Shown here piece by piece: positions 1 through 39,366 of a stretch of 39,366 nt of DNA. The notes below the pieces were generated by a model. The model was not told where the DNA came from. It was given only the letters and a program-made list of their open reading frames with translations, and ran no database searches. Location: assembly GCA_023139045.1 (NCBI GenBank), contig JAGLOJ010000002.1, positions 1 to 39,366 of the forward strand, written 5' to 3'. This DNA comes from Candidatus Sabulitectum sp. (lineage in GTDB: Bacteria; Fermentibacterota; Fermentibacteria; Fermentibacterales; JCC-6). Made by a program: the position numbers and the translations under genes. The first letter of the stretch is position 1; every line of letters starts with the position of its first letter.

Positions 1-14
1 GGTTTAAAGTAAAC

Positions 15-1469
15 TCACGCTAGGATAAAGCAATTATTATCGACATGTGCCTCTGGAGTAATTTCGATCTTGTGCTCAGCATCAAGAACAATTTCGCCAA
101 TTTTTCTTTCATTTGCAGGGTAGAGTTGTGGTATGGATACTTCAATTACCCAAAATAGATTCGAGGTAAGATGTTCAAGCGTTTTAGTAATTGCAGAATC
201 CTCTTTCACATCCGACCAGTCTTTAATCTCAGATAAATGCTTTATGTACTTCTCTCTGGTAACACACACCGTTCGAAGCACAACTCTCTGGAGTGACCCC
301 AAGAGTCTTCTAACCCATGTGAGGCTCTGATTCAGAGCACTCTGAAATGAATACAGAAAATATAAAGCAAGAACTTCAGCTTTAACTCCATCATACTCCG
401 CTGCCCCCTTTAACAGCTCCACTACATACTGAACACGATCAGGAGATATGTAGAGACGTGGAACGCAAAAGTTTGAACCAAAGTTATCGTCATGTCCAAT
501 AAAGCTGCTTGTCCAGTTTTCACTTGGAATACACCTTAATTCTGCACCAATATTGAAATAGAATTTTTCAGCATCAGGAACCCAGGTGTCTTTATTAAAA
601 GTGTGTCCGTAGAACGGTAATATGTGTTTGCTGTCAACAGCTTTGGGGCCAGACATGCTGAACCCAAGTAAACCTCCATAACCCGATTCAATTGCCGCAT
701 AAAGAAATCTTCGATATGGCAGATCTCTTCTTACATCTTTGTTCTTCTTTTCCTCAGCTTCATAGTCTATGTCTTTGTATCGCACCGAGTAATGATCAAG
801 TATTGCTCGAATCTGAATTGGAGTCAAACCTGTCGATGGCACCCATTTTGAATGTGACAACTTCCGTGCGATTGTATTGAAATCAAAGTAGGAAATTGGA
901 TCATCCGGCCGAATACGCGAGAGCAACGATCTCAAAGCAACATGAGCACATGCTTTATTCAAAGAATTCTGCTGGCAGTAAAGAACCCCCATAACATGAA
1001 ATGATTTTTCGCAAACACGAATGGTGTACAATCCCTGATTAGGTATACAATTATGAGAATGATCATATTTCTTAATAACAGACTCGAATACATGCCAACC
1101 GTCAACTTTAATTCTGCTCACCGTGTCGTATTTCAGTATTGCATACCCGATCAGATCAGCATCTGCTTGGGAATCGATATCACTGCTTGATTGAAAATGA
1201 CTACTCCAGAACGAAATTCTCTTCAAAGACCCTTGTACGTAACCAGGGTACAGATCAAGAATTTCCTCGTTTTCCTGAAGAATAATCCCACTTCCCTGTA
1301 TGCTCTCAACAACGAGCGTACGAGCTCCATGCGACCGGGCAAGGGAAAAACACCTTCCCACCACAGCACTTCCGTAATAGTGTTCCTCAACATATTGAAA
1401 ACAGGAAAAAGGCTTGGATATACCAATGACAGATACTGAAGTGGGGGTTATTCCTACATGATCGTGCAT
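15..1469 (-). CDS. Putative papain/C39-like cysteine peptidase-fold protein
   Basis: This is a 484-residue protein with no signal peptide or membrane segment visible. The only motif I can point to is around residue 174: a Gln-Gln pair followed by Asn-Lys-Ala-Cys-Ala-His-Val-Ala, which resembles the active-site Cys helix of papain/C39-fold peptidases. About 110 residues later come His282 and a Tyr-Gly-His-Thr segment, then Asp294 and Trp296, which could supply the catalytic His and Asp. The remainder, including a helical C-terminal third, is unfamiliar. It starts 17 nt after the stop of a 57-residue ORF and has no strong Shine-Dalgarno of its own, which suggests co-expression. It is the last gene of block 2. 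A role as protease effector or processing enzyme is inference. It could also be a transglutaminase-like or catalytically dead relative. Confidence 0.6.
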   Translation of the reverse strand: MHDHVGITPTSVSVIGISKPFSCFQYVEEHYYGSAVVGRCFSLARSHGARTLVVESIQGSGIILQENEEILDLYPGYVQGSLKRISFWSSHFQSSSDIDSQADADLIGYAILKYDTVSRIKVDGWHVFESVIKKYDHSHNCIPNQGLYTIRVCEKSFHVMGVLYCQQNSLNKACAHVALRSLLSRIRPDDPISYFDFNTIARKLSHSKWVPSTGLTPIQIRAILDHYSVRYKDIDYEAEEKKNKDVRRDLPYRRFLYAAIESGYGGLLGFSMSGPKAVDSKHILPFYGHTFNKDTWVPDAEKFYFNIGAELRCIPSENWTSSFIGHDDNFGSNFCVPRLYISPDRVQYVVELLKGAAEYDGVKAEVLALYFLYSFQSALNQSLTWVRRLLGSLQRVVLRTVCVTREKYIKHLSEIKDWSDVKEDSAITKTLEHLTSNLFWVIEVSIPQLYPANERKIGEIVLDAEHKIEITPEAHVDNNCFILA

Positions 1470-1486
1470 TTGATTACTTTACAAGA

Positions 1487-1660
1487 CTATTTGAATACCA
1501 GTTCACTCTTGGAAGCAGATTCATGGGCAGAGTCGAGTTTCTGCAGGAAGAGCCCCACTTCATGTGAGTGTTTCATTTCAATCCTGACACTTTTCGCTTC
1601 GCTGGCAAATTCTCTCTTCAATTCCTGGACTATTTTTTTGTTCGAGTATGCTTCAGGCAT
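1487..1660 (-). CDS. Small 57-residue charged protein of unknown function
   Basis: I chose the ATG at 1660 because GGAGGAG ends three bases upstream of it. The frame is open further upstream (to 1750), but only this start has a good ribosome site. The product is lysine/glutamate-rich and probably helical. Its C-terminal half contains Ser-Val-Arg-Ile-Glu-Met and His-Glu-Val-Gly-Leu-Phe-Leu-Gln-Lys-Leu-Asp, and it ends Glu-Leu-Val-Phe-Lys. It has no membrane segment. It lies 17 nt before the protease-like gene and 224 nt after the PLD gene, so the two genes probably form a pair. I do not recognise a family. A partner, inhibitor or substrate of the downstream protein is possible but unproven. 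Confidence 0.5.
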   Translation of the reverse strand: MPEAYSNKKIVQELKREFASEAKSVRIEMKHSHEVGLFLQKLDSAHESASKSELVFK

Positions 1661-1884
1661 TAGCTCCTCCATTCTATGATAACTTGGCGACCACATCATC
1701 ACCACAGTCCGTTTCAAATATACAGACACCGCCCCCCAAAAGGGTAACACCGGTTCAAAGGCAGGTTCAATGTCAGAAAAGCAAAAAGAGACTGCTCATA
1801 CCATCGCCTCAAGATACGGTCTGATAACATTTGATATCCGGCATATCTCAGCATAATTCCACAGAGTCAACTCATAACCATTCT
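1661..1884. other. Intergenic gap between PLD gene and small ORF
   Basis: This 224-nt stretch separates the phospholipase D-family gene from the 57-residue ORF, in a region where other genes nearly touch. I found no convincing -35/-10 pair for the small ORF. I see no stem-loop followed by a T run that would end the PLD transcript. A minus-strand reading frame is open through part of it (to 1750), as an extension of the small ORF, but that upstream start lacks a ribosome site. Confidence 0.4.
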
Positions 1885-3678
1885 TCACAAATTCTCCGAT
1901 TCAAGCATCTCCCGGAACACTCCCCAGAACTCCAGAAACCCATCGGGAAAAATATCCAAAGAAGAAGCCCCCTCCTCCAGATCCAGCACCAGCTTATCCA
2001 CAGCAACCAGCTGCGCGGGATCAGCAGCCAGAGCTGCAACAATATTCTCAAGCAGTCTTAAATCCCCGGAGGAGGATCGTCGAATGAATGCAGCAAAGGC
2101 AGAAGAGTTACCATGAGCAAAATAACTCGATTCATAACCTGACAAAAGCATCATCAGGTATCGAAGAAAATCTTCACTACGCCGTATCACAGATCGCAGG
2201 ATGAAACCGGAGCGTTCCTCCGGCATTCCCAGAACAGGAATGTTCAATGAAAACCGCAGCACATCAGCACCGCACTTAAGAGAGAACGCCACAAAGCCTG
2301 TTAATGACTCTGGTGCAACGCATGGTAAAAGAACACTGCCACCCAAAACAATCTCATCAACAGCAACTGCACTGCTCTCCTGCATTGTTACCAGCCATAC
2401 AGATAATGAAACACCTGCAGGCAACTCAACAGCTCCTCCGAACCCAAGCTCCATCTGCCATCCAGAATCAGCAGAGACACATTTCAAAGACAGTGGAATA
2501 CCAAGCAACGAAACATGTACGTCTGCAAGCACCTCATCAGCCAAAGAATCTGAGACCAACTCAGAGTCATCATCAGTAAAATCAACCAGCATATCTTCAA
2601 AACCGGCCACAAAAGAATCGGGTTTCCCAAGAAACCTATCTTTACCAACCACTTCAACCATGAACTCAACATTCACACCTTTAAGAGCCCTTGTAGTGGC
2701 ATTTGCTGAGCCTATAACCACATGGGTGTTGTACCACTCACGGTACACATAAACTTTTGCATGCAGCCCTATTTCACCAGCACATAAATCATCATCACCT
2801 TCATCAGTCTCAGCAGCCTCATGCAGCACCAGTTGAGACCCAAAACGATCACAGGCAACTGAAGTAAAAGCGGAAGTACGGGAAACAACAGCCAATGGAG
2901 CAGCAGATGTAGCAGCAAGAGACTTAACAGCCCACTCACTTAAGAACGGAGACACCACCACAAGAGATGATGACCAGGGAGGCATCCACCCGCCATGACC
3001 AGGCCCGAGCAAATGAAAGAACAATGCAAAACATCCCGGAGGCAACTCCCATTCAACGGAATCAACCATAGAAGCAAGAGAATCAACAACAGAAGCAGTA
3101 GCAGATGAAACACCAACATGAGCCATACCGCACAGTGACCGAAGAAAAACAGTAAGAGGTGCTGAAGCAGCAGCAGAAAAAGAAGAAGAAGAAACAACAG
3201 AACCAGAGGAAGCAGACCCAGGCTTCCCATCCAGCACCACAGCAGCATCCCATGAGTTATCAGAGGTAATGTTCCGAGATGACACCATCAATCGGAACAC
3301 ATCGGGTAAATCACCGGAGGGATCAACAAAACGCAGTAACCAAACCTTAGGGTGGAATGAGCCCCCCAAGGGAGGATCCACTTCAATCACAACTTCTTCA
3401 AGCATTGAATAAAGAATGTGATTCTCCCGAGGCACCAGCATCCTGCCTCTTTCGCAGAACACCCGCAAACTACCTGTTACCCTCCGCAGTAAATCCAGCA
3501 GAGCAACACCATCAGTTATCTCAGAATCACCCACAACAGGCAAAGCCAGTTGCAGAGGCACTGCAAGCAGCGTAAGAATATCAAGAGAGTAGGTGGCAGC
3601 TACACCGGAAGAAAACACCATACCCAGCGGAGGAGACAAGAAGTCTGTGAACAACCTCCGGGTATCAGGGCTAAGCAT
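1885..3678 (-). CDS. Phospholipase D-family (double HKD) protein, putative nuclease
   Basis: This 597-residue protein carries two HKD-type half-sites. The first is His109-Pro-Lys111, followed by a Ser-Ser-Arg-Asn-Ile-Thr segment near residue 136. The second is His306-Ala-Lys308, followed by Gly-Ser-Ala-Asn-Ala-Thr near residue 326. In PLD-family nucleases two such half-sites form one active centre that cuts phosphodiester bonds through a covalent histidine intermediate. The ATG at 3678 overlaps the stop of the DUF6361 gene by 8 nt and has GGAG seven bases upstream; two nearer-upstream ATGs are worse placed. The protein is rich in Ser, Ala and Val between the half-sites. In DISARM the PLD protein DrmC is a shorter gene directly after drmB. 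This longer protein, paired with DUF6361 and across an IS element, is a functional analogue at best. Confidence 0.85.
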   Translation of the reverse strand: MLSPDTRRLFTDFLSPPLGMVFSSGVAATYSLDILTLLAVPLQLALPVVGDSEITDGVALLDLLRRVTGSLRVFCERGRMLVPRENHILYSMLEEVVIEVDPPLGGSFHPKVWLLRFVDPSGDLPDVFRLMVSSRNITSDNSWDAAVVLDGKPGSASSGSVVSSSSFSAAASAPLTVFLRSLCGMAHVGVSSATASVVDSLASMVDSVEWELPPGCFALFFHLLGPGHGGWMPPWSSSLVVVSPFLSEWAVKSLAATSAAPLAVVSRTSAFTSVACDRFGSQLVLHEAAETDEGDDDLCAGEIGLHAKVYVYREWYNTHVVIGSANATTRALKGVNVEFMVEVVGKDRFLGKPDSFVAGFEDMLVDFTDDDSELVSDSLADEVLADVHVSLLGIPLSLKCVSADSGWQMELGFGGAVELPAGVSLSVWLVTMQESSAVAVDEIVLGGSVLLPCVAPESLTGFVAFSLKCGADVLRFSLNIPVLGMPEERSGFILRSVIRRSEDFLRYLMMLLSGYESSYFAHGNSSAFAAFIRRSSSGDLRLLENIVAALAADPAQLVAVDKLVLDLEEGASSLDIFPDGFLEFWGVFREMLESENL

Positions 3679-4891
3679 CGTCATTCTCCAACCCACTAAA
3701 CAAATCACCCAAAAGCCCAAGCACCACAGGCCACCTGTAATTCAACCGGTACATCCCCGAAGAACCACCCCATTGAGCAAGAGCACGCTCATTCAAGAAT
3801 CGTGACCGTGACCGCCCCTTCTTGAAAATCTCACGGTTCCGCACCAGAGACCGGGCCAATGACAAAGAAAGTAATGAAAAGTCTGAACAAACCAGATCTC
3901 GCCAGGCATAAACAAAACGAATGGTAGCAGCAGACACACCCGGCACCATTGCGAAGAATGTACCAAGATCCCATCCCCGAATACATTCAATCTCACCCAT
4001 AACAGAAGCTTCCCATAAACGAAAACGATCAACCTTACCTGAACGATCATGAGAGCCAAGCTCTTTACTCTCACTTAGCTCAGCCAGCATCACATTGTAA
4101 AGAATAGATGCCCCATACATAACCAGAGAGAACAACCTCGCTTGCTCCAACTGCCACACAAGCACATCAGGCAAAGCACCGGAATACTCCCATGGAAATG
4201 AAGAAGGAGCCAATGAAGAAGAAAAAGCAAGATGAGCAAGCAAACTGGAAGGATGACTCGCCTTAATACGCCCCTGAATAAACAAAGACTCTGAGCGCCT
4301 CATCCGAATATCAAGAGCAGATGGAAAATCACAAGGAGCAGCAGGTAAATCCGGACACCAGGTATCCAGCCCATCCAGAGAAACATCATCATAATTCTCA
4401 CGGGACCGGCGATACAAAGCAGCAGCACGGGAACGGGCGGCATACAAAGCATCAACATCAGCACCATACTGAAAAGACGAAGACGAACTCAACCGTATCC
4501 CCCAGCTACCCAGACCATTCCAGTAAATTGAACTTGGTAATCTCTTCACGGAAGATCCGGCAACAGACCCGATTATTCCCTGCTCACCCAAAGAACCGGT
4601 AAGCAGCACAGGAATCAGTGACCGCTCAAAAGAAGAAACACGGGAAGCAAAAGAAGAAGAGTTAACCCGAAGCTCTTCCAGATACTGATAAACCCACGGC
4701 ACAATAAGCATGTACCGTAGCCTTGTAAAAAGAGTACTTGTACCAGGGAACAACAAATCAGAGAGGGAGTCACGGATAAATCCAAGACCAAGTTCATCCC
4801 GGCTTTCCCTCTCTTTGAAAAGAGAAAGGATACGGTTGGTTCTTTCTTTAGCAACGGGGTCGTGGTCGAGCCACGCTATTGAAGAGGGCAT
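3671..4891 (-). CDS. DUF6361 family protein
   Basis: This 406-residue protein has the N-terminal signature I associate with DUF6361: Met-Pro-Ser-Ser, then Trp-Leu-Asp, a segment Arg-Asp-Glu-Leu-Gly-Leu-Gly, then Leu-Phe-Pro-Gly-Thr-Ser-Thr and Thr-Arg-Leu-Arg-Tyr leading into Val-Pro-Trp-Val-Tyr (about residues 35-70). The biochemical function of the family is unknown to me. Such proteins commonly sit next to a PLD-family gene, as here, where the following gene overlaps it by 8 nt. It starts 30 nt after the asparaginase-like gene with only a weak purine-rich AGAGAGAAG upstream. The central part is Ser-rich. Co-function with the PLD protein is inferred from the overlap. Family assignment is fairly confident; function is not. 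Confidence 0.8.
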   Translation of the reverse strand: MPSSIAWLDHDPVAKERTNRILSLFKERESRDELGLGFIRDSLSDLLFPGTSTLFTRLRYMLIVPWVYQYLEELRVNSSSFASRVSSFERSLIPVLLTGSLGEQGIIGSVAGSSVKRLPSSIYWNGLGSWGIRLSSSSSFQYGADVDALYAARSRAAALYRRSRENYDDVSLDGLDTWCPDLPAAPCDFPSALDIRMRRSESLFIQGRIKASHPSSLLAHLAFSSSLAPSSFPWEYSGALPDVLVWQLEQARLFSLVMYGASILYNVMLAELSESKELGSHDRSGKVDRFRLWEASVMGEIECIRGWDLGTFFAMVPGVSAATIRFVYAWRDLVCSDFSLLSLSLARSLVRNREIFKKGRSRSRFLNERALAQWGGSSGMYRLNYRWPVVLGLLGDLFSGLENDDA

Positions 4892-4921
4892 GTCAAACTA
4901 CTTCTCTCTGATGTGCGAAAG

Positions 4922-7003
4922 CTATGCTCTACACTTTTTAAGCAAATATCTTGTATTCCATCCCCTTCTAATATCACTGTCTGCACCAAGAATCTGAAGC
5001 ATATTACCTATTTCGTAGAGTTCTAGATTTGTTCGGCTTTTTGTTGCCAATGTCTTCATTTCAACATGAATTCCTTGATCAGTAGCCTTACCAATCAATT
5101 TCAAAGACGGATGACTGAACGCAACGGCTTCATGTATCAGCCGCTTAGCAATAAGCCCAGGGAATCGATCTGCTAAAAATCGAAAGGCCGAACGATTATC
5201 AATAGAATCAAACATCTCACGCCAAGTTCCACTAAGAACCTTCTGATCGACAAGTAGCTTAATGCCTGCCATTGCTGTTTCTGCTGCTACATCAAGCCGT
5301 TGGACATCACAAGGTAAGCCATCATCAAGATGTACCTTCTGAAATATGTCAGTAATTTGGTTTCTAAGACGGAGCAATGCAGCCGATTTAATTTCAGATG
5401 ACAACTCGCTATATACAGCAGACTTCAATACCGACATCTGCATTTGATAGTTAACACACAAATAGCCTAAGATTATCTCTGAATCAATTTTCTTTACATG
5501 TTCGGTAACAGCTTCTACTAGGTTCTCCAATGAATCAGGTAAATGATTCAATGATACTCCAATATCTCCTTCTTTCTGCAGATAATCACTTACGATCTCA
5601 CTGATTAGAGTGTTAGGAGCAGGTATATGACCATCTCCAAATCCATAAATACTCAGTGTTTTTTTCCTCATTCTCTCGCTTTGATTCAATCTATTAATAG
5701 CATCTTCGTATACTCTCGATTGAATATTCGGATAAACTACAACTAGCTCCTTCCCATCTACCCTTTCTGGAAATGTCTCGTAGTTGATCCATTCAGGGAG
5801 CTCGGATGTCTCAAATATTTCACCGGCAACATTTGTACTCATCCATTTTATCAAATTGTTGCCTGTCACATTTCCTCCTAACAACCAAGACAGTTTTTCC
5901 CTTGCCTTTGAATGAGATAAGCTCCTGTGAATTAGGTTAAGAAATTTTTCTCCGACTTCCCTTTGAGCCCCTCTGTATACTTCAAGGGATCCAACCCAAA
6001 GCGAACATCCTTGCTTATGTAATGAAAACAATTCCATCACTATCTTCTTAAAATTGACATTCCTACTAAAGTTGCCCTGAATAACTACTCCAATATTTTT
6101 GTTATCCAGTGATGGATCTGAACGATAATAATTCACTCTTCTCTTAAGGTCATCTATTATCGTTATTGATGTAAAAATATCTATTACTTCATGTTCGACG
6201 ATACCATATTCATTTGAAATACTAGCATCAAATGGGTGTTCCTTTCCAGTTTTCTTTATTTTTATAAGATATTCTTTATCTAGGCGAATGTGATAGTCTT
6301 TTCCTGTTATTTGTCCGACAGGAGCCGGGAAACTGAAGAAGTAATAGCCTTCAGAGTTTGGAATAGTGTATACCTTTGTTAATCTGCTTGCTATATGTAT
6401 ATCCTGTCCTATTAGCACGTATACACCTGTTGGTAGCATGTTATCTGTATCTATGAATCGCTCTTTTGCGGCATAGAGCGATTTTTTTAAATTACTTCTT
6501 GCATCTGATTTGTCACAATCCAATGTGTCAAAGCTTGCAGTAAATATTATAGGTACATTGATTCCCGCATTTGAGACTAATAGTGACAACATCATACTGC
6601 TTGTTTGAAGAGTATCTGTACCATGAGTGATAACAATTCCTCCTCTTTCTAGTTTGATGCCTTTCCTCATCAATGAACTTTCTATTTTTCTTTTTCTCTC
6701 AATAATTCTACTGACTTTTTGAAAGAGAGTACTCCATTCTTCTTCTCCAACATTGCTACTATCTGGAGGTCTTTCAAACACATCTTCGTAAAGAATATCT
6801 ATATTTAGTTTTTCCATTTCCTTTTTGATTTCTTGGATAATCTGCTCAACCTTCTTAGATGGCTTCCGTTCCTTCTTGCCAGACATATTTATTGTTCCAC
6901 CAGCGCCTAATACTATTACGCTTTTGTAATATGCTGCATCTGTATTCTCCATTACATGTATGCTACATTCATTTATTCCCAAACTATCATGCTTATCGCT
7001 CAT
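4922..7003 (-). CDS. Asparaginase-like amidohydrolase with large insertion and C-terminal extension
   Basis: This 693-residue cytoplasmic-looking protein carries the key elements of bacterial L-asparaginase/glutaminase-type enzymes. They are Gly-Gly-Thr37-Ile after a hydrophobic strand, His-Gly-Thr129-Asp130-Thr, a Ser-Asp-Ala-Arg-Ser-Asn-Leu segment near 168, and Lys210 in Arg-Leu-Thr-Lys-Val-Tyr. These match the two catalytic threonines, the Asp and the Lys of the family. A second-domain-like region (Val-Val-Val-Tyr-Pro-Asn, then Gly-Phe-Gly-Asp-Gly-His-Ile-Pro) appears only near 420-463. About 100-150 residues are therefore inserted between the halves, and some 200 unrecognised helical residues follow. 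Normal asparaginases are about 330 residues. I chose the second ATG (7003) because AGAAAGG lies seven bases upstream; the ATG at 7009 is too close. It opens block 2, next to the IS21 element. Whether it cleaves asparagine, a nucleotide-linked amide or a protein side chain is unknown. Confidence 0.82.
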   Translation of the reverse strand: MSDKHDSLGINECSIHVMENTDAAYYKSVIVLGAGGTINMSGKKERKPSKKVEQIIQEIKKEMEKLNIDILYEDVFERPPDSSNVGEEEWSTLFQKVSRIIERKRKIESSLMRKGIKLERGGIVITHGTDTLQTSSMMLSLLVSNAGINVPIIFTASFDTLDCDKSDARSNLKKSLYAAKERFIDTDNMLPTGVYVLIGQDIHIASRLTKVYTIPNSEGYYFFSFPAPVGQITGKDYHIRLDKEYLIKIKKTGKEHPFDASISNEYGIVEHEVIDIFTSITIIDDLKRRVNYYRSDPSLDNKNIGVVIQGNFSRNVNFKKIVMELFSLHKQGCSLWVGSLEVYRGAQREVGEKFLNLIHRSLSHSKAREKLSWLLGGNVTGNNLIKWMSTNVAGEIFETSELPEWINYETFPERVDGKELVVVYPNIQSRVYEDAINRLNQSERMRKKTLSIYGFGDGHIPAPNTLISEIVSDYLQKEGDIGVSLNHLPDSLENLVEAVTEHVKKIDSEIILGYLCVNYQMQMSVLKSAVYSELSSEIKSAALLRLRNQITDIFQKVHLDDGLPCDVQRLDVAAETAMAGIKLLVDQKVLSGTWREMFDSIDNRSAFRFLADRFPGLIAKRLIHEAVAFSHPSLKLIGKATDQGIHVEMKTLATKSRTNLELYEIGNMLQILGADSDIRRGWNTRYLLKKCRA

Positions 7004-7032
7004 AATCATACCTTTCTCTATTCATTAATCTG

Positions 7033-7061
7033 TTTATATATTTACTGCTCACGCCGGTCAT
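7033..7061 (-). promoter_or_regulatory. Possible hybrid promoter at IS end, reading into asparaginase-like gene
   Basis: On the minus strand ATGACC (7061-7056; 4 of 6 to TTGACA) lies inside the outermost terminal repeat of the IS. TATAAA (7038-7033; 5 of 6 to TATAAT) lies just outside it. The spacer is exactly 17 nt. Transcription would begin near 7026, giving a short leader with AGAAAGG before the ATG at 7003. IS21-type elements are known to create promoters from outward-facing terminal -35 boxes. This case is inference from sequence only. Confidence 0.4.
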
Positions 7062-7118
7062 TGTTTCCAGCCAGACCGGTCGAAGTTTCCAGTCTTTTCG
7101 CCGGAGTTATGTTGCCAG
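7046..7118. repeat. Left terminal repeats of IS21-like element
   Basis: Three adjacent imperfect copies are visible: 7046-7070, 7071-7092 and 7093-7118, with cores CGCCGG or ACCGG and endings such as TTTCCAG or GTTGCCAG. A fourth degenerate copy may follow near 7125-7137. The copy at 7097-7118 matches the inverted copy at 9289-9310 in 21 of 22 positions. These should be the IstA binding sites. Confidence 0.8.
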
Positions 7119-7181
7119 AATCAACCCCGGTTTTCCAATCAATAATCTGAGAAAAATCTCTCACTTCAGCGGTACAGTCCA

Positions 7182-7973
7182 TTAATTGCTTTTGTCTTCT
7201 TCCTGCTTTTTATTGCCGTCTTCTCCGAGGTCGGAATAAACCTTCCTCATGCTCTCTTTCATGTCTCCGCTTCCCAGTTCAATCTTGTATGAACTATGAA
7301 CAATTCTGTCGAGAATTGCATCTGCTATTGTCGGGTCTCTTACAGTCTCATACCATTTGTCCGGGGGCAGCTGAGATGAGACAATGGTGGAGCGGCTGCC
7401 GTGCCGCGCCTCAATTATCTCAAGAATTAGCAGGCTCTGCTTGCTCAAAAGCTTTTCAAGCCCCCAGTCGTCAAGTATAAGTAAGTCCGGTTTGGTGAGT
7501 TTGTTCAGATCCTTTTCCAGTTCTCCCAGCTCCCGAGCTACTTCGAGCTCGCGGAGCAGAGGGGACATTCTTTTGTACAAAACAGAGTAACCGCGCATAC
7601 AGGCCTTGTGACCCAGGGCACAGCTCAGCCAGGTTTTGCCGGCACCGGTGGCTCCAGTTATCAGGATACCTAAGTGATCATGGATCCAGCGGCATGATGA
7701 CAAAGACATCATCAGGGATCTGTCGATACCTCGATCACTCCTGTAATCAATATCCTCCACGCAGGCTGACTTGTGTTTGAAGCCTGCCTGCTTAATTCTT
7801 CTCGTCATGAGGCGGTTGTCACGGGCAACCACCTCACGATCCAGCATCATGCCCAAACGATCATCAAAAGTGAATTTGCTGATATCCGGTGTTTCCTGCT
7901 GTTCTTCATAGGCATCAGCCATTGAATACAATCTGAGTGATTTCAGTTTCTCATGAACGGGATGTGATAGCAT
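7182..7973 (-). CDS. istB: IS21-family helper ATPase IstB
   Basis: This is an AAA+ ATPase of about 263 residues that assists the IS21 transposase with target DNA. The Walker A motif is Gly-Ala-Thr-Gly-Ala-Gly-Lys-Thr and the Walker B is Leu-Leu-Ile-Leu-Asp-Asp-Trp-Gly. The N-terminus, starting Met-Leu-Ser-His-Pro and followed by Lys-Leu-Lys-Ser-Leu-Arg-Leu, is typical of IstB. I chose the ATG at 7973 because GGAGG lies just upstream and the homology begins there; the frame is open to 8045. It appears full length, unlike its partner istA. On its own it cannot move the element. Its length and key motifs agree with the IstB family. Confidence 0.92.
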   Translation of the reverse strand: MLSHPVHEKLKSLRLYSMADAYEEQQETPDISKFTFDDRLGMMLDREVVARDNRLMTRRIKQAGFKHKSACVEDIDYRSDRGIDRSLMMSLSSCRWIHDHLGILITGATGAGKTWLSCALGHKACMRGYSVLYKRMSPLLRELEVARELGELEKDLNKLTKPDLLILDDWGLEKLLSKQSLLILEIIEARHGSRSTIVSSQLPPDKWYETVRDPTIADAILDRIVHSSYKIELGSGDMKESMRKVYSDLGEDGNKKQEEDKSN

Positions 7974-8186
7974 TATTACCTCCAGGGTGCTAAATGATAA
8001 ATATTTCTTCCTGACGAATAGCCTCTTCAATAATGCGGGCAACAACTATAGTGCCCGGTTTTTCTTCCTCTTTTCTTTTTGTTTTCCATCGGCCAGGGAG
8101 CGGGAGGCGTAGTCCTGAACTCCTGGCCGAACGGTTGCCGGGGACATGAGCTTTGCTCATCTTTCCTCATTCTGAATACCAATACA

Positions 8187-9180
8187 TCAAACGAAATAGC
8201 TGCCTCCTCGAATGTTCTCATGCTCTGTGATATTCTCTTTTTCTTCATCGAAAGGCAGTTCAGTCTGGTTGTACAGCTCGTATTTGAGCGTATTTGAAAC
8301 GGTGTTGTATCGGTAGGAGGTTTCATAACGGAGTACATATCCGCAAGCCTTTTGAAAGGATTCTTCACCGTATTTCTTTTCAAGGCTCATCATGCCCAGG
8401 AGCAGGCGAACAGAGAGTGACGGATGCTTCTCCTGCTTGTACATTTTTCGGGCAAGTTGTACTGCACTGCCATCCAGAGACACCAGCCATTTTCTTACCG
8501 TTGAGGGCATCTTCTTGTATGCAAGATGTTCAGGGGGCATGTGCTCACTATATGTAGAGAGTCTTCCTTTACCTTTCAGCCTCATGTGGCTTGCAATCCG
8601 CTTTTCCTTGTAAAAGATTTCCACACCACTGGCGGTAACTCTTACATCCACCTTTTTACCCTTGTAATCATGATGGACACTGTACCGACAGAGTTTGTAC
8701 TGGATGTGATAATCCGGACCAACCTTACACATTTTCCAGTCTGCGTACTCAAATCTCGTTGCAGGCAAAGGCTTGAGAGCAGGCAGATCAAACTCTTCAA
8801 ACTGGCTCTGACGACTGCCCTCACGAGCAGAGAATACTCTGTTGTTGAGTAGCTCGAGCTTTTCCCGGATAGCCTCATTCAGCTCCTGCAATGAGAAAAA
8901 TGTTCTGTTTCTAAGTGGTGCTACTACCCACATTTGCACCAATTTTACCGCATTCTCGACAAGTCCTTTGTGGATAGACAACGGCTGCAAGAGCCTCATC
9001 ATCCAACTGCAGCAGTTCTTCAAAGGTGTAGGGTGAGTCGGAGAATACTCTGATGAATCCTTGAATCTTGGTGTGCGATAATCCAACAAACTCACTCAGC
9101 TTACGAGAGCTTGTTACCCCCTCAAGATAATACTTGAGAATTCTTCTTGTCCTTTTCAACAAAGTCCTCTTTCTTGCCAT
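8187..9180 (-). pseudogene. istA: IS21-family transposase IstA, internal deletion with frame change
   Basis: The gene begins at ATG 9180 behind a near-perfect Shine-Dalgarno (GGAGGTGATC). It encodes the N-terminal helix-turn-helix region to about residue 70, ending Ala-Leu-Ala-Ala-Val-Val-Tyr-Pro. Near 8975 the homology jumps to another frame at His-Lys-Gly-Leu-Val-Glu-Asn-Ala-Val-Lys, the segment carrying the last acidic residue of the DDE core, and then runs to the normal C-terminus at 8187. IstA proteins are usually about 490-510 residues, so roughly 450-500 bp is missing, including the first two catalytic Asp residues. The original frame stops at 8911. The product cannot be an active transposase. 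The truncated HTH peptide could still be made and bind the IS ends. Confidence 0.85.
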
Positions 9181-9288
9181 GATCACCTCCTGTTGAGTTC
9201 AGGAAATGATACTTGGTTTAGAACCTTGCCGCTGTCGTTTTATTGATTGATGTGAGATTTCTCAGAGTAGCAGATTTAGATCATCCTG

Positions 9289-9419
9289 CTGGAAACATAA
9301 CTCCGGCGAAATTGGAAACATATCTCCGGCGTATGCATCTTTCAGCTTTGCCTGTCCGAAATATTGATTGTCGCTCATCACTCTGGCGAGTTTGTAAACT
9401 TTCGACTGCGGCGTATGCA
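9289..9419. repeat. Right terminal repeats of IS21-like element
   Basis: Inverted copies of the left-end repeats are found here. The clearest are 9289-9310 (21 of 22 matches to 7097-7118 when inverted) and 9311-9334 (ending in CTCCGGCG). Weaker copies lie near 9380-9394, and the outermost ends at 9419 in CGGCGTATGCA. The region lies upstream of istA and probably includes its promoter. Confidence 0.75.
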
Positions 9420-9428
9420 ATAACTAAC

Positions 9429-9457
9429 TGGACAAATTAGATGATCCATACTATACT
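9429..9457 (+). promoter_or_regulatory. Sigma70-like promoter for the 115-residue gene
   Basis: TGGACA (9429-9434; 5 of 6 to TTGACA) and TATACT (9452-9457; 5 of 6 to TATAAT) are separated by an ideal 17 nt. The start would fall near 9464, about 58 nt before the ATG at 9523. The promoter begins only 10 bp outside the IS end, so it survived the insertion intact. This is the best promoter match I found in the window. Confidence 0.55.
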
Positions 9458-9522
9458 GCAAAAAGGTTGCTTTGGGCAGGCAGGTAGCACGCACTTACTC
9501 GATATATAGAAAGGTGTAAGAA

Positions 9523-9870
9523 ATGAATTCTGTAACAATCAAGGATCTTTGTGAACACACTAACCGAAAGGAATTAACGCTTACAATTAAGGATTTCCTT
9601 AAGAAAGAAGAATATTTGGATAGTGGAACCCTTACAGAATGGACCCATCTTGGAAGTCGTGCATGTCAATTTGTTATATATGCATTAGTTTCAATACTGT
9701 CTGCTTCAATTAATTCCACAGACAGCGCAAGAATGCTAAAAACTTTAAAAGAATATTCATGGAGCACGCTTGACTTAACTTCTTTTACGCAAAAGGGACG
9801 CTTAGATTTAGCTGATGTGATTTACGAAGAGTTGTGGCAAATGGCCCGTGTAATTCATTGTAATGAATAG
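9523..9870 (+). CDS. Hypothetical 115-residue protein on the opposite strand
   Basis: This is the only credible plus-strand gene here. It has its own ribosome site (AAGGTG at 9511-9516, six bases before ATG) and a good promoter upstream. The product is mixed-charge: a Lys/Glu-rich N-terminal third, a hydrophobic central helix (Phe-Val-Ile-Tyr-Ala-Leu-Val-Ser-Ile-Leu, about residues 50-60) and a helical C-terminus ending His-Cys-Asn-Glu. I see no clear helix-turn-helix, zinc motif or export signal and do not recognise a family. It is divergent from block 2 and convergent with the 3' end of the large operon. A regulator or immunity-type small protein is a guess. Confidence 0.6.
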   Translation: MNSVTIKDLCEHTNRKELTLTIKDFLKKEEYLDSGTLTEWTHLGSRACQFVIYALVSILSASINSTDSARMLKTLKEYSWSTLDLTSFTQKGRLDLADVIYEELWQMARVIHCNE

Positions 9871-10022
9871 TAAACAATTACATTCATTCGTTATTCTTCC
9901 CTAACTTTTGCAGTAAGTATTTTATACATTTCTGGGTATAGTACTTTTGCAGTTACTCGCATCAATCGTAATAATGGTAAGGAACCGATGCCGGACTCAT
10001 GGTTATTTTTTTAAGATATTCA
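9871..10022. other. Convergent intergenic region after the large operon
   Basis: This 152-nt AT-rich gap lies between the ends of two convergent genes. Only a weak palindrome (TTCATT-GT-AATGAA) overlaps the end of the plus-strand gene, and no strong GC-rich terminator hairpin is visible. A T run precedes the DrmB-like stop on the plus strand. I see no ORF here. Confidence 0.3.
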
Positions 10023-11822
10023 CTACTCATCAGAAGTCCGCCAGAATTCCTGTATTACTTTACGGTTGAGGTTATCATTAAAGAATGGACAACCAAAAGT
10101 AACATAAAGACACCTTTCGCAAGCATATGGCTCACGTTGATGACATAGTGGATCGTTTTCGCAGCTCCATATCATTTCATACGAACTGTTTAGCCATTGG
10201 ACGATTCTGTTATTTAGCAATGTCCAGAAAGCTCCTAATGTAAAGCTTTTCAGATTATTTGCGTATAGAGCAAATGTGAGTGTTTCAGGAACTATCCACT
10301 CTGCGATAGACGTCTCAGCAAACCCGATTTGTCCATCATTCAGTGTATTTAAAAGTGCATGTGATATTGAATGTACCAAGGTCTCGCAGGCTTTTGCGGG
10401 TTCGGGATTAGACTCTCTCTGTGCAAAAATGTTGAGGATTTCTGTTCGTGCTTCAAGTTGATTTTTAGGATCCACCTTAGAAGCCACTAATTGAAGATTC
10501 TGCAACCACTTGAAAACTCGAATTGCAGAAAGATTAATTAATACTGCTTCTGTTTTAGAGGCAATTGTAAAAATAGGTGTTTTACCATCATATTCATTTC
10601 TCTTGGCAAATCCTCTAATTCGACCTTGCCCACGCCTCTTCACGCTGCGTGTATAGCCAAAAGCCGCCATAGCAATGGGAAAATTCCATGTGACTGATAT
10701 TTCTTCTATTCCCAACATACTTGCTCTGGCTGCGCCTTCACGTATTTTTTTAGCTCCCACTGCGCTTCCACGATCCTCTGCCATCCTTTCAGCATCCAGC
10801 AGAGTAAGTCTCTTAATTTCTGACTTATCAAATAGAATTGTTCTTTCCAGAAGTGGAGTTGTTTCTCCGAGCTCAATAATCTTGCTATCTATATTGTTCA
10901 GAGCTTCTACTCCAATATTCAGAGGACCTTGTACTTCCTTTATATTTCCTATTTCATCTTCAGTAAGTACTCCTGAAGCTCTAAGCTTATTCTCAAAATC
11001 AGACCAATCATCAACAGATTTCCTTGTACTAATTCCAGAAGTACGATCGAAATCTTCCATTGCCTGACCTGCAGAACTCACAAGTCCAAGATAGAAAGCA
11101 GTTGATATTCTGCCCTTCTCCGGATGGCGCTGAAGTTGATTATAAGTAGTAGCTTCAAAATTGATCATTGAAATATGATGAGGATAATATGTTCGTGTAT
11201 CTTTAACAGTATATGCTCTCATCATTGAACGCCCATCAAGAGCAGGGAATGCACCGCAATTACAAGGACTCTGCAGTGTTCTCCTAATAATACTACCATT
11301 ACATGCTCTACATCTGAATACAGATGTCCGAAAACTACCTGTATCGTCAAAATATACATGCTTATATCCATGCTCAGGAATAGTACACTTGGGTGTGTGC
11401 ATCTTCTTAATAGCCCCACACTCATGGGCGCTAAAATATCTCAGCTGACGCATTCTTCCACCACAATGCTTACATCTAGGACTAGTCACTATATCATCTA
11501 TTTTCCAGTAGAGTTGTATCCTGCTACAATTACTACGATTACATTCAAACACAAGCGGCCATATCTCCCAATATACTACTTCTGGTGTTATAATCTGATA
11601 TTCTGACATTTCTACTCTTGATGGCATTGGCAATCCAATTCGATCTTCCTGACTCCATGCTGTAAGATATGTATCAATAGCACTTAATAGAGCAGTCTTA
11701 TTAATGCTTGCTCTTAGCTCGCGACCGTGTATAGAATAAGATTTTACAACGAGACCACTTTCATGAATAAACACTGATTCTGGAAGGCAAGAAAAAATAA
11801 CCTGTGTACGACTCCGTTGCAT
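10023..11822 (-). CDS. drmB: DrmB-like DUF1998 zinc protein
   Basis: This 599-residue protein has an N-terminal cysteine-rich region of several CxxC pairs (about residues 90-195), including Cys-Lys-His-Cys-Gly-Gly, Cys-Arg-Ala-Cys and Cys-Asn-Cys. Its C-terminus has the DUF1998 pattern: a His-Ser-Ile-Ser-His-Ala-Leu-Leu helix, then a Cys-rich tail (Cys-Glu-Arg-Cys-Leu-Tyr ... Phe-Gly-Cys-Pro). In DISARM, DrmB is the DUF1998 partner of helicase DrmA, and the two form a DNA-engaging complex. Here the ATG overlaps the DrmA-like stop by one base (TAATG), fitting coupled synthesis of the pair. It ends the ten-gene operon. Canonical drmC does not follow; the next gene is unrelated and on the opposite strand. 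The symbol rests on domain plus context. Confidence 0.75.
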   Translation of the reverse strand: MQRSRTQVIFSCLPESVFIHESGLVVKSYSIHGRELRASINKTALLSAIDTYLTAWSQEDRIGLPMPSRVEMSEYQIITPEVVYWEIWPLVFECNRSNCSRIQLYWKIDDIVTSPRCKHCGGRMRQLRYFSAHECGAIKKMHTPKCTIPEHGYKHVYFDDTGSFRTSVFRCRACNGSIIRRTLQSPCNCGAFPALDGRSMMRAYTVKDTRTYYPHHISMINFEATTYNQLQRHPEKGRISTAFYLGLVSSAGQAMEDFDRTSGISTRKSVDDWSDFENKLRASGVLTEDEIGNIKEVQGPLNIGVEALNNIDSKIIELGETTPLLERTILFDKSEIKRLTLLDAERMAEDRGSAVGAKKIREGAARASMLGIEEISVTWNFPIAMAAFGYTRSVKRRGQGRIRGFAKRNEYDGKTPIFTIASKTEAVLINLSAIRVFKWLQNLQLVASKVDPKNQLEARTEILNIFAQRESNPEPAKACETLVHSISHALLNTLNDGQIGFAETSIAEWIVPETLTFALYANNLKSFTLGAFWTLLNNRIVQWLNSSYEMIWSCENDPLCHQREPYACERCLYVTFGCPFFNDNLNRKVIQEFWRTSDE

Positions 11823-14800
11823 TATTTCACTCCCGTCTTCACTACTTTTGCTTTCCTTGCTAATTTACTATTAATGTCATTGTCATCACCTAGAAGAGCA
11901 GCATAGGCTTTTCTACTATATGTTACCGCAGTAAATTCTACTAAATCATCAATACTCCGAAAACTACTCAGTACACCCGATCTAAATAACTCTGTTGAAT
12001 TATCCGTATTGAACGCTTGCATTTGCAATAATTCAACATTCTCCCAGCGACTAACGACCCTTTGAATTAAATCTTTTTCTAGCTCCTCTTCATTCACGCC
12101 TTCTATATAGGATTTATATGTCGACACAAGTCTTTCTCTCAAAATTGGAAGGAGAATGGATGATTTTGCCCTCCACCACTTCGAAAGGTTTCGTGTTTTC
12201 TTGATTCCCTCTTCTGGTCCAACAAACTCATCCTGCCTTGACATGTCCCAAAGATGGGCCATAATGATTCCAGGTAAAGTCTTATCTGCACCAAAAAGCG
12301 CAAATCTGTTTACCGGAACTGGTTCCACCATACGATCAAGGAAATGATGAAAACTATTAAAATTAGTATAAGTTGACCTTTGCTTCCGATTAAATGTATC
12401 AAATACTGTCACTACTAAACCAATGTGAGTTCTTCCAGCACGACTTGTTGCTTGTATGTAGTCCGCAATAGTTGGAGGAAGACCAGTCATAACTAAAATA
12501 TTCAGTCTGCTTAAATCCACCCCATGGCTAATAACAGATGTTCCTACTAGTGCTCTAATACGTTTTGCTCTGGACATATCTAGCGTGTCTTTCTCAACTC
12601 GTTCAATTGTGTCAGCCAGCTCTGAAACAATCACTTCACCTGTTAATACGCGGTAACATATGGTATCCTGACCGCTATTCTCAAATTCCTCTGAAAGCAT
12701 TCCGAGCTCATCAGCGATATAATCACCATTAGTTTTTGCATTTACATAAGCGAGAGAAACTTCGTAGTTGAAAAGAGCATCCTTAAATAACTCACCATCA
12801 ATCTTTTTATACCCAATGCATTTACCCAATTCATCTTTCGAGGCATCTTGCATCTCTTTTACAGTTTTTAACAATTCAGTTTGAACAATTGCGGAAACAT
12901 CTGCTTTCCTTCTATAGTGTGGAAGTATTCCAACGAAGAGACGTTGTATGGTAGACTTCTCGATGTTGTAAAAGCTTCTTTGCAATTTGAAACCCTGACT
13001 TGGAAAATAGCGAGGGCGTCGCGCATAAATTTGTCTGAGTTGATCCTCATACAATTCAATTGTAGCTGAAGCTGCAAGTATTTTTGAGGGTAACCCTGAA
13101 GGGCCTCTTCTTTGCAAATCAGTCAGCATGCCTTCGTAATGTGCATTAAATACACCCAATTCCTCTTTTAGCAGATGCAACTCATCTTGAATTATTAAAG
13201 CAGGTACAGGATCATACCAAGATTCTTCTACTCTATATTCGCGCTTTGATCTATTGCAATGTTTACCAGCTAAGCATTTACCATTTCTGAAAAAACTGAA
13301 CCAACCGTGATCTGGGCAGAAATATCTAGGCCCATGAGTAAACTGAGTAAATTCTCCGAAAAAGGCAAAACCACTTAGTTTATCAATAGTACCAACAATC
13401 ACTGATGGCATATAGCGGTAAACTTCATCATCAGTCACATATAGTGGCAAATCACGCAAACATGATGTACAAGTATGAAAGAGACGAATGCTTTCTTTTT
13501 CGGGACGCAATCGAATTGTTTTTTTTCCACAATAAGGACATTCTGCAATTAGCTTGTGCTGTTCAAGAGTGTTAGCTTCTATTGATTCAGCACTGTCAAT
13601 CCCTGGCCACCATCCTCGCTTATTCAGGAGACTATTAGGCGTATTTGAACCCCCAACAAGATAACCGAGTGAAAATGGTTCTCCATTTCCCAAAACCTCC
13701 TGAATTCTAATTTCTTCCGCTACAATCAAAACTCGCAGAACACGAAACAACTGCTGAACACTAAGCATCCTTAATGGAAACTTAAGCCATGCTGTCACTC
13801 CTTTAGATTTCCCCCGAAGTCGATCATAAAACAATGCAACAACTAACAATCCCAAGTAAGCCTCTGTTTTACCGCCTCCTGTAGGAAACCACAATACATC
13901 AGCAAATTCGTGCTCATACTGGTACTCAAGATTGTTGGGTGACTCTCGAACAGCAAGTGATGGTAATAGCGTCACAATGTAAACCAATTGAAATAGACGC
14001 CACGAGTCATAGTTTCGCTTTGCATTAACATTGTCAAACACTTTATTGCTAAGCTGAAAAGCGCGCTTAAGTTTGCTATCTTTGTTCATAGCATCACGCC
14101 CTAATTCAAATCTCTTTATCTCTTCAGCAAACATAGCTTGCTCAACGCTTGACGCTTCCTTTATGCTTATTGGAGCTGTTTCTATAAATACATTCCATTC
14201 AGTGAGGTAGTCCTTCATAGCAAGACTCACAGCTTCTAAAATGCTTTCTGGTTCTAGCGAGAGGTCTGCCCAACGGAGGGATGGAACATGATCACAACGC
14301 GACTCTACTGTTTTTTTAGAATATCTTGGCAATGTTGTAGATACAATACAACCATCTTCTTCAACAGCAACGCAGCCCTTCCCATGACCAATTATCGGAC
14401 ATGAATCCTTATATCTGTAATCATCTGGAGAAAGTATGAATCGTTGATATTTAATCTCTGTCTCTTTTCCTGGGCTTATCCTTATCCGGCAGTCATATAT
14501 AGAGAGATTTTGGAATGGATACTCCTTCAGAATTGTTGAATTTGCTAAAGAAATATCTGCAAGAAAACTCCCATTTCCGAGTGGTTCAGCAAACGCTATA
14601 AGTTTAACGTTGGGATAATTTTGTAAGTACTCAGGATCTTCAGCAGCCTTAATCGCATCCCAATAACTGCTTTCATTTTGGAGATCTACCATAGCCAATG
14701 TTCTAGTTCGTCCAAGAAAGCTCCTCGATGCATCTCGATTAGTGAAATGTGCGTTTATCACATCCTTAACTTCCTTTAAAATCACTTCTGATATCTCAAT

Positions 14801-15349
14801 GTGTTCACCATTTATTGGTATGTGGAGTTGTATATCTCTAACGACTATATTGTGCCTCCGCCATGTGCTTACCAATCGACTTGTGCGTTTTCTGGGTTGC
14901 GATTTGGCTTCTTCTCTTTCATTAATACAATCAGATTTTAGTGATTCGTCCTTTTCAATAAAATCGGAAGATTCCTCTTCATGATATTTGATTATTGGGT
15001 TGTGGTACTTAATTTGTTCCTCTCTAGACGCATACTCTTCCATATAAATAGCAAAATCTAAGTCAACAGAAACTTGAATAATAGCAGTGTTTGTTTTAGC
15101 AACAAAAACAATCCCAATAGATTGAAAGGCTTCCGTATGATCTACTGCTGCTACATCTGTCATAACTTCTTTTGAAGAAACATTCTCTTTTGATACCGCA
15201 AAGACTGGATCTAGTACCCCTAGCACAACGTTCTGTTTGGGTTCCCAACCAGGCGGATGTGTATCTCCACCTCTATCTGCAAGGCGTTGTTCCAGCCGAT
15301 GAATAAGCTTCTCAACAATAAGCTGTTCAAGATTGCCTCGGGGTTTCAT
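11822..15349 (-). CDS. drmA: DrmA-like superfamily 2 helicase
   Basis: This is a 1175-residue helicase. After a long N-terminal region (about 480 residues, with an acidic low-complexity stretch near 120-150) come Walker A Pro-Thr-Gly-Gly-Gly-Lys-Thr at 489-495, a zinc-ribbon-like Cys-Pro-Tyr-Cys/Cys-Thr-Ser-Cys insert near 615-640, a DEAD-box variant Asp-Glu-Leu-His, Ser-Ala-Thr, and motif VI Gln-Ala-Thr-Ser-Arg-Ala-Gly-Arg. The order and the cysteine insert fit DrmA, the core DISARM helicase. It begins 11 nt after the DrmE-like gene, whose final codons (AGA AGG TAG) may supply the ribosome site, and is joined to the DrmB-like gene by a one-base overlap. It is expected to translocate on incoming DNA and discriminate modification state together with DrmB. 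The N-terminal part is not recognisable to me. Confidence 0.82.
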   Translation of the reverse strand: MKPRGNLEQLIVEKLIHRLEQRLADRGGDTHPPGWEPKQNVVLGVLDPVFAVSKENVSSKEVMTDVAAVDHTEAFQSIGIVFVAKTNTAIIQVSVDLDFAIYMEEYASREEQIKYHNPIIKYHEEESSDFIEKDESLKSDCINEREEAKSQPRKRTSRLVSTWRRHNIVVRDIQLHIPINGEHIEISEVILKEVKDVINAHFTNRDASRSFLGRTRTLAMVDLQNESSYWDAIKAAEDPEYLQNYPNVKLIAFAEPLGNGSFLADISLANSTILKEYPFQNLSIYDCRIRISPGKETEIKYQRFILSPDDYRYKDSCPIIGHGKGCVAVEEDGCIVSTTLPRYSKKTVESRCDHVPSLRWADLSLEPESILEAVSLAMKDYLTEWNVFIETAPISIKEASSVEQAMFAEEIKRFELGRDAMNKDSKLKRAFQLSNKVFDNVNAKRNYDSWRLFQLVYIVTLLPSLAVRESPNNLEYQYEHEFADVLWFPTGGGKTEAYLGLLVVALFYDRLRGKSKGVTAWLKFPLRMLSVQQLFRVLRVLIVAEEIRIQEVLGNGEPFSLGYLVGGSNTPNSLLNKRGWWPGIDSAESIEANTLEQHKLIAECPYCGKKTIRLRPEKESIRLFHTCTSCLRDLPLYVTDDEVYRYMPSVIVGTIDKLSGFAFFGEFTQFTHGPRYFCPDHGWFSFFRNGKCLAGKHCNRSKREYRVEESWYDPVPALIIQDELHLLKEELGVFNAHYEGMLTDLQRRGPSGLPSKILAASATIELYEDQLRQIYARRPRYFPSQGFKLQRSFYNIEKSTIQRLFVGILPHYRRKADVSAIVQTELLKTVKEMQDASKDELGKCIGYKKIDGELFKDALFNYEVSLAYVNAKTNGDYIADELGMLSEEFENSGQDTICYRVLTGEVIVSELADTIERVEKDTLDMSRAKRIRALVGTSVISHGVDLSRLNILVMTGLPPTIADYIQATSRAGRTHIGLVVTVFDTFNRKQRSTYTNFNSFHHFLDRMVEPVPVNRFALFGADKTLPGIIMAHLWDMSRQDEFVGPEEGIKKTRNLSKWWRAKSSILLPILRERLVSTYKSYIEGVNEEELEKDLIQRVVSRWENVELLQMQAFNTDNSTELFRSGVLSSFRSIDDLVEFTAVTYSRKAYAALLGDDNDINSKLARKAKVVKTGVK

Positions 15350-15360
15350 ATCAGTCCACG

Positions 15361-17742
15361 CTACCTTCTCGTAAGACTACCAATTTTATGCAAAGGGATC
15401 TCCTCTGACTCTCCAATTTCACGGACAGTACGAACCTGAAATTCATCTAGTAGTTCATCCAAATCAATATTACCCATAATTCTTACTAATCTTGTCAAGC
15501 TTGGTCCTTGCCCAATAGTAGCCTCTCGCATTGCTCCTGAAAGCAATCTGCCAACCTTGCGATGATTTGAACGTATTTTTGAAGCCATTTTTGCTATTTT
15601 TCTATACTCAAGAGTGAGTATCTTATCATTGGACAGTAAACCAATTCTTGCAATATCCTCTTCTTTGTTTGGTGCTATAGTTGTTCCAAGTGCCCATAGA
15701 CGTATAGATTGCCCAGAAACGGAGGAACCTTTCTGCCGCATAGAGTCCTCAACATTTTCCCAACTTTCATCACACTCTTGATAAATTTTCCAGACAGCTC
15801 TTCTAAGTCGCATCAATACAGTTTCATATGTTTTGTAATCAGTTCTTGAGTGTACAACTTGAATAATTCTTTGGAAAAGATTCTCTCGCCCTTCTCCACG
15901 AGGAATGATAATCTCGTCACCGGTATGAAGCTGGGACGGCTCGAGGGACTGATGTATTGATCGGCGTAAAACATCGATTTTCATTTTTTCTCCTACCCAC
16001 CATGTTTCCTTTCCTGGCTCTAAAAGAATTGGGAGTGCTTTGCATAATACTGCTGAATGGGATTGATAAGGATGTTTTTCTATCAAATCCTCTTGTTCAT
16101 TAAAAAAGACATCAAGACTAAATTCAAGTGGATGATCAGTTTCAGTAGAGATTTCTTCTGTTGATGGTATGAATTGGTAGTTGTATACAGTCTCAATCAT
16201 ATCAGGCCATTTAAAAATTGGGGGCAAGCCGGCTTTATATAGGCTGAACACTCCAGATGATGCCTCGTAAATATTTTTCTTTTGCTGGCTATAGATATTG
16301 CTAAGAGAATGTTGCTCATATGGATAAACAAGAAAGATTCTTTCCGTACTCTCACCACTCCAAAGAGCACTCCTATGCCATGGCGCGGGAGAGCCTGGAT
16401 AAATTTCTATTCTGCGGTGAGTTGTCCAAGGAAGCCTAAATCCCATTGGTAACCAAAACAAATTTCCTTCACCCTCTGTGATGTCAAAATTGAAGCTTGA
16501 GAGATCTGTTGCAAGAGCATTGCCAGCGGCTTGGTTTGTCACTCTTATAACAACGCATACATCACTCTCATACTTCAACTCTTCCAAGAGCAAAGCAAGT
16601 GTAAATAGCTTTGGATTTTCTTCCTCCATCATTTCATACAAAGAAAAAACATTATGTCGTAAGTCTGCCCATTCCGTTTCTTGAAAACAATGCCATTCTC
16701 CAGTATGCTCCCAATTAGTTGCTCCTTTTAGCCAAGTATGTAGGCTACTCATAGAAGTACTCCTATGATCCATTGCAGCCCACTGGTTATACTCAGCTAT
16801 TGTTCCGAGACAAGAAGAAAGATTGTTCAGAAGCCTTCTAGCTATCTTTACAGGCATTGGGAAATCCTTACTAATCTCTTTAGCCTGAAAAATACCTGTA
16901 TAACATTTCCTAAAAAGGCGATCTATTAACGCAGCATTACACACCGCTTTAGCTACAGGCGACTGCCTGCATGTAAACAATCTATTTGTCGCCAGCAACG
17001 ATGGCCCGTCCTCTATATTTGGACTTAAAGGGATTCTACTAATTAAATGAGGAGCCCAAGGGCAGATAATATACTCGCGCTGCGATGATTTTAGGATATG
17101 TGTTGTTTCCTCATCACCAATATCTGAGATTACTACAACTTTTGTTGAATTATTTGCCTCAGCCCACTCTAGAGCGCATAAGAGGATTTGTGAGGCTTTA
17201 AAGCTTGTCCGGTCAATTATAACGACTCCTGCATCTATTCCCTTTGGTAATCTAGGCCAACCCACTCGAGTATTCAGGTAAAGAAAAAGATTTGTTTTGT
17301 GCTGGTTAATCACTTCTATTTGATTTCTTGTATTTACAATACGGCCATCTGATCGAAGACGATGAGACATCAGTCCGTCTGCTAAGTTGAGAGAGCTAAT
17401 TTCAATATGGCCTAGTCGCTTTAGAATTTGAGTATTCATGCCAATGATAACAACAGGACCTGAGAAATTAAGTGTATTTGATGGCTCAAGCTGATTAGAG
17501 CAAATTCGAACCATCTGCGTAATCAATCCGCAAAATATGCTGAAGTCATGTTCTCCTCGTGGTAATTGAAACTGGAGATTACATAGTTGCTTCCTTAGTA
17601 AACTTGTTAGAACGACTGTAGATGCAGTATCAATTGGGCTAAAAGTAATTGGATAACCTCTATCCTTTAACTCCATTTGGGGGAGCCTATCAACTAGCAT
17701 CCTTGAGATCTTATCAGAAGGTTGTATTTTTTCAAGCCACAA
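15361..17742 (-). CDS. DrmE-like protein of DISARM-type locus
   Basis: This protein has about 793 residues if begun at the TTG at 17742, which follows the upstream stop by 2 nt and has GGGAGGTG eight bases before it. An ATG at 17811 would need a 67-nt overlap and is less likely. There are no enzyme motifs I can name. Hydrophobic strands such as Ala-Gly-Val-Val-Ile-Ile-Asp near 190 and Val-Val-Val-Ile-Ser-Asp near 220 suggest an alpha/beta core. The C-terminal part has Gly-Asp-Glu-Ile-Ile-Ile-Pro-Arg-Gly-Glu and Ile-Arg-Leu-Trp-Ala-Leu-Gly segments that I associate with DrmE, the unknown-function gene of class 2 DISARM. Position directly before drmA supports this, but my family call is from memory. 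A divergent inactive helicase is an alternative. Confidence 0.6.
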   Translation of the reverse strand: MWLEKIQPSDKISRMLVDRLPQMELKDRGYPITFSPIDTASTVVLTSLLRKQLCNLQFQLPRGEHDFSIFCGLITQMVRICSNQLEPSNTLNFSGPVVIIGMNTQILKRLGHIEISSLNLADGLMSHRLRSDGRIVNTRNQIEVINQHKTNLFLYLNTRVGWPRLPKGIDAGVVIIDRTSFKASQILLCALEWAEANNSTKVVVISDIGDEETTHILKSSQREYIICPWAPHLISRIPLSPNIEDGPSLLATNRLFTCRQSPVAKAVCNAALIDRLFRKCYTGIFQAKEISKDFPMPVKIARRLLNNLSSCLGTIAEYNQWAAMDHRSTSMSSLHTWLKGATNWEHTGEWHCFQETEWADLRHNVFSLYEMMEEENPKLFTLALLLEELKYESDVCVVIRVTNQAAGNALATDLSSFNFDITEGEGNLFWLPMGFRLPWTTHRRIEIYPGSPAPWHRSALWSGESTERIFLVYPYEQHSLSNIYSQQKKNIYEASSGVFSLYKAGLPPIFKWPDMIETVYNYQFIPSTEEISTETDHPLEFSLDVFFNEQEDLIEKHPYQSHSAVLCKALPILLEPGKETWWVGEKMKIDVLRRSIHQSLEPSQLHTGDEIIIPRGEGRENLFQRIIQVVHSRTDYKTYETVLMRLRRAVWKIYQECDESWENVEDSMRQKGSSVSGQSIRLWALGTTIAPNKEEDIARIGLLSNDKILTLEYRKIAKMASKIRSNHRKVGRLLSGAMREATIGQGPSLTRLVRIMGNIDLDELLDEFQVRTVREIGESEEIPLHKIGSLTRR

Positions 17743-17744
17743 TG

Positions 17745-19652
17745 CTAAAACACCTCCCTTTGATAAATCCGATCCACTCTCTCCCTTACATCTCTCATAT
17801 AGGTATCCCAATTCCCAAGAGAATCAGTCCCATCCATACCAATAATCAAAGCGGCAGCATACGAAGCACTCATTACATCGCCGTCTAAATACGAATCAGA
17901 ACTATCTAGTACTTGAATTGCCAGCTTGGCAGCTCTGTTTACAATGTCCTTGAACGGAGAGCGCTTCTTTTTTACAAATGATAGGACCGCATCACATTGG
18001 ATTGGTTGGTGAGATCTGCTTTTAATAAGAGTATTCGGCATTTCCGATGGCACCAAAACAACAGATTTCCCAGAAACCCCGAGGTTTTCTAAGGCTTCGG
18101 CTAGCCCGGCCCACGCATCTAGCAGTGTATGGTGGTAAGTAAAGACTAGTGGAGATCCAGGTTTCAGTGCTGCAGTGGATGCTCTAAACACATTATTCAG
18201 TCCTTTGGTAAACGCCTTTCTGTCATCACTCTGCACACCTTTACTCGAAGTCGGATTTTCTAATCCACACCAAACCATCCATGCATTTAAGGCACCAGCA
18301 ACATCATCGTAGAATAACCTGTTGAAATAGGGTGGGTCAGTAATAACGGCATCCACACTTTCTGGCGGAAGTGATAGTTTTCCACTATCCATACAAAGAA
18401 CAGCTACATCCGCGGTATTGGATAATACTTGTGACACAGAACCCACTTTCAGACGGTTACCCCTATCTTCAATAAGGGTTTGGAATGCTTGTTCCGAAGG
18501 TTTAGTCCTAAGCTTGTACCATGATCTTGGATTTCCAGAACGAGATCTGCCTTTTTCCCGAATAACTGGATTAGACTCGTATGAAATTGATACAGGGTGT
18601 AGTATCGGACGACTAAACGCCTGACGAATTGATCCAGTTCCTAAACCCTTAAAACTTGAAAGTCTACAATGGTACTCAAATATAGGGGAAAAGGCGAGAG
18701 CAAGTTGGCGTCTCAGAGAGATATCTTCCACGGAGTGAACTCGATCAGCCAAACTTGAAGCGAAAACAAGTTGTCGTGGGTGGAATAGTTGAGCCCAATC
18801 ACGAAATCCCCAAGCAAGAACTTGAGCCGTTGACTGTCCGCTATCTATAGGAGAGGGAGTAAGTGAGACCTTAAGGTTATCCGCAGAGTGTGCTAACTTG
18901 AGATTTTCGCTTGAGGGTTTGATGAAAAGACGCTTGCCTTTTGTATTTAACTCAACCGCTACTAGAACAGTTCTAGGAATTGACTTTTCTTCATTTCCGG
19001 GTATGCTGGGATGCAATGGATTATGACATTTCTGACATTTGAAGCGCCCCGATACTGGAGGATGAAGAGAGAATCGACATCCACAAGAACATTTAGCATT
19101 AGCAGCATTTACGTCTTTTACTTCTACCACATTTCTATCACGAGGACAAAGAGCCCATCCACGAGGATAGCGCTTTGAATAGGCATGTTTCACTATTAGT
19201 GTTCTTTTTAGAAGCAAAGATGGATAACCACATGTAGGGCAATCAACTTCATAGGCCCAAAAGTAACCAGTGGGGCTGTTAGTACCCCCATATAATGGCT
19301 CGATAGATTTCAGAGTATCACTAATAATATTTCTATACTTTGTTTCAAGATCAGGATGACGATGCTCAAAAGAAGAGGATGCTAAATTTGCAGCAAAAGG
19401 GTTAATTTCAACTCCTATGACTCTGTGTCCAAGACGAAGAGCTTCTCCCAAGGTAGTACCACTACCAGTAAAAGGATCAAGAACCAACCCTGACTGCACA
19501 TTCATTGCTTGCTTGATCATCCAGTTAGTGACCACTGCTAATCTACGGGCCCACCATTTAGCGTTGTAGTAAAGTGGTTGCTCAAGATGACGCTTCGTTC
19601 GCGTCTGAAGAGAAATAGCCCTCAACTTTTCGTAACCGGTTTTCATACTCAT
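17745..19652 (-). CDS. DNA methyltransferase (DPPY type, DUF1156-like) with zinc ribbons
   Basis: This is a 635-residue amino-methyltransferase. The SAM-binding motif Asp-Pro-Phe-Thr-Gly-Ser-Gly-Thr-Thr is at residues 59-67, followed by Gly-Val-Glu-Ile-Asn. The catalytic motif Asp-Pro-Pro-Tyr is near residue 430. Between them is a cysteine-rich block (about 138-215) with Cys-Pro-Thr-Cys, Cys-Ser-Cys-Gly-Cys and Cys-Gln-Lys-Cys pairs, typical of the DUF1156-like methylases that accompany large helicase defence loci. It should methylate N6-adenine or N4-cytosine of host DNA as a self mark. The ATG overlaps the upstream methylase stop by 4 nt (ATGA). It is an extra methylase beside the DrmMI-like one; neither class of DISARM normally carries two. 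Target sequence cannot be predicted. Confidence 0.85.
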   Translation of the reverse strand: MSMKTGYEKLRAISLQTRTKRHLEQPLYYNAKWWARRLAVVTNWMIKQAMNVQSGLVLDPFTGSGTTLGEALRLGHRVIGVEINPFAANLASSSFEHRHPDLETKYRNIISDTLKSIEPLYGGTNSPTGYFWAYEVDCPTCGYPSLLLKRTLIVKHAYSKRYPRGWALCPRDRNVVEVKDVNAANAKCSCGCRFSLHPPVSGRFKCQKCHNPLHPSIPGNEEKSIPRTVLVAVELNTKGKRLFIKPSSENLKLAHSADNLKVSLTPSPIDSGQSTAQVLAWGFRDWAQLFHPRQLVFASSLADRVHSVEDISLRRQLALAFSPIFEYHCRLSSFKGLGTGSIRQAFSRPILHPVSISYESNPVIREKGRSRSGNPRSWYKLRTKPSEQAFQTLIEDRGNRLKVGSVSQVLSNTADVAVLCMDSGKLSLPPESVDAVITDPPYFNRLFYDDVAGALNAWMVWCGLENPTSSKGVQSDDRKAFTKGLNNVFRASTAALKPGSPLVFTYHHTLLDAWAGLAEALENLGVSGKSVVLVPSEMPNTLIKSRSHQPIQCDAVLSFVKKKRSPFKDIVNRAAKLAIQVLDSSDSYLDGDVMSASYAAALIIGMDGTDSLGNWDTYMRDVRERVDRIYQREVF

Positions 19653-22600
19653 TGCACCAATCTATCAAAAACGCCACAGCATTCTAGAATAGTTTCCTTT
19701 GTTTTATAGCTTCCCCACCTTGCTTCATCCTTCTGTTTCACGATAGGAAACGTCTCCATAATGTGGTCCATGTCTTCCCGCTCAACCCCGTATAGATGAA
19801 TGAACGCTGCATCAAGCTCACACTGAAGCCTGAAACGCCGTTCTTCATCCCTCACAATTGGTTCTCTAACATAGCCCCAATCTGAGGTACACTGTCTCAC
19901 TTTTTCAGATGTGAAGATTAATTCGATAACTCTGTTAGAAATCCACTCCCCGTAAGAAATTCCTACAGTATCTCCATCTGATAACAGGCCTTCTGGAACT
20001 TTCTCAAGATACCGGCTTGATTCTATGACTGGAAGCTGTTTTAGGTAACTGTATGTAAGATGAGTACCGCCCATCTTTTGTCTGCAAATCCAATCAAAAG
20101 CAAAAGATGAAAGTAATACATAGAAACAACATACATATTTGAAATCAGCATTGGTCATGATAAGGGGCATTGTATGTCCCACACCGCAAACTGGAAGAAA
20201 GGATGCAATGACTGTGCGTTCATTCGTAACATTGGTAATATCTCTAAATCCAAGCAACCAGTTATGCTTCCAGCTAGCTTTCTCCAGCCTTTCACTGACT
20301 TCCTCTTCTGGAACCCAATACCTGGGCAAAGGCTCATAGTTTGGATCCTGTAGCCTTTCCAAAGGTACTCTTGGGAGTTGGGTACTCTTGGAGCCTTTGG
20401 GAAGATCCTGGTAATCTGCGAAGCGGTGGTTGTAGTGGTGTATCATCTTTGCTTCATAGAGTGGCAAATATTTCTTTTCTGCTTTCTCGAAGATGTTTCC
20501 CTTAAGTTCCCAGTCCTCTGACTCAAGCTGCTCTCTGGTTCTGAAGAGACCGGAATCATTTGACATGTCAAACATTCTCATGAATTTGATGCCCCAGGGG
20601 TTGCCGTTTTCTTTGTCATTCTCGTTTATCAGAACCGGTATTCTCCGGTAGATGCCTTTGGTTATTTCAGCATCACGCTTTGTTCTGAATATAGGGCAGG
20701 TTTTTGTATTGGGGTTGAGAAGCTCAATGTCTTCTTTTGTAAGGGGAAAGCGCTTCTCGTCATCCTTGAGGTCTTCCATCTGATGGGCAAAGAAAACAAA
20801 TTCTGCTTCTTCAATTGGTATTCCTGAAAGAGTGAGAAGGCAAAACTTCATTCTGCTGTCTACTGCTTCAAATATTTTCTTTCTGTTTTCTATATCGAAC
20901 AGTGATACAAGTTGTTTCTTCTCAATGATCTCCTGGAAATAGAATTTGGTAGTATCATCAGTGGCAATACCAGAAGGCACAATACAACCAACTCTTCCTT
21001 GCCTATTCATCAAGTCTTTATTCAGCTCTGCAAAAACAGTATAGGTGTTTACATCACCCCTGCCACAGAGGGGAAACTTCAGTGAGTTTCTTAAGAAATG
21101 GCTGTTGCCTTCAGAAACTCTTTTTGCTTTTATGAATGCTTCGTAAAGGGTTGGGTCTTCCGCTTCGAGTGCCTTTATCATCCTTGTTCTTGCTGAAGCG
21201 TTTGGAGCTTTAGCTATTGCTTCGTCTCTTTCTGCAAAGAATTCTTTTTCCTGCAGTTTGATACGCTCCCAAGGCGGATTCCCCAGCACTACATCAAAGC
21301 CGTTGCTTTCTTCTGTTTCCCTCTGGAATACCTCTGGAAATTCAATGTACCAGTGGAAGAACTGATAGTGGTTGGCAAGGTTTGTTACTTCTTCTTTTAT
21401 TTCTTCTTTCAGGCTTCTTGAGTTTTCCTTGAATGCTCTGATTGTTTCAGTGGTTATCGGTGTTGTGTTTTCTTCGATTTTGTTCTGTACGAAGGCTGCG
21501 CACCAGAGGTCGGCTTTGGTCTTCTCTGTGTTGAATATGGTTGAGGTGGTTACTACCTTGTATTCTGCTTCCTTCTGCTTCAGCTGGTTGATTGTGCTGT
21601 CGTCTCTGTGGTCTATCTCAGCAACTTGCAGGGCGATTAGTTTTACGGTGTCTTCTTCTGCTGTGATTCCGTAGAACATGTCTTTACTGGTGGCTTTTCT
21701 CTGCTGCTTGTTGTTTTTCTTTAGTTTTGCTGCTGTTTTCTTGTCATCACCGGTAATTGCCTTGAATGCATTGTCTGGTATGGATATGAACTTGTTGTTC
21801 TTCTCACTTACTTCTTTGTCAATCATTAATGTTGGGCTAGTACCAATAAGGCTGTTACCGCATTTGATATGGTGGTCGAGAAAGCTCAGGGGTTTCCCCG
21901 GTTCAATGGCTTCCAGCCAGAGGCTGATCTTGCAGAGTTCAACACTCATCGGGTTGATGTCTACTCCGTATATGCAGTGGCTGATGATGTCTCTTAGTGC
22001 TGTTCTGTATGTGTCTGGGTCGGGCTCTTCCTCTTCCGTGCGCTTTGCTGCAAGGTGCCTGGCCATTCTGTGGGCTGCTGCTATGAGGAAATGCCCTGAT
22101 CCGCAGGCGGGGTCGCAGATCTTGGTTTCGAGGATTTCTTCTTCAGTCTTCTTTGTTCTTATTACAGGGTCGAGGGCTGAGTTGAGCAGTTCATTGATAA
22201 GCTCTGTTGGGGTGTAGTAACTGCCTGTGGTTTTTCTTTCATTGCCTGCTGATATCTGCAGGTTGAACTGTCTTGCGTCTGCATTTATTCTGGGCTTCAT
22301 CTCAAGAAGAGATTCATAGATGCTGCCCAGCTCTTCACTGCCAAGGTTACGGTAGTCTACTCTTGTTGTGATGTTTTCTTTTGTAGTTTGAGTAATTGCC
22401 CGTATTGCCTGGAGCAGGTAATGATTTTCAAGGGTTGCTTCGTTTAGGTCTTCCGTTGCCTGTGTGCTCCACAGGAAACTGCCCAGTGGGGTTATTCCCA
22501 GTGCTTCTGTTGGCTCTGTGCTGCAGAGCTTGTTGATGGTAATGTTCAGTGCTTGCCAGAGGTCTTTGTGCCTGGTGCCCCGCCTTTTTTCAGCAAGGTT

Positions 22601-23545
22601 TCTTATTCTGGTTATGGAGTAGTACTTGTTGTAACGGTCTATTGCCTCAGTTGTTGCATCGGGGTTGAGGAGCAGATTTCTTGCTTCCGCTGTGAGCATG
22701 AAGATCATTCTGTAGACCGCTCTTAAGAGTTGTCTGTAGTAATCCTGTTTAAAGGCTTCATCGTCTCTGAGCTTTTCTCTTATTTCTTTGTTGTTCAGGA
22801 AACCTTTGCCAAGGGCTTCAATTGCCTGTTTTACGCCTGTTCTCAGAGAGTCCAGGGCTCTTATGCCGTCTTTCTTTGCTGTCTGAGACCAGGCTTCAAT
22901 AATTTGTTTCTGCTGGGTTGTTTCTGTAAATCTTGATTCATGGCAGATGAGGTAAAGCAGAACAAAGTCGCTGTAGGTTTTACCCTCCATCATTTTCTGA
23001 AGGTCAAACTCTATGTATGCCTGGCGGGTCATGCTTACATTTTCCCTGAGTACTCTGAGTTTGTTTCCGTTGCTCAGAATTCCCCAGGTGGGTGTTTCTG
23101 ATTTGTTCAGGTATTCCTGGAACATTGAATGCGGGATCTGTCTTGTTATTTTTTGTGTTCTGTGGTCAAGGCTTGTCTGTGTGCCAAGAAGATGAATTGG
23201 TACATTGTCTCTTGTGTGTGAGATGGGGTAATCTTTGCCGTCTATGTGGTGCTTCTCTGACCTTTTCAGGTTGCCGTAATCAAGCTCTCTGAATAATGGT
23301 ATAAGCCATCTTTCCCTGGTTTGAGCTGTTCTTGGGTCTTCAGTTTTGCTGAAGTGCTCCCACTGTACCTGAAGGGTGTTCCATGCTCTGCTGATGACTT
23401 CATTCAACTTCTGCCCTGAATGGTTGTAGTCTTGCGGTTTAGTTTTTTCTACTTCACTTGTTTTACCTGCAAGTTTCATCAGGAAGCCTGATGGAAGCAG
23501 AGAACCCCGGGTGGTTATTGTTTCAAAGATGTTTGTGTTACGCAT
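19649..23545 (-). CDS. drmMI: Large N6-adenine methylase, DrmMI/PglX-like
   Basis: This protein has 1298 residues from the ATG at 23545, which has AGGAGG eight bases upstream and overlaps the SNF2 stop by 8 nt; the frame extends to 23587 without a better site. Motif I Asp-Pro-Ala-Cys-Gly-Ser-Gly-His-Phe lies near residue 480, followed by Tyr-Gly-Val-Asp-Ile-Asn-Pro. The catalytic Asn-Pro-Pro-Trp is near 800. The C-terminal third looks like a target-recognition region. The layout matches type IIG-like/PglX methylases, including DrmMI of class 1 DISARM. The N-terminal 200 residues resemble the equivalent region of such enzymes, but I see no intact PD-(D/E)xK nuclease site. It should mark host DNA at adenine. 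The gene pairs with the SNF2 gene just upstream, as drmD-drmMI do. Confidence 0.85.
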   Translation of the reverse strand: MRNTNIFETITTRGSLLPSGFLMKLAGKTSEVEKTKPQDYNHSGQKLNEVISRAWNTLQVQWEHFSKTEDPRTAQTRERWLIPLFRELDYGNLKRSEKHHIDGKDYPISHTRDNVPIHLLGTQTSLDHRTQKITRQIPHSMFQEYLNKSETPTWGILSNGNKLRVLRENVSMTRQAYIEFDLQKMMEGKTYSDFVLLYLICHESRFTETTQQKQIIEAWSQTAKKDGIRALDSLRTGVKQAIEALGKGFLNNKEIREKLRDDEAFKQDYYRQLLRAVYRMIFMLTAEARNLLLNPDATTEAIDRYNKYYSITRIRNLAEKRRGTRHKDLWQALNITINKLCSTEPTEALGITPLGSFLWSTQATEDLNEATLENHYLLQAIRAITQTTKENITTRVDYRNLGSEELGSIYESLLEMKPRINADARQFNLQISAGNERKTTGSYYTPTELINELLNSALDPVIRTKKTEEEILETKICDPACGSGHFLIAAAHRMARHLAAKRTEEEEPDPDTYRTALRDIISHCIYGVDINPMSVELCKISLWLEAIEPGKPLSFLDHHIKCGNSLIGTSPTLMIDKEVSEKNNKFISIPDNAFKAITGDDKKTAAKLKKNNKQQRKATSKDMFYGITAEEDTVKLIALQVAEIDHRDDSTINQLKQKEAEYKVVTTSTIFNTEKTKADLWCAAFVQNKIEENTTPITTETIRAFKENSRSLKEEIKEEVTNLANHYQFFHWYIEFPEVFQRETEESNGFDVVLGNPPWERIKLQEKEFFAERDEAIAKAPNASARTRMIKALEAEDPTLYEAFIKAKRVSEGNSHFLRNSLKFPLCGRGDVNTYTVFAELNKDLMNRQGRVGCIVPSGIATDDTTKFYFQEIIEKKQLVSLFDIENRKKIFEAVDSRMKFCLLTLSGIPIEEAEFVFFAHQMEDLKDDEKRFPLTKEDIELLNPNTKTCPIFRTKRDAEITKGIYRRIPVLINENDKENGNPWGIKFMRMFDMSNDSGLFRTREQLESEDWELKGNIFEKAEKKYLPLYEAKMIHHYNHRFADYQDLPKGSKSTQLPRVPLERLQDPNYEPLPRYWVPEEEVSERLEKASWKHNWLLGFRDITNVTNERTVIASFLPVCGVGHTMPLIMTNADFKYVCCFYVLLSSFAFDWICRQKMGGTHLTYSYLKQLPVIESSRYLEKVPEGLLSDGDTVGISYGEWISNRVIELIFTSEKVRQCTSDWGYVREPIVRDEERRFRLQCELDAAFIHLYGVEREDMDHIMETFPIVKQKDEARWGSYKTKETILECCGVFDRLVQ

Positions 23546-26309
23546 TCTTGATTCCTCCTGGTACTGGCAGGAAGATGTAGATGCCAAGAATGTCCGGGGG
23601 CTCCTGAAGCTTGATTTTGGGTTTCTCTGTTTGCTTCTTTGCTGCTCTTACACGGGTGTGGGAGTTGAGGATTTCTTTCCCTTTTTGTTTTGCTATCTCT
23701 GTTATTAACTTCTGAAGCTTTTCTTCCTCTTTTGTGACTTTTGCAATGGCCTGTTTTGCAAGGTCGGGGTTTACCTGCGCCTGGGGTGTGAGAGTGAGAA
23801 GTGCTTCTGCTTCTTGTTTTGTAAGAATTGTGGGATTCTCCAGTGTGCCTGTGAATGCAGTGAGCTGTGTGTCTTCAGTTAAGAGATTGTCTATGTGGTA
23901 ACGGTTTCTGGTAAGAACAAGGGTTGTTCTGGTTTGTATTCCGTTTGTTCTTATAACACCCGATCTGCCTGCCTTGCCTGGTGTCTGGCTGTCCATGGTT
24001 GTGTCTACGATGAAACCTGCAAGATTCTCCACGAATGGATGTGTGCGGGAGATGTATTCCTCATTGTTCTTTGCCGGGAAGTTGAAAGTAACTTTCTTTT
24101 CCTGTGTTTTTTCTGTAATCTCAAGAGCATCCTTGAGGTTATCAGGAAGCTCTGTAAGGTTTAAGCTAATTGGTTTCGCTTCCTGCTTTGTAACAATACC
24201 TCCGTGGAACCTGAGTGCATCTGTAACAAATTCCTCTATGCTTATTCCGCTGCCGGTGGCCTCTCTTGCTTCTTTCAGCTCTCTTGCAACCTCGTCCACT
24301 TTGATGGTTAACTGGCGGAACATGGTTCTCGACTGCCTTTCCCGCTCTTCCGCTTTGTCCCATTTCTTGAAGATCTCATTGCCCGTTTTTGTCATAAAGC
24401 TTTCAAAACCTGTTAGGAGCATCTGGTTGTTTGTGCTGTTGAACAGGTCTTCAATAAGGGCTTCCATGATCTCACTGGTTGAGCCTGGTATTGGTACACT
24501 GATTCCAAGAGAGTTTCTGATGCTGGTGTGTTTTCTGAGAAGCACTTTCATTACTCTTTCATCTATTCCGTTGTCTTCACCGTAGTAGTTGGTTACTCTT
24601 ACTGTGGGGCTTTTCTGACCGAACCTGTCTACCCTGCCTGCTCTCTGCTCGTGGCGCATGGGGTTCCAGGAAAGGTCATAGTGTATTACAGCGTTAAAAC
24701 CGTCCTGCAGGTTTATTCCCTCACTGAGGCAGTCGGTGCATACCAGAACTCTCTGTTCTTTTTGTGAGAGTTCCTCGATTATTCTTTCTCTTTCCTCGTG
24801 GGGCAGTGTACCTGTAACACATTCTATACTGGCCTTCTTCATCTTTTTTCTGAGGTGGCTTGTTATGTATTCCGCTGTGTCGATGAAACGGCAGAATACT
24901 ATGGGGTGAAAACCCTCTTTGAGATGCTTTTGTATGAGCTTGATTGCCTTTTGCAGTTTTGCGTCCTGTTCAGGAGTGATTGCTTCAGCTGTTTTCTGGA
25001 GCTTCTTCAGCCTGCTGTCAGCTGTTTTGCTGCCGGGGATGATGTCCGGTGGTTCTTCCATTGTTTCCAGATCAAGATCAAGAACGGTTCTGCGGCCAAC
25101 TTCATCTGCTTCTTCAGGGGTCTGGGTTTCTTCAGTAATTGATCTGTTTCTGAGGGTTGCCGCAGCAGCGCTGGGGCTTGATGCAAGAGCCCGGAGCAGT
25201 GCCAGTGCTGACCAGTAACGCACTCTTCCTCCGTGGTCTTTTGCTGCTTTTGTTACTGAGTCTCTGGTGTACTCGATAACCTGATCGAAGAGGTTCTTAT
25301 ACTGATTGCTCAGCAGGTAACCCTGTTCACTGTCTTCCCTTTTTGGGAAAGATGTGTTCTCATCCATGTAGGCGATGATGTCTCCCCTGGTACGCTGAAT
25401 AAAATGCTTCGCAAGGTTTCTGCGGTGGTGTTCGTTCTCTTTGCCTGCAAGAGCAGCGGGGAGTTCTTTGAATTCAGGTTTGAGCAGTGTGATAAGCGAC
25501 CTGAAGGCATCTTCATTGCCGCTGTGTGGTGTTGCTGTAACAAAAATCATGTTTCTTTCTTTGTTCTTTGAAAGCTCTTTTACAAGGTTGTACCGCTGAT
25601 GTCTTTTCGTACCCTTGCTGCTGCATGAGTGGGCTTCATCCACAATGACGGTGTTGGAGCAGGCTCTTATGAAATCACTTCTGTTTCTATCACTTTTGAT
25701 GAAATCCAGTGATACTATTGTTACCGGGTATTTTTCAAAGATTGATTGATTGAGTTTGCATTTTGTTTCCAGGGCTCTGACTGTTCTTGGCAGAACCAGT
25801 ACAGATTCAATATGAAACTTGTTTTTAAGCTCGCCCTGCCACTGCTCCGCAAGCTGAGCCGGGCAGAGAACACTAAAACCTGTTATCTCTCCCCTGGCCA
25901 TAAGCTCTTTTACAATCATGCAGGCTTCAATTGTTTTACCTATACCCACATCATCACTTATGAGCATTCTGATTGGATCCATTTTAAGAGCCATAAGAAG
26001 AGGAACAAGCTGATAAGGCCTTGGCTCTACTGCTATGGAGCCAAAGCATCTGAAAGGCCCTGCACTGTTCCTGAAACCAAGCTTAACGGCATTTCTTAGA
26101 AGTCTTGCCGATCTGTAATCACCAAGATCATCTGGAGCTGGTAATTTGAATAGTGCCGATTCAACTGTTTCCAGCGGCAGGTAGATGCCTGTTGTCTCGT
26201 CATCTGTTCCACCCAGGGGTTTAAGAATTAACAGGTCATCCCTGCTCTCGGGCATTACCACCCATTCCCTGCCCCGGGCTCTTACCAAAGATCCTGATGC
26301 ATATGCCAT
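23538..26309 (-). CDS. drmD: SNF2-type helicase, DrmD-like
   Basis: This is a 923-residue SNF2/RapA-like ATPase. Walker A is Asp-Asp-Val-Gly-Ile-Gly-Lys-Thr (residues 119-126), DEAH is at 224-227, motif III is Val-Thr-Ala-Thr-Pro-His-Ser-Gly, and motif VI is Gln-Arg-Ala-Gly-Arg-Val-Asp-Arg-Phe-Gly-Gln. The last 250 residues are helical and Lys/Glu-rich. DrmD of class 1 DISARM is a SNF2-like helicase beside drmMI, exactly the arrangement here (8-nt overlap). The gene starts 4 nt after the last AlbA_2 paralogue, so it belongs to the same transcript as the upstream accessory genes. It likely remodels or translocates along duplex DNA. Other SNF2 defence helicases share these motifs, so the symbol rests on the neighbours. 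Confidence 0.82.
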   Translation of the reverse strand: MAYASGSLVRARGREWVVMPESRDDLLILKPLGGTDDETTGIYLPLETVESALFKLPAPDDLGDYRSARLLRNAVKLGFRNSAGPFRCFGSIAVEPRPYQLVPLLMALKMDPIRMLISDDVGIGKTIEACMIVKELMARGEITGFSVLCPAQLAEQWQGELKNKFHIESVLVLPRTVRALETKCKLNQSIFEKYPVTIVSLDFIKSDRNRSDFIRACSNTVIVDEAHSCSSKGTKRHQRYNLVKELSKNKERNMIFVTATPHSGNEDAFRSLITLLKPEFKELPAALAGKENEHHRRNLAKHFIQRTRGDIIAYMDENTSFPKREDSEQGYLLSNQYKNLFDQVIEYTRDSVTKAAKDHGGRVRYWSALALLRALASSPSAAAATLRNRSITEETQTPEEADEVGRRTVLDLDLETMEEPPDIIPGSKTADSRLKKLQKTAEAITPEQDAKLQKAIKLIQKHLKEGFHPIVFCRFIDTAEYITSHLRKKMKKASIECVTGTLPHEERERIIEELSQKEQRVLVCTDCLSEGINLQDGFNAVIHYDLSWNPMRHEQRAGRVDRFGQKSPTVRVTNYYGEDNGIDERVMKVLLRKHTSIRNSLGISVPIPGSTSEIMEALIEDLFNSTNNQMLLTGFESFMTKTGNEIFKKWDKAEERERQSRTMFRQLTIKVDEVARELKEAREATGSGISIEEFVTDALRFHGGIVTKQEAKPISLNLTELPDNLKDALEITEKTQEKKVTFNFPAKNNEEYISRTHPFVENLAGFIVDTTMDSQTPGKAGRSGVIRTNGIQTRTTLVLTRNRYHIDNLLTEDTQLTAFTGTLENPTILTKQEAEALLTLTPQAQVNPDLAKQAIAKVTKEEEKLQKLITEIAKQKGKEILNSHTRVRAAKKQTEKPKIKLQEPPDILGIYIFLPVPGGIKNA

Positions 26310-26313
26310 TACT

Positions 26314-28221
26314 TTACTCTATCTCATTCCTGAGCTTCTTGCCCTTTTCTGTCAGTCTATATTTTTGTTTGCTGCTTGTGGGTTTGTCTGGGATTGTCAT
26401 TTCAATTAACGAAAGTTCAAGAGCAGGTTTCAAGTATGCATCGACAAAACTATCCCTGTGTCTCAACTTGAGAGTTTTCTGTAGCTCACCCCTGGTCATT
26501 TCACCGGTTATAACCATTAGCAACCGGATGAACTGCTCCGGCACTTGCCCGGTGACTTGCCCGGTATCATGCCCGGTATCATGTCCGGTGACTTGCCCGG
26601 TGACTTGGTCGGTAACATGATCGGTAGCCTGATCAATATCATGCTTGGTTAACACTTCATTATCTTGCACTGCAATGTTTTCACTAGCATCTATCATTGA
26701 TGCTGACTCTTCTGTTTCAGATGCTTCAACCCTTGATTTTGACGTGAATGTGCCACAAATGGGCAGAATGGCCCGTTCGTGCCCCTTAGAAATTATGTTT
26801 TTTTCTTCGTTAATTTCAAGTTTATAGCTTGTACTCTGTCCTGTGTTTGATGATTTATGGAAAATGCCAAGAGAAACAAGTTTCTGAAGGTCCCGACTTG
26901 CAGTGCGTTTGGAAATATTGTTGATTTTCTGGTAATCGTGATTCATTATTCTTCCATTGCTTTTTACATACGCTACTGCATTCATTTGCCTGTGATTCAA
27001 GTTGAATTTTTTCAAGTATTCTTCATCTTGAATATTCTTGTAGAGAGTGACAACCATTACACCGTTTTCTTCAATGAAGTCCGGTTCAGGTAAGTCCTGC
27101 TTTCTGCACTCTTCCAGTATTTTCCCCATTCCGGAGCCCCACGCTTCAATGAACCCGGCATAGTAAAAAACTGAGGCAATTAGTTTGTTGCGCTGAATGG
27201 AATCATGCTCAGCTTTTAATTGCTCTACTGGTACTTCAGGGGAAAGTTTACCAGGGTTTCTTGCAACAAGTCTGTTCGGGTATATCCTGAGCTGTGTTTG
27301 AATAGGTTTTGTATAATTCCGATGTATTATGGCGTTGATAATGACTTCCCTTAATGCTTCATAGGGGTACTCCAGAATATCCCGGCGGTGAAGCCCCTCA
27401 AAACTGATATTGCGCAGTAGATATTTTGTTTGAAGAATTTCCATACTGGTATTAAGCTGATTGAAGAGATTGCCTTCAACAATATCTGTTGTTTGAATAA
27501 TTGATGGTGATTGAAACTTTCCAATTTTCACAACGGCCTGCAAACAATACTTCTGCGGATCTTTTGCAAAAAGAAGAATAGCTGCTTTCGTTAACTTGCC
27601 ATCCTTCAGTAATCTAAGTTTCTGAAGAATCGTTGTGTAATTGCTCTCTTTTACTATGGATGGAAGTCTTTCCTGAGCAAGTCTTTTAAACTCATCCATA
27701 GTATCAGTACAAAGCTCATCAAGAGTTGCATCTTCTTCAACCTGCTCATCCCAGGAATAATTCATCGCTTTTAACAATAATTCAGCGAGGTCATTTCCTT
27801 TCAGTTCCTGCACGGTACTGCCGCTTCTGACATAGAATTTCCCATTGAATGAGATCGGAACAGATGACTTTTTCACTGCTATATCAATTACCTCTTTGCC
27901 CTCTTCTTTACGGAGCTTAATTGAAGGTACGATTCCCAGCTTATTCCTGATAGTGTTTGGGATATCCTCCAGCATTTTCTTTGTATTCTGTACTCCTACC
28001 GGTTTGCCCCCGTCGTCCAGCCCAGTATGAAGAATGCCTCCCTGGGTATTCGCAAAGGCTGAAATAACTTTTAAGAAATCACTGCGCCACAGTTGTTTGT
28101 ATTCAGTGTTTTCTGATTCATTACTATACTCTGCAACCAGCAGGGTTACATAGCTGACATCATCTCCCATGGGGTAGGTTATCAAATCTTCCGGCTTTCC
28201 ATTTCTCTGTATCGAACTCAC
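26314..28221 (-). CDS. AlbA_2 (Schlafen-type)/HATPase_c_4 protein, paralogue 1
   Basis: This is a 635-residue protein. The N-terminal AlbA_2 domain has Glu37 and Glu40-Tyr-Lys, then Ala-Phe-Ala-Asn-Thr-Gln-Gly-Gly and Asp69-Asp70, a Schlafen-like pattern of acidic residues. A GHKL-type ATPase half (about 285-390) shows Asn-Ala-Ile-Ile-His-Arg-Asn-Tyr and Ala-Trp-Gly-Ser-Gly-Met-Gly-Lys. Winged-helix segments follow, split by a linker of nine four-residue units. The start is a GTG (28221) overlapping the previous stop as GTGA. Such proteins are usually called ATP-binding or RecG-like regulators; the Schlafen fold can cut RNA, but activity here is unproven. It is the last of three tandem paralogues and sits directly before drmD-like. 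Confidence 0.82.
   Translation of the reverse strand: MSSIQRNGKPEDLITYPMGDDVSYVTLLVAEYSNESENTEYKQLWRSDFLKVISAFANTQGGILHTGLDDGGKPVGVQNTKKMLEDIPNTIRNKLGIVPSIKLRKEEGKEVIDIAVKKSSVPISFNGKFYVRSGSTVQELKGNDLAELLLKAMNYSWDEQVEEDATLDELCTDTMDEFKRLAQERLPSIVKESNYTTILQKLRLLKDGKLTKAAILLFAKDPQKYCLQAVVKIGKFQSPSIIQTTDIVEGNLFNQLNTSMEILQTKYLLRNISFEGLHRRDILEYPYEALREVIINAIIHRNYTKPIQTQLRIYPNRLVARNPGKLSPEVPVEQLKAEHDSIQRNKLIASVFYYAGFIEAWGSGMGKILEECRKQDLPEPDFIEENGVMVVTLYKNIQDEEYLKKFNLNHRQMNAVAYVKSNGRIMNHDYQKINNISKRTASRDLQKLVSLGIFHKSSNTGQSTSYKLEINEEKNIISKGHERAILPICGTFTSKSRVEASETEESASMIDASENIAVQDNEVLTKHDIDQATDHVTDQVTGQVTGHDTGHDTGQVTGQVPEQFIRLLMVITGEMTRGELQKTLKLRHRDSFVDAYLKPALELSLIEMTIPDKPTSSKQKYRLTEKGKKLRNEIE
26536..26643 (-). 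repeat. Nine 12-bp units encoding a four-residue linker repeat
   Basis: Consecutive in-frame 12-mers such as CAAGTCACCGGG and CATGATACCGGG encode units of the types His-Asp-Thr-Gly, Gln-Val-Thr-Gly and Gln-Val-Thr-Asp within paralogue 1. The units mark the junction between the ATPase part and the last winged helix. Because the period is a multiple of three, copy number can change without a frameshift. Confidence 0.85.
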
Positions 28222-30167
28222 TTTTCAGCCTTCAATTTCTTTTGCAATCTTTGCCCCTGAGTTGTTAAGCGATACTTCTGATTCTTGCTTCGCGGATTTC
28301 CTGGGAGTGTTCTTTCAATCAAGTTTGCATTTATCAACGGTTCCAAACAATGTGATCTGAAATATTTCCTGTCATTCAGGGTCAAGACTTCCATTAGTTC
28401 AACCCTGGACATTTCTTTATCGAATATCTTGATCAACCGGTTCTGCAAATCGCTGAACCTCATTTTATCATGGGGGTTTATCATGAGGGGTACTTGTGGG
28501 GTAACATGGTCGGTATCATGTCCGGTGACTTGTCCGGTGACCTGGTCGGTGACTTGCCCGGTATCATGTGCACTACACAGTTCCGCTGGGTGGTCAAGTA
28601 GCTTATCTGCTTGCACTGGCATATCTTGACCACTGCCTTGCAGCACATCATCAATCTTTTGTTCAGCTTTTGTTTCATGTATTTTTGAAGGAATTTGAGT
28701 ATTTATAGCGATTTTGTCCGGTTTTTGCAGGATTTTTTTTACTGGTTCGCATCTTGTTCTTAAACAATACTTTATAGGCTTCACAGAGATGTCTGATATG
28801 TAAAGTACCCCGTACGATACAAGTGCGTTCAAATCGCGTAATGCTGTTTTCTCAGAGATTCCGTGAATGTTTCCGTATGTTTTACTTTTGATTGAATCAC
28901 TCTTGTCTAACAGTGCAAGTGTTTTTTTCTGCCTCTTATTCAGGTTGAGTTTCCTGAGATATTCCTCTGAAAGCATATTCTTGTAAAGGGTAACTTTTAC
29001 TGCACCTGCTGATTCTTCAAAGTCGGGTTCAGGTAAACCCAGTGCAAGACAATGATCCTTTATCTTAATGGTGCCATAACCCCAGGCTTCAATAAAACCT
29101 GCATTGTAGAATGTCTCAGCAAGCAGGGTATTGCCGGGAACAGAAAGATGACTGATTTTCAGGTCACTTGCCGGAACACGAGCAGGAAGCATTCCCTGAT
29201 TCATAATAACCAGCTTATTGGGGTAAACCCGAATTTGAGTCTGCGCAGTACCGGAGTAATCTCGATGAATCAATGCATTGATGATGGCTTCTCTCAGTGC
29301 CACATACGGATACTCAAGAACATCCATTCGATGCAGACCTTCAAAATGGGTATTGCTGCGCAGATACTTCAGTTGAAGAATCTCCAGAGCATTCTCCAAT
29401 TGCTCAAACAGATTGCCCTTAGCAATATCTGTTGATTGTATTTCTATCTCGGAAAGAAATTTGCCGATCTTAAGAACCGCCTGACGATTATACTTCTGAG
29501 TGTTTTTACCAAAAAGAAGAACCGCTGCCCTGGTGATACCTTTCTCATTGATCAGATTCATTTTTTTCAGGAGTGTTCTGCTATCTGTTTCGTACAGAAT
29601 TGACGGAATTCTGTTTTTGGCAAGTCTTTTATACCGTTCAATGGTTTCTGTGCAAAGATCATCAAGAGTTACATTCTCTTCCATTCGCTCATCCCAGGTG
29701 CTGTCTGATTTTGATAAAAGAAAATCAGTAAGGACACTTCCATTCAACTCCTGCACTGTACTGCCGCTTCTTCTTACATAGAATTTTCCATTGAATGAGA
29801 TCGGAACAGATGACTTTATCACTGCTATATCAATTACCTCTTTACCCTCTTCTTTACGGAGCTTAATTGAAGGCACGATTCCCAGCTTATTCCTGATAGT
29901 GTTTGGAATATCCTCCAGCAGCTTCGTTGTGTTTTGTACTCCTACAGGTTTACCTCTATCATTCAGCCCAACATGCAGAATGCCTCCCTGGGTGTTCGCA
30001 AAAGCTGATATGACTTTTAAGAAATCATTGCGCCACAGTTGTTTGTATTCTGTGTTTTCTGATTCATTACTATACTCTGCAACCAGCAGGGTTACATAGC
30101 GCACATCATCTCCTGTGGGGTAGATTATCAAATTTTCAGTCTTTTCATTTCTCTGTATTGAGTTCAC
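28218..30167 (-). CDS. AlbA_2 (Schlafen-type)/HATPase_c_4 protein, paralogue 2
   Basis: This 649-residue protein has the same order as its neighbours: AlbA_2 with Glu-Asn-Thr-Glu-Tyr-Lys near residue 37, ATPase box Asn-Ala-Leu-Ile-His-Arg-Asp-Tyr near 290 with Ala-Trp-Gly-Tyr-Gly-Thr, and winged helices. It has one extra Arg in the segment after the AlbA_2 core. The start is GTG 30167, 3 nt after the previous stop. Its first 400 bp are nearly identical to paralogue 1, while the middle is clearly diverged. Its C-terminal module, ending Gln-Lys-Lys-Leu-Lys-Ala-Glu-Lys, matches that of the DUF4062 protein instead, so the gene looks mosaic. Likely a DNA- or RNA-binding ATPase accessory of the defence operon; substrate unknown. 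Confidence 0.82.
   Translation of the reverse strand: MNSIQRNEKTENLIIYPTGDDVRYVTLLVAEYSNESENTEYKQLWRNDFLKVISAFANTQGGILHVGLNDRGKPVGVQNTTKLLEDIPNTIRNKLGIVPSIKLRKEEGKEVIDIAVIKSSVPISFNGKFYVRRSGSTVQELNGSVLTDFLLSKSDSTWDERMEENVTLDDLCTETIERYKRLAKNRIPSILYETDSRTLLKKMNLINEKGITRAAVLLFGKNTQKYNRQAVLKIGKFLSEIEIQSTDIAKGNLFEQLENALEILQLKYLRSNTHFEGLHRMDVLEYPYVALREAIINALIHRDYSGTAQTQIRVYPNKLVIMNQGMLPARVPASDLKISHLSVPGNTLLAETFYNAGFIEAWGYGTIKIKDHCLALGLPEPDFEESAGAVKVTLYKNMLSEEYLRKLNLNKRQKKTLALLDKSDSIKSKTYGNIHGISEKTALRDLNALVSYGVLYISDISVKPIKYCLRTRCEPVKKILQKPDKIAINTQIPSKIHETKAEQKIDDVLQGSGQDMPVQADKLLDHPAELCSAHDTGQVTDQVTGQVTGHDTDHVTPQVPLMINPHDKMRFSDLQNRLIKIFDKEMSRVELMEVLTLNDRKYFRSHCLEPLINANLIERTLPGNPRSKNQKYRLTTQGQRLQKKLKAEK
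28485..28568 (-). repeat. Seven 12-bp linker units in paralogue 2
   Basis: Seven in-frame 12-bp units encode His-Asp-Thr-Gly, Gln-Val-Thr-Asp, Gln-Val-Thr-Gly (twice), His-Asp-Thr-Asp, His-Val-Thr-Pro and Gln-Val-Pro-Leu. The position is the same as in paralogue 1, just before the last winged-helix module, but the copy number differs. Confidence 0.85.
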
Positions 30168-30170
30168 TTT

Positions 30171-30191
30171 TCAGCTTTCAGCTTTCAGCTT
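30171..30191. repeat. 7-bp tandem repeat at the end of paralogue 3
   Basis: Three copies of a 7-bp unit (AGCTGAA on the minus strand) cover the last codons. Sister genes end Lys-Ala-Glu-Lys with a stop overlapping the next GTG. Here the additional unit shifts the frame, so the protein ends Lys-Ala-Glu-Ser and the stop falls 3 nt before the next start. Confidence 0.7.
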
Positions 30192-32069
30192 TTTCCGCAA
30201 TCCACTCCCTTTGAGTGTCAAACGATATTTTTGTTTACTGCTGGTGGGTTTTTCAGGTAAGGTCATTTCAATCAAATTCCTAGTAACTGCCTGCTTCAAA
30301 TATCTTTTTCTAAAGGTTGGTTTATGAACAAGTCCTATTTTCTCCATAATCTCCGAGCTTGCCATTTCGCCCTTAATCAATCTTACTAATGCAAGCAGGT
30401 GCATAGGTACTTGGTCGGTGACTTGCCCGGTATCATGTCCGGTGACTTGGTCGGTTACATGCTTGTTGACATATTGAGTATCTTCTTCATCAGATGTCGT
30501 ATTTTCTTGCACTGCGTTACTATCACTGTATTTATCTAATGTTATAGAGTCACTCTGCTCAAGTGAAACTTCATGGTCTTCGGGTAACTTTGGCGCGTAT
30601 TTGGCGCGATTGGCCGGCATTTGGCTAGTACCATTTATTGTACTATTGATTGCATTATAGAGCGTGTAATAAACTTCCTTACCCGCACCGAATCTTTGTA
30701 GAATTTTCATAGAAACCAATTCTGCCAGGGCGCGGCTTGAGTTGCGAACAGAAGCCTTAAATGTTTTTACATACTCATGGTTTGTAATTCTTCCGTGTTC
30801 CTTCACATATCTTACAACTTCTATCTGCCTTTGATTTAGATTTAGCTTTCTGAGATACTGCTCATCCCAAATGTTCTTGTAGAGCGTTACCGTCATTCCT
30901 CCTGCTATTTCATTGAAATCCGGTTCCGGCAGGCCAAGCGCTAAACAGTTATCTACTATTTTTATCGTTCCAGAACCCCAGGACTCGATAAAACCAGCCT
31001 GGTAGAATACTTGAGCAAGTAGAGTATTTCTGGGTATAGATCTGTGCTGGTGTTTAAGATCTTCCTCGGAGAGCTGCTCCGGCAGCTCACCATCATTCAT
31101 AATTACCAGTTTATCGGAATAAACTCTGATCTGTGTTTGTGAAGTACTGAAGTATTCTCTATGAATCAATGCATTTATGATGGTTTCTCTCAGGGCATCA
31201 TAAGGATACTCAAGAACATCCATTCGGTGAAGACCCTCAAAATGGGTATTGGTACGCAGATACTTTAATTTAAGAACCTCCAGAGAAGATTCAAGTTGCT
31301 CAAATAGATTACCGGTAATGATATCCGTTGACTGTATCTCTGTTTCCGAAAGAAATTTTCCTATTTTCAAAGCTGCCTGATGGTAGTGTTTCTGAATATT
31401 TTTGCCGAAAAGAAGAATTGCTGCTTTGGTGATACCTTTTTCGTTGAACAGATTCAGTTTTTCTAAAAGCGTTCTTGTATCGGTCTCAAGTGCTACAGAA
31501 GGTATTCTCGCCCTGGCAAGTCTCTTGAATCTCTCAATAGTCTTTTTGTTCAAATCATCAAAAGAAGCTCTTTCATCAACCTGTTCATCCCATGTCATGT
31601 TCATATTCTTCAACAAAAAGTCGGAAAGATTTTTTCCTCGGAGTTCCTGCACCGTACTGCCGCTTCTAACATAGAATTTTCCATTGAAAGAGATCGGAAC
31701 GGATGATGCTACAACTTCTATCTCAATAACTTCTTTACCCTCTTCAGTGTACAGTTTTATTGAGGGTACGATTCCCAGCTTATTTCTGATAGTGTTTGGA
31801 ATATCCTCCAGCAGCTTCTTTGTGTTCTGTACTCCTACCGGTTTTCCCCAGTCATCCAGCCCGATATGAAGCACGCCCCCCTTGGTGTTCGCAAAAGCTG
31901 AAATGACTTTTAAGAAATCGCTGCGCCACAGTTGTTTGTATTCAGTGTTTTCTGATTCGTTACCCTCCGGAAAATACTCTGCAACCTGCAGGGTTACATA
32001 GCTGACATCATCTCCCGTGGAGTAGGTTATCAAATCTTCCGGCTTTCCATTTCTCTGTATCGAACTCAC
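30171..32069 (-). CDS. AlbA_2 (Schlafen-type)/HATPase_c_4 protein, paralogue 3
   Basis: This 632-residue protein is the first of the three tandem paralogues. The AlbA_2 motif Glu-Asn-Thr-Glu-Tyr-Lys is present, with a four-residue insertion just before it (Pro-Glu-Gly-Asn region) compared with the others. Gly-Leu-Asp-Asp-Trp-Gly-Lys-Pro follows. The ATPase boxes are Asn-Ala-Leu-Ile-His-Arg-Glu-Tyr and Ser-Trp-Gly-Ser-Gly-Thr. It carries a shorter linker of five repeat units before the final winged helix. GTG 32069 overlaps the DUF4062 gene stop by 4 nt. A 7-bp tandem repeat at its 3' end moves its stop codon relative to the sister genes. Function is presumed similar to its neighbours; the divergence in the middle suggests a different ligand. 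Confidence 0.82.
   Translation of the reverse strand: MSSIQRNGKPEDLITYSTGDDVSYVTLQVAEYFPEGNESENTEYKQLWRSDFLKVISAFANTKGGVLHIGLDDWGKPVGVQNTKKLLEDIPNTIRNKLGIVPSIKLYTEEGKEVIEIEVVASSVPISFNGKFYVRSGSTVQELRGKNLSDFLLKNMNMTWDEQVDERASFDDLNKKTIERFKRLARARIPSVALETDTRTLLEKLNLFNEKGITKAAILLFGKNIQKHYHQAALKIGKFLSETEIQSTDIITGNLFEQLESSLEVLKLKYLRTNTHFEGLHRMDVLEYPYDALRETIINALIHREYFSTSQTQIRVYSDKLVIMNDGELPEQLSEEDLKHQHRSIPRNTLLAQVFYQAGFIESWGSGTIKIVDNCLALGLPEPDFNEIAGGMTVTLYKNIWDEQYLRKLNLNQRQIEVVRYVKEHGRITNHEYVKTFKASVRNSSRALAELVSMKILQRFGAGKEVYYTLYNAINSTINGTSQMPANRAKYAPKLPEDHEVSLEQSDSITLDKYSDSNAVQENTTSDEEDTQYVNKHVTDQVTGHDTGQVTDQVPMHLLALVRLIKGEMASSEIMEKIGLVHKPTFRKRYLKQAVTRNLIEMTLPEKPTSSKQKYRLTLKGSGLRKKLKAES
30402..30461 (-). 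repeat. Five 12-bp linker units in paralogue 3
   Basis: Five in-frame units encode His-Val-Thr-Asp, Gln-Val-Thr-Gly, His-Asp-Thr-Gly, Gln-Val-Thr-Asp and Gln-Val-Pro-Met. This is the same site and unit type as in the other two paralogues, with the lowest copy number of the three. Confidence 0.85.
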
Positions 32070-33862
32070 TTTTCAGCCTTCAATTTCTTTTGCAATCTTT
32101 GCCCCTGAGTTGTTAATCGATACTTCTGGTTTTTGCTTTTGGGCTTCTCCGGTATAGTTCTTTCAATTAAGTTTGCATTCAACAAGAGCTCCAAATACTG
32201 CAACCTGAAATTTTCTCTGTCATTCAAATTCAGTTTTTCCATCAGTTCAACTCTGGACATTTCTTTGTCCATCACCTTGATCATCTGATTCTGCAAATCA
32301 CTGAATATCAATTTATCATGCGGGGTATCATGCGGGGTATCATGTCCGGTAAACTCATTTTTTATCTTTTGACCCAATTCAGTAAGGCAATACTTCTGGT
32401 TAATGCTTTGTGGACTTTCTGGAATTGTCATTTGAACATATCCTAAAACTATTGTTGGTTCTATATAGTTATTCATAAAGCTTTTACGGTCTCTAAGATT
32501 GAGAGTTTCCATAAGCTCTGTTCTTGATTTCTCTCCGACAAGAATGGCAATCAGTCTGTTCTGAAAACTCGATAACAACACTTTATCTTGCGGGGTAACA
32601 TGGGGGGTAACATGGGGGGTGACATGAGGGGTGACTTGACCGGTAAGGCTGGATTTTCTCTTAAAAGAAAGAATGAATTGCCCAGGTTTAACAGAGAATA
32701 CCGGCTCAGGAATCTCTGCTTCTCTGCACATTTCAATCATATCAATAGTACCAGTGCCTGCCTTTTCAATGTATCCTGCCCGGTACATTGCTTCAGCAAC
32801 AAGAGGGTTGGCTGGGATAGATGAATGATGCTCATAGAGGTTTTCTAAAGCCAGATCGGAAGGTAGTCTGCCGGGATTCCATATCTCCAGTCTATCTTTG
32901 AACAGCATTACCTGAACGCTGCTGTTACTGGTGTAATCTCTGTGAGCCACGGCATTCACTACCGCTTCCCTTACAACCCGGTAGGGTATCTCATACTCTA
33001 CAGGGACCTGCACTGTGTCAACAGCCTCACCCACATAGCAATCGATTCTTGACATAACGAAATCAACTGCCTGGTCTACCATTTCGAAAACTGTTCCTTT
33101 GTAGATCTGATAGGAAGGAAATGGTTTGGTTATTCTGTTGCCATAGAACATCATGCACTTAACTTCTGAGGTGATGAAGAAGTTCTGTGGCTTTTTACCA
33201 AAAAGAAGTATTGAAGCATTTCTGGGAGTATTGTCAGTGAGCAAGTTCAGATGCTTCAAAACAACTGATTTCTCAGTGTTCTCAGCCATTGGGAATGATC
33301 TGACATTCCTTGCTCTCCTTATGAATTCCTCCATCTTGTCATCAGAGATGTCTTCAAGAGTTGCATTCTCAGTAATCGACTCGTCAAAGGGACCTGTGAT
33401 TATCAGTCTCTTTGACTCAAGAAAGGTGACCAATGCGTTATAGACAACCTCTATCAGCTCCGATTTATCCTGGAACGGATAGTACACCAGTTCGGAACCA
33501 ATATCAGCCATGAGTTTGTTGATCTCTGGTTCACAATCCGTCTCGGGTACATTCTTTCTAAAAATCAACCTTGTCTTCCCAAGCCTGGTTGCTTCATTCA
33601 GTTCAATGTGAGTTGCAGAGAACCCATCATGTTTTTTTCTGCCATACATTGCACCGAATAAACCTAGATAAATATCACAATCGGAAACCTCTTCAAGAAA
33701 AACTGAGTCAGGCTTCCGGTCTTCAGCAGGAGTATCCTCGAAGATGAATACTGTGAAAAATCTGCTTAAAAGAGCATTGCCCTGAATAAAATCTCTCAGA
33801 GCTATTCTCTCTTCCTCAAATTCGCTTTGTACGCTGCTGATGAAAACTTTCATTCCGGTCAT
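32066..33862 (-). CDS. DUF4062 / HATPase_c_4 protein with duplicated winged-helix module
   Basis: This protein has 598 residues from ATG 33862, which overlaps the helicase stop as ATGA and has GGAGGA nine bases upstream. An ATG three codons later is possible. The N-terminus (Lys-Val-Phe-Ile-Ser-Ser-Val-Gln-Ser-Glu-Phe, then Gly-Leu-Phe-Gly-Ala-Met-Tyr-Gly) is a DUF4062 domain, a TIR/SLOG-like alpha/beta fold. It replaces the AlbA_2 domain of the three following genes. The GHKL-type ATPase part has Asn-Ala-Val-Ala-His-Arg-Asp-Tyr, Trp-Asn-Pro-Gly-Arg-Leu and Ala-Gly-Thr-Gly-Thr. The C-terminus holds two similar winged-helix modules, each preceded by a Thr-Pro-His-Val/Asp linker. A sensor or nucleotide-processing effector is plausible. 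Enzymatic activity of DUF4062 is not established to my knowledge. Confidence 0.8.
   Translation of the reverse strand: MTGMKVFISSVQSEFEEERIALRDFIQGNALLSRFFTVFIFEDTPAEDRKPDSVFLEEVSDCDIYLGLFGAMYGRKKHDGFSATHIELNEATRLGKTRLIFRKNVPETDCEPEINKLMADIGSELVYYPFQDKSELIEVVYNALVTFLESKRLIITGPFDESITENATLEDISDDKMEEFIRRARNVRSFPMAENTEKSVVLKHLNLLTDNTPRNASILLFGKKPQNFFITSEVKCMMFYGNRITKPFPSYQIYKGTVFEMVDQAVDFVMSRIDCYVGEAVDTVQVPVEYEIPYRVVREAVVNAVAHRDYTSNSSVQVMLFKDRLEIWNPGRLPSDLALENLYEHHSSIPANPLVAEAMYRAGYIEKAGTGTIDMIEMCREAEIPEPVFSVKPGQFILSFKRKSSLTGQVTPHVTPHVTPHVTPQDKVLLSSFQNRLIAILVGEKSRTELMETLNLRDRKSFMNNYIEPTIVLGYVQMTIPESPQSINQKYCLTELGQKIKNEFTGHDTPHDTPHDKLIFSDLQNQMIKVMDKEMSRVELMEKLNLNDRENFRLQYLELLLNANLIERTIPEKPKSKNQKYRLTTQGQRLQKKLKAEK
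32321..32344 (-). repeat. Two 12-bp linker units, second site in DUF4062 gene
   Basis: Two identical units (CATGATACCCCG read on the minus strand) encode His-Asp-Thr-Pro twice, directly before the second winged-helix module of the DUF4062 protein. Confidence 0.8.
32591..32638 (-). repeat. Four 12-bp linker units, first site in DUF4062 gene
   Basis: Four units encode Gln-Val-Thr-Pro followed by His-Val-Thr-Pro three times, located between the ATPase part and the first winged-helix module. The last residue of each unit is Pro here rather than Gly or Asp, which separates this array from those in the AlbA_2 genes. Confidence 0.85.
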
Positions 33863-36800
33863 CTGGAATTGTCCTCCAAATTTCCTAGAATGCCCGTCAA
33901 CTTCCCGCACAGATCCGGCCAGTTCCTCTTTTCATCAAACCTGAAACGGACAGGATGATACCCCATCTCCTCCAGCTTCTCCCTCTTCTCTTCATCATCC
34001 CTTTTTATCTTCTCTTCATCATGAATCGGGCCGTCGATGAATACTGCCAGGTAGTCTTTCTCATAGAAGAAGTCTAACCTTGTATTGGCTTCTTTAATAA
34101 GAACCTGGGCTCTGTCGGGAAGGTTGAAGTTGTGCTCTTCAAGGAAGTCAAGCCATTCTATTTCCAGGCTTGAATCGCAGAGGGCTTTTAGTCTGTTCAG
34201 GTGGTCTTCTCTGGTTCTGTCTGTTGGTGAGACTTTGTGGTTGCTTTGTTTCAGGTTCATAAGAAGATCTTTTATCTTGTTTCTGTCGAGGAGTTTGTGC
34301 TCTGACTGGTTGTAATAGCTCATGAGGCAGCTGTAACAGGCTTTGCTGCATTCTTCCTCGGTTGCTGTATTCTCTCCTGTTATTTTGTTGAAGTGGCAGA
34401 TGCTGAGGGCTTCTTCTGCGATTCTCTTTATTGAGTTTTTCTCATTGAGGATTCTTTCTAGAACTCCTGCTCCGCCTTCAGATGATTCGTAAAGGAGAAT
34501 GCTTGTGGGGTTGGCTTTGTCAGGCATTGCTTCAGCGGCAAGCTCCCGGTCTTCAATTCTGAATACAACCTGAATTGCATTTTTCAGTGCCGCCATGAAC
34601 GAGAAGAATTCTTCTCTTGGTAGAGTTTCTTCGGGTTCTATTATCAGGCAGTTCTTGGTGTCTTCAACATAGGGGATGACTCTTCTGGTAAGGGCTGCTG
34701 CCGGGTCGTCTGTGTTTGCTTCCTTGTCCTGCTTTTCCCATCTGCCTTTTTCTATGTCGAGAACGAATCCGTATCTATGCACATCTTTTCTGCGCTTCCA
34801 GCCCAGATTGATTCTCCAGATAGTCGCGGAGGGGCCGTACTTCAGGTTAAGGAGTGTGTTATTGTTTGTGTCTTCCACGGTGCTGATTTTAATGTAGTTG
34901 CCCTGTGCGGTCTTTGCGAACCTTACAGCTGTCTTCAGCTCGAATCCGTAACGCACACGCTCTTCCTCATCGGCGCTTATTCGTTCCCGTCTTCTGGTTG
35001 AAACATTCCTTAGCCGGAACATGTTGCTCATTGGTATGGGTAGCTCAGTCTTGCAGTTCTCGCAGAGATCTGGGCCGGGCGGGTCTTTTATCTCATGGAG
35101 GTATCCACACTCCTTGCAGATTTTTACTTCACCGGTAATTATCTCGGTACCGTCGACCTGGAAAATTACTCTGTCTATCTCATACTTGGCACCTTCATGG
35201 TAAATCAAAGATCTGGGACCGAACTCGCTTATAGCAAGGAATCTGCTTCTTGAAAGGTACTCTCCTTCACTTCTTCTTCTGCCGGGAATGTAGGCATTCA
35301 ATGGCAGCCTCGGAAAGTTGTATCCGGGCAGGAAACCCTCACTGGCAAAATAGCGATAACTGTAGAAGTCACTGCCCAGGTCGAAGTTCTCATTAAGAAG
35401 AAGGTCTCGCTGGCGTTTTGCCTCGCGGTAAAGCGTTTGTGATCTGTCTCTCTGCTTCTTATCTCTTGATGCATCGAGGTTTATTCTGTGCTGCTGTTTC
35501 ATCTGGCTGACTGCAGATAAATAGAGGTACTTCCAGCGCTCGGTTGCCTGATCAAACCTGTCCATCACTCTGGAGAGCTGATCTTCAAACCAGCCCTCTT
35601 TGTACCAGAAAGCGTTTTCAAGATCAGGAAGCAGGTCCGCATAGATACCTTCTGCTCTTTTGAGAGTTCTTGCTCTTGCATGCTGATCTTCAAATTCCTC
35701 CCTGATGTGAGGGTATAGATCCGGAGCTTCACCACCTTCAGGCAGGCTCAGGATGTCTTTGAGAGATTTACCGAGTTTTACGCCGGTTTCAGCAAGCCAG
35801 ATTGCATGGAGGTGTGATAGAATGAGTTCTTCATTCACCATGTCTATTCTTGGTGGGATTACAGCGCCTGCCACCATCTTTTCCGGTTTTCTGAAGAAGT
35901 ACTGATCATGCGGTCGGCTTTTTCCGCAGTAGGTAAACACAAGAGCAGGCTGTCCGCTTCTGCCTGCCCGTCCACTTCTCTGGGCATAATTGGCAGGGTT
36001 GGGTGGAACATTGCGCATGTTCACCACATTGAGCTGGGCAATGTCTACACCAAGCTCCATGGTTGGTGAGCAGAAGAGAACCGGGAGTTTTGCTTTCCTG
36101 AATTCTCTTTCCCTGTCCTTCCTTACTTCACTCTTCACCTGTGCAGTATGCTCTGCTGCTTTTATGTCTGGAATTCTGTTGCCTACTTCAATGTAGAAGC
36201 GTTTGAAGTATTCATTTGTTTTTGCCTGGCTTTCAGACTCCTGTACAACCCTGATCTGATCAGGTGCCGGTGCTGTACCGTCCCCTGATTTCCACACAAG
36301 ACTTGATGCATTGAGCCGGTAACCGGTAAGCCCGCTTCTGCTGGCTGGAAGCTGCTCAACAATTCCCCCTCTTCTGAGAACTTCAAGCAGGTTCCTGATA
36401 ATTGTATCGGTGTCATCGAGACTGAGGTTGTCAGAGTAACCGGGAAGAGTTGAGGCTCGTCTCAGATATCTGCCCATTCCACCTCTGGAAGACACATACC
36501 GGTATTTCCTGGTATTTCCCAGGTAGCTGTCATCCTTCGGTCTGGAGGTTGGGAAGAGAATACTTGAGTAGGTTGGCTTATCATCCTCATCCATTGCCCA
36601 GGGATCCCGCAGGTGCTGATTGCTTAGCCTGAGAAGTCGCTCCTGATAATCCGGTTCAAGGAAGTCGACTTTGAGAACAAGCTCTCTTCGCATGTAATCA
36701 AGAAGGGTTATAAGAATCTGCTCTCTTACGCCAGGGGCGGCAAATGCCAGGGCTTCATGGGAAGCAGCCCAGAATTCATTTCCTTCGGCAATCGGCTTCA

Positions 36801-39021
36801 GGTGTTTGTAATCTATTTTCAGTAGTCCCACCTGTTCAAGGTTAGGTACATTAACCCTCCAGCCCCTTCTCAGGTCATTGTAGATTCTATAACCAAGTAC
36901 TCCTTTGAAGGCTTTGTTCACATCGGTTCTTGCAATGGGAATCAGATCCGGGTCCTGCGAGTACTCCGGGAAGGGAATGTTCATTGCGTCATATACCCTG
37001 TCTACAAGAATCTCGTGATCTATTCCCTGGTCTCCGGCATTTTTCACAGCTTTGTAGATACCTGCTCTGAGAATTCCCATGTGAATGAAGTCGTTGAAAT
37101 GACCCGCCTGGAGTGAAGCGTCCTGTCTGTTGTCTGTAAAGCTTAAGAGTTTTTTAGCCTCAGGTTCAAGCTCTCTGTCTTTCAGCAGTTCCGCAATTGC
37201 ACCCAACGCAAGAATTGTGGTAGCTGTGCTTCTGCCTTCAGTACCCAGTGACGCCAGTTTGCTGAAGTCAGACCTCTGCTGAGCCGCATATACTACTCCG
37301 CAATGAGGGCAGAATCTGAATGGGGACCGGATGAATGCAAATGTTAATCCCTTTTCGCTTTCATCACCTGTTTCATTGAAGTGAAATACCTCAGGTGCCC
37401 AGGTTCTTCTGTTCTTTGGCAGGTAGAGTTTGCCGCCTTTTTCATCGAGCCAGTCTTCAGGAAGCTTTTTAAGTGCTTCTTCTTTGTCTTCAGGCCATGG
37501 TTTTTCTGTGTTCAAGAAGAGATAGCCTGCGGTTCCCTCATCATCTTCCTTCTGTCTGTCATGAAATTCCCGGGGTTCGACTCTGCCGTATTCCTTGTTG
37601 TACCTGACACTGTAGAATTCCTGACCACACTCACGACAGAATACCATAGGGTAGAGAATCTTGTCCGGGTCTGAGGGAGAGTAATACTGGCCGCTGAGAG
37701 TAACTTTTCTCGTTTCCGGTGACTCCAAGGTAGTAAATACTGTTTCACTGGGGCTGATGAACTGATGCAATCTATAGGCAAAACACGGTTTGTCTTCAGA
37801 ATCTTCAGATTTGATTGTGTTGCCCACATCAAGCATCTTCCGAATGAAATATTCCGTTTCAGCCTTTTTCATGGAAAGCATTTGGGCCAGCGAACCTGCA
37901 ACACCTTTTCTACCTCTAATGGGTTTTGGTACTGCTCTTTTCAGACTTCCATCATTTGTTTGCTCAACGCCGAATGTGGTTTCCACCCATTGAGCCAGGA
38001 GATCTTTTTTGAATTCGGGAAGCGATTGCGGGAATTCATTTATTCTGAGCCTCTTACCCAGGGCTTCAATAGAACTTGGGGAGTTGATATCACTATGATC
38101 TGTTACTCTTGTTAGAGTTTCTCCTATTACATTTTCCGGTTTGACTTCAGCACCGAACAGTTTGGCAGCTACTGAAGCAACCTGAGCGTTGCTTTCCTCC
38201 GGGGTTCCCTCTCCAGCCATTGTTGCCGAGGTACCAATAGCAATCATGTCCTTTGCATTGAAGTAACTCTTTGCTCTTCTAACAAGCATTGCAACATCAG
38301 CACCCTGCCTGCCCCTGTATGTGTGGAGCTCATCCAGAACAAGAAACTTCAAACACTGGGCATTCCTGATAATGCTTTTTTCCTCTGGTCTGGTAAGAAT
38401 CAGTTCCAGCATCACATAGTTTGTTAGAAGAATGTCAGGAGGGTTTGCCCTTACTTCTGCTTTTTCTTCTTCTGTTTCCTGTCCGGTATACAGGGCAAAG
38501 GTTACAGGTCCCTTTTCATTGGGGTAACCTCTGTCTACAAACCTTCTCAGCTCTTCAATCTGACTGTTGGCCAGTGCGTTCAAGGGATAAACAATGATTG
38601 CCTTTATACCCTTACTGAACTTGTTTTTCAGAGAATGGTTAACAATTGGTATGATGTATGAAAGGCTTTTTCCTGAACCGGTTCCGGTTGTAAGTATGTA
38701 GTTCTCACCCCTGTGTGCAATTTTTATTGCTTCCGACTGATGCCTGTAAAGAGTCAGTGGCCTGGGAAGGTGGTTCTTTTTCTTTATGGCAAAGATTTTC
38801 CTGCATTCGGGATCAAGAATACCCTGATCTATGAAGTCTGTGATTGATTCACCTGTCTGGAACTTGGGATTGATCTGTATAAGGGGGTCGGGCCAGAGCA
38901 AGCCGCGCTCAACAGTCATATCAACTTCGTGCTCTATTCTCTTGTCTTGAATATTGATAAAACTTTGTACATAAGATTTGTACTGATCTATTATCTCTTT
39001 TCGCAATGCGAATGCATCCAT
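33859..39021 (-). CDS. Giant DEAD/DEAH helicase with DUF1998-type region and C-terminal nuclease-like domain
   Basis: This protein has 1720 residues from ATG 39021, behind AGGGGG; an in-frame ATG at 39060 lacks a site. Walker A Thr-Gly-Thr-Gly-Ser-Gly-Lys-Ser is at 112-119, Asp-Glu-Leu-His at 230-233, then Thr-Ser-Ala-Thr, and motif VI Gln-Arg-Ser-Gly-Arg-Ala-Gly-Arg near 1000. Cys-rich pairs occur around 450-600 and 1340-1360. Near 1560-1620 a Ser-Glu-Gly-Gly-Ala-Gly-Val segment and four-cysteine cluster match the DUF1998/MZB region of YprA- and DruE-type helicases. The last 80 residues (Arg-Leu-Asp-Phe, Phe-Ile-Asp-Gly-Pro-Ile-His, Val-Arg-Phe-Arg-Phe) resemble a Vsr/DUF559-like nuclease. 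It is the first gene of the ten-gene operon. It probably unwinds and perhaps cuts foreign DNA; which named defence system it derives from is uncertain. Confidence 0.85.
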   Translation of the reverse strand: MDAFALRKEIIDQYKSYVQSFINIQDKRIEHEVDMTVERGLLWPDPLIQINPKFQTGESITDFIDQGILDPECRKIFAIKKKNHLPRPLTLYRHQSEAIKIAHRGENYILTTGTGSGKSLSYIIPIVNHSLKNKFSKGIKAIIVYPLNALANSQIEELRRFVDRGYPNEKGPVTFALYTGQETEEEKAEVRANPPDILLTNYVMLELILTRPEEKSIIRNAQCLKFLVLDELHTYRGRQGADVAMLVRRAKSYFNAKDMIAIGTSATMAGEGTPEESNAQVASVAAKLFGAEVKPENVIGETLTRVTDHSDINSPSSIEALGKRLRINEFPQSLPEFKKDLLAQWVETTFGVEQTNDGSLKRAVPKPIRGRKGVAGSLAQMLSMKKAETEYFIRKMLDVGNTIKSEDSEDKPCFAYRLHQFISPSETVFTTLESPETRKVTLSGQYYSPSDPDKILYPMVFCRECGQEFYSVRYNKEYGRVEPREFHDRQKEDDEGTAGYLFLNTEKPWPEDKEEALKKLPEDWLDEKGGKLYLPKNRRTWAPEVFHFNETGDESEKGLTFAFIRSPFRFCPHCGVVYAAQQRSDFSKLASLGTEGRSTATTILALGAIAELLKDRELEPEAKKLLSFTDNRQDASLQAGHFNDFIHMGILRAGIYKAVKNAGDQGIDHEILVDRVYDAMNIPFPEYSQDPDLIPIARTDVNKAFKGVLGYRIYNDLRRGWRVNVPNLEQVGLLKIDYKHLKPIAEGNEFWAASHEALAFAAPGVREQILITLLDYMRRELVLKVDFLEPDYQERLLRLSNQHLRDPWAMDEDDKPTYSSILFPTSRPKDDSYLGNTRKYRYVSSRGGMGRYLRRASTLPGYSDNLSLDDTDTIIRNLLEVLRRGGIVEQLPASRSGLTGYRLNASSLVWKSGDGTAPAPDQIRVVQESESQAKTNEYFKRFYIEVGNRIPDIKAAEHTAQVKSEVRKDREREFRKAKLPVLFCSPTMELGVDIAQLNVVNMRNVPPNPANYAQRSGRAGRSGQPALVFTYCGKSRPHDQYFFRKPEKMVAGAVIPPRIDMVNEELILSHLHAIWLAETGVKLGKSLKDILSLPEGGEAPDLYPHIREEFEDQHARARTLKRAEGIYADLLPDLENAFWYKEGWFEDQLSRVMDRFDQATERWKYLYLSAVSQMKQQHRINLDASRDKKQRDRSQTLYREAKRQRDLLLNENFDLGSDFYSYRYFASEGFLPGYNFPRLPLNAYIPGRRRSEGEYLSRSRFLAISEFGPRSLIYHEGAKYEIDRVIFQVDGTEIITGEVKICKECGYLHEIKDPPGPDLCENCKTELPIPMSNMFRLRNVSTRRRERISADEEERVRYGFELKTAVRFAKTAQGNYIKISTVEDTNNNTLLNLKYGPSATIWRINLGWKRRKDVHRYGFVLDIEKGRWEKQDKEANTDDPAAALTRRVIPYVEDTKNCLIIEPEETLPREEFFSFMAALKNAIQVVFRIEDRELAAEAMPDKANPTSILLYESSEGGAGVLERILNEKNSIKRIAEEALSICHFNKITGENTATEEECSKACYSCLMSYYNQSEHKLLDRNKIKDLLMNLKQSNHKVSPTDRTREDHLNRLKALCDSSLEIEWLDFLEEHNFNLPDRAQVLIKEANTRLDFFYEKDYLAVFIDGPIHDEEKIKRDDEEKREKLEEMGYHPVRFRFDEKRNWPDLCGKLTGILGNLEDNSR

Positions 39022-39366
39022 ACATCCCCCTGCAAGGCATTGATCCCGAAATCTGATCAAACGGTTTATAAGGCTATTTATATTGTCCCTGAATTATTAA
39101 CCTTTTCCTGTGATGAAGCAAGCTCTGTTTTCCCGATTTACAGATCATTTTCCTCATAATTCTATACTCCAAAAACATTGGAAAGATCACACTGATTCAA
39201 GCGTTGAAGAGAGCAGAATATCTTATTAATGCCCTGAACAATACTGCTCTGTACAATTTTGCATGATTCTTCAATGTAATGACAACGATCAGCTTTCCGT
39301 AAACAATCAAGCAGGAACCATTCAGTCGCTTTAACAAAGCTTGTATCCTAAATTCCCGTCAGATTA
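39022..39366. other. Upstream region of the large operon, with possible gene remnant
   Basis: I found no convincing -35/-10 pair for the operon, although AT-rich TATAAA-like hexamers lie near 39064-39090. A perfect 6-bp inverted repeat with a 9-nt spacer (39040-39060, TTGATC...GATCAA) sits in the leader about 20 nt before the start and could be an operator or small hairpin. On the minus strand 39347-39162 is open for 61 codons and reads like protein (contains Trp-Phe-Leu-Leu-Asp-Cys-Leu), but it has no ATG or GTG start. It may be the frame-shifted tail of an upstream gene, or chance. Confidence 0.35.

Follow-up and report, generated by a model that had tools for sequence, protein, structure and literature searches.

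The window, by which we mean the whole stretch of 39,366 nucleotides analysed here, is an entire contig (C112) of a 3.7-Mb genome of Candidatus Sabulitectum sp. On its minus strand, a single intact reading frame at 4922..7009 encodes an asparaginase-fold protein of 695 residues. The genome carries one copy of this frame, and the analysis covers this one sequence, which comes from a fragmented assembly. The frame named in an earlier note on this DNA is real, being open for 695 codons, and this length bears out the claim that the protein is about twice as long as a normal asparaginase. A second ATG at 7003, which would give 693 residues, is better spaced from an AGAAAGG-like site than the start at 7009, and translation plausibly begins there. 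Residues are numbered here from 7009; the numbers of the earlier note are lower by two. Downstream, on the same strand and after a gap of 30 bp, lies zacA (3671..4891), followed by zacB (1885..3720, also minus). Upstream, starting about 40 bp away, the gene is bordered directly by the remnant of an IS21-family element (limits approximately 7050..9430), in which istB is intact, istA is broken and inverted ends are found at 7096-7118 and 9289-9311. Across this remnant are the DISARM-like genes drmB, drmA and drmE (10023..17811, minus). The described proximity to DUF6361 and PLD genes was correct: the zacA product matched DUF6361 in Pfam (7e-52) and ZacA in PADLOC (1e-109), and the PLD gene zacB matched ZacB in PADLOC (5e-140).

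The Pfam Asparaginase family matched residues 31-215 of the frame (4.2e-24), and residues 26-255 matched a profile built from asparaginases of related genomes with an E-value of 1e-23. In a blastp comparison, residues 29-398 aligned, at 24.6% identity and E 1.8e-17, with a type I asparaginase of Clostridium oryzae over its full length. Residues 367-401 resembled the helices that close the C domain of GatD (hhalign E 5e-5), with a score of 34.1, whereas the best of 40 shuffled controls reached 18.7. Because of these two alignments, to the C. oryzae enzyme and to the GatD tail, both asparaginase domains are taken to be complete by about residue 403. By sequence comparison, the stretch from residue 29 to about 403 has the fold of a class 1 type I L-asparaginase, divergent but complete in both domains. 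The N domain (residues 29-255; 6245..6925, minus) keeps all but four of the strongly conserved positions. The C domain (residues about 289-403; 5801..6145, minus) is divergent and has lost the G-x-G and DMTxE motifs, and the alignment places a small interdomain insertion at residues 266-288 (6146..6214, minus). Among the 35 columns that are at least 85% conserved in 54 ordinary asparaginases, 28 are kept; the seven departures are F314 and R316 in the C-domain motif G-x-G, one gap, and A36, S137, A158 and Y222 in the N domain. Two insertions stand out against the ordinary enzymes, one of 14 residues (108-121) and the other the 23 residues between the domains. The curated NCBIfam cut-offs were missed both for asnASE_I (75.3 against 260.5 bits) and for GatD (56.4 against 324 bits).

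When AlphaFold was given the single sequence, the model reached a pLDDT of 34. With 80 asparaginases supplied as the alignment, the N domain was predicted confidently (pLDDT mostly above 90) and the C domain fairly. The earlier note had proposed that the predicted structure be compared with asparaginase folds, and Foldseek matched the model to full-length L-asparaginases in the PDB (E about 1e-13, target TM about 0.75). This match is supportive and partly circular, because the alignment behind the model consisted of asparaginases. The remaining residues, 404-695 (4925..5800, minus), form a C-terminal extension that is predicted to be mostly helical at low confidence, its pLDDT being mostly below 50. 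The extra length had been ascribed to an insertion between the two halves together with a helical C-terminal extension. The extension stands, with its helicity as a low-confidence prediction, whereas the interdomain insertion is only about 23 residues long and the bulk of the extra length is the extension of 292 residues.

Class 1 asparaginases have five catalytic residues, Thr, Tyr, Thr, Asp and Lys (PMC8256714). In the window protein Thr39 at the nucleophile position (6893..6895), Thr131 and Asp132 of the HGTDT motif (6614..6619) and Lys212 (6374..6376) are all present on the minus strand. Likewise, the substrate-binding pair Asp83-Ser84 is kept, which corresponds to Asp84-Ser85 of the guinea pig enzyme when the DS motifs are aligned. 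A catalytic role of the Tyr is described in PMC8256714 and PMC12128190. The E. coli type II enzyme has this residue in its N-terminal loop, as Tyr25. The guinea pig type I enzyme uses Tyr308, contributed by the adjacent protomer, for which an activation of the nucleophilic Thr has been proposed from simulations (PMC12128190) and which, by its position in the sequence, belongs to the C domain. All 54 comparison enzymes have this Tyr, 42 in the C-domain column and 18 in the N-terminal loop, with some having both. When the window protein was compared with these 54 asparaginases, the catalytic Tyr was found in neither loop. Its N loop reads TINMSGKKERKPSKKVEQ and contains no Tyr. Its C-domain loop reads R-EVG where others have, for example, RYEVG, and is several residues shorter, so that the type I catalytic Tyr falls into a deletion at residues 350/351 (5957..5962, minus). 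Under six alignment settings, no Tyr of the window protein came to lie in the C-domain Tyr column, which was occupied by a gap or an Arg. The only nearby Tyr of the C domain is Y345, a position at which other family members vary in the aromatic residue. The catalytic residues had been described as intact, on the strength of Thr37, Thr129, Asp130 and Lys210 (here Thr39, Thr131, Asp132 and Lys212); these four are in place, but the fifth is absent. Without this Tyr, a depletion of free Asn through the textbook mechanism is less probable, but possible.

Two explanations bear directly on these residues. The protein may be a pseudo-enzyme: its asparaginase fold would then bind a ligand or serve as a scaffold, with no hydrolysis, and the function would lie in the extension. 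The losses of the catalytic Tyr, of G-x-G and of DMTxE and the exchange T36A point in this direction, but the other four catalytic residues and the Asp-Ser pair for substrate binding have been retained, which would be uncommon for a dead enzyme, and we regard a pseudo-enzyme as unlikely. The other possibility is a cytoplasmic asparaginase of the ordinary kind whose C-terminal domain is regulatory, comparable to the mammalian ASPG, and which is carried here by chance. The earlier argument that no metabolic asparaginase looks like this protein is overstated, since the mammalian type I asparaginase has a C-terminal domain of about 200 residues (PMC8256714). The full-length type I fold and this mammalian precedent thus fit an ordinary enzyme, whereas the absence of the catalytic Tyr and the other asparaginase genes of the genome do not. 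Two ordinary members of the family are encoded elsewhere in the same genome, L001, of the archaeal GatD type, and L002, so the metabolic need is already covered; long GatD-like genes of the archaeal type occur both in this genome and in its relatives. We therefore consider an ordinary asparaginase quite improbable.

ZacA, ZacB and ZacC take their names from the Azaca system (Millman et al. 2022). Azaca is listed with a PLD-like domain in a published table (PMC10952713). ZacA and ZacB are encoded side by side in the window; the ZacC helicase does not follow directly after zacB, and zacC lies on another contig (G000:C9), where it adjoins a frame resembling an IS21-type transposase. The asparaginase gene was absent from all seven annotated plasmid Azaca loci that were compared. 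Six of these have the gene order zacA, zacB, helicase, and for the seventh a helicase gene is not listed; one further record carries no gene annotation. In the sister species G001 and G002, the homologous DNA begins at window positions 4890 and 4892, which is the start codon of zacA. The DNA upstream of zacA is unrelated among the three loci, and in neither sister species was an asparaginase gene found upstream of zacA. Since the homology with the sister species begins at the zacA start and the other Azaca loci are without an asparaginase, the gene is very probably not part of Azaca.

Several further features were seen around the zac genes. A 484-residue frame at 15-1469 (minus) was considered as ZacC and rejected, as it had no helicase match and zacC is found on contig C9. 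It matched no family or PDB entry, and its KACAHVAL stretch might be a cysteine-peptidase motif. A short remnant at 1791-1861 matches DNA that, in G001, marks the end of an AbiEi-like gene located after zacB, and the stretch also occurs in G002. The Azaca operon is scattered in the genus (L047, L150). In G002, about 4.5 kb separate zacA from zacB, and zacC matches in several pieces.

On the upstream side, drmC was not found downstream of the drmB gene in the window. At related drmE-drmA-drmB loci of Streptomyces, Rubrobacter and Halarchaeum plasmids (L143-L145), the PLD gene drmC comes right after drmB, and no asparaginase gene was found after drmB at these loci. A role as an accessory component of the Azaca or the DISARM-like operon could be suspected from the common strand and the 30-bp gap to zacA and from the third-position G+C of the gene. 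This is 0.31 and resembles that of drmB, drmA and drmE (0.28-0.32), while zacA and zacB have 0.40-0.42. The same values are weak evidence for a common arrival of the asparaginase gene with the drm genes. An accessory role is nevertheless highly improbable: the asparaginase is missing from the sister-species zacAB loci and the plasmid Azaca loci as well as from the plasmid DISARM loci, where the PLD gene drmC takes its place, and the IS21 remnant separates it from drmB. Judged by the loci compared, the asparaginase-fold protein is not a component of either adjoining system. drmB was not found in 116 related genomes, and the island in the window is therefore regarded as a recent or rare acquisition.

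The rest of the island was annotated as well. Between drmB and the IS21 remnant, a frame of 115 residues lies on the opposite strand (9523-9870, plus) and gave no significant family match. The genes at 10023-26309 (minus) are DISARM-like and combine class 1 features, a DrmMI-like methylase and a DrmD/DpdE-like helicase, with the class 2 protein DrmE, without DrmC. They are followed at 26314-33910 (minus) by four consecutive paralogues of about 614-649 residues with HATPase_c_4 and Fic-like_C domains, preceded by SLFN_AlbA_2 in three of the proteins and by DUF4062 in the fourth. Four such genes in tandem, flanked by helicase genes, are an unusual arrangement. A DruE-like helicase of 1733 residues with MZB and DUF559 domains occupies 33859-39060 (minus).

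A search for homologues had also been proposed, and no relative of the same architecture was detected in the collections scanned. The extension (residues 404-695) had no match in any family or structure library or genome searched. Peptide-pattern scans of genome and viral collections with the whole protein and with its C-terminal part returned no relatives, and tblastn of plasmids and phages found no relative with the extension. The same was true of whole archaeal genomes (385, then 168, 4, 10 and 40); one weak match among the 385 (E 0.006) covered a segment that resembles the GatD C domain. In genome scans for which an asparaginase alignment or the HGTDT core served as the query, only ordinary asparaginases were among the matches listed. 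A duplicated C domain at residues 405-480 was considered because YPNIQ...GFGDGHIP resembles the beginning of the C domain of GatD (hhalign E 0.006). It was discarded, as with one profile its score of 21.2 barely exceeded the 20.4 of shuffled sequences. In a separate observation, three loci of Treponema/Spirochaetaceae (L071, L084, L116) contain frames of about 800 residues, measured between stop codons, in which the asparaginase motif lies around residue 550, and these are possible fusions of a long N-terminal part to an asparaginase.

The absence of relatives bears on the proposal that the gene encodes a single-gene abortive-infection effector, in which the C-terminal part would sense infection and activate the asparaginase domain, which would drain Asn, Gln or another amide until growth stops. 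Nearly all other identifiable genes nearby are defence genes or transposases, the nucleophile and the substrate residues are kept, and an added domain would correspond to the usual layout of sensor-effector fusions. On the other hand, the genome, viral, plasmid and phage scans found no relative in defence islands, the catalytic Tyr is lost, and among the papers searched none was found that connects asparaginases with phage defence, so an effector seems doubtful. A particular form of it, a single-protein immune effector in which engagement of the C-terminal sensor upon infection would supply the missing base to the asparaginase fold and deplete an amide metabolite (Asn, Gln or a signal), is distinctly unlikely.

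Taken together, our results point to an orphan, altered asparaginase-fold cargo gene in a defence island that has been shuffled by IS elements. The explanation that we tentatively favour, at somewhat less than an even chance, is a horizontally acquired stand-alone cargo gene outside Azaca and DISARM, with a divergent asparaginase fold, a new extension and altered hydrolysis. In a protein of this kind, an Asn-like alpha-amino-acid amide would be bound in the N-domain pocket with Thr39 as the putative nucleophile, and hydrolysis of the amide would be altered, slow or conditional. The missing base might come from the C-terminal extension or from a partner, and the extension would thus act as a control on catalysis. 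If the protein is active, it would be an asparaginase that works without the usual Tyr and would bear on how the nucleophile is activated in Thr-nucleophile amidohydrolases. If it is a defence effector, infection would be stopped in a new way, by depleting an amino-acid amide. If it is neither, the orphan cargo gene is a warning against inferring function from the position in an island alone.

The closest resemblance is to the class 1 type I L-asparaginases of Thermococcus, Pyrococcus and Clostridium. The window protein shares with them the order of N and C domain, the Asp-Ser pair, the motifs GGT, HGTDT and SDAxxNL, the Lys and the tail KLxWxLG...AGEI. It differs from them in having no catalytic Tyr in either loop, in the loss of G-x-G and DMTxE, in the insertions of 14 and 23 residues and in the extension of 292 residues. 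The mammalian ASPG (60 kDa lysophospholipase) likewise has a C-terminal extension behind its type I catalytic part, but in that enzyme ankyrin repeats make up the extension and there is a catalytic Tyr, whereas the extension of the window protein matched neither ankyrin repeats nor anything else. Archaeal GatD, the subunit D of the Glu-tRNA(Gln) amidotransferase, also has the two-domain fold and a similar C-domain tail; unlike the window protein, it has its own domain at the N terminus and lacks a C-terminal extension of this kind. Azaca (ZacABC) and DISARM are the immediate neighbours of the gene, and at the other loci compared an asparaginase is a component of neither.
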